Assembly (NCBI RefSeq): GCF_017308075.1
Contig: NZ_JAFKFX010000030.1
Location: forward strand, 1 to 64,000
DNA from: Allobosea sp.
GTDB taxonomy: Bacteria; Pseudomonadota; Alphaproteobacteria; Rhizobiales; Beijerinckiaceae
DNA length: 64,000 nt
Direction of reading: 5' to 3'
Positions 1 to 64,000 of this stretch are shown piece by piece; position 1 is the stretch's first letter, and every line of letters begins with the position of its first letter. The translations under genes were made by a program, and so were the position numbers. The notes beneath the pieces were generated by a model. It made no database searches and was not told where the DNA came from. It saw only the letters and a list, made by a program, of their open reading frames with translations.

Positions 1-474
<474 letters not shown>

Positions 475-561
475 TCCGGCTCGCGCAGGATAACCCCTGC
501 GCGACCACTGCTCACCGGAAGACACGACCCAAGTATTGAATTAGAATATTTCTGATGTAGA

Positions 562-597
562 GCGCAAGCTTGCTGCGGCACTGCAGCAAGCTTGCGC
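562..597. promoter_or_regulatory. Tandem palindromes (operator or terminator candidate) before the ABC importer
   Basis: A perfect 15-bp inverted repeat (GCGCAAGCTTGCTGC, 562-576; its complement 583-597) has a 6-base spacer. Each arm contains the 10-bp palindrome GCAAGCTTGC (564-573 and 586-595), and the two copies are 22 bp apart, about two helical turns. This fits binding of two regulator dimers. ATTTTAT follows directly, so an intrinsic terminator for the upstream carboxylase gene is also possible. Confidence 0.6.
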
Positions 598-1418
598 ATT
601 TTATACATCGGCTTATTGAGCGTGGCGCATCCAAAATTTGGCGCCAGCAAACATTGCCCCGTTTCACGACCATCATCGTCTTCGCCGCCACGCTCGCTTT
701 GTGGTGGCTCGCCAGCCGTCTCGGCTGGGTCAGCGCCTTCCTGCTGCCCGGGCCCGGCACGGTCGCGGAGACGATTGCCGAGTTGATCGCCTCGGGCGAA
801 CTCCTGCGCCACACGCTCGTCAGCCTCCGCCGCGTCGCGCTCGGCTACCTGTTCGCCATCACCTTCGCCGTCCCGCTCGCCTTGCTCTTCGTGCTGAGCC
901 TCAGGCTGCGGTCGCTCTTCGAGCCGCTGCTCGAATTCCTGCGCCAGATTCCGCCGCTGGCGCTGATGCCGCTGCTGATGCTCTGGCTCGGTATCGGCGA
1001 GACGCAGAAGGTCGGGATCATCATCCTCTCCTGCTTCTTCCCGATCTTCCTCGGCGTGCGCGGCGGCTTCGATTCCGTCGACCGCAAGCTGATCGATGTC
1101 GGCACGGTTTGCGGCTTCTCGCGGCCGGAGATCATGCTGCGCATCGTGCTGCCCTCGGCCCTGCCGGCGATCGTCGTCGGCCTCCGGATCGGCCTCGGCT
1201 ATAGCTGGCGCGCCCTGGTCGGCGCCGAGCTGATCGCCTCGTCGGCCGGGCTCGGCTATATGATCGTCGACGCTGAGAACCTCGCCCGCACCGATATCGT
1301 GCTCGCCGGCATCCTCGTCATCGGCGTGCTCGGCCTCACCGCAGACCATCTGCTGCGCCTCGCCATCCGCCGCAGCGCGCCCTGGCTCTCCGGCGATCTG
1401 GAGATGGCCCGTGCTTGA
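570..1418 (+). CDS. ABC transporter permease, sulfonate/taurine/nitrate (SsuC/TauC) type
   Basis: The 282-residue frame encodes a BPD-type inner-membrane permease. WWLASRLGWVSAFLLPGP near the N-terminus and the cytoplasmic-loop region VCGFSRPEIMLRIVLPSALPAIVVGLRIGLGYSWRALVGAE match SsuC/TauC-like proteins, with about six membrane segments. The annotated start is a TTG inside the tandem palindrome at 562-597. If that element is an operator or terminator, the true start is probably the in-frame TTG at 654, which still leaves the first membrane segment intact. The last 8 bases overlap the ATPase gene. It forms an importer with the next two genes. The substrate (sulfonate, taurine or another small anion) is inferred. 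Confidence 0.88.
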   Translation: MLRHCSKLAHFIHRLIERGASKIWRQQTLPRFTTIIVFAATLALWWLASRLGWVSAFLLPGPGTVAETIAELIASGELLRHTLVSLRRVALGYLFAITFAVPLALLFVLSLRLRSLFEPLLEFLRQIPPLALMPLLMLWLGIGETQKVGIIILSCFFPIFLGVRGGFDSVDRKLIDVGTVCGFSRPEIMLRIVLPSALPAIVVGLRIGLGYSWRALVGAELIASSAGLGYMIVDAENLARTDIVLAGILVIGVLGLTADHLLRLAIRRSAPWLSGDLEMARA

Positions 1419-2145
1419 GCTTTCCGGCATCGGCCGGCGCTATCGCGTCGGCGCGGAGGAGGTCACGGCCCTCGCCGATATCGACCTGTCCTTTCCCGCC
1501 GGCTCGTTCACGACGCTGGTCGGCCGCAGCGGCTGCGGCAAGACCACGCTGCTGCGCATCCTCGCCGGCCTCGAAAAGCCGAGCGAGGGCGAGATCCGAC
1601 GCGGCGGCGGCAAACTGCGCACCGCCGTCGTCTTCCAGGAGGCAAGGCTGATGCCCTGGCTCGATGTTTCCGCCAATGTCGGCTTCGGCCTGCGCGGCCG
1701 GGTGCCGCGCCCCGTCGCCGCCGAGCGCTGCGCCGCCGCGATCGAGCTCGTCGGGCTCTCGGCCTTCGCCGGCGCGATGCCGGCCCAGCTTTCCGGCGGC
1801 ATGGCCCAGCGCGTCGCCATCGCCCGCGCCCTCGTCCAGGAGCCGGATTTGCTGCTGCTCGACGAGCCCTTCGCGGCGCTCGACGCCTTCACCCGCCGGA
1901 CCATGCAGAACGAGCTCGTCGCGATCTGGCAGCGGCGGCGCCCGACCATCGTCTTCGTCACCCACGACGTCGAGGAAGCCGTGCTGCTCGGCGAGCGGGC
2001 GCTGGAAATGCAGGGCGGCCGCATGGTCGGCCGCGAGGCGATCGCCCTGCCCTATCCGCGCGACCCGACCGACCCCGACGTCAACCTCCATCGCCGGGCG
2101 ATCCTTTCCCGGCTGATGACGACGCCGACGCCTGCCGCGGCCTGA
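1411..2145 (+). CDS. ABC transporter ATP-binding protein, SsuB/TauB type
   Basis: This 244-residue ATPase has Walker A GRSGCGKTT at about 38-46, ABC signature LSGGMAQR at about 127-134, Walker B LLLLDEP at about 147-153 and the switch histidine in VTHD at about 185. The start is a GTG lying 5 bases before the permease stop, so the two genes are translationally coupled. By family it energises uptake of sulfonates, taurine, nitrate or similar solutes. The short loop between Walker A and the Q-loop (VVFQE) is typical of the SsuB/TauB group. Confidence 0.93.
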   Translation: MLELSGIGRRYRVGAEEVTALADIDLSFPAGSFTTLVGRSGCGKTTLLRILAGLEKPSEGEIRRGGGKLRTAVVFQEARLMPWLDVSANVGFGLRGRVPRPVAAERCAAAIELVGLSAFAGAMPAQLSGGMAQRVAIARALVQEPDLLLLDEPFAALDAFTRRTMQNELVAIWQRRRPTIVFVTHDVEEAVLLGERALEMQGGRMVGREAIALPYPRDPTDPDVNLHRRAILSRLMTTPTPAAA

Positions 2146-2168
2146 ATTTTCTGTCCAAGGAGACCACC

Positions 2169-3140
2169 ATGAAGAAGCCCCTTGCCTGTCTCGGCCTCGC
2201 GCTCGCGCTGCTGCTGCCCGCCGCTCACGCCCAGGCGCAAACGGCCGAGAAGCCCAAAACGGTTCGCATCACCTATGTCACCGCGCCCTTCAACGTTCCC
2301 TCGATCGTGATGCGCGAGAAGGGCTTCCTCGACGAGGCCTTCGCAGCCAAGGGCATCAAGGTCGAGAACCCCGTCATCACCTCCGGCGCGCAGCAGACCC
2401 AGGCCATCGCCGCCGGTGAGATCGACATCGCCAGCGTGCTCGGCGGCACCTCCGCCATCCTCGCTGCCGCGAACGGCGTGCCGCTCAAGGTCGTCGCCGC
2501 CTATGCCCGCTCGCCGAAAGCCTATTTCCTGATGACCCGCGCCGATGGTCCGGCCAAGCTCGCCGACCTCAAGGGCAAGAAGATCGCCGGCCCCAAGGGC
2601 ACGGTGCTGAACCAGCTCCTCGTCGCTGCGCTCGCCTCGCAGAATCTGAAGCTCAGCGATGTCGAGTACATCAACATGGACCTGCCGGCCGCGCGCGCCG
2701 CGCTGCTTGCCGGCCAGGTCGACGTCGCGACGCTCGCTGGCGCCAATGTCACCCAGGTCGAGAAGGCCGGCGGCCGCGCTCTGACCAGCGGCGAGGGCCT
2801 GATCAAGCCGACCACGGTGATCGGCGCCAATGCCGCCTTCCTGGAGAAGCACCCCGATCTCGTCGCCGCCTATTTCGCCGCCCATCACAAGGCGCTCGAC
2901 TTCATGGCGAAGAACCCCGAGGAGGCGCTGGCGATCGCCGCCAAGGAGCAGAAGATCTCGATCGAGGACGCCCGCGCCCAGCTGCCGCTCTACGACTTCA
3001 CCCCGGCGATGACCGAGGCGGACATCGCCAATCTCACGGCGGACCAGGCCTTCATGATCGAGGCCGGCATGTTGCCTAAGGCCAAGGCGATCGACATCAA
3101 GGCGAGCCTCGTCGCCCCCTCCGCCTTCAAGCTCAACTGA
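2169..3140 (+). CDS. Periplasmic substrate-binding protein of the SsuA/TauA family
   Basis: The protein has 323 residues with a clear Sec signal (MKKPLACLGLALALLLPAAHAQAQ, cleavage near residue 24). The mature part shows SsuA/NMT1-like features: a leading beta strand (TVRITYVTAPFNVPSIVMREKGFLDEAF), then SGAQQTQAIAAGEIDIASVLGG, and the LKGKKIAGPKGTVLNQLL hinge. An AAGGAG-type ribosome site lies just ahead of the ATG. It is the third gene of the importer operon, and an SBP encoded after the ATPase is a common order. The ligand is unknown. The flavin monooxygenase that follows suggests a sulfur- or carbon-containing small molecule. Confidence 0.9.
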   Translation: MKKPLACLGLALALLLPAAHAQAQTAEKPKTVRITYVTAPFNVPSIVMREKGFLDEAFAAKGIKVENPVITSGAQQTQAIAAGEIDIASVLGGTSAILAAANGVPLKVVAAYARSPKAYFLMTRADGPAKLADLKGKKIAGPKGTVLNQLLVAALASQNLKLSDVEYINMDLPAARAALLAGQVDVATLAGANVTQVEKAGGRALTSGEGLIKPTTVIGANAAFLEKHPDLVAAYFAAHHKALDFMAKNPEEALAIAAKEQKISIEDARAQLPLYDFTPAMTEADIANLTADQAFMIEAGMLPKAKAIDIKASLVAPSAFKLN

Positions 3141-3149
3141 CAAGGCAAG

Positions 3150-3176
3150 GGAGCGCCGCCTTTTCGGCGGCGCTCC
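3150..3176. terminator. Strong intercistronic hairpin without U-tract
   Basis: GGAGCGCCGCC (3150-3160) and GGCGGCGCTCC (3166-3176) form a perfect 11-bp stem with a TTTTC loop, between the binding-protein stop and the monooxygenase start. No T-run follows, so it more likely stabilises the 3' end of the transporter mRNA or attenuates than fully terminates. Confidence 0.6.
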
Positions 3177-3196
3177 GGCCAGCGGATATCGCCACC

Positions 3197-4201
3197 ATGA
3201 AGCTCTCGCTCCTCGATCCTCTCGTCGTGCCGAAAGGCCAGACCTCCGGCGGCGCCCTGCGCACCGCGATCGCCATGGCGAAGGAGGTCGAGCGGCTCGG
3301 CTTCGTCCGCTACTGGATCGTCGAGCATCATGACGTCGCCTTCGAGGCCAACCCGGCCCCGGAAGTCTTCGCTGCCGCGCTCGCCGGCGCGACCTCGCGG
3401 ATCCGCATCGGCGTCGGCGGCGTGCTGCTCAACCATTACAGCCCCTACAAGGTCGCCGAGGCGCTGCGGACGCTCGGCGCGCTCTTCCCGGGCCGCATCG
3501 ATGTCGGCATCGGCCGCGCCACCGCCGGCCCGCTCGCCGACCGGGCGCTGAAGCGGCTGCGCGACGCCGAGATCCCGGATGATCACGCAGCCCATGTCGA
3601 GGAGCTGATCGGCTGGCTCGGCAATGATCTGCCGGAGACCTCGCCCTTCCACAGCATCCGCATCATGCGCGACGAGCCGGCCGGTCCCCTGCCCTGGATC
3701 CTCGCAGTCAGCGAAGGCAGCGCGCGCCACGCGGCCGAGCTCGGCCTCGGCCTCGCTTGCAGCGCCTTCCACCAGCCCGAGCAGGCGCCGCACTCCTTCG
3801 CGGCCTATCAGTCGGCCTTCCGGCCTTCGCGCCACGCCGCCGGCATCGCCGCGCCGCAGGCCTTCATCGCCGTGCGCGCCATCATCGGCGAAACGCAGGA
3901 GGAGGCCGAGCGCCTCGCCATGCCGGTCCGCGCCGTCTTCCGCCAGCGCCGCAAGCCCGAGCGGATCATGCTCGAGCGCCTGCCGGAGCTCGACGAAGCG
4001 ATGGCGATCATGGACGGGATGGTTCCGGCCGATGATGCCGACTGGCCGACCTTCATCGTCGGCACGCCGGAGCGCGTTGCCGGCAGGCTGCGCCGCATGG
4101 CGGCGCTGACCGGCGCCGACGAGTTCATGATCCAGGATTTCCTCGACGATCCCGAGCTGCGGCTGCGCAATTACAAGCTGCTGCTGCGCGAATTCGCCTG
4201 A
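3197..4201 (+). CDS. Luciferase-like (bacterial flavin-dependent) monooxygenase family oxidoreductase
   Basis: The 334-residue protein begins with MKLSLLDPLVVPKGQTSGGALRTAIAMAKEVERLGFVRYWIVEHHD. This is the barrel start and EHH motif of the MsnO8/LLM group. GVGGVLLNHYSPYKVAEALRTLGALFPGRIDVGIGRA matches the FMN-binding core. Relatives use reduced flavin and oxygen on sulfonates, aldehydes, nitriles or polycyclic substrates. It lies 56 bp after the binding protein with only a hairpin between, so it probably acts on the imported compound inside the cell. The substrate is not deducible. An SsuD-like desulfonation role is only a guess, because the sequence belongs to the broader LLM family. Confidence 0.85.
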   Translation: MKLSLLDPLVVPKGQTSGGALRTAIAMAKEVERLGFVRYWIVEHHDVAFEANPAPEVFAAALAGATSRIRIGVGGVLLNHYSPYKVAEALRTLGALFPGRIDVGIGRATAGPLADRALKRLRDAEIPDDHAAHVEELIGWLGNDLPETSPFHSIRIMRDEPAGPLPWILAVSEGSARHAAELGLGLACSAFHQPEQAPHSFAAYQSAFRPSRHAAGIAAPQAFIAVRAIIGETQEEAERLAMPVRAVFRQRRKPERIMLERLPELDEAMAIMDGMVPADDADWPTFIVGTPERVAGRLRRMAALTGADEFMIQDFLDDPELRLRNYKLLLREFA

Positions 4202-4216
4202 GGGCGCGGAAAGCCG

Positions 4217-5482
4217 TCAGCTCCAGCGCCGGAACACCACGCTGGCGTTGACGCCGCCGAAGCCGAAGCCGTTAGAGATGGCGTGCTCCATCGCATGCGG
4301 CCGGGCGAGCTTGGCGACGAGGTCGAGCCCGGCCGCCTCCTCGTCCGGATTGTCCAGATTGAGCGTCGGCGGCACGATCTGGTCGCGCAATGCGAGGACG
4401 GTGAAGATCGCTTCGAGCCCGCCCGCCGCGCCGAGCAGATGGCCGGTGGCAGACTTGGTCGCGCTGATCGCGATGCCGCCCCCCTCGCCGAACACCGACT
4501 TGATCGCGGCGAGCTCGCCGCGATCGCCGACCGGCGTCGAGGTCGAATGCGCATTGAGATGGCGGACATCGCCGGGCTTCAGGCCTGCCTGCTTCAATGC
4601 CGTTTCCATCGCCCGGCGCGCTCCCGATCCGTCCTCGGGGCCGGAGGTGATGTGATAGGCGTCGGCGCTGGTGCCGTAGCCGTTCAGCTCGGCGAGGATC
4701 GTCGCACCGCGCGCCTGCGCATGCTCCAGAGCCTCGATCACCAAGAGCCCGGCCCCCTCGCCCATGACGAAGCCGTCGCGGTCGCGGTCGAAGGGACGTG
4801 ACGCCTTCTCCGGCTCGTCGTTGAAACCGGTGGAGAGCGCCCGAGCCGCAGCAAAACCGCCGAGCGCGACGAGATCGACGCAGGCCTCACTGCCGCCGCA
4901 GAGCGCGATATCGGCCTCGCCGGCCCGGATCATCCTGGCGGCATCGCCGATCGCCTGCACACCGGCGGCGCAGGCCGTCACCGGCGCGCCGATCGGCCCC
5001 TTGAAGCCATGGTCGATCGAGACATGGCCGGCGGCGAGATTGACCAGGAAGGACGGCACGGTGAAGGGCGAGAGCCGGCGCACGCCGCGCTGGTCGGTGG
5101 TCCGCACCGCCTCGACGATCGCCGGAAAGCCGCCGACGCCGGAAGCGATCACGGTCGCGGTGCGCTCGCGCTCGGTCTCGCTCTGCGGCTGCCAGCCGGC
5201 CTGCGCCAGCGCCTCCTTGGCAGCGACCAGCGCGAACTGGATGAAACGGTCCATCTTGCGCTGGTCCTTGGGCGCGATCGCGACATCGGCATCGAAACCG
5301 CCCTCATTGTCCTCGGCCTTGCCGGGCACGAGACCCGCAACCTTGGCCGGCAGGGTCTCGGCCACCGCATCCGGCAGGCGGCGCAGGCCGGAGCGGCCAG
5401 CGAGCAGGCGCCGCCAGGCGAGTTCGGTGCCGCAGCCCAGGGGCGAGACGACGCCCAGTCCGGTGACGACGATACGACGCAT
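4217..5482 (-). CDS. Beta-ketoacyl-ACP synthase, KAS II (FabF)-like
   Basis: The 421-residue condensing enzyme has a complete catalytic triad: Cys171 in VTACAAGVQAIGDA, His312 in LNAHSTSTPVGD and His348 in KSATGHLLGAAGG. The terminal NGFGFGGVNASVVF is typical of FabF. It would extend acyl-ACP by decarboxylative condensation with malonyl-ACP. No acpP, fabG or fabZ lies nearby, so it is probably not the housekeeping fabF. A specialised lipid role, as for NodE or FabF2-like enzymes, is possible. It lies 9 bp after the HxlR regulator gene on the same strand and is probably cotranscribed. Confidence 0.9.
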   Translation of the reverse strand: MRRIVVTGLGVVSPLGCGTELAWRRLLAGRSGLRRLPDAVAETLPAKVAGLVPGKAEDNEGGFDADVAIAPKDQRKMDRFIQFALVAAKEALAQAGWQPQSETERERTATVIASGVGGFPAIVEAVRTTDQRGVRRLSPFTVPSFLVNLAAGHVSIDHGFKGPIGAPVTACAAGVQAIGDAARMIRAGEADIALCGGSEACVDLVALGGFAAARALSTGFNDEPEKASRPFDRDRDGFVMGEGAGLLVIEALEHAQARGATILAELNGYGTSADAYHITSGPEDGSGARRAMETALKQAGLKPGDVRHLNAHSTSTPVGDRGELAAIKSVFGEGGGIAISATKSATGHLLGAAGGLEAIFTVLALRDQIVPPTLNLDNPDEEAAGLDLVAKLARPHAMEHAISNGFGFGGVNASVVFRRWS

Positions 5483-5491
5483 AGAAAGCTC

Positions 5492-6007
5492 CTAGCTCGG
5501 TTTGGTTCGGGTGGCTGCTTCGCGCGCTGCGACGAAGGCAAGGCGCTCGTGCATGCCGGTGCTGGCCTGCGGACCGGCGATGACCGTGACGCTGTCGACG
5601 GTGATGGGTTGCAAGGTCGCGGCAGCGACGGTGATCGGGATGATCGGCTCTTCGCTTCCGCGCTCGGCCAGTTGCAGGGAAGCGCCCTCGGGCGCGAGAT
5701 GCCGGTTGGCATAGCCGATCAGCGCGGCGACGACCGGGAAGAAGTCCCGCCCCTTCTCGGTCAGGATGTATTCGTAGCGCTTCGGCCGCTCATGATAGAG
5801 CCGCCGTTCGAACAATCCGCTCTCGACGAGATGCTTCAGCCGGCGCGCCAGCATGTTCGGCGCGATACCGCGGCTGCGCTCGAACTCGTCGAAGCGGGTC
5901 AGCCCCTGCAACGCATCGCACAGGATCAGTATGCTCCACCACTCGCCGACGGTCGCGACGGCGCGGGCACAGGGGCATTCGGTGAGCGGAGCGAGCCCAG
6001 GCTGCAT
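5492..6007 (-). CDS. HxlR-family winged-helix transcriptional regulator
   Basis: Starting at the ATG at 6007, the product is 171 residues. The frame stays open upstream to 6241, but homology begins at CPCARAVATVGEWWSILILCDALQGLTRFDEFERSRGIAPNMLARRLKHLVESGLFERR, the standard HxlR HTH with its leading cysteine (a redox or electrophile sensor in some members). About 60 extra C-terminal residues follow the winged helix. The gene heads a two-gene unit with the ketosynthase. Two direct repeats directly upstream suggest autoregulation. Effector unknown. Confidence 0.86.
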   Translation of the reverse strand: MQPGLAPLTECPCARAVATVGEWWSILILCDALQGLTRFDEFERSRGIAPNMLARRLKHLVESGLFERRLYHERPKRYEYILTEKGRDFFPVVAALIGYANRHLAPEGASLQLAERGSEEPIIPITVAAATLQPITVDSVTVIAGPQASTGMHERLAFVAAREAATRTKPS

Positions 6008-6026
6008 GACCAAGCCCGCTATCTCG

Positions 6027-6052
6027 GTTACTATCTTTTTGCAAGTTACTAT
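6027..6052. promoter_or_regulatory. Direct-repeat operator candidate for the HxlR regulator
   Basis: GTTACTAT occurs at 6027-6034 and again at 6045-6052, 18 bp apart, with a run of T and TGCAAG between. It lies 20-45 bp upstream of the HxlR start and just after the end of the ABC-2 permease gene, in the only AT-rich stretch of the neighbourhood. HxlR proteins commonly bind such GTTACT-type sites and autoregulate. The assignment is inferred from position and repeat structure. Confidence 0.55.
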
Positions 6053-6072
6053 TTTCCGGGAAGGCCGCCTCG

Positions 6073-7212
6073 TCAGTCCAGCGTGCTCCGGAACCGCATC
6101 AGGGCGATCCCCGCATAGAGCGGCACGAAGGCGGCCAGCCAGAACACCTCGGTGCCGATGTCGCCGAGATCGGCACCCTTCAGCATGATCGCGCGCACGA
6201 CCCGCAGGAAATGCGTCAGCGGGAAGATCTCGCCGAGCCACTGCGCCCAGAGCGGCATCCCGGCGAAAGGGAACATGAAGCCGGAAAGCAGCAGCGAGGG
6301 CAGGAAGAAGAAGAAGGTCAATTGCATCGCCTGGAGCTGCGTGCGCGCCAGGGTCGAGATCGTGTAGCCGAGCAGGACCAGCGCCAGCACGAAGATCAGC
6401 ACGCAGGCGAGCAGCAAGGTGAGGCTGCCGAGGAAGGGCACGCCGAAGAGCAGCTTCGCCGCCGAGAGCACGACCGCGACCTGGACGCTGCCGACCGCGA
6501 GATAAGGCAGGACCTTGCCGAGCATGATCTCGCCAGCTGTCGCCGGCATGGCAAGCAGGTTCTCCATGGTGCCGCGCTCGATCTCGCGGGTCAGCGCCAT
6601 CGCCGTCATCATCACCATGGTCATCTGCAGGATGACGCCGAGCAGTCCGGGCACGATGTTGTACTGGGTGATGCCCTCGGGATTGTAGCGCCGGTGCACG
6701 ACGAAGGAGAGTGCGCTCTCGCTCTGCTGCCGGGCCTGGTCCTCGGTGCCGAGCTCGCGGGTCAGCGCCCGTCCGGCAATGGTCTGCAGCGCCCCGACCG
6801 CATTGCTCGATGCGGCGGGGTCAGTCGCATCGGCCTCGACCAGGATGCGCGGCTCGTCACCGCGCTCGACCCGCATGCCGAAATCGCTGGGAATGGTGAC
6901 GAGGAAGGAGATCGCGCCGCGCGCCATCAGGCTCTCCGCCTCGGCCGCACTCTCCGGCCGCTTGGCGAAGCGGTAATAGCCGGAGACCTCCAGCGCCGCG
7001 ACCACCGAGCGGGTATAGCGATCCTGGCCCAGCGCCAGGACCGCCGCCGGCAAGCCCTTGGGATCGTTGTTGATCGCATAGCCGAAGAGCAGGAGCTGGA
7101 TGATCGGCACCACCAGCATCATCGCGAAGGTGATGCGGTCGCGCCGCATCTGCACGAATTCCTTGGCGAGGATGGCGCCGAGCCGCCCCGCGGACAGCGC
7201 GAAGGCGCTCAT
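6073..7212 (-). CDS. ABC-2 type exporter permease (YbhS/YbhR-like)
   Basis: The 379-residue permease has one N-terminal membrane helix (ITFAMMLVVPIIQLLLFGYAINND), a large periplasmic domain (about residues 50-175) and five helices in the C-terminal half, including the ABC-2 signature LTREIERGTMENLLAMPATAGEIMLGKVLPY. The ATG overlaps the ATPase stop by 4 bp. In E. coli the ybhGFSR exporter has two permeases. Here there is one, so it presumably works as a homodimer. Substrates of relatives include antibiotics and cations. None can be assigned here. Confidence 0.9.
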   Translation of the reverse strand: MSAFALSAGRLGAILAKEFVQMRRDRITFAMMLVVPIIQLLLFGYAINNDPKGLPAAVLALGQDRYTRSVVAALEVSGYYRFAKRPESAAEAESLMARGAISFLVTIPSDFGMRVERGDEPRILVEADATDPAASSNAVGALQTIAGRALTRELGTEDQARQQSESALSFVVHRRYNPEGITQYNIVPGLLGVILQMTMVMMTAMALTREIERGTMENLLAMPATAGEIMLGKVLPYLAVGSVQVAVVLSAAKLLFGVPFLGSLTLLLACVLIFVLALVLLGYTISTLARTQLQAMQLTFFFFLPSLLLSGFMFPFAGMPLWAQWLGEIFPLTHFLRVVRAIMLKGADLGDIGTEVFWLAAFVPLYAGIALMRFRSTLD

Positions 7213-8141
7213 GCCGCCTGCCCCCCGGCCTGGGCCCTCGCCATGAACTGGATGAAGACATCCTCCAGGCTGGTCTCTCCGGGCTCGACCCTGATGTCCT
7301 CCCGCTCGGTGAGTGGCGCCAGAGCGCGCTCCAGCTTGTCCCTGTCCGTGCCAACGACATGCAGCGTCGCCCCGAAGGGCGCGACCTGCTCGACACCGTC
7401 AGTCCGGGACAGCGCCGCGATCTCGGCCGGCTTCAGCACGCCATGGACGACATAGGTCGAGAGGCCGGAGCCGTGCACCACCTCCTCGACCGTGCCCGTC
7501 GCCAGCATGCGGCCATAGGCGATGTAGCCGATGCGGTGGCAGCGCTCGGCCTCATCCATGTAATGGGTCGAGACCAGCACGGTCAGCCCCTCGCCGGCGA
7601 GGCGGTGGATCTCGTCCCAGAACTCGCGCCGCGCCTTTGGATCGACGCCCGCGGTCGGCTCGTCGAGCAAGAGCAGCTTCGGCTCGTGCATGATGCAGGC
7701 GGCGAGCGCGAGACGCTGCTTCCAGCCCCCCGAGAGCGTGCCGGCGAGCTGGTCCTTGCGCGAGGTCAGGCCGAGACCGTCGAGCGTCCTCGCCACGGCC
7801 TCCCCGACGGGCTTAAGCCCGTAGAGCCGGGCGACGAAGGCGAGATTCTCCTCGATCGTCAGGTCCTCGTAGAACGAGAACTTCTGGGTCATGTAGCCGA
7901 CATTGAGCTTGATCTGCGCACTCTGGCTGCGGACATCGAAGCCGAGCACCGTGCCCTCGCCGGCATCCGGCGTCAGCAGCCCGCAGATCAGCCGGATCGT
8001 CGTGGTCTTGCCGGAGCCGTTCGGACCGAGGAAGCCGACGATCTCGCCCTGGCGCACGGTGAGGTCGACATTGTCGACCACGGTCCGCGTGCCGAAGCGC
8101 TTGGTCAGCCCGCGGACCGCGATGGCGTTCTCGATGCTCAT
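7209..8141 (-). CDS. ABC exporter ATP-binding protein (YbhF/CcmA-like)
   Basis: The single nucleotide-binding domain has 310 residues. Walker A GPNGSGKTT lies at 39-47, the ABC signature reads LSGGWKQR (136-143; Trp replaces the usual Gln), Walker B LLLLDEPTAGVD lies at 156-167, and VLVSTHYMDEAERC holds the switch histidine. E. coli YbhF is twice as long, with two fused NBDs. This one needs to dimerise. It overlaps the upstream HlyD-type gene and the downstream permease by 4 bp each, so the exporter is tightly coupled. Confidence 0.92.
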   Translation of the reverse strand: MSIENAIAVRGLTKRFGTRTVVDNVDLTVRQGEIVGFLGPNGSGKTTTIRLICGLLTPDAGEGTVLGFDVRSQSAQIKLNVGYMTQKFSFYEDLTIEENLAFVARLYGLKPVGEAVARTLDGLGLTSRKDQLAGTLSGGWKQRLALAACIMHEPKLLLLDEPTAGVDPKARREFWDEIHRLAGEGLTVLVSTHYMDEAERCHRIGYIAYGRMLATGTVEEVVHGSGLSTYVVHGVLKPAEIAALSRTDGVEQVAPFGATLHVVGTDRDKLERALAPLTEREDIRVEPGETSLEDVFIQFMARAQAGGQAA

Positions 8142-9094
8142 CGCCGGGCCTGCATGACGACGTCGACGATCTGGCCGGGCTGCAGCTTCGCCGCCGGCCC
8201 GCCTTCCGGCCGCGCCTCAACGAGATAGACCAGCTTTTGCCGGGTATCGGCGGAGTAGATCACCGGCGGGGTGAATTCCGGCTCCTGCGAGACATAGGAG
8301 ACGGTGGCTGCGAGACCCGGCGGGCAGCCATTGCACTGCACTTCGAGCCTTGTGCCGACCACCGTGCCGGAGAGCAGCGCCTCCGGCACATAGAGCATCA
8401 GCTTCACCGCCCCGTCCGGCAGCAAGGTCAGCACCGGCGCGGTCGGCCCGGCGAGTTCGCCGGGATGACGCACGATGTCGGTGACGATGCCGGGGGCAGG
8501 CGCGGTGAGCCGGCGCTGCGACAGCCGCCATTTCGCCTGGTCGAGCGCGGCCTGCGCCTGCGCGACCTGGTTCTGCGCCGCCCTGATCTCCTCCTCGCGC
8601 GCCGCCAGCCGGGCCACGGCGAGATTGGCGGCGCTCTGCCGGACGCTCGCCGCCGCGACGTCGCGCGCCGTCTGCGCCTGGTCGAGATCGGCCTGGGTCG
8701 AGACCCCGCGCCGGAACAAATCCTGCCGGCGTTCCAGCGCCCGCTCGGCCTCGCGATGCTGGGCCTGGGCCGAGGCCGCATTGGCCTCGATCACCGCGAT
8801 CTCCTCCGGGCGCTTGCCGCTGAGCAGGTTGGCGAGCTGGGCGCGCACCTGCACCAGCCGCGCCTCGCTTTCGGCGACGACGTTCTGCGCATCGTCCTTC
8901 TGCAGTTCGGCGACGACGGCGCCCGGAGTCACCCGCTCGCCGCGGCGGACCGCGACGCTCTCGATCCGCGCGACATCGATCGGCCCGAGGCGGACATATT
9001 CGCCCTCGACATAGCCCGCGACCCGCGTGGTCGGCGGGGCGCAGATGCCGAGCGAAGCGACCAGGACGAAGGAGCAGATGAAGCCGAGGATCAT
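8138..9094 (-). CDS. HlyD/EmrA-type periplasmic membrane-fusion protein (YbhG-like)
   Basis: The protein has 318 residues. The ATG at 9094 overlaps the TetR stop (ATGA), and an N-terminal anchor or signal (MILGFICSFVLVASLGICA) follows. Next come a biotinyl-lipoyl half motif (GPIDVARIESVAVRRGERVTPGAVVAEL), a long alpha-helical hairpin rich in Ala/Gln/Arg/Glu (about residues 65-180), the second lipoyl half (LTAPAPGIVTDIVRHPGEL) and a beta-barrel end. It would link the inner-membrane ABC exporter to an outer-membrane channel. The frame is open upstream to 9781, but that stretch is the TetR gene read in another frame. Confidence 0.9.
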   Translation of the reverse strand: MILGFICSFVLVASLGICAPPTTRVAGYVEGEYVRLGPIDVARIESVAVRRGERVTPGAVVAELQKDDAQNVVAESEARLVQVRAQLANLLSGKRPEEIAVIEANAASAQAQHREAERALERRQDLFRRGVSTQADLDQAQTARDVAAASVRQSAANLAVARLAAREEEIRAAQNQVAQAQAALDQAKWRLSQRRLTAPAPGIVTDIVRHPGELAGPTAPVLTLLPDGAVKLMLYVPEALLSGTVVGTRLEVQCNGCPPGLAATVSYVSQEPEFTPPVIYSADTRQKLVYLVEARPEGGPAAKLQPGQIVDVVMQARR

Positions 9095-9762
9095 GACGCC
9101 TCTCCCCTGCAGGCGAGGATGCCGGCACGCACTGAGCGCCGGATCGCCTCGCCGATCAGGCGCGCCTCCTCGGCCCCGATCCCGTCCCAGCCGAGCCGCC
9201 GCGTCACCGCCGGCCGCGCGATGCGGAAGTAGAAAACCTGGCCGATCGCCGCGAAGACTGCGAGCTTCGTCTCCGGCGCCTCCGGCTCCATGCCGGTCGC
9301 CGCCGCCCAGACCTGGCAGACCCGGCGATGCACCGGCTCGAACAGACCGCCATAGAGAGCCTCGAAAGCAGGGCTCGGCGTCAGCATCTCGCGCATGACG
9401 AAGCGGGCGACGACCTCGCTCTCCGGCACCGTCGTCAGGAAGCTGACGACCCGGCCGATCAGGGCGAGCAGCTGCTCGGTTGCGGCGTCGCGATCGGTCA
9501 CGTCGGGCGCCATCGAGACGGCAGGCGAGCCGCCCGTCAGCACGCCCTGCATCCGGGCGATGATCGCCTCGGCACAGGCCTGCCTCAGCCCGTCCTTGCC
9601 GCCGAAATGATAGGCGATGCCGGCGCTGTTGACGCCGGCCGCCTGCGCGATCTCGCGCGTCGAGGTCGCGTCGAAGCCGTTGCGGCCGAACAGGTCGAGC
9701 CCCGCGCGGATCAGCGCCTGCCGCGTGCTCTCGACGTCCTCGATGATGGAAATGCTCGCCAT
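9091..9762 (-). CDS. TetR-family repressor of the CecR (YbiH) type
   Basis: The 223-residue regulator has a typical TetR HTH (TSTREIAQAAGVNSAGIAYHFGGKDGLRQA, about residues 31-57) and the CecR-type C-terminal domain (VARFVMREMLTPSPAFEALY, then a C-terminal region like DUF1956). It is the first gene of the exporter operon, the same arrangement as E. coli cecR-ybhGFSR, where CecR represses the exporter. The perfect palindrome 22 bp upstream of its ATG is the obvious operator. The inducer is unknown. Confidence 0.92.
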   Translation of the reverse strand: MASISIIEDVESTRQALIRAGLDLFGRNGFDATSTREIAQAAGVNSAGIAYHFGGKDGLRQACAEAIIARMQGVLTGGSPAVSMAPDVTDRDAATEQLLALIGRVVSFLTTVPESEVVARFVMREMLTPSPAFEALYGGLFEPVHRRVCQVWAAATGMEPEAPETKLAVFAAIGQVFYFRIARPAVTRRLGWDGIGAEEARLIGEAIRRSVRAGILACRGEAS

Positions 9763-9783
9763 AGCGAGAGCATAGCACCACGT

Positions 9784-9815
9784 CTCATTTCAATCAATCG
9801 ATTGATTGAAATGAG
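9784..9815. promoter_or_regulatory. Perfect 32-bp palindrome, TetR operator
   Basis: The half-site CTCATTTCAATCAATC (9784-9799) is followed at once by its exact reverse complement (9800-9815), with no spacer and no mismatch. It contains an inner ATCAATCGATTGAT core and lies 22-53 bp upstream of the cecR-like start. TetR proteins bind such palindromes as one or two dimers. This is the strongest operator candidate in the window. Confidence 0.85.
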
Positions 9816-10137
9816 GTCGTCTGTGAGCGCCGACCGGCACTCACTTTCAAGATGCAGAGAGCTTGTCATCGACGCGCGCCTTTCGTCACCGCGGCGCGTC
9901 CAGTTTGTCACCGAGCCCAAAAGCGTGGGCGCCGATCATAGTGACCGGCGGAGGCTCATTGCACCCCGGCCCTCTTCCTGGGCCTACCCTGCCACCCCAA
10001 GCCGCTGCCGGAGGACGACGCTTACAAGCCCGTGGGCCAAGGCTTGTAAACTCGCCCTTAACCTTGATCGTTCATTTCCCAGGATCGGAAGTTAACTAGC
10101 GCGGGCCGCACCTGCCGCGGCGCAGGGTAGCGGATTC
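9816..10137. other. Intergenic region between the exporter operon and motA
   Basis: No convincing gene is seen in these 322 bases. The reading frames that cross it have neither ribosome sites nor recognisable protein character. It holds an inverted repeat (TTACAAGCC at 10022-10030 and GGCTTGTAA at 10041-10049) and two isolated TTAA half-sites nearer motA. It must contain the motA promoter and the 5' end of the divergent TetR transcript. Confidence 0.5.
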
Positions 10138-11001
10138 ATGCGGCTGATCATCGGCACAATCATCGTCTTTGCCTGCGTCTTCGGCGGGTATGCGGCGATG
10201 GGCGGCAAGCTCCTCGTCCTTTGGCAGCCGTTCGAGTTTGTTATCATTCTCGGTGCAGCGATGGGTGCCTTCATCATCGGCAACACCGGGCCGGTGCTCA
10301 AGTCCGTCCCCACCATGCTTGGTACGCTCGTGAAGGGCCCCAAGTACAATCGGGAGGCGTATGTCGAACTGCTGGCGATGCAGTATTCCCTGTACAGGCT
10401 TGTAAAGCAGAAGGGCATGCTCGCGGTCGAGCAGCACATTGAAGATCCGAGCGAGTCGGCGCTTTTCAATGCCTTTCCGACCTTTGCAGAGAACCATCAT
10501 GCGGTCGAGTTTGTCTGCGACTACATGCGCATGTTGACGATGGGCGCCGACAACGTCCACGAGATAGACGCTCTCATGGACGAGGAACTGGAGACGCACC
10601 ATCAGGAGCAGGAGCGTCTTGTTGCAGCCATGCAGTCGATCGCCGACGGAACACCAGCGCTCGGCATCGTCGCCGCCGTGCTCGGCGTGATTAAGACGAT
10701 GGGGGCGATCAGCGAGCCGCCGGAGGTGCTGGGCCATCTGATCGGCGGCGCGCTCGTAGGCACTTTCTTCGGCGTCTTCGTCGCCTACGGCTTCTTCGGG
10801 CCCATGGCGCAATCGCTCAAGAGCATCTTCGAGGCGGAATCCAAGTACTACCTTTCGCTCAAGGCGGGCCTCCTTGCCCATATCAGCGGCCAGCCGCCGG
10901 TGATGGCGGTAGAATTTGCCCGCAAGGCTCTGATGAGCGACGTCCGCCCGACCTTCAGCGAAGTGGAAGCGGCAACCGCCGATCTGCCCGCCAACGCCTG
11001 A
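10138..11001 (+). CDS. motA: Flagellar motor stator protein MotA
   Basis: The 287-residue product has four membrane segments: two at the N-terminus (residues 2-21 and about 33-50) and two in the GIVAAVLGVIKTMGAI and LIGGALVGTFFGVFVAYGFF stretches. The conserved TPALGIVAAVLGVIKTM segment carries the proton-channel proline, and the cytoplasmic loop has the charged YRLVKQKGMLAVEQHIEDP region that contacts FliG. The length matches alphaproteobacterial MotA. motB follows 22 bp later. The protein is the inner-membrane half of the ion-conducting stator. Confidence 0.96.
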   Translation: MRLIIGTIIVFACVFGGYAAMGGKLLVLWQPFEFVIILGAAMGAFIIGNTGPVLKSVPTMLGTLVKGPKYNREAYVELLAMQYSLYRLVKQKGMLAVEQHIEDPSESALFNAFPTFAENHHAVEFVCDYMRMLTMGADNVHEIDALMDEELETHHQEQERLVAAMQSIADGTPALGIVAAVLGVIKTMGAISEPPEVLGHLIGGALVGTFFGVFVAYGFFGPMAQSLKSIFEAESKYYLSLKAGLLAHISGQPPVMAVEFARKALMSDVRPTFSEVEAATADLPANA

Positions 11002-11023
11002 CCCAATCTCCAGCAGGGACTCG

Positions 11024-11896
11024 ATGGCCAAGCCCGCCCAGACGATCATCATCAAGAAGGTCAAGAAGGCCGCCCATGCGCACCATGGCGGGGCCTGGAA
11101 GATCGCCTATGCGGATTTCGTGACAGCGATGATGGCGTTCTTTCTGCTGATGTGGCTGATCAGCATGACGACGCAGGAGCAGAAAATCGGCCTGGCGGAA
11201 TACTTCGCGCCGGGGGCTGTGAGTGCCAGCACCAGTGGCGCTGGCGGCATCCTGATGGGCACCGCCCTGGACAAGTCAGGCAACAAGTCGTCGGCGCCCC
11301 GCGAAACGGCGAGCGGCGTCACCGGGCAGGAAGACGGAGCGCGCCGGGCGAGCTCAGGCCGCGCCAGCGACCGTCAGGTCACCCGCCCGGCCGCCGGCGC
11401 GCAGGCCCAGCACAGCGCCGCGGCCAGCCTCCGGCAAACGCTCCAGAACATGCCCGAAATGGCCGAGCTGTCGCGCAACATCGTGATCGAGCCGACCAAG
11501 GAGGGCTTGAACGTTTCCCTCGTGGACGAGGAGGGCCGCTCCATGTTCCCCGAGGGCTCGGTCGAGCCCTATGACCGCACCCGTCGCGTGCTCGAGGTGC
11601 TCGCGCCGACCCTGCGCCGGCTGCCCAACCAATTGTCCGTCACGGGCCACACGGCCGTCGCGCGCCCGGGCTCGGCGCGGGCCGTCGATTCCTGGAGCCT
11701 CACCGCCGGGCGCGCCCTCGCCGTGCGCAGGATCCTGTCGGGTGCCGGAATCCCGAACGACCGCTTCGCTTCCGTGACGGGGCGCGCCGACACCGAGCCG
11801 GTCTTCCCCGACAATCCCTACATCGCGCCGAACCGACGGGTGACGATCACACTGCTCGGCGCGGAACCGCCGCTGCCCCCGAACGTCTTGCGCTGA
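11024..11896 (+). CDS. motB: Flagellar motor stator protein MotB
   Basis: This 290-residue protein has the N-terminal motif HGGAWKIAYADFVTAMMAFFL. Asp31 is the proton-carrying aspartate at the start of the only membrane helix (about 32-48). After a low-complexity linker (residues 75-135) comes an OmpA-like peptidoglycan-binding domain (about 165-285) ending in NRRVTITLL. The domain reads VTGHTAV where many homologues have VTGHTD, a small deviation. With MotA it forms the stator anchored to the cell wall. motAB lie 7 kb from the main flagellar block. Confidence 0.95.
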   Translation: MAKPAQTIIIKKVKKAAHAHHGGAWKIAYADFVTAMMAFFLLMWLISMTTQEQKIGLAEYFAPGAVSASTSGAGGILMGTALDKSGNKSSAPRETASGVTGQEDGARRASSGRASDRQVTRPAAGAQAQHSAAASLRQTLQNMPEMAELSRNIVIEPTKEGLNVSLVDEEGRSMFPEGSVEPYDRTRRVLEVLAPTLRRLPNQLSVTGHTAVARPGSARAVDSWSLTAGRALAVRRILSGAGIPNDRFASVTGRADTEPVFPDNPYIAPNRRVTITLLGAEPPLPPNVLR

Positions 11897-12055
11897 CGAC
11901 AAGGCCCCTCGGCCCTCAAGCCCGAGGAGCCACTGCCCAGCGGCGGCGCCCTGCCCCGCCGGCCGTGCGCGCTCCTCCAGCGTCTCCATCTCGATCTGCG
12001 GCTGCTTAAGCAGCCCGCAGGCGCATGACGCTCCTGCAGCCGCACCGGGCGCGGC

Positions 12056-12763
12056 TCAGAGCTGGCGCAGACCGATATGCTCGATCAGGGGGACGAGCTC
12101 GTCGCGCGCCGCAACGCGGTGAGCACGGGCGAGCCGATGCGCCGCCTCGGCGTCGCCGGCCCTCACCGCCTCGCCGATCAGCCGATGCGCCTGTGCCGAG
12201 CCGACCGGCCGGGCCCGCAGCCTCAGGGTCAGCATGCGGGCGCGATGGGCCTGGTCCGTCACCGTCTGGGCGATGCGGCGCAGGCGGCCATTGCCGCAGC
12301 GCTCGACCAGCAGGCGGTGGAACAGTTCGTCGGCCTCGGCCCAGCCGGCGAGATCCTCCGCCGCCAGTGCCTGCTCCATCGCCGCCGTCGCGGCCTCGAG
12401 CTCGTCGGCCACCGCCGCGCGATCCTGGTCCGGCAGCGCCGTCAGCAGCTCCGCCGCCATCGACTCGACCGCGATGACGACCTCGTAGATCTCGCGGATG
12501 TCCTGCGGGGCCAGCGGGCAGATCAGCACGCCGCGCTTCGGCAGCACCCGCACCAGCCCGTCCTCCTGCAGGCGGATGATCGCCTCGTGCACCGGGGTCC
12601 GGCTCATGCCGAGCCGCACCGCGATCTCCTGCTCCGAGCCCTGATAGCCCGGGGCGAAGACGGTATCGCGGATCGCCTGCTTCAGCGCGGCATAGGCCTC
12701 GTCGACCAGCGAGCCGCGCCTGGCCCCGCCCCCCGCAATTTCCGCCCGCGCAAGCTCGGCCAT
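12056..12763 (-). CDS. GntR-family (FadR subfamily) transcriptional regulator
   Basis: An ATG at 12763 has a good ribosome site (GGAGG five bases upstream) and gives 235 residues. A further in-frame ATG at 12805 lies inside the repeat-rich promoter element and is less likely. The N-terminal winged helix contains GSEQEIAVRLGMSRTPVHEAIIRLQEDGLVRVLPKRGVLI. A helical FCD-type effector domain follows (about residues 85-225). It is divergent from the Bug binding protein and the dehydrogenase and probably controls them in response to an organic acid. Confidence 0.88.
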   Translation of the reverse strand: MAELARAEIAGGGARRGSLVDEAYAALKQAIRDTVFAPGYQGSEQEIAVRLGMSRTPVHEAIIRLQEDGLVRVLPKRGVLICPLAPQDIREIYEVVIAVESMAAELLTALPDQDRAAVADELEAATAAMEQALAAEDLAGWAEADELFHRLLVERCGNGRLRRIAQTVTDQAHRARMLTLRLRARPVGSAQAHRLIGEAVRAGDAEAAHRLARAHRVAARDELVPLIEHIGLRQL

Positions 12764-12798
12764 GGCCACCTCCAACACCGTCCGAGCATGGCCGATCA

Positions 12799-12887
12799 CT
12801 TGCATGGAAGCAAGAATGGAAGCTTGACAAGGCGATCCTGACCGGAAACGCTGAACGCATGCAAACTTCCATGGAACACAAATGGAA
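12799..12887. promoter_or_regulatory. Divergent promoter with four ATGGAA repeats (GntR operator candidate)
   Basis: ATGGAA occurs at 12804-12809, 12816-12821, 12871-12876 and 12882-12887. The third is half of the perfect palindrome TTCCATGGAA (12867-12876). CTTGC/GCAAG arms flank the first copy (12799-12803 and 12810-12814), and CTTGACAAG lies at 12823-12831. Two clusters of two copies 11-12 bp apart in a divergent promoter suggest binding by GntR dimers. Inferred. Confidence 0.6.
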
Positions 12888-12935
12888 GGGCGGTCGAGGC
12901 GCCGGCGAACGGCGCCGGCACAGGGAGGAAAAGCA

Positions 12936-13910
12936 ATGAAGCGAATGCTGCTCGCACTGACGCTCGGGCTCGCGGCGACGATGCCAGCGCTGGCCCAGCC
13001 CGGCTATCCCACGCGCTCGATCACCATGGTCGTGCCCTTCGCGGCCGGCGGCACCACCGACATCGTCGCCCGGATGATGGCGGACCATATGAGCCGCACG
13101 CTCGGCCAGTCGATCGTCGTCGAGAACGTCGCCGGCGCCGGCGGCACCACCGGCGCGACCCGCGTCGCCAAGGCGACGCCCGACGGCTACACGCTGCTGA
13201 TGGGCAATCTCGGCACGCAGGCTGCGAGCGTCGGGCTCTATCCCAGGCTCGCCTATGATCCGCGCACCGATTTCGAGCCGATCATGAACTCGGCCTCGAC
13301 GCCGATGCTGGTGGTTGCCAAGAAGGACCTGCCGGTCAAGGATTTCCGCGAGTTCGTCGCCTATCTCAAGGAGAACGCCGCGAAGCTGAATTACGGCTCC
13401 GGCGGCGTCGGCTCGACCTCGCATCTGACCTGCCTCTTCCTCGACTCGCTGCTCGGCACTAAGCCCTCGCATGTTCCCTTCCGCGGCTCGGGACCCGCGC
13501 TCAACGCGCTGCTCGGCGGCCAGGTCGACTATGTCTGCGACCAGACGGTCGCCATCGTTCCCACCGTGCAGGCGAAGGAGGGCAAGGGCCTCGTCGTCGC
13601 GGTCAAGGACCGGCTCGCCGTCATCCCCGACGTGCCGACCGCCGCCGAACAGGGCCTGCCGCAATTCCAGGCCACCGGCTGGAACGCGATGTTCGCACCC
13701 AAGGGCACGCCGAAGGAGATCGTCGATCGGTTGAACACCGCCGCCCGCGCCGCCCTCAACGACCCGACCACGCGCAAGCGCTTCCTCGATCTCGGCGCCG
13801 AACTGCCGGACGAGGCCGGCCAGACCCCGGCCGCGCTCGGCGAGCTCGTCCGCAGCGAAATCGAGAAATGGGTGCCGGTCATCCGCAATGCCGGCGTCAC
13901 CGCGCAGTAA
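12936..13910 (+). CDS. Tripartite tricarboxylate transporter receptor (Bug family) binding protein
   Basis: Starting at the ATG at 12936, behind a GGGAGG ribosome site, the product is 324 residues with a signal peptide (MKRMLLALTLGLAATMPALA). The mature sequence opens with YPTRSITMVVPFAAGGTTDIVARMMADHMSRTLGQSIVVENVAGAGGTTG, the Bug-family fold that binds carboxylates through backbone contacts. It also has the YGSGGVGSTSHL and VPFRGSGPALNALLGGQVDY motifs. No TctA/TctB membrane genes lie nearby, so it is an orphan receptor. It sits 63 bp before a tartrate/malate-type dehydrogenase, so the ligand may be a hydroxy-dicarboxylate. Confidence 0.9.
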   Translation: MKRMLLALTLGLAATMPALAQPGYPTRSITMVVPFAAGGTTDIVARMMADHMSRTLGQSIVVENVAGAGGTTGATRVAKATPDGYTLLMGNLGTQAASVGLYPRLAYDPRTDFEPIMNSASTPMLVVAKKDLPVKDFREFVAYLKENAAKLNYGSGGVGSTSHLTCLFLDSLLGTKPSHVPFRGSGPALNALLGGQVDYVCDQTVAIVPTVQAKEGKGLVVAVKDRLAVIPDVPTAAEQGLPQFQATGWNAMFAPKGTPKEIVDRLNTAARAALNDPTTRKRFLDLGAELPDEAGQTPAALGELVRSEIEKWVPVIRNAGVTAQ

Positions 13911-13973
13911 CCAGCAAACGGCGCCCGGCCCGCGCCGGGCACCGCCTCGTCACGAACCAGCATCGAACGGACA

Positions 13974-15056
13974 ATGAGCATGCGCACGCACAGGATCGCC
14001 GCCATCGGAGGGGACGGCATCGGCCCCGAGGTCATCGCCGCCGGGCTCCAGGCCCTGGAGGTCTGTGCCGAGCGCGATGGCGGCTTCAGCCTCGATGTCC
14101 GCTCCTTGGACTGGGGCTCCGATTACTATCGCAAGCATGGCGTGATGATGCCGGCCGATGGCGCCGACCAGCTACGTGCCTTCGACGCGATCTATTTCGG
14201 CGCGGTCGGCGCCCCCGACATTCCCGATCATCTGACGCTCTGGGGCCTCAGGCTCGCCATCTGCCAGCCGCTCGACCAATACGCGAATGTCCGCCCGACC
14301 CGGATCCTGCCCGGCATCGTGAGCCCGCTGCGCCATGTCTCCGGCCCGGAGCTCGACTGGGTGATCGTGCGCGAGAACTCGGAAGGTGAGTATTCCGGTG
14401 TCGGTGGCCGCGTGCACAAGGGCCTGCCCGAGGAAGTCGCGACCGATGTCTCGATGTTCACCCGCGCCGGCGTCACGCGCATCATCCGCTACGCCTTCGA
14501 GATCGCCCGCGCGCGGCCGCGCAAGCTCCTGACCGTCGTCACCAAGTCGAACGCCCAGCGCCACGGCATGGTGATGTGGGACGAGATCGCCGCCGAAGTC
14601 GCGCGCGCGTTTCCGGATGTGATCTGGGACAAGATGCTGGTCGACGCGATGACCATGCGCATGACGCTGAAGCCGGAAACGCTCGATACGATCGTCGCGA
14701 CCAATCTCCATGCCGATATCCTCTCCGACCTCGCCGCGGCGCTGGCCGGCTCGCTCGGCATCGCGCCGACCGCGAATCTCAATCCGGAGCGCAGGACGCC
14801 CTCCATGTTCGAGCCGATCCACGGTTCCGCCTTCGACATCGCCGGCAAGGGCATCGCCAACCCGGTCGCGACCTTCTGGACCGGCGCGATGATGCTCGAA
14901 CATCTCGGCGAGAAGGCCGCGGCGGCCCGGCTGATGCGCGCCGTCGAGCGCGTCACCGCCGACCCGGCCCTGCACACGCCCGATCTCGGTGGCAAGGCGA
15001 CGACGAGAGAGGTGACGGACGCGGTCTGCGAGGCTCTGCGCGGCGACAATATCTGA
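13974..15056 (+). CDS. Isocitrate/isopropylmalate dehydrogenase family, tartrate (D-malate) dehydrogenase-like
   Basis: This 360-residue beta-decarboxylating dehydrogenase has an N-terminal dinucleotide region (HRIAAIGGDGIGPEVIAAG), the catalytic tyrosine region VRENSEGEYSGVGGR, the lysine segment VVTKSNAQRHGMVMWDEI, and NLHADILSDLAAALAGSLGIAPTANLN. FEPIHGSAFDIAGKGIANPVATFW completes the NAD and metal site. LTLWGLRLAICQPLDQYANVRP resembles tartrate dehydrogenase (TtuC/YeaU) rather than LeuB. It likely oxidises a 2-hydroxy-dicarboxylate taken up with the adjacent Bug receptor. The exact substrate is unproven. Confidence 0.88.
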   Translation: MSMRTHRIAAIGGDGIGPEVIAAGLQALEVCAERDGGFSLDVRSLDWGSDYYRKHGVMMPADGADQLRAFDAIYFGAVGAPDIPDHLTLWGLRLAICQPLDQYANVRPTRILPGIVSPLRHVSGPELDWVIVRENSEGEYSGVGGRVHKGLPEEVATDVSMFTRAGVTRIIRYAFEIARARPRKLLTVVTKSNAQRHGMVMWDEIAAEVARAFPDVIWDKMLVDAMTMRMTLKPETLDTIVATNLHADILSDLAAALAGSLGIAPTANLNPERRTPSMFEPIHGSAFDIAGKGIANPVATFWTGAMMLEHLGEKAAAARLMRAVERVTADPALHTPDLGGKATTREVTDAVCEALRGDNI

Positions 15057-15066
15057 GCCCCCGCCT

Positions 15067-15143
15067 GGAAATTCCCACGGCCTTCATCCTGAGGAGCGCT
15101 CCGCAGGAGCCTGTCTCGCAGGATGAGGGCCGTGGATTTCCGG
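15067..15143. repeat. Imperfect intergenic palindrome (REP-like or terminator)
   Basis: GGAAATTCCCACGG followed by CCTTCATCCTG (about 15067-15091) is mirrored by CAGGATGAGGGCCGTGG and ATTTCC (about 15119-15141), with a GC-rich inner hairpin (GGAGCGCTCC) between. It lies after the dehydrogenase stop. CATCCTGAGG/CAGGATGAGG elements are widespread intergenic repeats in Rhizobiales genomes. It may also act as a transcription terminator. Confidence 0.6.
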
Positions 15144-15279
15144 GCGGGTCGACCTTCCGAAATGGCGAAGGGAATATCCGCGAAGGCCGGACGCGCTGCC
15201 GGCAGCTTTCATCTCCCGACCATGACAGCGCGGCGATAATCGTCTAAGGCGGCCCTCTCCTGCTGCCCTCGCCCGCCCG

Positions 15280-16653
15280 ATGCTGTTCAACTCCTTCATC
15301 TTCCTGCTCGGCTTCCTGCCGCTGGCCCTCGCCCTGCACTGGCTGGTCGAGCGTTTCGCGCCGGCCTGGCGGCTGCCCTTGCTTGCCGGGCTGTCCTTCG
15401 CCTTCTACGGCTATTGGGACTGGCGCTTCGTGCCGCTGCTCGGCTTCTCGATCCTGCTCAACTGGCTGATCGCCGAAGCCTTCCAGAAAACCAGGGCCGG
15501 CGCGCTGATCACGCTCGCCATCGTCGCGAACCTCGCCGTGCTGGCGCTGTTCAAATACTTCAACTTCTTTGCCGATCTGGCTGGCATGATTCCGGGATTG
15601 CCGGCGCCGAAGCTCGATCTGGCCCTGCCGCTCGGCATCTCCTTCTTCACCTTCCACCATGTGATGTATCTGACCGATCTGCGCCGCGGCGAGGCGCCGC
15701 GCTATGATCTGGTGCGCTATGCGCTCTACATCGCCTTCTTCCCGCAGGTGCTGGCCGGGCCGCTGGTGCGCTGGCGCGAGATCATGCATCAGTTCGACGA
15801 GCGCCCCTATCTGCGCTCCGACGCGGCCGAGCGCATCGCCCGCGGCCTGATCCTGCTCACCATCGGCCTCGCCAAGAAGGTCCTGCTCGGCGACCCGCTG
15901 GCGGAATACGCCAATCCGGTCTTCGCCGCCGCGGCGCAGGGCAAGGCGATCGCCCTCGGTGAAGCCTGGCAGGCGACCCTCGCCTTCACTTTCCAGATCT
16001 ATTTCGACTTCTCCGGCTATACCGACATGGCGCTCGGCCTGGCGCTGCTCTTCGGCATCGTGCTGCCGCAGAATTTCGACACGCCCTATCGCGCCGTCAG
16101 CCTGCAGGATTTCTGGCGCCGCTGGCACATGACGCTGTCGCGTTTCCTGCGCGACTATCTCTACATTCCGCTCGGCGGTTCGCGCCATGGCCTGCCGCTG
16201 CAGCTCTGGGCCCTGTTCGCCACCATGGCGCTCGGCGGGCTCTGGCACGGTGCCGGACTGAATTTCGTTGCCTGGGGCGCCGCCCATGGCGTCGCGCTGG
16301 CCGTCGGCGTGCTCTGGCGCCGCGCCGGGCTGTCGATGCCCGATCTCCTCGGCTGGGTGCTGACCTTCCTCTTCGTCGCGCTCTGCTGGGTGCTGTTCCG
16401 CGCCACCTCCTTCGACGCGGCCCTCGCCATCTACAAGGGACTGTTCGGCTTCGGTCCATGGGGCGGCGGCTTCAAATGGCGGGCCCTGCTGCCGGCCGCC
16501 GCAGTGGCGATCATCGGGCCGACCGCCTGGGCGCTGGCCTGGAAGTTGCCGCCGGCCCGCTGGCTCGCCGTCGCGACCGCGGTCCTCTTCGTGCTGGTGC
16601 TGTTCAAGATCGGCGACGACGCCAATTATGAGTTCATCTACTTCCAGTTCTGA
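15280..16653 (+). CDS. MBOAT-family membrane-bound O-acyltransferase (AlgI-like)
   Basis: The 457-residue polytopic membrane protein starts MLFNSFIFLLGFLPLALALHW, the hallmark N-terminus of AlgI/DltB-type proteins. The MBOAT core is clear: FQIYFDFSGYTDMALGLALLFG, FDTPYRAVSLQDFWRRWHMTLSRFLRDYLYIPLGG and ALGGLWHGAGLNFVAWGAAHG, with the catalytic histidine in LWHGA. It would move acyl groups across the inner membrane to an exopolysaccharide or envelope polymer. Its 3' end overlaps the next gene by 26 bp, a typical MBOAT plus SGNH pair. The acceptor polymer is unknown. Confidence 0.93.
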   Translation: MLFNSFIFLLGFLPLALALHWLVERFAPAWRLPLLAGLSFAFYGYWDWRFVPLLGFSILLNWLIAEAFQKTRAGALITLAIVANLAVLALFKYFNFFADLAGMIPGLPAPKLDLALPLGISFFTFHHVMYLTDLRRGEAPRYDLVRYALYIAFFPQVLAGPLVRWREIMHQFDERPYLRSDAAERIARGLILLTIGLAKKVLLGDPLAEYANPVFAAAAQGKAIALGEAWQATLAFTFQIYFDFSGYTDMALGLALLFGIVLPQNFDTPYRAVSLQDFWRRWHMTLSRFLRDYLYIPLGGSRHGLPLQLWALFATMALGGLWHGAGLNFVAWGAAHGVALAVGVLWRRAGLSMPDLLGWVLTFLFVALCWVLFRATSFDAALAIYKGLFGFGPWGGGFKWRALLPAAAVAIIGPTAWALAWKLPPARWLAVATAVLFVLVLFKIGDDANYEFIYFQF

Positions 16654-17632
16654 GACGCGCTGGCGCGGCTTCGCCGCGACCTTCGCGCTGGCCGCGGCCG
16701 GGCTCGCTCTGGCGCTGCTGGCGTTCGCCTTCCTGGTCGATCCCTATGACAGCGGCCGCTCGCCCCTCAAGCTGAAGCCCGGCGTCAGCCCGCAGGGCCC
16801 ACGCACCGCCGCCGCCAGCCGCGGCCGCGATCCCCAATTCTCGGGCGCGATCTTCGGCAACTCCCATATCCAGCTCGTCTCGCCGGAAGCGCTGAAGCAG
16901 CAGACCGGCATCGCCTTCGTCTCGCTGATCGCCCCTGCCACCGGCCCGCGCGAATCCCTCGTCCTGCTCGACTGGTTCCTGCGCCACCGCAAGGAGCCGG
17001 CCAGGGCGCTGGTGATCGGCATCGATGTCCGCTGGTGCACGCCCGATGCCAGCCTTCCGGTCGAGAAACCCTTCCCCTTCTGGTTGTTCGAGCGCTCGCC
17101 CGCCGCCTATCTCGCCGGGCTGATGCGCTTCGACGTGATCGAGGAAATCCCCCGCAGGCTGCGCTACCAGACAGCCAAGGCACCGCAACGCGCCCGCCCG
17201 GACGGCTTCTGGAACTATGAGGAAGGCTACGAGGTCCAGGGCTTCCACAATGATCCGGCCCGCCGCGCCCGGCTGCTGGAGCCGATCCAGTCCGGCGGCG
17301 GCAATGCGACCGGCCCCTTCCCCGCCGCCGATGCGCTGCGCGCCCTGCTCGCCCGCCAGGCGCCCGACGCGCCGGTCGTGCTGCTGCGCCCGCCGAATTT
17401 CGTCAGCGCCCTGCCGGTGCCGGGCAGTGCCGATGCAGCCGCCGATTCTGCCTGCCGCGACGCTTTCGCCGGGCTCGCGGCGAGCCGCCCGCGCACCACC
17501 CTGATCGACTGGCGGATCGACCGGCCGGAGAATCGCGAGCCGGACAACTATTTCGACCACAGCCACTACAGGCTGGGGATAGCGCGGCTGGTCGAGGCCG
17601 ACATTGCCGCCGCGATCAACCGATTTCGCTGA
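16628..17632 (+). CDS. SGNH-like periplasmic acyltransferase partner of the MBOAT protein
   Basis: The 334-residue protein has one N-terminal anchor (about residues 15-37) and a periplasmic domain. GAIFGNSHIQLVSPEAL supplies a GNSH block equivalent to the SGNH nucleophile region, and DNYFDHSHYRLGIARLVE supplies the C-terminal Asp/His. These features and the 26-bp overlap with the MBOAT gene suggest an AlgJ/AlgX-type protein that completes acyl transfer onto a glycan. The overall sequence is divergent and I do not recognise a named family. The assignment rests on motifs and context. Confidence 0.72.
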   Translation: MSSSTSSSETRWRGFAATFALAAAGLALALLAFAFLVDPYDSGRSPLKLKPGVSPQGPRTAAASRGRDPQFSGAIFGNSHIQLVSPEALKQQTGIAFVSLIAPATGPRESLVLLDWFLRHRKEPARALVIGIDVRWCTPDASLPVEKPFPFWLFERSPAAYLAGLMRFDVIEEIPRRLRYQTAKAPQRARPDGFWNYEEGYEVQGFHNDPARRARLLEPIQSGGGNATGPFPAADALRALLARQAPDAPVVLLRPPNFVSALPVPGSADAAADSACRDAFAGLAASRPRTTLIDWRIDRPENREPDNYFDHSHYRLGIARLVEADIAAAINRFR

Positions 17633-17777
17633 ATTTACGGTTACTTGCCGGGTAGATCACGGCTCTGCGAAAGCCGATTGTTACGAAGGAGACCAATCGT
17701 TATAAGGGCGCCAAATCGGCGGCCCGACGGCAATGCCGGAAGGGGCGTCGAGCAGCGTGAATTGAGAAAGCCTGCCC

Positions 17778-18200
17778 ATGTCGAAGCAGACCACCCTCGA
17801 TCCCGACTACAAACCTTCCGAGACCGAGCCGTTCATGAACGAGCGGCAGCGCGAATATTTCCGCGGCAAACTGCAGGCCTGGAAGGATGAGATCCTCAAG
17901 GAAGCCAAGGAGACCTTGGTCACCCTGCAGAGCGAGAGCGAGAACCATCCGGACATCGCCGACCGCGCCTCCTCGGAAACCGATCGCGCCATCGAGCTGC
18001 GCGCCCGCGACCGCCAGCGCAAGCTGATCTCCAAGATTGAATCCGCCATCGCCCGCATCGACGAAGGCACTTACGGCTTTTGCGAGGATACAGGCGAACC
18101 GATCTCCTTGAAGCGGCTCGAAGCCCGCCCGATCGCGACCCTCTCGCTCGAAGCCCAGGAACGCCACGAGCGCAACGAACGCGTCTTCCGCGACGATTGA
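17778..18200 (+). CDS. dksA: RNA polymerase-binding transcription factor DksA
   Basis: This 140-residue protein has the DksA layout: an N-terminal helix, a coiled coil (about residues 25-100) with the tip at HPDIADRASSE, and a globular C-terminal module YGFCEDTGEPISLKRLEARPIATLSLEAQERHER. Only one of the four canonical zinc cysteines is present (in FCEDTG), as in other alphaproteobacterial DksA proteins. It should bind the secondary channel of RNA polymerase with ppGpp. It is monocistronic, with a terminator directly after. Confidence 0.95.
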   Translation: MSKQTTLDPDYKPSETEPFMNERQREYFRGKLQAWKDEILKEAKETLVTLQSESENHPDIADRASSETDRAIELRARDRQRKLISKIESAIARIDEGTYGFCEDTGEPISLKRLEARPIATLSLEAQERHERNERVFRDD

Positions 18201-18228
18201 GCCGCGGCAGGGACATGACGATGACAGA

Positions 18229-18259
18229 AGGCCTCGCGGGCGACTGCGGGGCCTTTTTT
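18229..18259 (+). terminator. Rho-independent terminator of dksA
   Basis: AGGCCTCGC (18229-18237) pairs with GCGGGGCCT (18246-18254) with one G-T wobble and an 8-base loop, followed by six T residues (18254-18259). It lies 29 bp after the dksA stop. Confidence 0.85.
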
Positions 18260-18678
18260 GCTTGCCGCGTCGGGCTTGAAGGAAGCGGCGGTTCCGCACC
18301 GGGGGCGGGCCTCGGCCTCAAATCATCATCTGCCCGAGAGCCTGCTGCGAGAATGCGGCGACGACACGGCGTGCCAAAACGCTCCGTAAACCGTTGGATG
18401 GACCCTATTCTCCGCTCCGGCACGCGTTCCGCCGAAGGACAGCGTGATCGAGCGGGAGAAAAGCCCCGCGCGGGAGGGCGCGGGGCTTCTGGCCGCCAGC
18501 CGGTTGGCTTGGGGAGCGTGGCTGGCGGCCGGGAGGTTCGGCGGCCTCGGGAGAGACCGCCGGCCCGGGGCGGGGCGTGGACGTGGGGAGCGTCGCCTGG
18601 TCGCACCGGGTGTCTGCGATGATCGTGGCTTCGGCGTCCCTTTCTCGGATGGCCGGCTCGGTGGTTCGGGGGCCGCCC
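18260..18678. other. Gene-free region between dksA and flgH (convergent)
   Basis: I see no supported gene in this stretch of about 420 bases. It lies between two genes that converge and holds the minus-strand terminator at 18459-18488. The rest is GC-rich sequence without recognisable motifs. Confidence 0.5.
18459..18488 (-). terminator. Rho-independent terminator of the flgFGAH operon
   Basis: AAGCCCCGCGC (18461-18471) and GCGCGGGGCTT (18478-18488) make a perfect 11-bp stem with a 6-base loop. Read on the minus strand, the stem is followed by TTTTC. It lies about 190 bp beyond the flgH stop, the only minus-strand gene upstream of it. Confidence 0.75.
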
Positions 18679-19431
18679 TCAGAAGGGCAGCAGGATGTCC
18701 ATCACCTGCTGGCCGTAACGCGGCTGCTGCACATCGGTGATCTGGCCGCGGCCGCCATAGGCGATGCGGGCCTGGGCGATCTTGGCCGACTCGATGGTGT
18801 TGTCGGATTCGATGTCCTCGGGCCGGATCACGCCGGCGACGATCAGCTCGCGCACCTCGAAATTGACCCGGATCTCCTGCTTGCCCTCGATCACCAGATT
18901 GCCGTTCGGCAGGGTCTGGGTGACGACGGCGGCGACATTGGTGGCGAGCTGCTCGGCCCGGCGCACCGAGCCCGAGCCTTCGCTCGAGCCCTCGGAATCG
19001 AGCTTGAGAAGCTCGCCGGCGCTCGAGCCATTGGGCAGGAAGCGATCGAGCTTGTTCTCGAAGCCCATGATCCGGGCCGCGCCGAAATCCTCGCCGTTCT
19101 TGCGGCTGCGCTTGGTGGTGTTGTCGAGCTGAGCCCGGTCCGTAACCTTGACCTTGACCGTGACGAGGTCGCCGACGAGCCGCGCGCGCTGGTCCTTGAA
19201 GAAGGCGCGCGAACCGGTGCGCCAGAGCGAGTTCGGAGCGTAGGAGGCATGCTCCATCGCCGGCATCGGCATCTGCACGGGCTTGTAGCCCTTGGTCGCC
19301 GTCGGGTCCTCGATCGGCGAGAGCGCCGGGGCCTGGCCGACATTGGCGAGCCGGTCGGCGGCGCCGCAGGCGCCGAGCAGCAAGGCGAGGCCGAGAACGG
19401 CGGGGACAGCGATCGGGTTGCTTCGGGTCAT
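18679..19431 (-). CDS. flgH: Flagellar L-ring protein FlgH (lipoprotein)
   Basis: The 250-residue product starts from the ATG at 19431 (a GTG at 19446 is also in frame). The lipoprotein signal ends LLLGACG, so the cysteine in that lipobox becomes the lipidated N-terminus in the outer membrane. The body contains SLWRTGSRAFFKDQRARLVGDLVTVKVKVTDRAQLDNTTKRSRK and ends in the FlgH signature IESAKIAQARIAYGGRGQITDVQQPRYGQQVMDILLPF. It forms the outer-membrane bushing around the rod. It is the last gene of flgF-flgG-flgA-flgH. Confidence 0.96.
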   Translation of the reverse strand: MTRSNPIAVPAVLGLALLLGACGAADRLANVGQAPALSPIEDPTATKGYKPVQMPMPAMEHASYAPNSLWRTGSRAFFKDQRARLVGDLVTVKVKVTDRAQLDNTTKRSRKNGEDFGAARIMGFENKLDRFLPNGSSAGELLKLDSEGSSEGSGSVRRAEQLATNVAAVVTQTLPNGNLVIEGKQEIRVNFEVRELIVAGVIRPEDIESDNTIESAKIAQARIAYGGRGQITDVQQPRYGQQVMDILLPF

Positions 19432-19461
19432 GATCTCGATCCGCACTTTGAAAACCTGGGT

Positions 19462-20508
19462 TCAGCGCGCCGCGGCGACATGGCCGCCGCCGGGAGGGCT
19501 GACATTGATGCGGCCGGGCCCGCTGACGGTCCCCTGCAGCACCCGCTTGGAATTGAGGTTGGTGACGGCGATGACGTCGCCCATCGCGCCGGCCTCGTTG
19601 GCCCGGGCGCGCATGCTGATCAGCACGCCGCGCGCCTCGTAGACCAGCGTCACCATCTCGCCGCGGCCGACGATCTCCTCGCGCTGGACGTCGCCGCCGC
19701 GCAGCGCGACGCCGGCAAGCAGCGAGCGCCTCGCGACCTTGCCGATCGCCGCCCGCATCTCGCTGAGCTGGTCGTTCGTGCCGGGATCGCGCGGCCGCCG
19801 CTCGACCATGACGTCGCCGGCGGTCAGCGTCTCGCCGCGCGCGATCGGGCGCAGCGGCACCACGACGTCCACAGTCTCGACCAGGAGCCCGGAGACCCGC
19901 ACCGGCTTCAGCCGGGTCGCGGCGCTGCCGGGCACGGCGAGACGACCGATCACACGCCGCGAACGGGCGTCATAGGTCAGGTCGAGCGCCACCATCTCGC
20001 CGGGTAGTTCCGGCTCGACCGCGACCGAAGGGGCGCCGCCGTCGAAGACCAGGGCGAAGGCGCGCGCATCGAAGCCGAAGCGCTCGAGCAGGGCCGTCTT
20101 CACCGCCGACTCGATGTCCTGCCCGGTGATCCGGCGCGCCGCCCGCGTCACCACGACCTGGGCGAGGCCCTGGCTGTCGAGGTCGAGCGCCTCGCGCAGG
20201 ATGCCGTTCTTCAGCGCCGCCTCGACGATCCGGCCGACCTGGATCGTACCGGTTTCGCCCAGCGCCGGGGCGCGGAAGGCCGGCAGGGCACCATCCTGCG
20301 GCGACAGCCCGGCAATCAGGTCGCCGAAGCTGACGATGTCGCGGCTCAGGGTCAGATCGGGCCGCAGACGCGGCTTGCCGGTGGCCGCCTGCGGGGCGCC
20401 GGCGGGAGCGGTAGCGGGAACCTGGGCTGCGACCGGCGCGGCGGGCTCGGCCCGGGCCGCATCCACTGCGAGGCCAAACGCGGCGAGAAGCAGAATGGAG
20501 CGCATCAT
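19462..20508 (-). CDS. flgA: Flagellar P-ring assembly chaperone FlgA
   Basis: The 348-residue exported protein has a signal peptide (MMRSILLLAAFGLAVDAARA), a Pro/Ala-rich spacer, and a SAF-type C-terminal domain (VPLRPIARGETLTAGDVMVERRPRD, then SLLAGVALRGGDVQREEIVGRGEMVTLVYEARGVLISMRARA). It ends NLNSKRVLQGTVSGPGRINV. FlgA assists assembly of FlgI into the P-ring. It lies 17 bp after flgG and 30 bp before flgH. Its length is greater than enterobacterial FlgA (about 220), as is usual in alphaproteobacteria. Confidence 0.93.
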   Translation of the reverse strand: MMRSILLLAAFGLAVDAARAEPAAPVAAQVPATAPAGAPQAATGKPRLRPDLTLSRDIVSFGDLIAGLSPQDGALPAFRAPALGETGTIQVGRIVEAALKNGILREALDLDSQGLAQVVVTRAARRITGQDIESAVKTALLERFGFDARAFALVFDGGAPSVAVEPELPGEMVALDLTYDARSRRVIGRLAVPGSAATRLKPVRVSGLLVETVDVVVPLRPIARGETLTAGDVMVERRPRDPGTNDQLSEMRAAIGKVARRSLLAGVALRGGDVQREEIVGRGEMVTLVYEARGVLISMRARANEAGAMGDVIAVTNLNSKRVLQGTVSGPGRINVSPPGGGHVAAAR

Positions 20509-20525
20509 GGCGTCTCTCCCTGGCT

Positions 20526-21314
20526 CTAGCGGATGATCTGGGTGGTGGACTGCATCATCTGGTCCGCCGCCGAGATCACCTTGGAGTTCATTTCATAGGC
20601 GCGCTGCGCCGCGATCAGCGAGGACAGCTCGGTGACCGCCTGGACATTGCCTTCCTCGAGATAGTTCTGCTGCAAGGTGCCGAAGCCCTCGCCGCCGCCG
20701 ACCCCGTCGATCGCCGGGCCGGAGCCCGCCGTCTCGATGAACAGGTTGTCGCCGAGCGATTCCAGGCCGACCTTGTTGATGAAGCGGGCGAGCTGGATCT
20801 GGCCGAGCTGCTGAGGCGCCGTCTGGCCGGGCATCGTCGCCTCGACGGTGCCCTGTGCGTTGATGCTGACGCTGGTCGCATTGTTCGGGACGGTGATGCC
20901 GGGCTCGACCTGGTAGCCGTCGCGCGTGACGAGCTGGCCCTGAGCGTCGAGATCGAAGGAGCCGTCGCGCGAATAGGCGGTACGCCCGTCCGGCAGGCGG
21001 ATGCGGAAGAAGCCCTCGCCACGGAGCGCGACGTCGAACTGCTTATCGGTCGGTGTCATGTTGCCCTGGGTCATCACCCGGCCGGTCGAGACCGTCTTGA
21101 CGCCCGAGCCGATCGAGATGCCGGCGGGAACCATGGTGTTCTGCTCGGAGGTCGCCGAGCCGGCACGCCGCTGGTGCTCGTAGAGCAGGTCCTGGAAGTG
21201 CACGCGCTGGCGCTTGTAGCCGGTGGTGCGCACGTTCGCGATGTTGTTGGAGATGACCTGAACGTTGAGTTCCTGGGCCATCATGCCGGTGGCGGCGGTG
21301 TGAAGGGCGCGCAT
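20526..21314 (-). CDS. flgG: Flagellar distal rod protein FlgG
   Basis: This 262-residue axial protein has the N-terminal rod motif MRALHTAATGMMAQELNVQVISNNIANVRTTGYKRQRVHFQDLLYE and the C-terminal motif LEEGNVQAVTELSSLIAAQRAYEMNSKVISAADQMMQSTTQIIR. Both are diagnostic of FlgG. The length matches the family exactly (about 262). It is exported by the flagellar type III system and builds the distal rod. It lies between flgF and flgA. Confidence 0.98.
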   Translation of the reverse strand: MRALHTAATGMMAQELNVQVISNNIANVRTTGYKRQRVHFQDLLYEHQRRAGSATSEQNTMVPAGISIGSGVKTVSTGRVMTQGNMTPTDKQFDVALRGEGFFRIRLPDGRTAYSRDGSFDLDAQGQLVTRDGYQVEPGITVPNNATSVSINAQGTVEATMPGQTAPQQLGQIQLARFINKVGLESLGDNLFIETAGSGPAIDGVGGGEGFGTLQQNYLEEGNVQAVTELSSLIAAQRAYEMNSKVISAADQMMQSTTQIIR

Positions 21315-21334
21315 GAGCTTGTCTCCGTTCCGCG

Positions 21335-22078
21335 TCAGGCCTGCTGGTCGGCGAGGCGCGAAATCGCCTTGCCGCGCAGCTCGTCGGTCTTGGCCAGCAG
21401 GGCCGACATGTTCTGATAGGCGCGCTGGACCTCGACGAGGCGGGTCATCTCGGCCACCGCCTTGACGTTGGAACGCTCGAAGGCGCCGGTCTCGAGCCGG
21501 GCCTGCGGGCCGGCCGCCTGGGCCGCGGCGGTCGACGAGAACAGGTTGTCGCCTTCGCTCTGCAGGGCCCGGGGATTGTCGAAGCGGACCTGACGGATTT
21601 TGCCGCGCTGGCCCTGGTCGGAGGAGACGGTGCCGTCAGCGGCGATGCGCGGATTGCTCTCGCTTTCGCCGAACACGATCGGGCCGCCATCGCCGAGCAC
21701 CGGCTGGCCGGACTGGGTGACGAGCTGGCCGCGAGCATTGATGTCGAGCGAGCCGGCGCGGGTGTAGCGCTCACCCTGCGGGGTCTGCACCACGAGGTAG
21801 TTGTCGGCCTGGAGCGCGATATCAAGCGGGTTGCCGGTACGCTCGAGGGTTCCGGTGGAGAGATCGATCGGCGAGCCGCGGTCGATCACATACGAAAGCC
21901 GACGGTCGGCGGACGGAAAGGTGTCGGCGCGGGCGCCCGGCGAGATGAACTCGGCAAAGCGCGCCGAGCGGGCCTTGAAGCCGTTCGTTCCGACATTCGC
22001 CACATTGTTGGCGATGACGTCGAGCTCCCGCGCCAGAGCCATCTGGCGCGACAGGCCGACGAGAAGCGCGTTTTCCAC
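21335..22078 (-). CDS. flgF: Flagellar proximal rod protein FlgF
   Basis: Taking the GTG at 22078 as start gives 247 residues beginning with the conserved ENALLVGLSRQMALARELDVIANNVANVGTNGFKARSARF. The frame is open further upstream but without homology. The C-terminus has the rod motif RSNVKAVAEMTRLVEVQRAYQNMSALLAKTDELRGKAI. It is the first gene of the minus-strand rod/ring operon, divergent from fliL across a region containing a CtrA box. Confidence 0.96.
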   Translation of the reverse strand: MENALLVGLSRQMALARELDVIANNVANVGTNGFKARSARFAEFISPGARADTFPSADRRLSYVIDRGSPIDLSTGTLERTGNPLDIALQADNYLVVQTPQGERYTRAGSLDINARGQLVTQSGQPVLGDGGPIVFGESESNPRIAADGTVSSDQGQRGKIRQVRFDNPRALQSEGDNLFSSTAAAQAAGPQARLETGAFERSNVKAVAEMTRLVEVQRAYQNMSALLAKTDELRGKAISRLADQQA

Positions 22079-22283
22079 GGCCCCTGCTCCCGATCTTTCC
22101 CGCGATCGCCTCGACGCTCCCCAGCGCGGCAATCGCAGCCAAGAGGTCAGCAACGCCCGTGCCAACATGGTTAATCTCAATCAAGATACTGATATAAAAC
22201 GAATAATTGAAAATCGACGACGACCCCGACGGCGGCATGAACCGGCCCGTGCGGCAGAAACGACCCGGCAGATTTTGCCTGTC

Positions 22284-22299
22284 TTAACGAGGTATTAAC
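22284..22299. promoter_or_regulatory. CtrA box between flgF and fliL
   Basis: TTAA-CGAGGTA-TTAACC at 22284-22300 matches the full CtrA consensus TTAA-N7-TTAAC. It lies 70-85 bp upstream of fliL and about 205 bp upstream of flgF, so it may serve one or both divergent flagellar operons. CtrA control of early flagellar genes is well established in alphaproteobacteria. Confidence 0.78.
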
Positions 22300-22368
22300 C
22301 GTAATTCGTCAGGTTCACCTGAAGGGATCGGCGGCTGCGCGCGCCACCTTCCAAGCAGGCGGGCCGCA

Positions 22369-22881
22369 ATGTCGAAGAAGCCGAAAAAGGGCGATGAGGA
22401 GGGCGAAGCCGGCACGAATGCCGCGCCGAAGCCCGGCAAGAAGAAGCTCGTCATGATCGTCGGCGCGGTCGCCCTGCTCGCGCTCGGAGGCGGTGGCTGG
22501 TTCTTCTTCCTGAAGAAGCCGTCCGCCGAGCAGCTCGCGGCGGCCGAGGCCGCCGCTACCGCCAAGAAGCCCGTCACCTTCGTCGAGATGAAGGACATGA
22601 TGATCGGCATCTCGGCCGGCGGCCAGCAGGACCGTCAGCCGATCATCAAGATCAAGGTCGTGCTCGAGATCGCCGACGCCAAGATGTCGGAGCAGATCAA
22701 GCCGCTATTGCCGCGGGTCGAGGATGCCTTCCAGGTCTTCATGCGCGAGCTCAGGCCCGCGGACCTCGAAGGCTCGGCCGGCATGTACCGGCTCAAGGAA
22801 GAGCTGCTGCGACGCGTCAATGTCACGGTCCACCCGGCCAAGATCGACGCAGTGCTCTTCAAGGAACTGCTGATCCAATAG
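22369..22881 (+). CDS. fliL: Flagellar basal body-associated protein FliL
   Basis: The 170-residue protein has a Lys/Glu-rich cytoplasmic N-terminus, a single membrane helix (LVMIVGAVALLALGGGGWFFFL, about residues 27-48) and a periplasmic stomatin-like domain. Its end, RVNVTVHPAKIDAVLFKELLIQ, is typical of FliL. FliL surrounds or supports the stator and is located in the inner membrane. It is the first gene of fliL-fliM-DUF6468-motE, preceded by a CtrA box. Confidence 0.94.
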   Translation: MSKKPKKGDEEGEAGTNAAPKPGKKKLVMIVGAVALLALGGGGWFFFLKKPSAEQLAAAEAAATAKKPVTFVEMKDMMIGISAGGQQDRQPIIKIKVVLEIADAKMSEQIKPLLPRVEDAFQVFMRELRPADLEGSAGMYRLKEELLRRVNVTVHPAKIDAVLFKELLIQ

Positions 22882-22921
22882 CCCGATCCCGCGCAAGAAT
22901 CCCGCAAGGCGACCACCGTCC

Positions 22922-24055
22922 ATGGCCACCGACGATCTCGACCTCGAAGCCTCCGCCAAGGAAAACGCTCCGCTGACGCCGGAAGGCATGGCAGCCGAAT
23001 GGGCGGCCATGCCCGACATCGCTCCCGACGAGAGCGAGGCGGAAGCCCATATCGACCGCCTGATGACTCAGGACGAGATCGACACCATGCTCGGCTTCTC
23101 CATCGGAGAAGACGGCAAGGGCGGCCGCAACGGCATTCAGGCGATCGTCGATTCCGGCTCGGTCACCTATGAACGCCTGCCGATGCTCGAGATCATCTTC
23201 GAGCGTCTGGTCCGGCTGCTCTCGACCAGCCTGCGCAACCTGTTCAGCGACAATGTCGAGGTGACGCTGGAAGGCATCCGCTCGGTCCGCTTCGGCGACT
23301 ACATCAACTCGATCTCGCTGCCGGCGATGCTCGCCGTCTTCAAGGCCGAGGAATGGGATAATTTCGGCCTCGTCACCATCGAATCCGCCCTCACCTATTC
23401 GGTTCTCGACACCATGCTGGGCGGCAAGCGCGGCCAGCCCGCGGCCCGCATCGACGGCAGGCCCTTCACCTCCATCGAGATGAACCTGCTGCGGCGGGTG
23501 ATCGGCGTGGTGCTCGGCGATGCCGAAGCCGCTTTCCGCCCGCTCTCGCCGGTGACCTTCAAGGTCGACCGCATCGAGTCGAATCCGCGCTTCGTCTCGA
23601 TCTCGCGCCCGGCCAACGCCGCGATCCGCGTCGAGCTGCGCTTCGACATGGAGGGGCGTGGCGGTTCGCTGCATGTCCTGCTGCCCTATGCCACCATCGA
23701 GCCGATACGCGAATTGCTGCTCGAAAGCTTCATGGGCGAGAAGCTCGGGCGCGACGCGATCTGGGAGAACCATCTCGCCACCGAAGTCTGGCAGGCGGAT
23801 GTCGCGGTCAAATGCGTGCTGCACGAATGCACGATGCCGCTGAAGCGGGTGATGAAGCTCGAGATCGGCGACACGCTGATGTTCGACGCCCGCCCCGAAG
23901 CGGTCGCCTCGCTGCGCTGCGGCGAGTTCATCGTCAGCGAGGGCCGGATCGGCCGCGTCGACGACAGGATCGCCGTCCAGGTCGTCAGCCCCTTGCGGCG
24001 TTCCAAGACCACGATGGCAGCCTTCGACACCAGCCATCTCACCCCGACAGCCTGA
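22922..24055 (+). CDS. fliM: Flagellar motor switch protein FliM
   Basis: The 377-residue protein shows LMTQDEIDTMLGFS, then YERLPMLEIIFERLVRLLSTSLRNLFSDNVEVTLEGIRSVRFGDY (middle domain) and VLDTMLGGKRG. The C-terminal SpoA domain carries LKRVMKLEIGDTLMFDARPEAVASLRCGEFIVSEGRIGRVDDRIAVQV. An extra N-terminal stretch of about 45 acidic residues precedes the family core, as in other Rhizobiales. FliM forms the C-ring and binds CheY-P. It lies 40 bp after fliL. Confidence 0.96.
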   Translation: MATDDLDLEASAKENAPLTPEGMAAEWAAMPDIAPDESEAEAHIDRLMTQDEIDTMLGFSIGEDGKGGRNGIQAIVDSGSVTYERLPMLEIIFERLVRLLSTSLRNLFSDNVEVTLEGIRSVRFGDYINSISLPAMLAVFKAEEWDNFGLVTIESALTYSVLDTMLGGKRGQPAARIDGRPFTSIEMNLLRRVIGVVLGDAEAAFRPLSPVTFKVDRIESNPRFVSISRPANAAIRVELRFDMEGRGGSLHVLLPYATIEPIRELLLESFMGEKLGRDAIWENHLATEVWQADVAVKCVLHECTMPLKRVMKLEIGDTLMFDARPEAVASLRCGEFIVSEGRIGRVDDRIAVQVVSPLRRSKTTMAAFDTSHLTPTA

Positions 24056-24072
24056 GCCGGGAGCCAGCCGAC

Positions 24073-24522
24073 ATGACCCTCACCTTGATCGCCGATGCGC
24101 TGGTCGCCTGCCTGCTCGTCGCCACCATCATCACCTGCTATGTCCTCGCCAAGCGAATCGAACGCCTGAAGGCCGATGAAAGCTCGATGCGACAGACCAT
24201 CGGCGCGCTGATCGCCGCCACCGACACCGCCGAGCGCGCCATTGCCGGGCTGAAGCTGACTCTCGGCGACTGCGACCGCACTCTGGCCGAGCGCCTGCGC
24301 ACGGCCGAGCGCTATGCCGCCGACCTCGCCGCCCAGATCGAAGCCGGGCAAACCGTGATGGACCGCATCGGCCAGATCGTCGGCGCCGCGACCCTGGTCG
24401 CGCCCAAGGCCGAGCCGCAGCCCGCCGAGACGCCGACCGTCTCGCGCATGGCGAGCGCCGCCGATGCCGCTGCCGCGATCCGCGCCCGCGCTGCGCGCAG
24501 ACTCGAAGGCCAGGCTGCGTGA
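24073..24522 (+). CDS. DUF6468-type flagellar-locus membrane protein
   Basis: An ATG at 24073 gives 149 residues. One N-terminal membrane segment (LTLIADALVACLLVATIITCYVLAKRI) is followed by an Ala/Glu/Arg-rich coiled region (about residues 35-95) and a flexible C-terminus. This is the conserved but uncharacterised protein that follows fliM in many Hyphomicrobiales. Its stop overlaps the motE-like start by 4 bp (GTGA), so it is tightly coupled to the motor genes. Function unknown; a motor or basal-body role is inferred from synteny. Confidence 0.75.
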   Translation: MTLTLIADALVACLLVATIITCYVLAKRIERLKADESSMRQTIGALIAATDTAERAIAGLKLTLGDCDRTLAERLRTAERYAADLAAQIEAGQTVMDRIGQIVGAATLVAPKAEPQPAETPTVSRMASAADAAAAIRARAARRLEGQAA

Positions 24523-25340
24523 TCCAGTCGCCCCGCCTGATTCCAGCGGTCATCCTCGGCGCCATGGGCCTCCTGGCGCTGAAGCTGCTCGCCTGGACGG
24601 CGGAGCCCTCGCCCGGCCCGACATCCGCGAGCCAGCAGGCCGTGGCGGACAAGCCCGCGGCCGAGAAGGAAGTCTGGGGCCTGGCCAAGATCATCGCCCG
24701 TGCCCATGCACCCGACACTTTCCTCGACCCCATGGTCACCGGCACCATCGACCCGCCCGAGCCCAAGCTGTCGCCCCAGGAGCAGGCGAGGCGCGACGCC
24801 GCCGCCACTGCCAACCCCAGCAACAAGGCCGGGCTGATGAACGGGACGGCACAGCCCGTCTCGGCCTCCGAGCGGGCCCTGCTCGAACGCCTCAGCAAGC
24901 GCCGCGAGGAGATCGAGGCGCGCATGCGCGAGCTCGACATGCGCGAGAAGCTGCTCGACAACGCCGAGAAGAAGCTGGGCGGCCGGGTCGAGGACCTGAA
25001 GACGCTCGAGGAGAAGGTCGAGGGGCCGAAGAAGAAGGACGGCGAGGAGAGCCAGGCGATCAAGAACCTGGTGATCATGTACGAGACGATGAAGCCCAAG
25101 GACGCCGCCCGCGTCTTCGACCGGCTGTCGCTCGACGTGATGGTCCCGGTCGTCCAGCAGATGAACCCGCGCAAGATGTCCGACGTGCTCGCCGCGATGT
25201 CGCCGGAAGCGGCGGAGCGCCTGACCGTCGCGCTCTCCCTGCGCGGCCGCGCCACCGGCGCCGAGCGGGCCGCTGCGGCGGCGCCCGCGGGACCGGCCGG
25301 GAACGAATTGCCGGCGATCGAGCCCGCCCGGCGCCGCTGA
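24519..25340 (+). CDS. motE: MotE-like flagellar protein (MgtE-N-type C-terminal domain)
   Basis: The 273-residue protein has an N-terminal membrane or signal segment (residues 5-25), a disordered Pro-rich part, and a coiled coil rich in Glu/Arg/Lys (about residues 115-165: ERLSKRREEIEARMRELDMREKLL). A C-terminal MgtE-N-like module follows (MYETMKPKDAARVFDRLSLDVMVPVVQQMNPRKMSDVLAAMSPEAAERLTVAL). In Sinorhizobium MotE is described as a periplasmic chaperone for the motor protein MotC. The start is a GTG overlapping the preceding stop. It closes the fliL operon. Confidence 0.82.
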   Translation: MIQSPRLIPAVILGAMGLLALKLLAWTAEPSPGPTSASQQAVADKPAAEKEVWGLAKIIARAHAPDTFLDPMVTGTIDPPEPKLSPQEQARRDAAATANPSNKAGLMNGTAQPVSASERALLERLSKRREEIEARMRELDMREKLLDNAEKKLGGRVEDLKTLEEKVEGPKKKDGEESQAIKNLVIMYETMKPKDAARVFDRLSLDVMVPVVQQMNPRKMSDVLAAMSPEAAERLTVALSLRGRATGAERAAAAAPAGPAGNELPAIEPARRR

Positions 25341-25368
25341 GCGTCCGCGTCCCGGGCGGCCGCGCCGC

Positions 25369-26334
25369 CTATTGCTGAACGGTGATGCCGTTCTCCTTGA
25401 TGATCGTCGCATAGGTCGTGACATAGCGGTCGATCACGGCCTCGAACTCGGCACCGGGCCGCGCCAGCACGGTGAAGCTCAGGGCCTGCAGCCGTTCCTT
25501 GACCTCCGGCCGCGCGAGCGCGGCGAGCCAGGCGCGCTCCAGCGCCTCGCGCGCCGGCGCCGGCGTGTCGCGGCGCACCACGACGCCGAACCAGCTATCC
25601 GAGAGAAGGTCCGGCAAGCCGAGCTCCGCGAAGGTCGGGACATCCGGCAACTCGGGCACGCGCTTGTCGGCGGTGACGGCGAGCGCCGTGAGCTTGCCCT
25701 CCGCGATCGGCTGGACGACGTCCGGCAGGTTGCTGAGCGCGAAGTCGATCCGGCCGGCATAGAGGTCGACGAAAAGCTGCGCCGTGCCGTTATAGGGGAC
25801 GTGGACGGCCTTGCCCCCGGCGAGGCGCAGGAAATGCTCGGCGCCGAGATGGGGCGAGGTGCCGATTCCCGGCGAGCCATAGCTCGCTCCGGCGCCGGCA
25901 TCGCGCAGGCGCGCCAGGAAGCCCTGCCAGTCGACCTTCAGCGAGGGAGCGACCGTCAGCACATGCGGCACCACCGTCGCCTGGACCAGCGGGGCGAAGG
26001 CACGCTGCCAGTCCGCCGTGCGTGTCCGCAGCGTGATGTTCGCCGCGAAGCTGTTGGCGATCATCAGCATGGTGTGGCCGTCGGCCGGCGATTTCAGCGT
26101 CTCAGCGCCGGCGATGACGGTCGCAGCGCCGGCGATGTTCTCGATCACCACGCTCTGACCCAGCGCGTTCTTGAGGCTCTCCTGGACCAGACGAGCGACC
26201 GGGTCCATCGCCGTGCCGGCAGTGAACGGCAGGATGAGCCGCACCGGCCGGGTCGGTTTCCAGGCGCTTTGCGCCCTGGCGAGACTCGGCAGGGCCAGCC
26301 CTGCGAGAAGAAGCGCACGTCGATCAAGCAGCAT
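25369..26334 (-). CDS. Tripartite tricarboxylate transporter receptor (Bug family) binding protein
   Basis: The 321-residue protein has a signal peptide (MLLDRRALLLAGLALPSLARA, with a twin-arginine-like DRRALLLAG start) and the Bug core: PTRPVRLILPFTAGTAMDPVARLVQESLKNALGQSVVIENIAGAATV, SYGSPGIGTSPHLGAEHFLRLAG and VPYNGTAQLFVDLYAGRIDF. It converges on motE with 28 bp between. No TctAB partner lies nearby. It may be cotranscribed with the RidA-like gene 165 bp upstream. The ligand is unknown. Confidence 0.87.
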   Translation of the reverse strand: MLLDRRALLLAGLALPSLARAQSAWKPTRPVRLILPFTAGTAMDPVARLVQESLKNALGQSVVIENIAGAATVIAGAETLKSPADGHTMLMIANSFAANITLRTRTADWQRAFAPLVQATVVPHVLTVAPSLKVDWQGFLARLRDAGAGASYGSPGIGTSPHLGAEHFLRLAGGKAVHVPYNGTAQLFVDLYAGRIDFALSNLPDVVQPIAEGKLTALAVTADKRVPELPDVPTFAELGLPDLLSDSWFGVVVRRDTPAPAREALERAWLAALARPEVKERLQALSFTVLARPGAEFEAVIDRYVTTYATIIKENGITVQQ

Positions 26335-26498
26335 CGATTTCCTCCGGGCAGAAACTCACAAAAAAAGCGCCTCGCGGCCTCGCCGAGGCCGGTCTGGCCA
26401 TGTCGATCCCGCGGCGGCGCCGACGCCACCCATCTGCGAGGATGCATCCACGTCTCATCCGTTCCCGTTCCGGCAACGCATGAGACGCGGGCAGGCCT

Positions 26499-27260
26499 TC
26501 AGAGCTGCGTATCAATCACGATCTCTCGCGACAGGCCGCGCACATCCATCTCGTAATCGAGCACCGCCACCGGCGGCCGCGAGAAATGCCAGACCAGATC
26601 AGCGCCGCTCCCCGTCACCAGGGCCAGCACGTCCGCCAGCAACGGATGGATGTCCTGCGCCGTGTAGACGTTGACCGTCATGGCGTCCCGCCATGTCCGG
26701 CCAAGTCCGGCGAGGCGCCGCTCCATCTCGCCCATCACCCATTCCGCCTTGGCCCTGACGCCCTCGGGCGAGACATCGCCGAGCCGGATCGTGCCCTCGG
26801 CATAGCTGGCGGCGCCCTCCGGGGCCTCGCCGCTGCCGGCCACGATGAAGCTCGGGCGCGCCGCGGCGTCGGGAACGGTATAGCTGAAGGCATGCAGCGA
26901 GACCGTCTCGGGCTTGCCGAGCTCCGGGCAGATATTGGTCCGCGCGACCGGGTTGACCTTGCCCTGAAGCAGGCCCCACTGCTCGAGCCGCGAGGCATAG
27001 ACCTTGTTCAGCGCCGCAAAGCCCGCCTCGGAGAACGGCTCGGGCGAGCGCAGCTCGCAGGAGCAGAACGCCGTCAGCGGCCTGCCGATCCGCTTCAGAT
27101 GGGCTTCGATCGCCGCCAGGCCCTGCTCCAGCGGAAGCGGCGCGGACAGGCGCGCCCTCTCGATCCGGAAGCCCGGCTCGGCCACGACGCCGCCGGAATA
27201 CTGGAACACCGCCGGAATGAACCGGTAGCTGCCGTCTTGACTGGATTGGGTCGAATACAT
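26499..27260 (-). CDS. RidA-superfamily-like protein of unknown function
   Basis: The 253-residue cytoplasmic protein has a C-terminal half (EWVMGEMERRLAGLGRTWRDAMTVNVYTAQDIHPLLADVL) resembling the YjgF/RidA fold, in which an MTVNVYT-like strand follows a helix. The N-terminal half contains two Cys (FCSCELRSPEPFSEAGF) and is unlike classical RidA. It could be a deaminase-like or ligand-binding member. I do not recognise a named family. It is divergent from the LysR regulator at 27410 and is its probable target. Confidence 0.6.
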   Translation of the reverse strand: MYSTQSSQDGSYRFIPAVFQYSGGVVAEPGFRIERARLSAPLPLEQGLAAIEAHLKRIGRPLTAFCSCELRSPEPFSEAGFAALNKVYASRLEQWGLLQGKVNPVARTNICPELGKPETVSLHAFSYTVPDAAARPSFIVAGSGEAPEGAASYAEGTIRLGDVSPEGVRAKAEWVMGEMERRLAGLGRTWRDAMTVNVYTAQDIHPLLADVLALVTGSGADLVWHFSRPPVAVLDYEMDVRGLSREIVIDTQL

Positions 27261-27409
27261 CGGATCGGCTCCTCGTCACGCTCTGGCATTTTTTTAAGAG
27301 ACCGGCCGAGCGCTCAGCCAGATCGGAATCGCAGAACGAGCGTTGCCGACCCGGCAACGCTGCTCTAGCCTTCGGAGCGGCTGGTGGTCGGGCCGCAAGG
27401 CTCCCTCCA

Positions 27410-28330
27410 ATGTCCCTCACCCGATACAGATACTTCGCCGCCGTCGCCGATCATGGCTCGGTCCGTGAAGCGGCTGACGCGCTGCGTGTCGCCCCGTCGG
27501 CGGTCAGCCGCCAGATCGCCGGCCTCGAGGAGGAATACAGCGCAGCCCTTTTCGAACGCCGGGCGCGCGGCATGCGCCTGACCACGGCCGGCGCCGCGGT
27601 GCTGGAAACGGCGCGCACCGTCCTGAACTGCGTCCAGCGGGCCCGTTCGACCATCGAGGAGCTGCAGGGCATCAAGCGTGGCCATGTCCGGGCCTGGACC
27701 GTCGAGGGCGCGATCGACGACTTCTTCTATCCCGCTTTGGCGCGTTTTTCCGAAGCGCATCCTTCGGTGGGCTTCGAGGTGATGATCGCAAGCTCGGACC
27801 AGCTCGTGCAGCGCCTCCTGCATGACGAGGCCGACCTGGTGGTGGCGTTCAACCCGACGCTGCATCGCAGTGTCGCATCGCTGGCGGAAATCGCCGACCC
27901 GCTGGTCGTGGCCGTCCGCCCCGGCGATGCCTTCGCAACGCGCTGCTCGGCGACCATCGCCGAGATCGGCGCGCTGCGTCTGGCCCTGCCCGACCGGACC
28001 TTCGGCATCAGGCGCCTCGTCGACGACGTCGCCGCGGCGACCGGCATCGAGCTGAAGCCGGCGCTGGTCACGAACTCGATCGAGTCGTTGCGTTGCTTCG
28101 CCCGGGCCGGCATGGGCGCCAGCGTCGTGACGAGCTTCTCGATCCAGCGCGACGTCGCCGAGGGGCGCCTGATCGGCATCCCGATCCAGGGGCGCAATCT
28201 ACAGCGGGCCTGCGTCAAGATCTGCGTGCGGAAAGGCCGGAACCTGCCACCGGCGGTACGGGCGCTGGCAAGGCATCTGGCCCGCAGCGCGCGCGACTAC
28301 ACCTCGCGGAAATACGAGAGCACGCCCTGA
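27410..28330 (+). CDS. LysR-family transcriptional regulator
   Basis: The 306-residue protein has an N-terminal HTH (RYRYFAAVADHGSVREAADALRVAPSAVSRQIAGLEEEYSAALFERRARGMRLTTAG) followed by a periplasmic-binding-protein-like effector domain (about residues 90-295). It is transcribed away from the RidA-like and Bug genes with a 149-bp intergenic region, the standard LysR arrangement. It probably activates those genes in response to a small molecule. HTH placement and length are normal. Confidence 0.92.
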   Translation: MSLTRYRYFAAVADHGSVREAADALRVAPSAVSRQIAGLEEEYSAALFERRARGMRLTTAGAAVLETARTVLNCVQRARSTIEELQGIKRGHVRAWTVEGAIDDFFYPALARFSEAHPSVGFEVMIASSDQLVQRLLHDEADLVVAFNPTLHRSVASLAEIADPLVVAVRPGDAFATRCSATIAEIGALRLALPDRTFGIRRLVDDVAAATGIELKPALVTNSIESLRCFARAGMGASVVTSFSIQRDVAEGRLIGIPIQGRNLQRACVKICVRKGRNLPPAVRALARHLARSARDYTSRKYESTP

Positions 28331-28564
28331 CGACGACCGGCGGCTGGGGCGCCGGCGGCGGTCGCAGCCCCGTGCCCTGCAAGAGGCCGTGGCGTAACGG
28401 CCGATGAGCCGAGCCGAGTCGCTTGATTTGCGCTTCTCGGATTTTTCCGACAGACTGCCCAGACCTCGCCGACCCATGAGGACGCTTAGCTTAGCCGAAG
28501 ATACCGGCACAATTCGCGTCGCGTTCTCCGCCGTTGCCTTGGCAACATGCGCAGGAGAAGAGGG

Positions 28565-29014
28565 ATGAGAGCAGTCAATCGAGCTATCGAGATCGCGGCC
28601 AAGGCGCACTCTGGTCAGCAGGACAGGACGGGCATGCCTTTCATCGCCCATCCCATGCGGGTCATGGCGGGCTTTCTCTTCGCAGGACACGAGCAGCTGG
28701 CCGTGATCGCCGCTCTGCACGACGTCGTCAGGAGCACCGATTGGACACTCGGACGACTGGCCGATGAGGGCTATTCGGTGAAGACGGTCGAGGCGATCGC
28801 CTCGCTCATGCGCGCCGAAGAGGAGGAGTATCTCGCCTATGTCGAACGCGCGACGGCCAATCCGCTTGCGCGCCTCGTGATGGAAGCGGATGTCAGGGAC
28901 CAGAGCGACGAGGTCCGCCTCTCGAAACTGCCGCAGACGGCACAAGCCCGCCTTCGCCGGGAATATGGCGAAGCTCTGGATCTGATTGCCGGAGCACCGC
29001 TCGTCAAGACCTGA
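28565..29014 (+). CDS. Degenerate SpoT/MESH1-like HD-domain protein
   Basis: An ATG at 28565 with AGGAGAAGAGGG before it gives 149 residues. The layout matches small (p)ppGpp hydrolase-type HD proteins: AAKAHSGQQDRTGMPFIAHPMRV, then AALHDVVRSTDWTLGRLADEGYS and VMEADVRDQSDEVRLSKL. The metal-binding H...HD...D residues are kept. The catalytic Glu-Asp after HD(T/V)V is Arg-Ser here, and the Asn of the DN motif is Gln. Hydrolase activity on ppGpp is therefore doubtful. It is a single gene between a LysR regulator and the TPR gene. Confidence 0.72.
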   Translation: MRAVNRAIEIAAKAHSGQQDRTGMPFIAHPMRVMAGFLFAGHEQLAVIAALHDVVRSTDWTLGRLADEGYSVKTVEAIASLMRAEEEEYLAYVERATANPLARLVMEADVRDQSDEVRLSKLPQTAQARLRREYGEALDLIAGAPLVKT

Positions 29015-29110
29015 TCAGCCAGCCGACGGTTCGGCAAACCGGGTCGGGCGACGATGCCTGCGCATTGTAAGGATCCACCGCCCTCCCCGCGCATCCCTTG
29101 CCGGCGCCCC

Positions 29111-29126
29111 TTAACCGCCCGTTATC
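29111..29126. promoter_or_regulatory. CtrA-like box before the large TPR gene
   Basis: TTAA-CCGCCCG-TTATCC at 29111-29127 has one mismatch to TTAA-N7-TTAAC. It lies 70-85 bp upstream of the start at 29196, the same distance as the box before fliL. This supports coregulation with flagellar genes. Inferred. Confidence 0.5.
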
Positions 29127-29195
29127 CTTGACGGGCTAGCGTCGCCCCCGGGGTGGAGCGTTGTTTCCATGCCCGTCTGGTCGCGTTGGGGTTGA

Positions 29196-32100
29196 GTGGC
29201 AGTCTTGCGTATCCTGCGGTCCCTGAGCTTCGGCATCGGTCTGGCGGCGATGAGCCTTGCGCTCGGCCAGAGCCAGTCGGCCCTGGCCGCCAATGCCGAA
29301 CTGCGTGGCGAGGCGATGCAGGCCGGCTTCGGTCGCCTCGCCTTCACCTTCGACGAGCCGGTCACGACCCGGGCGCGCGTCTCCAACGGCGTGCTGGTCG
29401 TCGGCTTCAGCCAACCGGTGAAGGTCGACCCCAGCCGTATTTCCAGGGAACTCCCGGCCTATGTCTCGCTGGCGCGGGTCGATCCGGATGGCCGGGGCCT
29501 GCGCTTCGCACTCGCCAAGACCTATCGCGCCAACCTGCTCGAAGCGGGCGACCGCGCCTTCATCGACCTCCTGCCCGAGAACTGGGTCGGGCAATTGCCG
29601 GGCCTGCCGCCCGAAGTCCTCGCCGAGCTGACCAAGCGCCTCCGCCTCGCCGAATCCCGGGCACGCGATACCGCCCGCGCCCCGGCGCCGGAGCCGAAGC
29701 CGCTCGGCTTCCGCAGCGTGCGCCTGCCGACGCTCGACCGGCTGATGTTCAACGCGCCTGCCGAGGCGCAACTGACCCCCCGGCTCGACAATGGCCAGCT
29801 GACGCTGGCCTTCGACCAGCCGCTGCAGCTCGAGGCAGGGAAGATCCGTTCGCTGCTGCCGGCGGGCTTCACGCTGGAAAGCGCCGGGAACGAAGGCGGC
29901 GGCACCGAGCTCGTCTTCAGCGTTCCCAAGGAACGCGAGCTGCGCAGCTTTCGCGAGGACCATGGCTGGACCGTCGATCTCGCGCACCCGGCAGCGGCGA
30001 CGGCACTGACGCTGTCGGCCCTGGAGGCCGGCACTGCCGCCCGCGGTTCGCAGCCGGCCGCGCCGCCGCAGGCAGCGGCCGTGCAACCGAAGGCAGCGCC
30101 CGCGAGTGCGGCCGCCACTCCCGCGACCCCGCTGGCGGCACCCGCTGCCCCTGCAGCCCCTGCGCCAGTCGCGGCTCCGGCTGCGGTCGACCCGGCCCCG
30201 CGGGACATTATCGTCAGCTCCGTCGCCAATGGCGATGGTGGCCGCCTCGATTTCCGCTTCTCCCGCCCCACCGGCGCCGCTGCCTTCGCCGAGCCCGGAC
30301 TGGTGACGCTCGTCTTCGACACCCGCGACACGCTCGATCCCGATCGGCTGAAAGGCCTGCTCCCCGCCTTCATCCGCGACGTCACGGTGACGCGGGAGGC
30401 CAAGATCACCGTGCTGCGCCTGCGCACCCGCAGCCAGCAGATCACCCGTCTTTCCGATGACGGCGCGAGCTGGTCGCTCTCCTTCGGCGAAAAGCTCGGC
30501 AAGCCGGCCTCGGCTCTGGCGCCGCGGCGCGAAACCGATGAGCGCGGCGAGACCGTGATGGCCGTCCCGGTTCCCGGCATGACCGGCGTGCACTGGCTCG
30601 AGAATCGTGACGGCGGCGCGCCAATGGCGGTCGCGACCGCGCTCGGCCCGACCCGAGCCGTCCCCAAGCCTTATCGTTTCGTCGAATTCGGCCTGCCTCA
30701 GACCGCCCATGGCATCGCCATCAGCGCGCTGGCGGACGACGTCATGGTCAGGGCCGGCACGGACGAGGTGGAGATCGCTCGCAATGGCGGCCTCGTCGTC
30801 AGCCTCGATGCCGACAAGCCGAACGAGCCGGAAAAGAAGGCGACCGACAGCGCCGCCGCACCGCTACTCGACGCGCAACGCTGGTCGAGCCTGCGCACCG
30901 ACGACGTGCGCGCGCGGACCCAGGAGCTGCTGCGCGACGTCGCCGATGCCTCGCGCGGCCGCAAGTCGGAAGCCCGGTTGGCCCTGGCCCGTTTCCTCGT
31001 CGCCAACGAGATGCTGCCCGAGGCGGCCGGCCCGCTCAACGCCCTTCTCGCCGATGACCCTGCGATGCGCGGCAACCGCGAGGCGCTTTTCCTCAAGGGC
31101 GTGATCGCCACGCAGATGCACCGCCATGCCGAGGCGCTGAAGGCCTTCGACGCCGGCCCGATCAAGGAAGAGGCCGAAATCGGCCTCTGGCGGGCACTGG
31201 TCGAGCAGCGACTCGGCCGCAACGCTCCGGCCCTCGCCGGCTTCCGGCGGGCCGAGACGATACTCGACGGTTATCCGCCCGATCTGCAGGCGCAGTTCCG
31301 CCCGGCCATGGCCCGCGCCGCACTCGCCATGCAGGACACGCTGGTGGCCGAGCGCCAGATCGCCCATCTCGCCGAGCTGTCGGCGAGCCTGGTCCCGGCC
31401 GAGGACCTCGCACTGCTGCAGGCCATGCTCGACGACGCCAGCGGGCGACCGGAAGCGGCGCTCAACGGCTATCGTGCGCTTTTCGAGGCCGTCAGCCGGC
31501 CGGTCGCCGCCGAGGCGCAATTGCGCGCCGTCAGGCTCGCCCGCGCCGAGAAGCGGCCGGAGCTCTCGGTCGACGAGGCGGCGGCCCGGCTGGAGACCGT
31601 CTCGGCGATCTGGCGCGGCGGCGAGATCGAGATCGAGGCCCTGGCCGAACTCGGGCGCATCTATGCCCAGCAGCAGCGCTGGCGCGACGCCTTCCAGATC
31701 GCCCGGAGGGCGAACGAGAATTTCCCCGATCATCCCGCGACCCGCCTGCTGCACGACGAGACCGCCCAGCGCTTCGAGGCGCTGTTCAGCGATCCCGACA
31801 TCGAGAAGCTGCCACGCCTCGAGGCGCTGGCGCTGTTCTACGACTTCAAGGAATTCCTGCCGGTCGGCCGGCGCGGCGACGAGATCACCCGGCTGCTCGC
31901 CGACAGGCTGGTCGAACTCGATCTGCTCGATCAGGCCGGCGACATCCTGCACTACCAGATGGAGAAGCGCCTGAACGGCGCCGCGCGCTCCACCGTCGCT
32001 GCCCGCCTCGCCATGATCCGGCTGATGAACCGCAGGCCGGCGGAGGCGCTGCAGGCCCTGGTTTCGACCCGCCTCGCCGAGCTGCCCGGCGACGTCAAGC

Positions 32101-32630
32101 GCGCCCGCCTGCTGCTCGAGGCCAAGGCGCTCTCCGATCTCTCGCGCACCGACCAGGCGCTTGACCTACTGGAAGGCGAGAGTGGGCCGGAGGTCGACCG
32201 GCTGCACGCCGACATTCTGTGGAACGGCCGCCGCTGGCGCGAGGCCGGCGAGGCGCTGGAACGCATCCTCGGCGAAAGCTGGCGCGGCGAGGCTCCGCTA
32301 GGCGACGGCGAACGCGGCGACGCGATGCGCGCCGCCATCGCCTATGCCATGTCCGACGAGGCGCTATCGCTCGACCGCCTGCGCACCAAATTCGCCGGCA
32401 AAATGGCCCAAAGCCCCGACGCCCGGCTGTTCGCCTTCGTCACCGGGGCGAGCCGCGCCAGCGCGGCCGACATCCGCGAGGTCGCGCGCTCTGCCGCCGG
32501 CTCCGACACGATGCAGGATTTCCTGAAGGCCTATCGCAAACGCTATCCGGCATTTTCCAGCGCGGTCCGCGACAAGCCCCAGGCCGACGACGCGGACGCG
32601 CCGCCGCCGCCCCGCCCCGGCCAGGGCTGA
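29196..32630 (+). CDS. Large exported TPR-repeat protein in the flagellar locus
   Basis: This 1144-residue protein starts at a GTG and has a signal peptide (LSFGIGLAAMSLALGQSQSALA). Residues about 35-265 form a beta-rich region with repeated GRLAFTFDEP/VVGFSQPV/GQLTLAFDQP-like strands. Residues 267-335 are an Ala/Pro linker. A third beta unit follows (GGRLDFRFSRPTGAAAFAEPGLVTLVFD). From about residue 565 to 1120 there is a helical array of TPR-like repeats (LALARFLVANEMLPEAAGPLNALLADDP and similar). I do not recognise a named family. Its position between motE and fliP and its CtrA-like box suggest a periplasmic motor or basal-body scaffold, comparable in design to PflA or in role to MotC. Confidence 0.8.
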   Translation: MAVLRILRSLSFGIGLAAMSLALGQSQSALAANAELRGEAMQAGFGRLAFTFDEPVTTRARVSNGVLVVGFSQPVKVDPSRISRELPAYVSLARVDPDGRGLRFALAKTYRANLLEAGDRAFIDLLPENWVGQLPGLPPEVLAELTKRLRLAESRARDTARAPAPEPKPLGFRSVRLPTLDRLMFNAPAEAQLTPRLDNGQLTLAFDQPLQLEAGKIRSLLPAGFTLESAGNEGGGTELVFSVPKERELRSFREDHGWTVDLAHPAAATALTLSALEAGTAARGSQPAAPPQAAAVQPKAAPASAAATPATPLAAPAAPAAPAPVAAPAAVDPAPRDIIVSSVANGDGGRLDFRFSRPTGAAAFAEPGLVTLVFDTRDTLDPDRLKGLLPAFIRDVTVTREAKITVLRLRTRSQQITRLSDDGASWSLSFGEKLGKPASALAPRRETDERGETVMAVPVPGMTGVHWLENRDGGAPMAVATALGPTRAVPKPYRFVEFGLPQTAHGIAISALADDVMVRAGTDEVEIARNGGLVVSLDADKPNEPEKKATDSAAAPLLDAQRWSSLRTDDVRARTQELLRDVADASRGRKSEARLALARFLVANEMLPEAAGPLNALLADDPAMRGNREALFLKGVIATQMHRHAEALKAFDAGPIKEEAEIGLWRALVEQRLGRNAPALAGFRRAETILDGYPPDLQAQFRPAMARAALAMQDTLVAERQIAHLAELSASLVPAEDLALLQAMLDDASGRPEAALNGYRALFEAVSRPVAAEAQLRAVRLARAEKRPELSVDEAAARLETVSAIWRGGEIEIEALAELGRIYAQQQRWRDAFQIARRANENFPDHPATRLLHDETAQRFEALFSDPDIEKLPRLEALALFYDFKEFLPVGRRGDEITRLLADRLVELDLLDQAGDILHYQMEKRLNGAARSTVAARLAMIRLMNRRPAEALQALVSTRLAELPGDVKRARLLLEAKALSDLSRTDQALDLLEGESGPEVDRLHADILWNGRRWREAGEALERILGESWRGEAPLGDGERGDAMRAAIAYAMSDEALSLDRLRTKFAGKMAQSPDARLFAFVTGASRASAADIREVARSAAGSDTMQDFLKAYRKRYPAFSSAVRDKPQADDADAPPPPRPGQG

Positions 32631-32658
32631 ACGCGCACGCCACTGAAACACCACCGCA

Positions 32659-32699
32659 CCGTCATTCCGGCTCGCCCTGCGGGCGCCCTGGAACGACGG
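32659..32699. terminator. Imperfect bidirectional hairpin between convergent TPR gene and fliP
   Basis: CCGTCATTCC (32659-32668) pairs with GGAACGACGG (32690-32699) with one mismatch, enclosing a GCCC/GGGC inner stem (32674-32684). It lies after the TPR gene stop and before the fliP stop on the other strand. CGTCATTCC...GGAACGACG elements are common Rhizobiales intergenic palindromes that can terminate transcription. Confidence 0.5.
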
Positions 32700-32741
32700 C
32701 GTGGTTCGGGCGCAAACCGAAAAAGCGCGCGGCCGAACCGA

Positions 32742-33527
32742 TCAACTCCCATAGCTCTTCACCAGCGAGCCGGCGACCAGTCCCCAGCCATCGACCAGCA
32801 CGAAGAAGATCAGCTTGAAGGGCAGCGCCACCGTCACCGGCGGCAGCATCATCATGCCGACCGACATCAGCACCGAGGCGACCACGAGGTCGATGATCAG
32901 GAAGGGCACGAACAGCAGGAAGCCGATCTCGAAGGCGCGCCTGAGCTCCGAGATCATGAAAGCCGGGACCAGCACCTGGATCTGGATGTCCTCGGCCCGC
33001 TCCGGTCGTGGCTCGCGCGACATCTCCAGGAACAGGGTCAGATCCTTCTCGCGGACATGTTTCAGCATGAAGTCGCGAAACGGCACGATCCCGCGGTTGA
33101 AGGCTTCCTGCGGCTGAATCTGCCCGGCGATCAGCGGCGCCCCGGCAACGCGATAGGCCTCCTTCAGCGTCGGCGTCATCACGAAGCCGGTCAGGAACAG
33201 TGCGAGCCCGATGATCACCGCATTGGGCGGCGCCGTCTGCGTGCCGATCGCCGAGCGCAGCAGCGACAGCACCACCGCGATGCGCGTGAACGAGGTCACC
33301 ATGATCAGGATCGACGGCGCCAGCGAGAGCACCGTGATCACCGCGATCAACTGAAGCGCCCGCTCGGTGACGCCACCCCCCTGACCGAGATCCAGCGAGA
33401 GCGTCTGCGCCAGTGCCGGGGCGGGCAGCCACAAGCCGAACAGCGCCAGGCAGAGCGGCAGCGAGACGAGCGCGGCCGTGCCGGCCCGCCGCCTCATCCC
33501 CGACCTCTTGGAATATGTCTCGCCCAT
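32742..33527 (-). CDS. fliP: Flagellar type III export gate protein FliP
   Basis: The 261-residue product has a cleavable signal (ending LWLPAPALA) as in most FliP proteins, then four membrane helices. The family signatures ITVLSLAPSILIMVTSFTRIAVVLSLLRSAIGTQTAPPN and FMISELRRAFEIGFLLFVPFLIIDLVVASVLMSVGMMMLPPVTVALPFKLIFFVLVDGWGLVAGSL are complete. A second ATG 10 codons in is an alternative start. It forms the core of the export gate with FliQ and FliR. It lies 124 bp downstream of fliO, though fliQ and fliR are encoded elsewhere on the plus strand. Confidence 0.96.
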   Translation of the reverse strand: MGETYSKRSGMRRRAGTAALVSLPLCLALFGLWLPAPALAQTLSLDLGQGGGVTERALQLIAVITVLSLAPSILIMVTSFTRIAVVLSLLRSAIGTQTAPPNAVIIGLALFLTGFVMTPTLKEAYRVAGAPLIAGQIQPQEAFNRGIVPFRDFMLKHVREKDLTLFLEMSREPRPERAEDIQIQVLVPAFMISELRRAFEIGFLLFVPFLIIDLVVASVLMSVGMMMLPPVTVALPFKLIFFVLVDGWGLVAGSLVKSYGS

Positions 33528-33651
33528 GCGCCTTCCCTGCCCGAATCAAGGCGCGGGCCGGAAAAACGCTAGTGCATGCTCCGGGGGGCTGCGAAGCGCT
33601 TTCGCCCCGTCATCCCCTGCCGTCTGGCCGGCGCCGGGCCGGCCGGGCCGC

Positions 33652-35199
33652 TCAGCCCTTCGACTTCGGATCGCGCCCGAGCAGGCGCGCGAACTCCGCC
33701 TCGATCGCATCGACGGAGAACGGATCGGTCTCCTCCGGCTTCGGCTCGGCCGGCTTGGCTGCTTCGGGCGCCGGCTGCTCGACCTTGGCGACCTCGGTCA
33801 CGGTCTCCGCAGGCACGGCCTTAGAAGGCTTCGGCTCGACAGGCTTGGCCTCTGCCGGCTTCGGCTCGGCAGGCTTGGCCTCGACGGGCTTGGCCTCAGC
33901 AGGCTTGGCCTCAGCAGGCTTGGCCTCGGCGGGTTTGGGCTCGGCGGGCTTGACCTCGGCGACCTTGGCTTCGACGGCCTTGGCCTCCGAAGGCTTCGCC
34001 TCGGCCGGCTTCGACTCCGCGGCAGGCGCAGCCGGCAGGACCGGCGGCGGCGCCTCGGGCGATTGGGCCTGCGTTTCCGGCTTGGCCGCGGGCGGGGGCT
34101 CGGCCGAGGAACGGGGCGTCTCCGCCCTGGCCGGCTCGGTCTTCGCAGGCCCGGCGCTGGCGACGGGCTGCGGTTTACGCTCCGGCGCGGCGACGACGGG
34201 CGGAACGACCATCGGCGCCTCCGCCGGGCGCGCCGGGCCGGGCTTCAGCCCCAGCGCCATTTCCAGCTCGGCCTCCATGTCGAGGACCGGGCGCGAAGAG
34301 GCCGGGATGCCCGGTGTCGGCAGCGGCGGCTTCAGCTCGCTGACCGGCGCAGGCGGAGCGATCTTGGCGGCCGGCGGAACCGGCACGACCGGAGGGACGG
34401 CCGGCTGGGAGGGCTCGACCTCGGAACGCGCTCCGGCCGCGGACGGGCGGACGGCGGAGAACGGGCGCTTCAGTGCCTCCTCGAGCTGGCGGGCCATATC
34501 GCCGAGCTCGGCCTGACCAGCCGCGGCGGCTTCGCGCGCACTCTGGGCGACCGCGGCCGAGGCCACCACCGCGGCTGCTGCAACCGGCGGCACCACGGGT
34601 TGCGGCGCAGGGCGCACCGGCGGGATCGGAGGCAGCGGCTGAGCGGTCGGGCGCGGCGGCGGCGCCAAAGGCTGCTGGCGCGGAGGCGGCGCCGGCATCG
34701 CAGGCGCTGGTGCCGGAGGCTCGGGCATCATGGGGATGGGCATCGGCGCCGGCTCGGCCAATGGCGGCGCACGGCGCGGCTCTTCGGCAGTCTCGGGGCG
34801 CAAGGGCAATTCGGGCGGCACCAGCGGCTCGAGCGCCAGCGGACGCTCGGACATCCCCTCACTCGGCAGCGGCGGCGCGACCCGCGCCCCGCTGCGCATG
34901 ATATTGGTTTCGATGACGACGTCGGAGGCCCCGCCGATCATCACGAGATGCTCGACATTGTCGCGCCGCACCAGCACGAGCTGGCGCTGCCTGTCGAGGT
35001 CGTGGATGTCGACCACGCCGAGCCGCGGCTGGCGGGTCCTGCCGCTGGCCTGGCCCTTGAACCTGAGCCGTCCGCCGCTGATCCGCCGCAGGATGAAGGC
35101 GAAAAGGGCCACCAGCACGAGCACGATCGCGAAGGCGATAATCCAGCGCAGGCCGGTCGAGAGTTCGAAGCCAAACAAAGTCTGCAAGGTTTGCCTCAT
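33652..35199 (-). CDS. fliO: Flagellar biosynthesis protein FliO with an unusually long low-complexity tail
   Basis: Of 515 residues, only the first 100 or so are recognisable: a membrane helix (LRWIIAFAIVLVLVALFAFILRRI) and the FliO core LGVVDIHDLDRQRQLVLVRRDNVEHLVMIGGASDVVIETNI. The remaining 400 residues are Pro/Ala/Glu/Lys-rich and probably disordered, and include a run of KPAEA-type pentapeptides. Typical FliO is 100-150 residues. FliO stabilises FliP assembly, and fliP lies just downstream. The tail would extend into the cytoplasm. Its role is unknown. Confidence 0.85.
   Translation of the reverse strand: MRQTLQTLFGFELSTGLRWIIAFAIVLVLVALFAFILRRISGGRLRFKGQASGRTRQPRLGVVDIHDLDRQRQLVLVRRDNVEHLVMIGGASDVVIETNIMRSGARVAPPLPSEGMSERPLALEPLVPPELPLRPETAEEPRRAPPLAEPAPMPIPMMPEPPAPAPAMPAPPPRQQPLAPPPRPTAQPLPPIPPVRPAPQPVVPPVAAAAVVASAAVAQSAREAAAAGQAELGDMARQLEEALKRPFSAVRPSAAGARSEVEPSQPAVPPVVPVPPAAKIAPPAPVSELKPPLPTPGIPASSRPVLDMEAELEMALGLKPGPARPAEAPMVVPPVVAAPERKPQPVASAGPAKTEPARAETPRSSAEPPPAAKPETQAQSPEAPPPVLPAAPAAESKPAEAKPSEAKAVEAKVAEVKPAEPKPAEAKPAEAKPAEAKPVEAKPAEPKPAEAKPVEPKPSKAVPAETVTEVAKVEQPAPEAAKPAEPKPEETDPFSVDAIEAEFARLLGRDPKSKG
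33815..34020 (-). repeat. 15-bp tandem repeats coding KPAEA pentapeptides within fliO
   Basis: The coding sequence consists of imperfect 15-nt units, such as GGCCTCAGCAGGCTT on the plus strand, giving Lys-Pro-Ala-Glu-Ala or close variants in minus-strand translation. About twelve units are seen. Near-identical adjacent copies point to slippage or unequal crossover and probably to length variation between strains. Confidence 0.85.
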
Positions 35200-35297
35200 G
35201 AAGCGACGCGACAGCCACGCGCAGCCTCGCTTTTAAAGGCTGCTCGCGGATGAACCCGCAGCCTATACCACAAGGCCCGCGAATTCGGGAGACATGG

Positions 35298-35352
35298 TTA
35301 CCGGATGGTTAACCGGATTGTCACCAATTGCCGATCTTAACGGGGCGTTAAC
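35298..35352. promoter_or_regulatory. Two CtrA boxes between fliO and flgB
   Basis: TTAA-CGGGGCG-TTAACC at 35337-35353 is a perfect CtrA box. A second, TTAC-CGGATGG-TTAACC at 35298-35314, has one mismatch. Their starts are 39 bp apart. They lie between divergent fliO (start 35199) and flgB (start 35421), so either or both operons may be CtrA targets. Confidence 0.78.
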
Positions 35353-35420
35353 CATGCACCCGGCAATAATTTCCCAGTTCCGCGCTGATGCGGCGCTTCC
35401 TGGGGCCGGAGATCGGAGCC

Positions 35421-35804
35421 ATGTCGAACAACGGCCTGAACCTGATGGGCGCCCTCAAGACGCGCATGCACTGGCACCAGAGCCGCCAGAAGCTGCTCGC
35501 CGAGAACGTCTCCAATGCCGACACGCCGCGCTTCAAGCCGCATGACCTCAAGGCCCCCTCGCCCGCCGGCGGCAGCGTCGTGCTGGCGCAGACCTCGCCG
35601 CTCCATCTCGGCCCGGCCGGAAGCAGCAACGGCTTCGGCCCGCGCGATCCCAAGCGCTTCGAGACCACGCCGAGCGGCAACAGCGTCAATCTCGAGGACG
35701 AGATGCTGAAGGTTGCTCAGAACCAGTCCGATTATCAGCTCGCCGCCTCGCTCTACAGCAAGGGGCTCGGGCTGATGAAGATCGCCATCGGCAAGGGCCG
35801 CTAG
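35421..35804 (+). CDS. flgB: Flagellar proximal rod protein FlgB
   Basis: An ATG at 35421 with GGAG upstream gives 127 residues. The N-terminal rod motif reads LKTRMHWHQSRQKLLAENVSNADTPRFKPHDLKAP, and the C-terminus VNLEDEMLKVAQNQSDYQLAASLYSKGLGLMKIAIGKGR is diagnostic of FlgB. It is the first gene of flgB-flgC-fliE-fliQ-fliR-flhB, preceded by two CtrA boxes. Confidence 0.96.
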   Translation: MSNNGLNLMGALKTRMHWHQSRQKLLAENVSNADTPRFKPHDLKAPSPAGGSVVLAQTSPLHLGPAGSSNGFGPRDPKRFETTPSGNSVNLEDEMLKVAQNQSDYQLAASLYSKGLGLMKIAIGKGR

Positions 35805-35830
35805 CAATTGGGCCGCTGAGGAGAAGCACT

Positions 35831-36241
35831 ATGGATCTGCTCAAGAGCATCGCGGTGGCAGCTTCCGGCCTGCGTGGCCAAGCCGGGCGCATGCGCGTCA
35901 TCGCCGAGAACCTCGCCAACGCCGATTCGACACCGGATCGCGCCGGGGTCGATCCCTATCGCCGCAAGATCGTCACCTTCCAGGGCCGGCTCGACCGCGA
36001 GCTCGACGCCCAGGTGGTCGAACTCGGCCGGGTCGCGCGCGACCGCGGCGCCTTCCGCACCAAGCTCGACCCCGGCCACCCGGCCGCCGACGCTACCGGG
36101 CAGGTCCGGTTGCCGAACGTCAACTCGCTGATCGAGAGCATGGACATGCGCGAGGCCCAGCGCAGCTACGAGGCCAATCTCAACGTGATCTCGTCAACGC
36201 GCCGGATGCTCCAGCGCACCATCGACATCCTGCGCGCCTAG
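35831..36241 (+). CDS. flgC: Flagellar proximal rod protein FlgC
   Basis: The 136-residue protein starts MDLLKSIAVAASGLRGQAGRMRVIAENLANADSTPD. It ends with LPNVNSLIESMDMREAQRSYEANLNVISSTRRMLQRTIDILRA, the FlgC signature. The length matches the family (134-138). It lies 26 bp after flgB with a GAGGAG ribosome site. Confidence 0.97.
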   Translation: MDLLKSIAVAASGLRGQAGRMRVIAENLANADSTPDRAGVDPYRRKIVTFQGRLDRELDAQVVELGRVARDRGAFRTKLDPGHPAADATGQVRLPNVNSLIESMDMREAQRSYEANLNVISSTRRMLQRTIDILRA

Positions 36242-36270
36242 CCCCTCAAAGCCGAAGCGGAACGCCAGCC

Positions 36271-36597
36271 ATGACCACCTCCAGTTTCGCCGCCGGCGCC
36301 TACGCCTCGATGCAGGGCATCGGCGCGGGCGGATTGCTGAAGAAGCCCGCCAGCGTCGGCACGGCCGGCGCCGCCGGCATGCCGGACTTCTCCTCGCTGC
36401 TCGGCAAGGCGCTCGAGACGACCGCCCAGAGCGCACGCGCCGCCGATGTCCAGACCGCCAGCGTCGCCGCCGGCCGCTCCGACATCGTCGATGTCGTCAC
36501 CGCCGTCGCCGAGAGCGAGGCGGCGATCGAGACACTGGTCGCGGTGCGCGACCGGGTCATCGCCGCCTATGAGGAAATCATGCGGATGCCGGTCTGA
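36271..36597 (+). CDS. fliE: Flagellar hook-basal body protein FliE
   Basis: The 108-residue protein carries a C-terminal ADVQTASVAAGRSDIVDVVTAVAESEAAIETLVAVRDRVIAAYEEIMRMPV, the conserved FliE end (E...L..VRD....AY.EI..M.V). The N-terminal part (FAAGAYASMQGIGAGG) is loose, as usual. FliE joins the rod to the MS-ring and export gate. It lies 29 bp after flgC. Confidence 0.95.
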   Translation: MTTSSFAAGAYASMQGIGAGGLLKKPASVGTAGAAGMPDFSSLLGKALETTAQSARAADVQTASVAAGRSDIVDVVTAVAESEAAIETLVAVRDRVIAAYEEIMRMPV

Positions 36598-36678
36598 CCG
36601 GCCGGATTCTCCTGGAACCGCGCCTGTCATTGCGGGCGCCCCGGTCAAAATGAAACAGCTCTTGTCGGAAACCGCACC

Positions 36679-36945
36679 ATGACCTCCGGAGCCATCCTCG
36701 ACGTCGCCCGCGACGGCATCGTCGTCTTCCTCAAGGCCGGCGCGCCATTGATGCTGATCGCACTGGGCGTCGGCCTCGTGGTCTCGCTGTTCCAGGCCCT
36801 GACCCAGATCCAGGAGCAGACCCTGGTCTACGTCCCGAAGATCCTCGCAGTCTTCGGCGCGCTGCTGCTGTTTTTGCCGTTCATGGGCGACGCGCTGGCA
36901 GGCTATATGGGCAGGGTCGCCGTCCGAATCGCCACGGGCGAGTGA
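36679..36945 (+). CDS. fliQ: Flagellar type III export gate protein FliQ
   Basis: The 88-residue protein has two membrane helices (about residues 15-40 and 50-75) with the family motif LKAGAPLMLIALGVGLVVSLFQALTQIQEQTLVYVPKILAVFGALLLFLPFM. The length fits exactly. fliR follows 77 bp later. Confidence 0.97.
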   Translation: MTSGAILDVARDGIVVFLKAGAPLMLIALGVGLVVSLFQALTQIQEQTLVYVPKILAVFGALLLFLPFMGDALAGYMGRVAVRIATGE

Positions 36946-37022
36946 TTCTCGCGCCCGGCCGCCCCATACCGGGGCGAAAGACCGATGGGCGCAGTCGCTG
37001 GCGCGGAAACCCTGGGCCGCCG

Positions 37023-37781
37023 ATGCAGATCGCCATCCTGCCCGAGATCAGCGCCCTGTTCGTGCTGGTCTTCGCGCGCGTCGGCACTCTGGTCATGTTG
37101 ATGCCCGGCATCGGCGAGCGCTTCATCCTCTCGCGGGCCCGGCTCTCCCTCGCCTTTTTCGTCGCCCTCGTAATGTTGCCGATGGCACGCGGCACGATCA
37201 CCGTGCCGAGCGACCCGGCCGGGCTCGGCGGGCTCCTGATCAGCGAGATCCTGATCGGGCTCGCGCTCGGCTCCTGCGTCCGCCTGCTCATGGGGGCACT
37301 GCAGACCGCCGGCCTGATCGTCGCCCAGACCATGGGCCTCGGCTTCGCCATGACCGTCGATCCGAGCGGCGGCATGCAGAACCCTTCGATCGGCAATCTG
37401 CTTTCGATGCTCGGCATCACGCTGATCCTCGCCTCGGACCTGCACCATGTCGCGCTGGTCGCGATCCATGAGAGCTACCAGTTGCTGCCGCCCGGCGGCT
37501 TTCCCGATGTCGGCGACCTGCTCGGCCTGGCGGTCAAGGCGATGGCGAGGGGCTTCGCGCTGGCGGTGCAGATCTCGGCGCCGTTCATCGCCTTCGGCCT
37601 GCTGTTCAATCTCGGTCTCGGCGTCCTCGCGCGGCTGATGCCGCAGATGCAGGTCTTCTTCCTGGCGATCCCGGCCTCGATCCTCGGCGGCATGCTGGTG
37701 CTGCTGGCGGCGATCGGGGTGATGATGGGCGTCTTCCTCGAAGATCTCGGCGCCTTCCTGCGCCAGCTCACCGGCCTCTGA
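37023..37781 (+). CDS. fliR: Flagellar type III export gate protein FliR
   Basis: Starting at the ATG at 37023 gives 252 residues, the normal length. The frame is open from 36942 but the added part has no homology. Six membrane segments are visible, with FVLVFARVGTLVMLMPGIGERFILSRARLSLAFFVALV, QTAGLIVAQTMGLGFAMTVDPSGGMQNPSIGNLLSMLGITLIL and APFIAFGLLFNLGLGVLARLMPQMQVFFLAIPASILGGMLVLL. It completes the FliPQR gate. flhB starts 11 bp after. Confidence 0.95.
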   Translation: MQIAILPEISALFVLVFARVGTLVMLMPGIGERFILSRARLSLAFFVALVMLPMARGTITVPSDPAGLGGLLISEILIGLALGSCVRLLMGALQTAGLIVAQTMGLGFAMTVDPSGGMQNPSIGNLLSMLGITLILASDLHHVALVAIHESYQLLPPGGFPDVGDLLGLAVKAMARGFALAVQISAPFIAFGLLFNLGLGVLARLMPQMQVFFLAIPASILGGMLVLLAAIGVMMGVFLEDLGAFLRQLTGL

Positions 37782-37792
37782 GCGGAGGGGAC

Positions 37793-38860
37793 ATGGCCGA
37801 CGAACCGGACAAGGACGACCGCACAGAGGAGCCGACGCAGCGAAAGCTCGATCAGGCGGTCGAGAAGGGCGATGTCCCGCGCTCGCAGGAGATCGGCACC
37901 TTCTTCGTGCTCTGCGGCTTCACCCTCGCGCTGCTGATCGCGGCCGGCTCGGCTGCGCGCGAGGCGACGCTGCAATTGCGCGCCTTCCTGATGAACGCAC
38001 ATCAGGTGCCCTCCGGCGGCGACGCCATCTTCCAGGTCACCGCCAAGGGCGTGATGACCGGCTTCACCGCGCTCGCCCTGCCGCTGGGATTCATCCTCGT
38101 CGCCGCTCTCGCTGGCGCCCTGATCCAGCACAAGCCGCTCTGGACCACCGAGCCGCTGATGCCGAAATTCAACCGGATCTCGCCCATGGCCGGCCTGAAA
38201 CGGATCTTCGGCAAGGAGGCCTGGGTCAACTTCGCCAAGGGCCTCGCCAAGATCATGCTGGTCGGCGTCGGGGTCTGGATGGTGCTCTGGGGCGAGCGCG
38301 ACCACCTCCAGGCCTTCGCGCAGATGGATGTGCGCGCGCTGCTGCCGGCCGTGCTGGTCCTGACCATCAAGCTGATGGCCGGGGTGCTCGCCATCTTCGC
38401 CATCATCGCCATCGGCGATTTCGGCTATCAGCGCTTCTCCTGGTACCAGCGCCAGCGCATGACCAAGCAGGAGCTCAAGGACGAATACAAGAACACCGAA
38501 GGCAATCCCGAGGTGAAGGCCAAGCTGCGCCAGCTCCGGGCGCAGCGCGCCCGCTCGCGCATGATGGCGCAGGTTCCCAAGGCGACCGTGATCATCACCA
38601 ACCCGACCCATTTCGCGGTCGCGCTGCAATATGAGAACGGCCAGGGCGCCCCGGTCTGCCTCGCCAAGGGCGTCGACGCCATTGCCCTGAAGATCCGCGA
38701 GGTCGCCGGCGCGCACGAGATTCCGATCGTCGAAAACCCGCCTCTGGCCCGGGCGCTCTACGCCACTGTCGAGATCGACGAAGAAATTCCTGTCGAACAC
38801 TACCAGGCGGTGGCCGAAGTCGTCGGTTACGTCTTGCGCCTGAAGCGCCGCCGCGCCTAA
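37793..38860 (+). CDS. flhB: Flagellar type III export switch protein FlhB
   Basis: The 355-residue protein opens with DRTEEPTQRKLDQAVEKGDVPRSQEIGTFF. It has four membrane helices and a cytoplasmic domain with the autocleavage motif Asn270-Pro271-Thr272-His273 in VIITNPTHFAVALQY. The C-terminus (VVENPPLARALYATVEIDEEIPVEHYQAVAEVVGYVLRLKRR) is typical. Self-cleavage switches export from rod/hook to filament substrates. cckA follows after 85 bp. Confidence 0.97.
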   Translation: MADEPDKDDRTEEPTQRKLDQAVEKGDVPRSQEIGTFFVLCGFTLALLIAAGSAAREATLQLRAFLMNAHQVPSGGDAIFQVTAKGVMTGFTALALPLGFILVAALAGALIQHKPLWTTEPLMPKFNRISPMAGLKRIFGKEAWVNFAKGLAKIMLVGVGVWMVLWGERDHLQAFAQMDVRALLPAVLVLTIKLMAGVLAIFAIIAIGDFGYQRFSWYQRQRMTKQELKDEYKNTEGNPEVKAKLRQLRAQRARSRMMAQVPKATVIITNPTHFAVALQYENGQGAPVCLAKGVDAIALKIREVAGAHEIPIVENPPLARALYATVEIDEEIPVEHYQAVAEVVGYVLRLKRRRA

Positions 38861-38945
38861 CTCGCGGGCTGGCGCGCGATCGCAGGATCGCCGCGCCCGC
38901 TGCCCGCCGGGAGCGGGCGGACCACAAGGAAACGGATCTGCCGCA

Positions 38946-41450
38946 ATGACCGCAAGCACGGCAACGACCGCGATCGATCGATCCGACAGGCCGGGCCATG
39001 TCGGCATCGTCCTCTTGGTTGCCGGACTGCTCGTCGGCGCCGCGATCGCGCTCGGCTTCATCGCCAATGAATGGGCCCAGCCGCTGATCCTCGGCCTGCT
39101 CGCCTTGCTCTCCGTGGTCGGCGTGTTCTGCCTCTTCGCCTTTGCGATCGGGCTGCTGCAGTTCTCCGGCCGGGCCGCCCGCAACGACCTGACCAAGATC
39201 ATCGTCGACGGGGCCGAGGACGGCGTCGTCGTCACCGAGAGCGACGACCGCATCGTCTATGCCAACGAGACCTATCTGACACTGGCCGGCGCCCGCAACG
39301 CCAGCGAGATCGCGCCCGTCGAGCGGCTGTTCAAGGGCCGCGCCGAGGTTTCGGAGGCGATCTACCGGCTCGCCACCGCGGCGCGCGCCGGGCGGCGGCT
39401 CTCCGAGGAGATCCGGCTCGAGCCCGCCCTGAACGAGCGCGGCGCAGTCGGCTGGTATCGCGTCCGCGTCACGCCGATCAGCCGCGCCGGCCGGCCAGCC
39501 TCGCTGTGGACGGTGTCCGACGTGACGCCGGAGCGCGAGCGCCAGGAGAACGCCTTCCAGGAGCTGCAGCACGCCATCGACTATCTCGACCACGCGCCGG
39601 CCGGCTTCCTCTCGATGAACGCCGATGGCGAGGTGCCCTATCTCAACGCCACGCTCTCGGGCTGGCTCGACTACGACCTCGCCCGTTTCGGCTCCGGGGG
39701 CTTGCATCTGGAGGATATCGCCTCACCCAGCGCCGTCGCCCTGATCCAAGCGATTCGCGGCCAGCCCGGCGATGTCCGGATCGAGGTGCTCGACGTCGAT
39801 CTGCGCCGCCGCAACGGCCAGTCACTGCCGGTCAGGCTGCATCACCAGGTCGCCTTCGGCCAGGACGGTCGTGCCGGCGCCTCGCGCACTCTGGTCCTGA
39901 ACCGCGCCGCGGGCGAGGCCGGCGCCGATGCAAGCAGCGATGCGGAGGCACGTTTCGCCCGCTTCTTTCACGCGACCCCGATGGCGATCGCCACGGTCGA
40001 CCGGACGGGCGCGATCCTGCGCTCGAACGCCGCCTTCACGCGCCTGACGCCCGGCGGCGGCCAGCCGACGACGATCCAGGAACTCGTCAACGGCAACGGC
40101 GCGCTCGGCGAAGCCTTCGAGGCGGCGCTCGCCGGCAAGGGCGAGATCGCCCCGCTCGACCTCACGCTCGCCGGCGAAGAGGGCCGCTCGGCCAGGCTCT
40201 ATCTCTCGCCCGTGCCGGCGACCGAGGACAGCGATGGCGAGCGCGCCATCGTCTATGCGCTGGAGACGACCGCCGAGCGCAAGCTCAAGGACAATATGGA
40301 CCAGGCCGGCAAGATGCAGGCGGTCGGCCAGCTCGCCGGCGGCATCGCGCACGATTTCAACAACGTGCTGCAGGTCATCATCAACGCCTCGGAGTTCCTG
40401 CTCGCCAGCCACAAGCCGACCGATCCGTCCTTCCCGGACATCATGCAGATCAAGCAGAATGCCTACCGGGCCGCCGCGCTGGTCCGGCAGCTGCTCGCCT
40501 TCTCGCGCCGACAGACACTGCGCCCGCAGGTGCTGGCGCTCGGCGACGTGCTCTCCGACCTCTCGCTGATGCTGAAGCGCGTCGTCGCCGACAAGATCAC
40601 GCTCGATGTCCGCCAGGGCCGCGATCTCTGGCCGGTGAAGGCCGATCTCGGCCAGCTCGAACAGGTCGTGGTCAACCTCGCGGTCAATGCGCGCGACGCC
40701 ATGCAGGATGGCGGCAAGCTGCAGGTGCGGACCCGCAATGTCGCGGCCGAAGAGATCGTCGGCCTCGGCCATGCCGCCCTTCCGGCCGCCGATTACGTGC
40801 TGCTCGAGGTCGAGGATAGCGGCTCCGGCATCGCGCAGGAGCATCTGGAGAAGATCTTCGAGCCCTTCTTCACCACCAAGGAGGTCGGCAAGGGCACCGG
40901 CCTCGGCCTGTCGATGGTCTACGGCATCGTCAAGCAGACCGGCGGCTTCGTCTTCTGCGATTCGGTCCTCGGCCGCGGCACGAACTTCAAGATCTTCCTG
41001 CCGCGCTACATTCCCAGCGAAGAGGACCTCGCCATCGAGGCCGCGGCGAAGGAAGCGCCCAAGCGCGTCGCCGCCGACCATACCGGCGCCGGCGTCATCC
41101 TCCTGGTCGAGGACGAGGACGCCGTGCGTGCGCTCAATGCCCGCATGCTCGTCTCGCGCGGCTACACCGTCCACGAGGCGGCCTCCGGCGTCGAGGCGCT
41201 CGACATCTTCCTGCGCCATGAAGGCAAGATCGACCTCGTCATCTCCGACGTCGTCATGCCGGAAATGGACGGCCCGACCCTGCTCGGCGAACTGCGCCAG
41301 CGCAATCCCGATACGAAGGTCGTCTTCGTCTCCGGCTACGCCGAGGAAGCCTTCCGCAAGAACCTGCCCGAGGGCGAGGAATTCCACTTCCTGCCCAAGC
41401 CCTTCACGATGAAGCAGCTGGTCGAGACGGTGAAGGCGACCATGGGCTGA
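38946..41450 (+). CDS. cckA: Cell-cycle hybrid histidine kinase CckA
   Basis: The 834-residue protein has two N-terminal membrane helices (about residues 19-40 and 45-72), PAS-type sensor domains (about 80-450), and the H-box [19 protein letters not shown] with phospho-accepting His469. The ATPase has an N-box ([12 protein letters not shown]), a G1 box (DSGSGI) and [21 protein letters not shown]-terminal receiver has Asp768 in [14 protein letters not shown]. This is the CckA architecture. CckA feeds phosphate through ChpT to CtrA, which controls flagellar genes and the cell cycle. Its place after flhB is conserved in many alphaproteobacteria. Confidence 0.93.
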
Positions 41451-41686
41451 GCCTGGCGGCGGGTGGAGCCACCCGCACCCGGTTTGCCGGCGGCGGCCCC
41501 GGCCGCAATGCTCTCGCAAGCGACGGCGCAACGGCCCTTGCTCGCGCGCGAGCCACGGGTTCGCACTCAGTGGGCCGGGCGGTTCGGAGCGGTCGCAGTA
41601 AGGTTAAATTCGCTCGTCGATTGAAAGGCGATCGGCGCAAGAGCATCACCCTGACACTGGCCTGGCCGCCCGGGCTGCCGTCAGAA

Positions 41687-42829
41687 ATGCTCAGGACGCG
41701 CATGCCAAGCTTCTATCGATCCGCGCCCAGCGCCGGGGACATCCTCAGGGCGAACAATGGCGAGGGCCCCGGCTTCAATGCCTTGCGGCTCGCCCTCTCC
41801 ATCCTGATCCTCGCCGTGCATTCGGGCTGGGTCGCAGGGGCCGACACGAGCCAGGACTGGGAAGGGCTGCAGGGCCTGTTCCGGCTCAGCCTGGTGCCCG
41901 CCTTCTTCGCGCTCAGCGGCTTTCTCGTCACCGGCAGCGCCCTGCGCACCGGCGCGGTCAAGCCCTTCATCACGCTGCGCTTCATCCGGATCATCCCGGC
42001 GCTGCTCGTCGAGGTGACGCTGTCGGCCCTGGTGCTAGGGCCGATCTTCACGACCTTCCTGCTGGCGGACTATTTCCGCGACATCCGCTTCCTCGAATAT
42101 TTCGGCAACATCGTCGGCCGCATCCGCTTCGAGCTGCCCGGTGTCTTCGAGACCAACCCGCTGCCGAACACGGTCAACCAGAACCTCTGGACGCTGAAGC
42201 CAGAATTCTACTGCTACATCCTGATGGCGCTGATGATCGGTTTCGGCATCGTCAGGAGTCGCAGGCTCTTCACCTCCTTCGTCGTCGTCCTGTCGGCTGC
42301 GGCCACGGTAGCGGCCTACGCCTATGGCTTCGGCGTCAGCGAGGCGAACTATCACTGGACCGTGGTGGTCTTCTATTTCTTCGTCGGCTGCATCTGCTTC
42401 CAGTGGCGCGACCGCCTGAAGATCCACCGGCTGCTCTTTCTCGCGGCGCTGGCGATTTCGCTCGCGCTGATGTCGGCCCCGCGCGAGCTCGCCTTCCTCG
42501 TCACGCCCTTCCTGACCTATTGCGTCATCTATATCGGCCTGCTGCCGCTGCGCCTGCCCGAATTGCTGCGCAAGCTCGACGTCTCCTACGGCATCTATCT
42601 CTACGGCTTTCCGATTCAGCAGGCGCTGGTGGCGAAGTTCGACTTCGTCCATGGCGACGGGCTGATCCTGTTCCTGGTGTCCGCCCCGATCGTGACCGCC
42701 TTCGCGCTGTTCTCCTGGCTCTGTGTCGAGAAGCCGTTCCTCAAGGTGAAGCGCTATGTCCTCGGCGACCGACCGCCCGAAGCCGCCAGCGGCAGGGACG
42801 CGGCAAGCATCGCGCCGGCGACGCGCTGA
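41687..42829 (+). CDS. Membrane acyltransferase, OafA/NodX (Acyl_transf_3) family
   Basis: From the ATG at 41687 the product is 380 residues. Another ATG at 41702 is possible, and the frame is open back to 41570 without homology. It has about ten membrane segments and the family motifs FNALRLALSILILAVHSGW (with the conserved His), FFALSGFLVTGSALRTG and FITLRFIRIIPALLVEV. It would add an acetyl or other acyl group to a surface polysaccharide. It converges on the O-antigen-ligase-type gene with only 27 bp between. Confidence 0.85.
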   Translation: MLRTRMPSFYRSAPSAGDILRANNGEGPGFNALRLALSILILAVHSGWVAGADTSQDWEGLQGLFRLSLVPAFFALSGFLVTGSALRTGAVKPFITLRFIRIIPALLVEVTLSALVLGPIFTTFLLADYFRDIRFLEYFGNIVGRIRFELPGVFETNPLPNTVNQNLWTLKPEFYCYILMALMIGFGIVRSRRLFTSFVVVLSAAATVAAYAYGFGVSEANYHWTVVVFYFFVGCICFQWRDRLKIHRLLFLAALAISLALMSAPRELAFLVTPFLTYCVIYIGLLPLRLPELLRKLDVSYGIYLYGFPIQQALVAKFDFVHGDGLILFLVSAPIVTAFALFSWLCVEKPFLKVKRYVLGDRPPEAASGRDAASIAPATR

Positions 42830-42856
42830 GCTCCGCCCCGCCCTCGCCCCGGCGGC

Positions 42857-44182
42857 TCAGACTCTCTTGGTCCGCAGCCGGCTGGCGAGCTCGAGCCCGA
42901 GCACGGCAAGCGCGAACAGCAGCCAGAGCGGGTCGGCGCGGTTGAGGAAGAACGATTCCAGCATGCCGACATAGGTCATGAAGATCACGATCATCACGAA
43001 GAGATCGGCGAGTTTCTGCCGTGCCGGGTCGCGCTGCGCCCGCAGATAGTTCCGCAGCGGCAGGATCATCAGGCAGAAGATCACCAGCATCGCCCCCGGA
43101 AGCCCGAACATCAGCATCGCGTCGAGATAGCTGTTATGGGCCGAGCCGATGCCGCGGATATCCCAGCGCGCCTCGAAATTCTCCTCCAGCGCCGTGACCA
43201 GCGGTGTCTGCCAGAAGCTGAAATAACCATGGCCGAGCCAGGGCTTCTCGCCGATATGCGCGCTGGCGAAGCGCCAGATCTCGTCGCGCCCGGTGAAGGT
43301 CGGATCGGAGGTCAGCGCGCTCGCAAGCTGCAGCAGGGCGGGCGAGAACACCGTGCCGACCGTCAGCGCCGCGATCAGCAGCACCAACGCGCCATGGCCC
43401 AGCAGGATCAGCCGCGGCCGGCCGAGGGCGCGGCCGAACAGGACGAGAGCGATCGCGATCGGCAGGAAGCCCATCGTCGTCTTCGAGCCGCTGTTCAGCA
43501 CAAAGATCGCGCCGAGGGCGATGATCGCGAAACCGCGCAGCCTCAGACCCATGCGCCAGCAATAGATGCCGAACATGATGAGGATCGAGAATACCGGCGC
43601 CGCGAAATTCTTATGCGTGAGATGGCCGCGCCAGTCGCCGGCATGGCCGCCCTCGACGCCCTCGGAGCCGTGGATGGCGAGCTGCGGCGCCAGAAGGAGC
43701 GCCACATAGACCAGGACCAGCACGGCGAGAGCGGCATTTGCCACCGCGCTGGCGAAATCGCGCTCATGCCGCGGCAAGACGAGGACGCCGAGCACCGGCA
43801 CCATGGCGAAACCGGTCAGGAGCAGCGCGCGCAGCGCGGCATCAGGTTCCAGCGCCCGCCCGGCCGAGAAGGCCGCGACCATCAGCACGACGAGCCAGCT
43901 GCTCGTCGCCATCTGCGCCAGGACCCCGCGTTCGCAGAGCTTCAGCATCGCCACGAGATAGACGATGGCGAGGCTGACATAGCCGATCTGGTTGACGATG
44001 TTGCCGGTCGATCCTCCCGGTTCGATCGCGTCCGGCACCCCGGCGAAGGGCTGGAAGGTCAGGATCATCACGAAAAGGCCGAAGCCGCTGAGCAGCGCCG
44101 CGGCGAGGCGCTGACCGTCGACCGGGACGCCATGCGCCCCGGCGGCAAGGCCGCTCCCTGTCTCGCTCACGCCGACCGTCAT
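42857..44182 (-). CDS. O-antigen ligase/polymerase (WaaL/Wzy-C) family membrane protein
   Basis: The 441-residue polytopic membrane protein has about ten helices and a periplasmic loop with GHGYFSFWQTPLVTALEENFEARWDIRGIGSAHNSYLDAMLMFGLPGA. The AHNSYLDAMLMFG stretch is the Wzy_C motif containing the conserved histidine. Such proteins ligate or polymerise O-antigen or exopolysaccharide. No glycosyltransferases adjoin it, so the polymer is unknown. The neighbouring acyltransferase suggests a common surface glycan. Confidence 0.87.
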   Translation of the reverse strand: MTVGVSETGSGLAAGAHGVPVDGQRLAAALLSGFGLFVMILTFQPFAGVPDAIEPGGSTGNIVNQIGYVSLAIVYLVAMLKLCERGVLAQMATSSWLVVLMVAAFSAGRALEPDAALRALLLTGFAMVPVLGVLVLPRHERDFASAVANAALAVLVLVYVALLLAPQLAIHGSEGVEGGHAGDWRGHLTHKNFAAPVFSILIMFGIYCWRMGLRLRGFAIIALGAIFVLNSGSKTTMGFLPIAIALVLFGRALGRPRLILLGHGALVLLIAALTVGTVFSPALLQLASALTSDPTFTGRDEIWRFASAHIGEKPWLGHGYFSFWQTPLVTALEENFEARWDIRGIGSAHNSYLDAMLMFGLPGAMLVIFCLMILPLRNYLRAQRDPARQKLADLFVMIVIFMTYVGMLESFFLNRADPLWLLFALAVLGLELASRLRTKRV

Positions 44183-44350
44183 GCCGCTCCTGCCATGCGA
44201 ACCCGCCGACCGGGCTCGTCCGGCCGCCCTGCGCGGCCGCCCCGACTATGGACACGCAACCTTAAGAGCCTGTAGCCGAAAACCGGCCGATCGCCGCTCC
44301 TCCGGGGCCCGCGGCGCCGCCGGTCGGCAGCGACGCCCCTGGCCTGCCCC

Positions 44351-45436
44351 ATGGGAGCACGAGGCAGCATGGACCGGGCAGCGTCGCCGGCCTCCCCCTT
44401 CACCTGGGGCATCATCGGCACGGGCGCGATCGCCGCGCTCTTCGCCGCCGATCTCGCCTTGGTCCCCGGCGCCCGCATCGGCGCGGTCCATTCGCGCCGG
44501 CTCGACAAGGCCAGGAGCTTCGCCAGCCGCTTCGGCGGCGGCGCGGCCCATGACGACCTCGAAGCCTTCCTCGCCGATCCCGCGCTCGAGGCGGTCTACA
44601 TCGCGACGCCGAACCATCTGCACGCGCCGCAGGCGCTCGCCGCCATCGCCTCCGGCAAGCCGGTGCTGATCGAGAAGCCGCTCGCCCTCACCTGCGCCGA
44701 TGCCGAGGCGATCGCGGCAGCGGCCGCGGCGCGCGGCGTCTTCGCCATGGAGGCACTGTGGAGCCGCTTCCTGCCGGCCGTCACGGCGTTGCGGAGCCGG
44801 CTTGCCGCCGGCCGGATCGGCGAGATCCGGCGGCTGCGCGCCGATCTCTCCTATGTCCATCCGCAGGAGCCCGGCAGCCGCTTCTTCGAGCCCGCATTGG
44901 GTGGCGGCGCCGCGCTCGATCTCGGCGTCTACCCGCTCTCTATCGCCCTGCATCTGCTCGGCCGGCCGGAACGCGTCGAAGGGCGCTGGCGCGCCGCGGC
45001 GAGCGGCGTCGACCTGCGCAGCGAGTTCGTCCTGCACTATCCCGGGGCGACGGCCGAGCTCTCCTGCGGCTTCGACCGCGACGGCGCCAATCTGCTGCTG
45101 GTCGAAGGCAGCGACGGCGCGCTGCGGATCGAGGCGCCTTTCCTCAAGGCCCAGCGCCTGACGCATTTCGCATCCGGCGCCCTTGCTACGCCATGGCCCG
45201 AACGAGAGGGCCCCGCCCTCCTCCGCAAGCTGCTCGCCCGACTCCCTCTGCCTGGCGTGCGGCGCGAAAGCTTCCTCTTTCCCGGCAATGGCTTGCAATT
45301 CCAGGCGCAGGCCGTGATGGCCGCGATCAGGGCCGGCGCGACGAGCTGCGAAACCATGCCGCTCGCCGAAAGCGCCGCCGTGCTGGGCATGATCGAGACG
45401 ATCCGGGCACAGACCCCGGCCGCCGCAGCGCGTTAG
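44351..45436 (+). CDS. Gfo/Idh/MocA-family oxidoreductase
   Basis: The 361-residue protein has an N-terminal Rossmann fold (WGIIGTGAIAALFAADLALVPGARIGAVHSR) and the family EKP motif (GKPVLIEKPLALTCADAEAI) with catalytic-type lysine. An alpha/beta C-terminal domain starts at LRADLSYVHPQEPGSRFF, followed by GGGAALDLGVYPLSIALHLLG. It resembles dihydrodiol/D-xylose dehydrogenases. The substrate is probably a sugar or inositol-like polyol. It ends tail-to-tail with a second Gfo/Idh/MocA gene. Confidence 0.88.
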   Translation: MGARGSMDRAASPASPFTWGIIGTGAIAALFAADLALVPGARIGAVHSRRLDKARSFASRFGGGAAHDDLEAFLADPALEAVYIATPNHLHAPQALAAIASGKPVLIEKPLALTCADAEAIAAAAAARGVFAMEALWSRFLPAVTALRSRLAAGRIGEIRRLRADLSYVHPQEPGSRFFEPALGGGAALDLGVYPLSIALHLLGRPERVEGRWRAAASGVDLRSEFVLHYPGATAELSCGFDRDGANLLLVEGSDGALRIEAPFLKAQRLTHFASGALATPWPEREGPALLRKLLARLPLPGVRRESFLFPGNGLQFQAQAVMAAIRAGATSCETMPLAESAAVLGMIETIRAQTPAAAAR

Positions 45437-46575
45437 AACGAGCTTCGCATGAGATAGGGCTGCGGCAGCGCGCGCGCTCCGTTCAGCGCCAGCGCCAGCT
45501 CGGTGATGTGCAATGCCAGCGCCCCGGAGAAGACCGGCTCCCGCCCCGCCGCGATCGCTTCGGCCTGGGCCGCGATCCCGCCTGCGAAATCGATCTGCGA
45601 GGGGAAAGCCGGCAGCGTCCGCTTGCTCGCGGCAGGATAGGCAAGGCGCCGGCCCGGCGTCGGCTTCCAGGGCAGCGCGCTGCCGAGCCGGGCCTCGATC
45701 TGGCCGAGGACACGGCCGAGCAGCGGGCGCGGCGCGCCGACCTCCTCCAGATGCACGGCCGAGCAATTGTCCCAGAGGTCGCGCACGGTGAGCGAGCCAC
45801 CATCGCCGAAGACCTGCAAGGAGCGATCGCGCGGTGCCGCCAGGCCGGAGCTCAGCCGCGCCACCACGCCCGAGCGGAACTGCAGGCAGCCGACGGAAAA
45901 GTCCGGCGCCAGCGCCAGCGCTTCCGTACCGGGCCCCTTGTCCGGGAAGGTCAGTGCCGCGAAGGCGGTGACGCTCTCGACCGGACCGAACAGCGAGACC
46001 AGCCAGGACAGGGCGTAACCGGCATGCTCGAGCGTGCAGCCGACCTCGAATTCGTGCAGCCCCGGCCAGACCGCCCCGGAGCGCGAGCGCCAGCTCGCCC
46101 ATTTGTCGCGAAAGACCGGCCCGTCCTCCATCGCCGCATAGACTAGGCGTGGCCTGCCGATTCTGCCGTCGCCCAGGACCTGCGCCACCAGCCGATGCGC
46201 ATCGCTGAGCCCGTTGGCCGGTGCGGCAGCGAGCGTCAGGCGGCGCTGCCGCGCCAGCGCGACCAGTTCCTGCGCCTGGGCGAAATCCATCGCCAACGGC
46301 TTTTCGCCATAGACATGCTTGCCGGCGGCGAGCGCGCGGCTGGAAATCTCGTAATGGCTTTCCGGCGTCGTCAGATTGACGACGATCCCGACCGCGGGGT
46401 CGCCGAGCAGCGCCTCCAGATCGGCATAGGCGGAAACGCCGTGGAAGGCGCAGAACGCCCGGAGCCGCGCGGCATCGCGATCCCAGGCGCCGGCGAGCAC
46501 CAGCCCGGGATGATTGGCGAGGGTGGTCATATAGTAGTCGGCGACGAAGCCGGTGCCGACGATCGCGATCTTCAT
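45433..46575 (-). CDS. Gfo/Idh/MocA-family oxidoreductase
   Basis: The 380-residue protein has Rossmann start MKIAIVGTGFVADYYMTTLANHPGLVLAGAWDRD and the motif GKHVYGEKPLAMDFAQAQELV. The C-terminal domain contains WPGLHEFEVGCTLEHAGYALSWLVSLFGPVESVTAF, with a conserved His region. It is clearly distinct from its convergent neighbour in sequence, so not a recent duplicate. The two stops share the four bases TTAG (45433-45436). Substrate unknown, likely a sugar derivative. Confidence 0.87.
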   Translation of the reverse strand: MKIAIVGTGFVADYYMTTLANHPGLVLAGAWDRDAARLRAFCAFHGVSAYADLEALLGDPAVGIVVNLTTPESHYEISSRALAAGKHVYGEKPLAMDFAQAQELVALARQRRLTLAAAPANGLSDAHRLVAQVLGDGRIGRPRLVYAAMEDGPVFRDKWASWRSRSGAVWPGLHEFEVGCTLEHAGYALSWLVSLFGPVESVTAFAALTFPDKGPGTEALALAPDFSVGCLQFRSGVVARLSSGLAAPRDRSLQVFGDGGSLTVRDLWDNCSAVHLEEVGAPRPLLGRVLGQIEARLGSALPWKPTPGRRLAYPAASKRTLPAFPSQIDFAGGIAAQAEAIAAGREPVFSGALALHITELALALNGARALPQPYLMRSSF

Positions 46576-46668
46576 GACAGTCCCTCGGGCTCCGCGCTTG
46601 CCCGAGGCGTTATCGTGGAGAATGCCGACTAATTCGTTGATGGCCTCGGTCGTGCCCCGGTGCGTCGC

Positions 46669-47088
46669 CTACCCGGCGAAGCCCGCCCCGGCCTCGGCCG
46701 CGCCGAAGCGCAGCAGCCGGCAATCACGCACGGCCGCCTGCCGATGCGCCATCGCCTCGCGATAGGTCGGATCGCGGAACAAGGCGGCGAACGCCTCGAC
46801 GCTCGGATATTCCGCGATAAAGCAGACATCCCAGCGCTGGCCGTCCGGACCGATCAGCGCCTGTTCGAAATCGCCGCGCCAGAGGATGCGGCCGCCGAGC
46901 CCGGCCAGTACCGGTGCGCTGATCCGGCCATAGGCTGCGAAGGCGTCGGTGCCGCTCGCCTCCCGCTCGTCGGGATACTGCGCTCGCTCATGCAGGCGGA
47001 TCAGGTTGAGCATCTGCACCGGACCAGGACGAGCGGCAGCGCGGAACGCCGCGAAGGCGTCGCGGGTGAAGCTGGTGAAGGTTTGCAT
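46669..47088 (-). CDS. DUF1330 family protein
   Basis: An ATG at 47088 behind GGGAGG gives 139 residues. The frame is open further up, but that part overlaps the preceding hydratase gene. PGPVQMLNLIRLHERAQYPDEREASGTDAFAAYGRISAPVLAGLGGRILWRG and WDVCFIAEYPSVEAFAALFRDPTYREAMAHRQAAVRDCRLLRF match DUF1330 dimeric ferredoxin-like proteins of unknown reaction. It lies 12 bp downstream of the enoyl-CoA hydratase stop and is presumably cotranscribed. Confidence 0.85.
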   Translation of the reverse strand: MQTFTSFTRDAFAAFRAAARPGPVQMLNLIRLHERAQYPDEREASGTDAFAAYGRISAPVLAGLGGRILWRGDFEQALIGPDGQRWDVCFIAEYPSVEAFAALFRDPTYREAMAHRQAAVRDCRLLRFGAAEAGAGFAG

Positions 47089-47099
47089 CGGCACCTCCC

Positions 47100-47921
47100 T
47101 CATTCCGCCGCCGCAGCACGTGACCAGGCGCCGGCATAGCTCGGTGCGCGCCGCGCCAGCCAAGCGTCGAGCCCCTCGCGCAGGTCGAAGGTCGGCGCCA
47201 TCCGGGCGAACTGCTCGCTCTCGATCAGCAAGCCCTCGCCGATGCTGGCGTTCAGGCCCCGCGTCACCGCCGTCAGGATGCTGGCAGCCGCAAGCGGCGA
47301 ATGCCGCATGATCCGCTGGGCCAATGCCCTTGCCGCCGGCAGCAGCTCATCATGCGGGACGATCTGATTGATCAGCCCCATCTCCAGCGCCCGCTCCGGT
47401 GTGAACGGGTCGCCGGTCAGCAACAACTCCAGCGCCCGCTTGCGCCCGGCAAGGCGCGGCAGGCGCTGCGTGCCACCGAAGGTCGGCGGCATTCCGAGAT
47501 TGATCTCCGGCTTGGCGAAGATCGCACGCTCGCTCGCGATTGCGAGATGAGCCGCCTCCGTGACCTCGCAGCCACCGCCATAGGCGAGCCCGTTGACCGC
47601 GGCGATCACCGGCTTCGGGAAGGCCTCAATCCGCGCCGTCAGGGCCTGGCCGCGGCGCACGAAATCCCGCACCGCATAATCGGGCCCAGCCGCGACGCTG
47701 CGCGAGAATTCGGCGATGTCGCCGCCGGCCGAGAAGGCGCGCTCGCCCGACCCGGTCAGGATCACCGCGCGGATGGCAGGATCGGTCTCGATCCGGTCGA
47801 GCAGCAGGAGCAGGCGGTTGATCAGCGCATAGTTCAGCGCATTCAGTTTGGCGGGGCGGTTGAGCGTCAGCGTCGCGATGCCCTCCCGGCATTGCATGAG
47901 GACAGTGTCGATCTCGGACAT
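47100..47921 (-). CDS. Enoyl-CoA hydratase/isomerase family protein
   Basis: The 273-residue crotonase has IATLTLNRPAKLNALNYALI, the oxyanion-hole segment GERAFSAGGDIAEF and GLAYGGGCEVTEAAHLAIASERAIFAKPEINLGMPPTFGGTQRLPRLAG. Both catalytic glutamates of hydratases are present (in GGGCE and in KPEI), so a true enoyl-CoA hydratase is likely. It is divergent from a TetR regulator 83 bp away and upstream of the DUF1330 gene. This suggests a small inducible fatty- or aromatic-acid module. Confidence 0.9.
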   Translation of the reverse strand: MSEIDTVLMQCREGIATLTLNRPAKLNALNYALINRLLLLLDRIETDPAIRAVILTGSGERAFSAGGDIAEFSRSVAAGPDYAVRDFVRRGQALTARIEAFPKPVIAAVNGLAYGGGCEVTEAAHLAIASERAIFAKPEINLGMPPTFGGTQRLPRLAGRKRALELLLTGDPFTPERALEMGLINQIVPHDELLPAARALAQRIMRHSPLAAASILTAVTRGLNASIGEGLLIESEQFARMAPTFDLREGLDAWLARRAPSYAGAWSRAAAAE

Positions 47922-47974
47922 GGCGGGCTCCAGCAGTTTCGGGTGCCGCCACGCTGCCTCGCCGCGCCGTTTAC

Positions 47975-47996
47975 GTATACTACCTATACGGTATAC
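47975..47996. promoter_or_regulatory. Palindromic operator candidate for the TetR regulator
   Basis: GTATAC at 47975-47980 and again at 47991-47996 bracket TACCTATACGGTA (47981-47993), itself an inverted repeat TACC/GGTA. The element sits 9 bp before the TetR ATG and 54 bp before the divergent hydratase. Its AT-rich symmetry in a GC-rich background is typical of a TetR operator that also covers both promoters. Confidence 0.62.
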
Positions 47997-48004
47997 ATAG
48001 CGAC

Positions 48005-48592
48005 ATGACCGAACCCGAAAGCCCGACGCGCAAGCGCATCGTCGACGCCGCGAGCAAGCTCTTCTATGCCGAGGGTATCCGCGCGGTCAGCGTCGATGCG
48101 GTCGCCGAGAAGGCGGGGCTGACCAAGCGCACGCTCTACTACCATTTCGAGAGCAAGGACGAGCTGGTCGCCGCCTATCTCGAAGCGCGAGACCAGCCCA
48201 ATCTCAAGCTGATGGCCGGCTGGTTCGAAGCCGCTGACGGTGGGCTGTCGGAGAAGGTCGAGGCGATCTTCCAGAATCTCGCGCGCGCCGCGGGCAATCC
48301 GCGCTGGAAGGGCTGCGGCTTCCTGCGCACCGCCGCCGAACTCGCCGCCCTGCCCGGCCATCCCGCCATCAAGATCGGCGCCCGCCACAAGGCCGGCTTC
48401 GAAAACTGGCTTGCCGGCGCCTGCGCGGCCCATGGCATTGCTGCCCCCGGGGAACTGGCGCGCCAGATCGTGCTGCTGATGGACGGCGCCTTCGCGATCA
48501 TGCTGATCCATCGCGATCCGGCTTATGTCGAGGCCGCCGGGCGCGCTGCCGCGGCCTTGGCAGGCTCGGCCTTGCGCGAACTCGCCGTTTGA
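48005..48592 (+). CDS. TetR-family transcriptional regulator
   Basis: The 195-residue protein has the N-terminal HTH TRKRIVDAASKLFYAEGIRAVSVDAVAEKAGLTKRTLYYHFESKDELVAAYLEARDQ. The C-terminal domain has GCGFLRTAAELAALPGHPA, a TetR_C type found in regulators of small catabolic operons. It is divergent from the enoyl-CoA hydratase and likely represses it and itself. Confidence 0.93.
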   Translation: MTEPESPTRKRIVDAASKLFYAEGIRAVSVDAVAEKAGLTKRTLYYHFESKDELVAAYLEARDQPNLKLMAGWFEAADGGLSEKVEAIFQNLARAAGNPRWKGCGFLRTAAELAALPGHPAIKIGARHKAGFENWLAGACAAHGIAAPGELARQIVLLMDGAFAIMLIHRDPAYVEAAGRAAAALAGSALRELAV

Positions 48593-48623
48593 TCGCCTCC
48601 CGGCCAGCAACTAGCCTGCCGCC

Positions 48624-49121
48624 ATGACCGCACGGCCGCGCCTCGCCTATGGCATCCTGCTCCTGCTGCAGACCATCTGCGCCGCGCTGCTGCTGTTCTA
48701 CATCCACATGGCCTTCCGGATCGTCACCGAGAAGCCCGGCGAGCTGCACAGCCTGCCCGCCTCGATCCTGCTGCAGGTCGTCATCGCCATCCTGATCGGC
48801 CAGGGCTGCTACTGGACGCGCCTGCGGCATGTGCCGCTGCCGGACGGCATCTACAGCCCGGTGCTCGGCCATCTCCTCGCCTTTGCCGGCCGCCTCACCT
48901 CGATTTTCGGCGGCGCCCTGTTCTCGATCTATTTCCTGCGCCAGCTGCCTGCCATCCAGCAGCTCAGCCTCGACGCCGGCCTGCTCTGGCGCTGCATCCT
49001 GGTCTTCACCATGCTGTTCGCAATCTACTGCTACGCACTGGAACTGGAGCGCCTCGGCGCGGGCTGGCAGAAGCCGCCGAAGCAGACCGGGCCGGAGCAT
49101 CCGGGCAGGCCCGCGGGCTAG
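48624..49121 (+). CDS. Hypothetical four-helix membrane protein
   Basis: The 165-residue protein has four predicted membrane segments: LAYGILLLLQTICAALLLFYI, ILLQVVIAILIGQGCYW, LLAFAGRLTSIFGGALFSIYFL and ILVFTMLFAIYCYAL. It has a hydrophilic Pro-rich tail. I do not recognise a family. It follows the TetR gene by 31 bp on the same strand and may be cotranscribed with it. Function unknown. Confidence 0.7.
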   Translation: MTARPRLAYGILLLLQTICAALLLFYIHMAFRIVTEKPGELHSLPASILLQVVIAILIGQGCYWTRLRHVPLPDGIYSPVLGHLLAFAGRLTSIFGGALFSIYFLRQLPAIQQLSLDAGLLWRCILVFTMLFAIYCYALELERLGAGWQKPPKQTGPEHPGRPAG

Positions 49122-49135
49122 CGCCCGCCCTCGCC

Positions 49136-49669
49136 TCAGCCCGAATTGCGGTCCCGCTGTCGCCGGCCCGACAGCCATGCCAGCCAGGCGCGCCCCCGCT
49201 CCCGAACGGCGCGCACCAGCGCTGCCGCCCGGCGCCAGGCGGCCGACGCCTTGACCCGCTCGACGACGACCTCCCGGATTCGATCCAGCCAGGCCATGCA
49301 GCGCGCGAACCAGCCGATCGTCAGCAATTGCGCGCGCCCGGCATGGTAGATGCGCTCGACCAGCAGGAAGCTCGTCAGATGGCCGATCGCCATCAGCGCG
49401 ATGCCGCCGAACCAGGCGCCGCGCGCCAGCAGAACGAGCGAGAGCAGCTTCAGCGGCTCTGCCACGGCAAAAGGCACAGCCAGCAGGGCGAGCACGCCAT
49501 AGGGCGGCAGGCGACCGATCGCCGCCTCGATCCGAGCGACGATCCGGAACGCGCCGAACCAGGCCAGAAGCGGCCGGTAGAGCGGCCGCGCCAGCTCGTC
49601 GAGCACGATGACGAGGGCGACGACGAGATCGACCGGGACGAGCAGGAGACGAAAGAGACGGGTGCGCAT
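49136..49669 (-). CDS. Hypothetical membrane protein
   Basis: Taking the ATG at 49669 gives 177 residues. Three hydrophobic segments are seen (FRLLLVPVDLVVALVIVLDEL, LPPYGVLALLAVPFAVAEPLKLLSLVLLA, FGGIALMAIGHLTSFLLVERIY), followed by a basic Arg/Ala-rich tail. Similar uncharacterised proteins with ALLAVPFAVAEPLKL...HL motifs are common in Rhizobiales. It converges on the preceding membrane protein. Function unknown. Confidence 0.68.
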   Translation of the reverse strand: MRTRLFRLLLVPVDLVVALVIVLDELARPLYRPLLAWFGAFRIVARIEAAIGRLPPYGVLALLAVPFAVAEPLKLLSLVLLARGAWFGGIALMAIGHLTSFLLVERIYHAGRAQLLTIGWFARCMAWLDRIREVVVERVKASAAWRRAAALVRAVRERGRAWLAWLSGRRQRDRNSG

Positions 49670-49891
49670 CGGCGGGCGAGCCCTTCTGGCCGGATGCTGT
49701 CGTCCTAGAGGAGGCCCGCGACGCTGGGAACCGGATTTCCCCAATTGGCCGACGCAAATGGCCGGAATTGCCCAGGTCTTGTCCCGCGAGTTGTGATAGC
49801 AAGATCGGCACGGCTCGGTTGCACGATCACTCCCGGTCGCTGCGCCCTGTTCCGAGCCTGCGGCTCGCTCCGTTCCAAAGGGGACAACGAG

Positions 49892-50113
49892 ATGAAGACG
49901 CTTTCGCTCCTGGGCCTGGCCCTGCTCACAGCTTCCGTCCTGGCAGGCTGCCAGACTTCGCAGTCGCGGCAGGCGCAACTGGCCTCAATCTGCGCCGATC
50001 CGGTCAATCGCGCGCCAAAGTCCTTCTATTACTCCGAGTGCCAGACGCTCTACCCGTCATCGGATCGGGCCCTGCAGAAGGATTATCTTCTCGGCGCTCC
50101 CACGGGCGACTAG
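49892..50113 (+). CDS. Small lipoprotein
   Basis: The 73-residue protein has a lipoprotein signal (MKTLSLLGLALLTASVLAGC, lipobox VLAGC). The mature part of about 54 residues contains two further Cys (ICADPVNRAPKSFYYSECQTLYPSSDRALQKDYLLGAP). The start has AAGGGGA upstream, and a hairpin terminator follows. No named family is recognised. The periplasmic-side membrane location is the only confident statement. Confidence 0.72.
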   Translation: MKTLSLLGLALLTASVLAGCQTSQSRQAQLASICADPVNRAPKSFYYSECQTLYPSSDRALQKDYLLGAPTGD

Positions 50114-50164
50114 CGCGGCACCCCGGAACGAACGGCATGATGCATCCTGCACCGGCGAGCCCGC

Positions 50165-50191
50165 CCGGCGCGCCGGCCCGCGCCGGCTTTT
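50165..50191 (+). terminator. Terminator after the small lipoprotein gene
   Basis: CCGGCGCG (50165-50172) and CGCGCCGG (50179-50186) form a perfect 8-bp stem with a 6-base loop, followed by CTTTTC. It lies 52 bp after the lipoprotein stop. Confidence 0.6.
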
Positions 50192-50271
50192 CACGTCGCA
50201 ACGCGCTCCCGAACAGGCCTGCCGGCGGCCGAAACCCGGCATCGCGGGAGCCTGCCGGCACAACCCGCCAA

Positions 50272-50286
50272 GAACAAAAAAAGAAC
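50272..50286. promoter_or_regulatory. LexA (SOS) box of recA
   Basis: GAAC-AAAAAAA-GAAC is an exact match to the alphaproteobacterial LexA site (GTTC-N7-GTTC on the other strand). Directly after it come a plausible -35 (TTGCGC, 50287-50292) and -10 (CATAGT, 50311-50316) with 18-bp spacing, so LexA would overlap the promoter. A third GAAC lies at 50297-50300. The box is 86 bp upstream of the recA start. Confidence 0.88.
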
Positions 50287-50371
50287 TTGCGCATGAGAAC
50301 AAACAGTGACCATAGTCGCTGATCGGCGCGATTGAGATGTCCCCGCGCCCCTGCCATAAGGAGCGCACGTC

Positions 50372-51457
<1,086 letters not shown>

Positions 51458-51497
51458 GCGGGCCCCTGCTCCGGCGCATTCGGCGCGACGATACGAG

Positions 51498-51527
51498 ACG
51501 GGCGGCGCGAGCCGTCCGTTTCTTTTT
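51498..51527 (+). terminator. Rho-independent terminator of recA
   Basis: ACGGGCGGC (51498-51506) pairs with GCCGTCCGT (51511-51519) around a GCGA tetraloop, with one G-T wobble, and is followed by TTTCTTTTT. It lies 40 bp after the recA stop. Confidence 0.88.
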
Positions 51528-51656
51528 GACTCCACCCCCTTGTCGGGGGCATTGCCGGAGTTGGCGTTTCTGGACAGTAGCGGCGGTGCTGACTAGAACC
51601 TCTCACCCTTTCCGGCTGCGCCGGCCCCTTGCCAGAGAACCAGAGCCAAGATTGCG

Positions 51657-54299
51657 ATGAGCGGCGTCAACGAGATCCGGTCGACCTTCCTCGACTACTT
51701 CAAGGGCCAGGGCCATGAGGTCGTGCCGTCGAGCCCGCTCGTGCCGCGCAACGACCCGACGCTGATGTTCGCCAACTCCGGCATGGTGCAGTTCAAGAAC
51801 GTCTTCACCGGCCAGGAGAAGCGTCCCTATGTCCGCGCCACCACGGCGCAGAAATGCGTCCGCGCCGGTGGCAAGCACAACGATCTCGACAATGTCGGCT
51901 ACACCGCCCGCCATCACACCTTCTTCGAGATGCTGGGGAACTTCTCCTTCGGCGACTATTTCAAGGAACAGGCGATCAACCACGCCTGGACCCTGGTCAC
52001 GCGCGAATTCGGCCTGCCCAAGGAGAAGCTGACGGTCACCGTCTACTCCGAGGACGACGAGGCGCACGGGCTCTGGAAAAAGATCGCCGGCCTGCCGGAC
52101 TCCCGGATCATCCGGATCTCGACCTCCGACAATTTCTGGCGCATGGGCGACACCGGCCCCTGCGGCCCCTGTTCCGAGATCTTCTACGACCATGGCGATC
52201 ATATCCCCGGCGGCCCTCCGGGCTCGCCCGACGAGGATGGCGACCGCTTCATCGAGATCTGGAACCTCGTCTTCATGCAGTACGAGGAGGCTGCCGGCGG
52301 CATCAGGACCAACCTGCCGCGGCCTTCGATCGACACCGGCATGGGGCTGGAGCGCATCGCCGCCGTGCTCCAGGGCACACATGACAATTACGCGATCGAC
52401 CTCTTCGCCGCCCTGATCCGGGCCGTCGCCGATCTGACCAACGTCCCGTCCGACGGGCCGATGGCGGCGAGCCACCGCGTCATCGCCGACCATCTGCGCT
52501 GCTCGGCCTTCCTGATCGCCGACGGCGTGCTGCCCTCGAACGAGGGCCGCGGCTATGTGCTGCGCCGGATCATGCGCCGCGGCATGCGCCATGCGCAGCT
52601 GCTCGGTGCCAAGGAGCCGCTGCTGCACAAGCTGGTCCCGGTGCTGACCCGCGAAATGGGACGCGCCTATCCCGAGCTGGTCCGCGCCGAGGCGCTGATC
52701 ACCGAGACGCTGAAGCTCGAGGAGACCCGTTTCCGCACCACGCTGGCGCGCGGCCTCTCGATCCTCGACCAGGAATCGCAGGGTCTCGGCTCCGGCGACA
52801 AGCTGCGCGGCGACGTCGCCTTCACCCTCTACGACACCTATGGCTTCCCGCTCGACCTGACGCAGGACGCGCTGCGCGCCCGCGGCGTCGGCGTCGATGT
52901 CGAGGGCTTCGACGCCGCCATGCAGCAGCAGAAGGCCAAGGCCCGCGCCGCCTGGGCCGGCACCGGCGAGGCCGCAACCGAAAAGCTCTGGTTCCCGCTG
53001 CGCGAGCGCATCGGCGCCACCGAATTCCTCGGCTACGACACCGAGAGCGCCGAAGGCGTGGTCACGGCCCTGGTCCGCGACAATGCCGAGGTCGAGGTGC
53101 TGAAGGCTGGTGAGAGCGGTCTCGTCGTCCTGAACCAGACGCCGTTCTACGGCGAATCAGGCGGCCAGGTCGGCGATACCGGCACGATCTCCGGCCCCGG
53201 CTTCAGCGCCGAGGTGTCGGACGTCCAGAAGAAGCTGGGCGAGGTCTTCGCCCATGCGGTCAAGGTCACCTCGGGCGAGATCAGGCTCGGCGCCCCCGCC
53301 GAGCTGACCGTCGACCATGCACGCCGCACCGCGATCCGCGCCAACCATTCGGCGACGCATCTGCTGCACGAGGCCTTGCGTCTCGTGCTCGGCGACCATG
53401 TCGCCCAGAAGGGCTCGCTGGTCTCGGCCGACCGGCTGCGCTTCGACTTCTCGCACCCCAAGCCGATCTCCGAGGAGGAGCTCGCCCGGGTCGAGGAGCT
53501 CGCCAACGCGATCGTGCTGCGCAACGAACCGGTGACGACGCGCCTGATGAGCGTCGACGAGGCGATCGCCTCGGGCGCCCGCGCGCTTTTCGGCGAGAAA
53601 TATGGCGACGAGGTCCGCGTCGTCTCGATGGGCACCAATGAGGACGGCAAGGCCTATTCGGTCGAGCTCTGCGGCGGCACCCATGCCGCCCGCACCGGCG
53701 ATATCGGCCTGGTCAGCGTCACCGGCGAAGGCGCGGTCGCGGCCGGCGTGCGCCGGCTCGAGGCGATGACCGGCACCGGCGCCCGCCGCCAGCTCAACGC
53801 CGATTCCCGCCGCCTGCGCGATCTAGCCGGCCTGCTGAAGGTGCCGGCGGGCGAGGCGGAAGCGCGGCTCGCCGCCCTGATCGAGGAGCGCCGCAAGCTC
53901 GAGCGCGAACTCACCGAGGCCCGCAAGAAGCTCGCCATGGGCGGCGGCGGCGAGGCCCAGGATCCGGCCCGCGAGGTCGCCGGTACCAAGCTGCTCGCCC
54001 GCGCCGTCACCGGCGTCGAGATGAAGGATCTGAAGAGTCTGGTCGACGAAGCCAAGACCCGGCTCGGCTCCGGCGTCGTCGCCATCGTCGGCGTCGCCGA
54101 GGACGGCAAGGCCGGCGTCGTGGTCGGCGTCACGCCCGACCTGACCGAACGCTTCGACGCGGTCGCGCTCGTCCGCTCCGCTTCGGAAGCGCTGGGCGGC
54201 AAGGGCGGCGGCGGCCGCCGCGACATGGCCCAGGCCGGCGGCCCGGACGGAGCCCAAGCGCAGGCGGCGCTCGAAGCCGTCGCCGCCGCGATGGGCTGA
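51657..54299 (+). CDS. alaS: Alanyl-tRNA synthetase
   Basis: The 880-residue protein has a class II catalytic core ([50 protein letters not shown], then [19 protein letters not shown] and [13 protein letters not shown]). The editing domain carries metal-binding [12 protein letters not shown] and [15 protein letters not shown]-terminal C-Ala/DHHA1 domain ends in [24 protein letters not shown]. All motifs and the length are normal. recA-alaS adjacency is common in alphaproteobacteria. The gene appears to have its own promoter after the recA terminator. Confidence 0.99.
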
Positions 54300-54306
54300 G
54301 GCGGTC

Positions 54307-55458
54307 ATGGCGCCCGCCCCGCAGCCCGGCATGAGCTGGCGGCGGTGGGCGCATCTGATCATCGACCGCGGGGCCGGCGACGATCTGTCGGTCCGGCTGG
54401 TGCATGGCGGGCTCGTCCTGCTGATCATCGTCAATGTCGCGGCGCTGGTGCTCGAGTCGGTGCCGAGCCTGGCGGCGGCCCATGGCAGGCTGTTCTTTGC
54501 GATCGAGCTCGTCTCGGTCGTGATCTTCACCCTCGAATACGGCCTGCGGCTGTGGACGGCGCCCGAGCACGCCCGCTATCGCGGCCTCAGCGACAATGCG
54601 GCCCGGCGCGCCTATGCGCTCTCGGCCCCGGCCATAGTCGATTTCCTGGCGACCGTGCCGCTCTACACCGCGCTTCTCGGCTATAACGACCTCAAGATCC
54701 TGCTGCTGTTCAGGCTGCTGCGCTTCTTCAAGCTCGGCCGCTACTCGCCGGGCATGACCTCCCTCGCCGCCGCCCTGACCGCCGAGCGCAAGGCGCTGTT
54801 CGCCTGCCTCGTCATCCTGATCGGCGTCATGCTGCTGGCGGCGACCGCGATGCATTTCGCCGAGCACGACGTCCAGCCGGAGAAATTCGCCACCATCCCG
54901 GACGCGATGTGGTGGGCGATCATCACCCTGACCACCGTCGGCTATGGCGACGTCTTTCCGACGAGCCCGCTCGGCAAGGTCGTCGCCTCGATCACGGCGA
55001 TCATGGGGCTCGTCATGCTCGCCTTGCCGGTCGGTATCATCGCCACCGCCTTCGCCCAGGAGATCCATCGCCGCGAATTCGTGGTGACCTGGAGCATGAT
55101 CGCGAGGGTGCCGCTGTTCAGCGGCCTCAATGCCGCCGAGATCGCCGAGATCATGCGGGTCCTGCGGGCGCAGAGCGTGCGCGGCGGCGCCGTCATCCTG
55201 CGGCCCGAGGAACCGGCGCAGGCGCTCTATTTCGTCGCCAGCGGCGAAGTCGAGATCATGCGCGAGGAGGCGAGCGAGACCTTGGAGGAAGGCTGCCATT
55301 TCGGCGAATTGCCGCTGGATACCAAAGCCGGGCGCGGCGGACTCGCCGCGCGCGCCAAGGTCCCGAGCAAGCTCCTGGTGCTCGACCCCATCGATTTCCG
55401 GGCGCTGACCAGCCGCTATCCGGACCTCGCCGCGCATCTGCACCGCCTCGCGCCATGA
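54307..55458 (+). CDS. Six-helix potassium channel with cyclic-nucleotide-binding domain
   Basis: The 383-residue protein has a voltage-sensor-like S4 (FRLLRFFKLGR, residues 135-145, basic residues every third position), a pore helix, and the K+ selectivity filter TTVGYGD (209-215). After S6 comes a CNBD (about 265-380) in which PLFSGLNAAEIAEIMRVLRAQSV and GEVEI are normal. The phosphate cassette reads GCHFGELPLDTKAGRGGLAARAK instead of the usual FGEMAL...PRSA. HDVQPEKFATIPDAMWWAIITLTT resembles the MloK1 channel of Mesorhizobium. Ligand gating is therefore uncertain. It starts 7 bp after alaS. Confidence 0.88.
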   Translation: MAPAPQPGMSWRRWAHLIIDRGAGDDLSVRLVHGGLVLLIIVNVAALVLESVPSLAAAHGRLFFAIELVSVVIFTLEYGLRLWTAPEHARYRGLSDNAARRAYALSAPAIVDFLATVPLYTALLGYNDLKILLLFRLLRFFKLGRYSPGMTSLAAALTAERKALFACLVILIGVMLLAATAMHFAEHDVQPEKFATIPDAMWWAIITLTTVGYGDVFPTSPLGKVVASITAIMGLVMLALPVGIIATAFAQEIHRREFVVTWSMIARVPLFSGLNAAEIAEIMRVLRAQSVRGGAVILRPEEPAQALYFVASGEVEIMREEASETLEEGCHFGELPLDTKAGRGGLAARAKVPSKLLVLDPIDFRALTSRYPDLAAHLHRLAP

Positions 55459-56084
55459 TTCTGCACCGACGACACGTGCTGTTGGCCCTGGCCGGGCTCG
55501 CCGGGCCCGCTTTCGCCCAGCCTCCGAAGCCGGGCCGCCCGGTTCAGGGGCCGGCCTTGTCGGCTCCGCGCTCGCTGATGGCGGGCGCGATGGCGAGCAC
55601 CTTCGTCAGCCGCGCCCCGGCCGGTGCCCGCCTCGCCATTGCGCGGCCGGGTGACCCGCCGGAATCGGCCATCGTCGCCGCCCCGCTCGGCTCCACCTCG
55701 GTGCTGGCCCTGCCCGCCCCCGGCGAAGTCGGCAGTTTCGAATTGCGCTTGCTCGCCGAGACGGAGGGCAAGCCGGTGATCCTGCTGCGCCAGACGCTGA
55801 CCACGACGACTCCCGAGGCGACGCTCGCCGCGCCCCGCCGCGTCGGGCGCTCGCAAGCCCTTCCCATTCGCGGCATCGGCCCCAATGGCGATCGCGACCG
55901 GGTCATGCTGGTTAAGCCCGGCGAGCCGGCCGAAGCCGAGGGACCGAGCTTCTACCCGGCCGAGAATGTCGAGGACACGCTCGAGGCGCCGGCGGAGCCG
56001 GGCGTCTACGAGCTGCGCTATGTCCTGAACGCCCCGCTCAGCGGGCCGCGCGTGCTCACCCGGCAGGAGATCACGGTCGAGTGA
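55455..56084 (+). CDS. Hypothetical exported protein
   Basis: An ATG at 55455 overlaps the channel stop (ATGA) and gives 209 residues. A signal peptide (MILHRRHVLLALAGLAGPAFA) is followed by Pro-rich sequence and two Ig-like segments (AGARLAIARPGDPPESAIV and PGVYELRYVLNAPLSGPRVLTRQEITVE). The second resembles the beta-sandwich ends found after VWA domains in Rhizobiales exported proteins. The tight overlap suggests translation with the channel, but a functional link is unproven. Confidence 0.7.
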   Translation: MILHRRHVLLALAGLAGPAFAQPPKPGRPVQGPALSAPRSLMAGAMASTFVSRAPAGARLAIARPGDPPESAIVAAPLGSTSVLALPAPGEVGSFELRLLAETEGKPVILLRQTLTTTTPEATLAAPRRVGRSQALPIRGIGPNGDRDRVMLVKPGEPAEAEGPSFYPAENVEDTLEAPAEPGVYELRYVLNAPLSGPRVLTRQEITVE

Positions 56085-56328
56085 CGCCGCAGCCGGTGTT
56101 TTTCCCGCACGATGCCGGGAACCTTAATTCGCCACATTGCGTTGCTAGATAGGACGCGTCGACCAGAAGAGTTCGGCTGGCTCCAGTCCTCGAGATCGAG
56201 AGACGAGCCCTTTCGCCGCGGCAAGCCCCGAAGTTTGATCGCTGTTTCGTGCAGCGAGCCGCTCTTTCTGCGCTCGACCCTCCACCTTGACCAACGCCCG
56301 GCTCAGCCGAGCGACGCTATGGATTCCA

Positions 56329-56487
56329 ATGAAAAAGCACACTGAACTCAACACCAAGAACGATCAGACCCAGCACAACGCCACGATCGCCATGACGCCA
56401 CGCAGGGCTGCCCCCGACTGGAAGCCGCAACCCTGCGGCCTGAGCCGGGAAGAGCTCCGCAAGATCGTCGAGGAAATCCTCGGCTAA
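56329..56487 (+). CDS. Very small conserved-type protein (52 residues)
   Basis: The ATG at 56329 leads a 52-residue product with a polar Asn/Gln/Thr-rich N-terminus and a C-terminal CGLSREELRKIVEEILG. Short proteins ending in this GLSREELRxIV pattern are frequent in Hyphomicrobiales and are unnamed. It lies 12 bp upstream of another tiny gene on the same strand, which suggests a cotranscribed pair. Function unknown. Confidence 0.6.
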   Translation: MKKHTELNTKNDQTQHNATIAMTPRRAAPDWKPQPCGLSREELRKIVEEILG

Positions 56488-56499
56488 CAGGAGACAGCG

Positions 56500-56730
56500 G
56501 TGACCTATCGTCGCCCGAGAATCCCCATGACCCGTCCTGCCCTCATGACCCGCCCTGCCCTACGGACGCAGCGCGGCAATCTCAGCCCGGCCGCCCTGCG
56601 CCAGGCCTATGAGCACTATCTCGCGCTGGCGCAGGCTGCGGCGCTGGCGGGCGACCGCATCGAAGCGGAACGCCATTACCAGCAGGCCGAGCACTACCTG
56701 CGCTCGCTCGCCGAGGACCGCGCCGCCTGA
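56500..56730 (+). CDS. Small DUF4167-like protein (76 residues)
   Basis: The GTG start is behind AACAGGAG. A basic N-terminus (MTYRRPRIPMTRPALMTRPALRTQRG, with a duplicated MTRPAL) precedes a helical hairpin, AYEHYLALAQAAALAGDRIEAERHYQQAEHYLRSLAEDRA. This resembles the core of DUF4167 proteins of Rhizobiales (kYnxlArdAxxxGDrixAExYxQxAEHYxR), though DUF4167 proteins are much longer. It may be a truncated relative. The biological role is unknown, and RNA binding through the basic part is only a guess. Confidence 0.62.
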   Translation: MTYRRPRIPMTRPALMTRPALRTQRGNLSPAALRQAYEHYLALAQAAALAGDRIEAERHYQQAEHYLRSLAEDRAA

Positions 56731-56740
56731 GCGGCACCGT

Positions 56741-57202
56741 TCATGTGTCATGGTCGGGATGCTGCTGCGAGCGAAATTCCGGCAGACCCGGCGCGATATC
56801 ATCCTCGGTGCGCGAGCCTTCGAGGCGGCAGAATTCGTCGAACCAGGCCGGCCTGCCCTCGACACCATAGGCCTGGCTCGGCTGGAACGCGGCGGCATCG
56901 TCGAGGCTTCCGGCCGAGACCGAGAGCGAGCCGAGACTCGGATAGCTGAAAGTGAGCGGCGTGCCGCAATCGCGGCAGAAGCCGCGTTCGGCGACCTCCG
57001 ACGAGTTGAAGATCGCCGGTCGGCCGCGCGTCCACTCGACCTCGCCGATCCGCGAGCTGGCGAAGGCGCCGAAATAGCTGCCGGCCGCTTTCTGGCACAT
57101 CCGGCAGAAGCAGACCGAAACCTCGCGCGGCGGTGTCTTCAGACGGTAGCGCACCGCACCGCACTGGCAGCCGCCGGTCAGGATCGTCGACGTCGCTGAC
57201 AT
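56741..57202 (-). CDS. GFA (glutathione-dependent formaldehyde-activating)-family protein
   Basis: The 153-residue protein has Cys clusters expected for two zinc sites: GGCQCGAVRY, CFCRMCQKAAGSYFGAFAS and GFCRDCGTPLTFSY. Members of the family include Gfa and many proteins of unknown reaction, so a formaldehyde role is not implied. It is a single gene, 138 bp downstream of the icd terminator on the minus strand and convergent with the small-gene pair. Confidence 0.88.
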   Translation of the reverse strand: MSATSTILTGGCQCGAVRYRLKTPPREVSVCFCRMCQKAAGSYFGAFASSRIGEVEWTRGRPAIFNSSEVAERGFCRDCGTPLTFSYPSLGSLSVSAGSLDDAAAFQPSQAYGVEGRPAWFDEFCRLEGSRTEDDIAPGLPEFRSQQHPDHDT

Positions 57203-57296
57203 GGCTTATCCTCCATCGCGGAAGGCAAGAATGCATGCCGCCGGGACAGGCCGCGTCAGCAGGGCATCGCCGCCGATCACCATCGCACAAACGAAA

Positions 57297-57322
57297 GAAG
57301 CCCGGCCATACGGCCGGGCTTC
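57297..57322 (-). terminator. Rho-independent terminator of icd
   Basis: GAAGCCCGGCC (57297-57307) and GGCCGGGCTTC (57312-57322) form a perfect 11-bp stem with a 4-base loop. On the minus strand, CTTCTTTCGTTTG follows. It is 26 bp after the icd stop. Confidence 0.85.
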
Positions 57323-57347
57323 CGTGTTTCGGTCGAGGCTGAACCGC

Positions 57348-58562
57348 TTAGCTGGCCATCGCCTTGCGCAGGTTCTCGCTCACCTTGTCGAGGAAGCCGG
57401 TGGTCGAGAGGAACTTCTGGTCGGGGCCGACCAGCAGAGCGAGGTCCTTGGTCATGTCGCCGGCTTCCACCGTGTCGACCGTGACCTTCTCGAGCAGGGT
57501 CGCGAACTTCGCCAGCTCGGCATTGTTGTCGAGCTTGGCGCGGTGGGCGAGACCACGCGACCAGGCGAAGATCGAGGCGATCGAGTTGGTCGAGGTCTCC
57601 TTGCCCTTCTGGTGCTCGCGATAATGGCGGGTCACCGTGCCGTGGGCGGCCTCGGCCTCGACGGTCTTGCCGTCCGGCGTCATCAGCACCGAGGTCATCA
57701 GGCCGAGCGAGCCGAAGCCCTGCGCCACCGTGTCCGACTGCACGTCGCCATCGTAGTTCTTGCAGGCCCAGACATAGCCGCCCGACCACTTCATCGCCGA
57801 AGCGACCATGTCGTCGATCAGGCGGTGCTCATAGGTGATGCCGAGCTTGTCGAACTCCGCCTTGAACTCGGCCTCGTAGATCTCCTGGAAGATGTCCTTG
57901 AAGCGCCCGTCATAGGTCTTGAGGATGGTGTTCTTGGTCGAGAGATAGACCGGGTACTTGCGCATCAGGCCGTAGTTCAGCGAGGCGCGGGCGAAGTCGC
58001 GGATCGACTCGTCGAGATTGTACATCGCCATGGCGACGCCGGCGTCCGGGGCCTTAAAGACCTCCTTCTCGATGACATTGCCGTCCTCGCCGACGAACTT
58101 GATCGAGAGCGTGCCCTTGCCGGGGAACTTGAAATCGGTGGCGCGGTACTGGTCGCCATAGGCATGGCGGCCGATGACGATCGGCTGGGTCCAGCCCGGC
58201 ACCAGGCGCGGCACGTTCTTGCAGATGATCGGCTCGCGGAAGATCACGCCGCCGAGGATGTTGCGGATCGTGCCGTTCGGCGACTTCCACATCTGCTTGA
58301 GGTTGAACTCCTTCACGCGCGCCTCGTCCGGCGTGATCGTCGCGCACTTCACCGCGACCCCATGCTTCTTGGTGGCGTTGGCGGCGTCGATGGTGACCTG
58401 ATCGTCGGTCTTGTCGCGGTTCTCGACCGAGAGGTCGTAATAGTCGAGTTCGAGATCGAGATAGGGGAAGATCAGCGTGTCCTTGATCTTCTGCCAGATG
58501 ATGCGGGTCATCTCGTCGCCGTCCATGTCGACGACCGGGTTGGCGACCTTGATCTTGCTCAT
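57348..58562 (-). CDS. icd: NADP-dependent isocitrate dehydrogenase
   Basis: The 404-residue protein is of the eukaryote-like (subfamily II) IDH used by alphaproteobacteria: [81 protein letters not shown], and [67 protein letters not shown]. It converts isocitrate to 2-oxoglutarate in the TCA cycle. The length and all catalytic segments are normal. Confidence 0.98.
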
Positions 58563-58824
58563 GTGATTACGACCCCTGCTTCTGGCCAGTCTGGAACGGT
58601 CCCGAACTGCGGCTCGAGGGCCGCAGCAGGCTCGCGCGCTTCCTAGCGGGTTAAGGCCGCAGGGGGAAGCCGGCCTTTTGGGGCAGAGCTGCGGGCCCGT
58701 CCGCGGAGCGCGGTACAGGTCGCCCTCGGGCCGGGCCGAGCCATCTTATGTTGCACTGCCGCATTGTGAGCACGATCGGCCGGCACAAGGGCTCGCTTCG
58801 TCAACCTCGCCACGACCCGATGCC

Positions 58825-59643
58825 TTGACCAGCGGATTCTCCATCGCCTTTGTCCGGACCGGCCTGCTTTGCGCGCCCCTTTGCCTGCTCGCGCCCATGA
58901 CTGCGGCTGCCAAGCCGGTCGATGACGGCGCCAGGGTCGCGATCACCTATGAGCTCGCCGACCTGCCGAGCACGCCCTTCTGGCAAGGACAGGAGGATGA
59001 GTCCGGTTCCATCCTGGCGATCCCAACCCTGATCGCGCCCACGCTCGACAAGAGTGGCGCCTATCGCGAGCGGGCGCGACGGTCCGGGCTCGCCCGACCC
59101 GAGCTCGAAACCGCGACGATCCGGAGGGGCCTCAGCACGGTTTCGCCCGGCCTTCCTGCCGCGACCGAGCGAGCCGTCGGCTTCAGAATCGGCCCGCAGC
59201 TTCTCTCGCTGGAGACCACGATCGTCAGCGGGAGCGGATCCTGGCAGAGCACGGATACGCGCCTCGACTGGTCGCTGGCGCGGCGCTCCACCACCTCCGG
59301 CGACGGGCTGCGCTGGCGCCTGTCCACCGGCGGCGATTTCGGCATGGCCGGCAGCGGCAGCCACAACGCCAATGCGATGCTGGGATATCGCCACTCCCTG
59401 TTCGACAAGGTCACGCTGATCTCCGAGGTCGCGCTCGCCAGCAGCTACGCCTTCGCCAGCCAGGCCATGCCCGAGGCGCGGCTGACCCCGCAGCTCCAGA
59501 TCGTCACCGATCTCGGCCTCGCTCCCGATACGCCGTGGAAGACGACGCTGGATGTGAAGATGAACCGCGAATTGCCGCTCTCGGGCGGCGAGGTCAAAGG
59601 CGGCGCCTCGGCAATGCTGCGCTTCGAGCTAGGCCCGCGCTAG
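58825..59643 (+). CDS. Hypothetical exported protein, possibly an outer-membrane beta-barrel
   Basis: The frame is open from 58678, but a TTG at 58825 would place a signal sequence (LTSGFSIAFVRTGLLCAPLCLLAPMTAAA) at the N-terminus, giving 272 residues. The mature part has alternating amphipathic strands (AVGFRIGPQLLSLETTIVSGSG, DTRLDWSLARRS, LRWRLSTGGDFGMAGSG, NANAMLGYRHSLFDKVTLISEVALASSYAF) and ends with an aromatic-type strand ASAMLRFELGPR. It resembles a small porin-like barrel. The start codon is uncertain. Confidence 0.62.
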   Translation: MTSGFSIAFVRTGLLCAPLCLLAPMTAAAKPVDDGARVAITYELADLPSTPFWQGQEDESGSILAIPTLIAPTLDKSGAYRERARRSGLARPELETATIRRGLSTVSPGLPAATERAVGFRIGPQLLSLETTIVSGSGSWQSTDTRLDWSLARRSTTSGDGLRWRLSTGGDFGMAGSGSHNANAMLGYRHSLFDKVTLISEVALASSYAFASQAMPEARLTPQLQIVTDLGLAPDTPWKTTLDVKMNRELPLSGGEVKGGASAMLRFELGPR

Positions 59644-59838
59644 CCCGCCCGGCGCAGCGCGGCAGACCGAAGGCGCAGGTCAAGCGCGCAAAGCCAGGGG
59701 AGCCGGCCGCTTCCCCCGGCCCGCCACTCCCGTCTAGATTGCCACGTAACATCGACGAGCCCCCCGAGCGACGCGTCCAAGCAGCGAACGCCCGAGAAGC
59801 GGTCGTCCAAGAAGCAAACGTGCGAGAGCAGCGAGCCC

Positions 59839-60555
59839 ATGACCGACACCCAGAAATTCGCCCTTGTCACCGGCGGCACCCGCGGCATCGGTGCCGGCGC
59901 CGCGCTCGCCCTCGCCGAGGCCGGCTACCGGGTCCTCGCCACCGGCCTCACCGATGAGGAGGTCGCCGCCACGCCGGCCCATGCCGCGATCCGCCATGCC
60001 AGGCTCGACGTCACCAGCGACGATCAGGTCGCCGCCATCGTCGCCGGCTGCGAGCGGATCGACGCGCTGGTCAATTGTGCCGGCATGATCCAGCGCGGCG
60101 GCAAGGAGTTCGAGATCGAGGCCTTCCGCCTGACCGTCGAGGTCAACCTCACCGGCACCATGCGGATGAGCGTCGCGGCCAGGGAAAAGCTCGCGGCGGC
60201 CAAGGGCGCCATCGTCAACACCGCCTCGATGCTGACCTTCCACGGCTCGCCCTTCGCCCCGGGCTATGCCGCCTCGAAGGGCGGCGTCGGCCAGCTCACC
60301 AAATCGCTCGCTGCCGCCTGGGCGACTGACGGCATCCGGGTCAATGCGGTCGCGCCGGGCTGGATCGCCACTGAACTGACGCGGCCGCTGGTCGAGGATG
60401 CCGCGCGCTCCGCCCCGATCTTGGCGCGCACGCCGATGAACCGCTGGGGCGAGCCCTCCGATGTCGGCGGTGCCATCGTCTTCCTGCTCTCGGACGCCGC
60501 GCGCTTCGTCACCGGCACCGTCCTGCCGGTGGACGGCGGCTATCTCGCGGTCTGA
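59839..60555 (+). CDS. Short-chain dehydrogenase/reductase
   Basis: The 238-residue SDR has the NAD(P)-binding motif VTGGTRGIGAGAALALAEAG, NCAG as NxxG, the catalytic Ser region (AIVNTASMLTFHGSPFAPGYAASKGGVGQLTKSLAAAWA with YAASK), and NAVAPGWIATELTRPL. A C-terminal GEPSDVGGAIVFLLSDAARFVTGTVLPVDGGY is typical. Cofactor and substrate cannot be told. The cupin gene follows in the same direction. Confidence 0.92.
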   Translation: MTDTQKFALVTGGTRGIGAGAALALAEAGYRVLATGLTDEEVAATPAHAAIRHARLDVTSDDQVAAIVAGCERIDALVNCAGMIQRGGKEFEIEAFRLTVEVNLTGTMRMSVAAREKLAAAKGAIVNTASMLTFHGSPFAPGYAASKGGVGQLTKSLAAAWATDGIRVNAVAPGWIATELTRPLVEDAARSAPILARTPMNRWGEPSDVGGAIVFLLSDAARFVTGTVLPVDGGYLAV

Positions 60556-60668
60556 GCGCCAGACTCTTCAGCCGGGCGACGAAACGCCGCCCGATCAAGG
60601 ACATGGCCCGCTTTCCGGATTCAGTCTAGGAAGGGCCTGAATCGAAAACTCAAGGGTAGAAACGAGCC

Positions 60669-61214
60669 ATGGACAAGGTCAGCCCGATCCCGGTCGCCGC
60701 CACGAACGCCGAGCGCTGGACCCCCTACCGCCATCCGCAGCCCAAGGAATCGCCGCCGGAGCTGGTGATCCCCAACGTCATCCCCGAGGATGACCGCGTC
60801 TGGGTCCCGGTCGACGACAATGTCTGGTTCCGTCCGCTCTGCCTCTCGGCGACGCGCGGCTATTGGATGAACCTGCTCAAGGTCCGGCGCGCCGGCGTGC
60901 TCTCGCGTCATCGCCATCCCCAGCCGGTGCATGGCTATGTGCTCAAGGGCAAGTGGCGCTATCTCGAGCATGACTGGGTCGCGACCGAAGGCGGCTATGT
61001 CTACGAGGCGCCCGGCGAGACCCACACGCTGGTGGTCGATCCCGATGTCGAGGAGATGATCACCATGTTCCAGGTCAATGGCGCGATGATCTATGTCGAC
61101 CCCGACGGCAAGTGCCTCGGCTATGACGACGTCTTCACCCGCATCGACAAATGCCGGGCGCATTATGCGGCGAACGGCCTCGGCGCCGATTTCGTCGACC
61201 AGTTCATCCGCTGA
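60669..61214 (+). CDS. Cupin-domain (2,4'-dihydroxyacetophenone dioxygenase-like) protein
   Basis: The 181-residue cupin has LLKVRRAGVLSRHRHPQPVHGYVLKGKWRYLEHDWVATEGGYVYEAPGETHTLVVDPDVEEMITMFQVNG. The metal ligands are visible: HRH, a His in PVHGYVLKG and H in ETHTL. The family includes 2,4'-dihydroxyacetophenone dioxygenase and ChrR-type cupins. It is 113 bp downstream of the SDR and could share a catabolic transcript. Substrate unproven. Confidence 0.84.
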   Translation: MDKVSPIPVAATNAERWTPYRHPQPKESPPELVIPNVIPEDDRVWVPVDDNVWFRPLCLSATRGYWMNLLKVRRAGVLSRHRHPQPVHGYVLKGKWRYLEHDWVATEGGYVYEAPGETHTLVVDPDVEEMITMFQVNGAMIYVDPDGKCLGYDDVFTRIDKCRAHYAANGLGADFVDQFIR

Positions 61215-61398
61215 AGAACATAAGGGCCGTCACGCACGGCCCACAGCCAGCGCTGCGCCGACATGGGGAGCAGAGGCTGCTCCGGATCGTCATGCTCGCC
61301 CCCGTGGCGAGCATCTCCGTCTTGAGAACACAGCCTTCGCCAGCAGGAGACGTGGGTGGTTGGGACAAGCCCGACCGTGACGGAACCGGGCTAAGGCA

Positions 61399-61806
61399 TC
61401 AACGCCCGAGCTTCGCCAGCTCCACCGCGGCGCGCAGCTCGATATGGGCCAGAACCTCGTCGAGGCGCGGATCGTCGGTGTTTTCCCGACGCGTCGACAG
61501 CATCGCCTTGAGACGCTCCAGCTCGACGAGCTGAACCCGGCCGGAAAGCAGCGCCGCCTTGAGCCGGTCGAGCCCGTCGAGCAGGTCATGGCCGCGGCGT
61601 GCCTGGCGGCGGCGGCGCTCCTGGCCGCTCTCCTCCTCCTGCACCAGCAGCAGACCGTCGAGCGGGCCGGCATGGCTTATCGTCGAGGACTGCGTGCTCG
61701 CGGCCGCCTCGCGCCCCGGCAGACTGAAGCCCGTGCCGCCCGCGGCTCTGCCGCGGCTGGTCGCGCCGGTCGAGGTGATGGCTGCGCGCTGGTCGATACG
61801 GATCAT
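61399..61806 (-). CDS. fliX: Flagellar assembly regulator FliX
   Basis: The 135-residue protein matches FliX: N-terminal GGTGFSLPG, then a disordered part and PLDGLLLVQEEESGQERRRRQARRGHDLLDGLDRLKAALLSGRVQLVELERLKAMLSTRRENTDDPRLDEVLAHIELRAAVELAKL. In Caulobacter, FliX links basal-body assembly to FlbD-dependent transcription of late flagellar genes. It is divergent from flgI, the same arrangement as in Caulobacter. Confidence 0.92.
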   Translation of the reverse strand: MIRIDQRAAITSTGATSRGRAAGGTGFSLPGREAAASTQSSTISHAGPLDGLLLVQEEESGQERRRRQARRGHDLLDGLDRLKAALLSGRVQLVELERLKAMLSTRRENTDDPRLDEVLAHIELRAAVELAKLGR

Positions 61807-61882
61807 GGCGCTCTCGGCGACGGTTCGAAATGGCGGCTCTTCGGCCTCGCTCGCCCCTGCCTCCTTCTTGCCGGCGGCATGG

Positions 61883-61988
61883 TTAACGAGCGGTAAACGA
61901 CTCGGCAGGAATTGCCGCGCCCGGCAGGTTTGAACAGGCCCCTGCCCTGCCGGCGATCAGGCCGGAGATCATTAAACTTCTGATTAAG
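61883..61988. promoter_or_regulatory. Two near-consensus CtrA boxes between fliX and flgI
   Basis: TTAA-CGAGCGG-TAAAC at 61883-61898 has one mismatch to TTAA-N7-TTAAC. TTAA-N8-TTAAG at 61972-61988 has the right half-sites with one extra spacer base. They lie in the 262-bp divergent region; the first is about 77 bp upstream of fliX and the second about 81-97 bp upstream of flgI. Confidence 0.5.
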
Positions 61989-62068
61989 AACGGTTTTTGC
62001 TTTTTCTCGAACTGGCACGGAGTTCGCATGGCCATCGCAGTCCGACGATGATCGAAACCGGTGGCCGC

Positions 62069-63301
62069 ATGTTCGCCCTCTTCCCGACCCGCCATTTGCT
62101 GACGCAGGCCGCCGCATCGCTGCTGCTCGTCGCTACGGCGTGGGCGGCCGACCTGGCGCCGACCCCGATCCCAGGCCAGGCGCGCGGCGGCGTGCCGGCA
62201 AAGCTCGCCCCGGCCTCCTTCGGCGGCACCCATGGCACCTCCCCCGGCATCGGCGGCGCGCTCTCGCGCATCAAGGACCTCGCCTCGGTCGAGGGCGTCC
62301 GCTCCAACCAGATTCTCGGCTACGGCATCGTCGTCGGCCTCAACGGCACCGGCGACACGCTGAACAACGCCCCCTTCACCAAGCAGTCGCTGCAGGCGAT
62401 GCTGGAGCGGCTCGGCGTCAACACCCGCGGCGCCAATATGCGCACCGCCAACGTCGCAGCGGTGATGGTGACGGCGAACCTGCCGCCCTTCGCCACGCAG
62501 GGCACCCGGCTCGACGTCACCGTCTCGGCGCTCGGCGACGCCAAGTCGCTGCAGGGCGGCACCCTGCTCGCGACGCCGCTGCTCGGCGCCGACGGCGAGG
62601 TCTATGCGGTCTCGCAAGGGCCGGTCGCGATCTCCGGCTTCTCGGCCGAGGCCGAGGCCGCCAAAATCACCCGCGGCGTGCCCACCGTCGGCCGTATCGC
62701 CAATGGCGGCCTGGTCGAGCGCGAGATCGAGTTCGCCCTGAACAAGCTCAAGACGCTGCGCCTGTCGCTGCGCAACCCCGATCTGACGACCGCCCGGCGC
62801 GTCGCCGCGGCGATCAACGATTTCATCGGCGGCGACTCCGCCGAGCCGACCGACCCGTCGACCATCGTGCTGCAGATTCCGCCGCGCTTCCACGGCAACA
62901 TGATCCGCCTGCTGACCGATATCGAGCAGCTGCGCGTCGAGCCGGACCAGGGCGCGAGGGTCATCATCGACGAGCGCTCGGGCATCATCGTGATGGGTCG
63001 CGACGTGCGCGTCTCCACCGTCGCCGTCGCCCAGGGCAACCTGACCGTGACGATCTCCGAGGAGCCGCAGGTCAGCCAGCCGAACGAATTCGGCAATGGC
63101 CGCACGGTCGTCGTCCCGCGCAGCAATGTCAGGGTCGACACCGAGGGCACCAACAAGCTCGCCCTCGTCAAGGAAAGCGTGACCTTGCGCGAACTCGTCG
63201 ACGGACTCAACGCGCTGGGCATCGGCCCGCGCGACCTGATCTCCATCCTTCAGGCCATCAAGGCAGCCGGCGCGCTGCAAGCCGAAATCGAGGTGATGTA
63301 A
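62069..63301 (+). CDS. flgI: Flagellar P-ring protein FlgI
   Basis: The protein has 410 residues from the ATG at 62069 with a signal peptide (MFALFPTRHLLTQAAASLLLVATAWA). Another in-frame ATG lies at 62048. The mature part has SRIKDLASVEGVRSNQILGYGIVVGLNGTGDTLNNAPFTKQSLQAMLERLGVN, NVAAVMVTANLPPFATQGTRLDVTVSALGDAKSLQGGTLL and LRELVDGLNALGIGPRDLISILQAIKAAGALQAEIEVM, the complete FlgI signature. FlgA at 19462 is its chaperone. Its TAA overlaps the next ATG by one base (TAATG). Confidence 0.97.
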   Translation: MFALFPTRHLLTQAAASLLLVATAWAADLAPTPIPGQARGGVPAKLAPASFGGTHGTSPGIGGALSRIKDLASVEGVRSNQILGYGIVVGLNGTGDTLNNAPFTKQSLQAMLERLGVNTRGANMRTANVAAVMVTANLPPFATQGTRLDVTVSALGDAKSLQGGTLLATPLLGADGEVYAVSQGPVAISGFSAEAEAAKITRGVPTVGRIANGGLVEREIEFALNKLKTLRLSLRNPDLTTARRVAAAINDFIGGDSAEPTDPSTIVLQIPPRFHGNMIRLLTDIEQLRVEPDQGARVIIDERSGIIVMGRDVRVSTVAVAQGNLTVTISEEPQVSQPNEFGNGRTVVVPRSNVRVDTEGTNKLALVKESVTLRELVDGLNALGIGPRDLISILQAIKAAGALQAEIEVM

Positions 63302-63687
63302 TGAGTGCTGCCCTCGCCATTCCCGCCGCCAAGCTCGCGCTCGGCGCCGCCGTCAACCTCGCCAGCGGCATCGCCGGCGCCTTCGACGCCAAGGCGGCCA
63401 AGGCCAAGAAGACAGCCGACGAGTTCGAGACCGTCTTCCTCGAGAACTTCACCAACAGCATCATGAACTCCAGCGAGACCGAAGGACCGCTCGGCGAGAA
63501 CGGCACCGGCGGCGGCGTCTATCGCTCGATGCTGACCCAGGAATATGCCCGCAGCCTGCAGAAGGCCGGCGGCCTCGGCCTGTCGGACCAGATCCTGCGC
63601 GACCTGATCCAGGTCCAGGCCAAGGCGACCGCTACGGCCAAGACTACGGCCACGGCCACGACCGGCGGAGGCGGCAATGCTGGCTAG
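63301..63687 (+). CDS. flgJ: Flagellar rod-capping/rod-binding protein (FlgJ N-terminal type)
   Basis: The 128-residue protein contains TADEFETVFLENFTNSIMNSSETEGPLGENGTGGGVYRSMLTQEYARSLQKAGGLGLSDQILRDLI. This is the rod-binding domain of FlgJ (F...FL......M....GPLG.G.G...Y..ml..e.A...a..GGlGl). The muramidase domain of gammaproteobacterial FlgJ is absent, as in other alphaproteobacteria. A Thr/Ala-rich tail follows. It is coupled to flgI by a TAATG overlap. Confidence 0.9.
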   Translation: MSAALAIPAAKLALGAAVNLASGIAGAFDAKAAKAKKTADEFETVFLENFTNSIMNSSETEGPLGENGTGGGVYRSMLTQEYARSLQKAGGLGLSDQILRDLIQVQAKATATAKTTATATTGGGGNAG

Positions 63688-64000
63688 GCCGCGCGTCATC
63701 GACGAGCGGCCGCGCGTCGGCAGCGCCATCGAGGCGGAGAGCCTGATCGAAGCCGTTATCGAGGTGCTAGGCTCGCTGTCGCATGTCGTCGGCGAGGAAA
63801 CCGCCCTGGTCAAGGCCGGCAAGCTCAAGGACGCGATGGAGCGCGAGCCGCGCAAATCCGAGCTCGCCGGCGTCTATATGAAGGGCGTCGAGCAGATCAA
63901 GCTGAACGCCGTCGCGCTGGCCCGTTTCGTACCCGAGAAGGTCAAGCGGCTGAAGGCGGCGCATCTCGCCTTCCAGGAGCTGATCGAGACCAACCAGGCG
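63677..64000 (+). CDS. FlgN-like flagellar protein, 3' truncated by window edge
   Basis: An ATG at 63677, 11 bases inside the end of the flgJ-like gene, opens a frame that stays open to the window end (108 residues). The sequence is helical: AIEAESLIEAVIEVLGSLSHVVGEETALVKAGKLKDAMEREPRKSELAGVYMKGVEQIKLNAVALARFVPEKVKRLKAAHLAFQELIETNQA. This fits the FlgN-type export chaperone found after flgI-flgJ in Rhizobiales, where LxxxLxxET..L..g........ and K..L...Y motifs occur. The family call is by pattern and position. Confidence 0.7.
   Translation, partial: MLARPRVIDERPRVGSAIEAESLIEAVIEVLGSLSHVVGEETALVKAGKLKDAMEREPRKSELAGVYMKGVEQIKLNAVALARFVPEKVKRLKAAHLAFQELIETNQA

Follow-up and report, generated by a model that had tools for sequence, protein, structure and literature searches.

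A secreted AMIN-like and TPR protein encoded among flagellar genes of Allobosea sp. is probably a motor scaffold of the MotK/PflA kind

The window analyzed here, a stretch of 64,000 nucleotides from a contig of the 5.55 Mb genome of Allobosea sp., contains among its flagellar genes an open reading frame at 29196..32630 on the forward strand. The frame opens with a GTG codon immediately 3' of an in-frame TGA and encodes a protein of 1144 amino acids, P0001. Its base composition is of the coding type, with a GC content of 0.87 at the third codon position, and a search of genome contigs returned an orthologue with 87% identity in Bosea sp. WAO, the sole named relative found. From this composition and orthologue we conclude that it is a genuine gene, and we annotate its product as a MotK/PflA-like AMIN-TPR protein.

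On the same strand upstream lie motA (10138..11001) and motB (11024..11896), followed by fliL (22369..22881), fliM (22922..24055), a DUF6468 gene (24073..24522, E 1.8e-25) and a motE-like gene (24519..25340), which owes its name to its position, to an MgtE_N match just under the cut-off (24.6 compared with 25.9 bits) and to a weak match to the FlbB collar. Downstream, on the reverse strand, are fliP (32742..33527, E 1.3e-85) and a gene resembling fliO (33652..35199, E 9e-6, under the cut-off), whose product bears a long C-terminal extension, and beyond these come flhB and a PAS-histidine kinase-receiver hybrid. These identities derive from Pfam and NCBIfam family searches, and the names flgH, flgA, flgG, flgF, flgB, flgC, fliE, fliQ, fliR and cckA were given by location and by the look of the sequence. 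The preliminary description had placed the gene between motE and fliP/fliO; fliP is indeed downstream, but motE does not adjoin the gene in this genome, being some 3.9 kb away across a lineage-specific insert (25369..29014) of four genes (tctC, an unknown gene, lysR and an HD-like gene), although it is the neighbor in most of the relatives examined. The tctC-unknown-lysR insert is common to the window and to two related loci, L004 and L022.

A scan with the CtrA consensus located the box TTAACCGCCCGTTATC, with one mismatch, at 29111..29126 on the forward strand, where a CtrA-like box had been claimed 70-85 bp upstream of the gene. The window holds 11 such matches with at most one mismatch (overlapping ones taken separately) compared with 0.09 expected, and further boxes stand before motA, before fliL (22283..22299, no mismatches) and in the fliO-flgB gap. 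When the window's gene was taken together with 31 others, 19 of the 32 had a box no more than 130 bp upstream of the first possible start, all eight of the same-genus genes examined among them; random stretches of the same loci, drawn 300 times, gave 0.6 on average and never more than 4. Hence, as the insert separated motE from the TPR gene, the box remained beside the latter.

P0001 comprises a signal peptide, three mutually homologous β-domains, an Ala/Pro linker, a fourth β-segment and a TPR region of about 560 residues, all on the forward strand. The Sec-type signal peptide, read by eye from the sequence, occupies residues 1-31 (29196..29288) and terminates in ALA. The three related domains are S1 (residues 28-140, 29277..29615), S2 (residues 172-272, 29709..30011) and S3 (residues 330-440, 30183..30515); the Ala/Pro-rich linker was located by sequence reading at about residues 280-335 (30033..30200), S4 at residues 460-552 (30573..30851) and the TPR region at residues 560-1122 (30873..32561). 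The earlier reading of an exported 1144-residue TPR protein, with a β-rich N-terminal half, an Ala/Pro linker and a TPR array over about 550 residues, is borne out by this layout, with the array itself weak in P0001 alone and firmer across 30 aligned family members. The best Pfam TPR match of P0001 (E 0.001) is under the cut-off, and TPR_2 is matched, at E up to 1, by 22 of the 30 members with a best value of 7e-9. The family TPR profile, run against PDB sequences, matched a designed TPR protein at 3e-10; the fold model of the TPR half was poor, and a structural search with this half gave no match. Within the TPR region the family alignment reveals two conserved motifs, WRG[GD]xxE at residues 806-812 (31611..31631) and a stretch around YDFxE-x-x-P-x-G-R-x-GDE at residues 878-896 (31827..31883).

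The mutual homology of the N-terminal domains emerged from profile-profile comparison, which gave probabilities of 97.5% for S1-S2, 93.5% for S1-S3 and 97.8% for S2-S3, compared with 5.8% at most for nine reversed controls; S4 matched none of S1, S2 and S3 and is a distinct conserved segment. The S1-S4 profiles match P0001 and 30 of 31 order orthologues (29 of the 31 were already in the source alignment); the exception, L025, has its N terminus out of register. Among 20 proteins from the wider class, matches of the S1-S3 type (E <0.05) number three in eight (with a fragment counted in one of these), two in six, one in two and none in four, and hence the array is variable. The assignment of a fold to S1-S3 is of low confidence. 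Pfam AMIN and AMIN-like each match two of 30 family members, with best E values of 0.013 and 0.0072, no significant match was obtained when the single AmiC sequence was compared with the S1-S4 profiles, and the S1-S2 profile matched nothing among PDB sequences. The N-terminal half, modeled with AlphaFold from three input sequences only, gave a weak model (pLDDT 46). With this model Foldseek ranked PilQ first among PDB entries (3jc8, E 0.0049), a small heat-shock protein second and the PilQ B2 domain third (4aqz, E 0.017); a Campylobacter jejuni motor scaffold chain, 9hmf_K, which we judge from its length to be PflA, came twelfth (E 0.087) and AmiC (4bin) seventeenth. No entry in this list had E <0.001, and small heat-shock proteins were frequent within the top 50; a viral fold search gave nothing useful. 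The S1-S3 domains are termed AMIN-like here, as candidate AMIN domains. Binding to peptidoglycan is described for AMIN domains, and the motor scaffold PflA contains one (PMC12403147).

The position of the gene was compared in 31 hand-picked contexts from the order (L004, ten from the first search for relatives and twenty from the order search). In 27 of them the distance from the motE stop codon to the first possible start of the TPR gene is 251 bp or less, and in two more it is 627 and 1201 bp. The fliL-fliM pair lies upstream in 30 of the 31, the exception, L026, being a short contig, and 23 have fliP downstream on the other strand. In seven of 20 class contexts the TPR gene is directly preceded by motB on the same strand, abutting or overlapping it (motB E 4e-5 to 2e-9), and five have no recognized flagellar neighbor. 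A place beside motE or motA/motB, in the fliL cluster, is the usual one for relatives of P0001, and in the window an insert separates the gene from motE.

Family members were also sought in whole genomes, through their TPR part, in an order sample of 101 genomes and a class sample of 190 alphaproteobacterial genomes. The family correlates with flagellar genes in both, the outcome on which the preliminary description had staked its reading. In the order sample a strong family match is present in 60 genomes, FliM in 69 and DUF6468 above its cut-off in 61, and all 60 strong carriers have both FliM and DUF6468; TPR matches at E 3e-4 to 1e-3 (G054, G069 and G097), a second short match in G064 and DUF6468 matches below the cut-off (G035, G040, G043 and G057) were left out of these counts. 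In the class sample 105 matches became 103 on removal of two weak ones (G134 at 5e-13 and G231 at 9e-6), and FliM accompanies 98 of the 103 (Fisher p 2e-35). The five carriers that lack it (G156, G158, G210, G235 and G262) have listed completeness of 75-97%, and 10 class genomes have FliM and no strong family member. On viral contigs the sole relative was a fragment, and a plasmid search with L128 found no match.

Nine genomes of the order sample have FliM and no strong family match, and eight of these carry MotC, recognized by NCBIfam NF009442; the ninth, G069, is 83% complete and has DUF6468. Across the 101 genomes the P0001 family occurs in 60 and MotC in 14, five of the latter with no FliM match, and the two coincide in a single genome, G047. 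FliM is present twice in this genome, about 5 kb from the TPR gene in one case and about 16 kb from motC in the other. Given this near-exclusive distribution, a flagellar type in the order sample has one or the other. The window's genome has no MotC. Profile comparison of the TPR regions of P0001 and MotC gave only 1.7-18%, no significant kinship, and P0001 matched none of the NCBIfam MotC models with E ≤1. MotC of Sinorhizobium is described as periplasmic, rich in TPR and a partner of MotE (PMC13023049), and would fill the same functional slot as proteins of the P0001 kind.

Several characterized proteins resemble P0001 in architecture and setting. MotK of the Cereibacter sphaeroides Fla2 flagellum has a signal peptide and C-terminal TPR-like helices, as P0001 does, and an N-terminal AMIN-like fold, to which S1-S3 are candidate counterparts; it is periplasmic, Fla2 does not rotate without it, its binding partners are MotE and MotB2, and its gene sits in a fliL-pflI-motE-motA cluster (PMC10954123). 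Compared by description, MotK has 652 amino acids and one AMIN-like domain, whereas P0001 has 1144 and three. Distant homologues of MotK are proposed in the same paper for Roseobacteraceae and Caulobacteraceae, with low similarity to the former and none by BLAST to the latter (PMC10954123). FssB (CC_2058) of Caulobacter crescentus combines a Sec signal with TPRs, its deletion leaves a paralyzed flagellum like that of a motB mutant, and its gene comes immediately after that of the MotE homologue CC_2059 (PMC7885107), as in most of the order contexts of the P0001 family. PflA of Campylobacter and Helicobacter consists of an AMIN-like β-sandwich, a loop and TPR repeats and forms spokes that reach from the E-ring, where FlgY corresponds to MotE, to the stators, and MotC, MotK and CC_2058 are regarded as its counterparts (PMC11870540 and PMC13023049). 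One β-sandwich domain is reported for PflA in these sources, in contrast to the three of P0001, and the structural match between them is weak. In view of these AMIN-plus-TPR or TPR flagellar proteins, which occupy comparable places, the claim that P0001 is undescribed and belongs to no named family is wrong (PMC10954123, PMC7885107, PMC11870540 and PMC13023049). With FssB/CC_2058 published in 2021, MotK in 2024 and the PflA-like spokes in 2025-26, the idea is already in print for homologous or analogous proteins. The main texts of PMC11870540 and PMC13023049 do not mention Rhizobiales, Hyphomicrobiales, Bosea, Bradyrhizobium or Azospirillum, and their supplementary species tables may hold members; among the papers listed for Bradyrhizobium, Methylobacterium and Rhizobiales, none describes the family in its title or abstract opening, those on MotK, the E-ring and PflA excepted. 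The present analysis contributes the triple AMIN-like array, a sequence family that extends across the class and has two conserved motifs, and the near-exclusion of MotC in the order sample.

P0001 is probably a secreted scaffold of the flagellar motor, of the same kind as MotK, FssB and PflA, that links MotE to the MotB stator, and its most likely role is to help hold the torque-generating units in place. That part of the original interpretation which saw a PflA-like scaffold tied to MotB and MotE finds good support in gene order, co-occurrence and the phenotypes of relatives. By analogy with the homologues, the three copies of the AMIN-like array would anchor the protein to peptidoglycan or to adjoining periplasmic parts of the motor, and the TPR superhelix would extend radially as a spoke, with the MotE E-ring docked at one side and MotB bound at the other. 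Stator units would in this way be recruited, activated or held open at the rotor, and loss of P0001 would be expected to give the paralyzed phenotype, with flagella that are built but do not turn.

The least improbable alternative is that P0001 serves flagellar assembly or export, as a basal-body factor or one for rod or P-ring assembly, and not the stator, such that no flagellum would form without it. The frequent presence of fliP downstream on the opposite strand (23 of 31 order contexts) and a CtrA-like box of its own, as basal-body operons have, speak for such a role. Mutants of the published relatives are, however, flagellated and non-rotating (PMC10954123 and PMC7885107). Moreover, the conserved partners on the same strand are motE or motA/motB, and fliP is convergent with the TPR gene and is not co-transcribed with it, and we consider an assembly function unlikely. 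It is yet more doubtful that P0001 positions the flagellum or the pole as a cell-wall hub of the FimV/TipF type, with only an indirect effect on motility. TPR proteins do act as polar hubs in other systems, a precedent for such a role, and AMIN-like domains hint at contact with the cell wall, but the direct coupling to motE and motB and the replacement of the family by MotC speak against it, as does the lack of any LysM hit when P0001 was compared with Pfam at E ≤1. Hardly credible is a chance placement of an unrelated cell-envelope TPR protein among flagellar genes, for although TPRs diverge rapidly in sequence and unspecific matches to them are easily obtained, it is contradicted by the co-occurrence with FliM (60/60 and 98/103) and by the conserved gene order.

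As for the origin of the motor scaffold, we hold evenly balanced the broader proposal that a single family of AMIN-array/TPR scaffolds, definable by sequence, was already present early in Alphaproteobacteria and is the class-wide partner of MotE, in which MotK, FssB and TPR-only forms would be shortened branches and MotC a replacement in a second, Rhizobiaceae-type flagellum. If so, the triple array would give a longer and multiply anchored spoke that should be visible by cryo-ET in Bosea and its relatives. In 103 of the 190 class genomes the profile recovers a TPR family linked to the motor. What was a structural analogy thereby becomes a family open to annotation and genetic tests, and DUF6468-motE-TPR emerges as a unit in the motors of many Alphaproteobacteria. 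Erythrobacter aureus has a 548-amino acid form without S-domain matches in its flagellar cluster, and in Azospirillum brasilense the gene order is TPR-motA-motB. The AMIN-like domains were not clearly found in the Azospirillum protein (best 0.027 with the S profiles) or in its Roseomonas counterpart (best 0.12). In Roseomonas marmotae, at a locus like the published motK gene order, fliM, a DUF6468-like gene and a motE-like gene are followed by four other genes and motA, and directly after motA comes a homologous protein of 809 amino acids, matched by the TPR profile at E 1.3e-14 in an eight-sequence search (score 43, beside a composition bias correction of 26 bits), which from its sequence and place may form an indirect bridge from the P0001 family to MotK.

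The protein encoded by the motE-like gene (window 24519-25340) has an MgtE_N domain, scoring just below that family's cut-off, and also shows weak similarity to FlbB, the Borrelia collar protein (E 1.6e-5), which agrees with the E-ring homology already published. The gene is separated from the TPR gene by an insert (window 25369-29014) comprising tctC, an unknown gene, lysR and a gene with HD-like similarity, the first three of which are also present in L004 and L022, two loci from related genomes used in the gene-order comparison. The HD-like ORF (window 28547-29014) encodes 155 residues, and its match to the RelA/SpoT N-terminus is confined to residues 13-74.

The 515-residue FliO-like protein (window 33652-35199) matches the FliO family over only ∼70 N-terminal residues, with a score below the family cut-off; AMIN or LysM domains have been reported on FliO from other phyla (PMC12403147). 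In a flagellar cluster borne on Roseomonas marmotae plasmid p1318-2 (locus L149), an 809-residue protein homologous to the TPR protein (6252-8681) is encoded directly after motA and is annotated as hypothetical.

Among the 14 MotC genomes, six (G040, G057, G076, G089, G097 and G112; for example loci L081, L083 and L092) have an open frame of 779-1159 residues, far exceeding the 446 positions of the MotC model, and the other eight have frames of 398-578 residues. The N-termini of the long frames were long and of low complexity in all five read, and in some of these frames the called start is placed too far upstream.

A further CtrA-like box (window 61882-61898) lies upstream of the ORF at 61997-63301.
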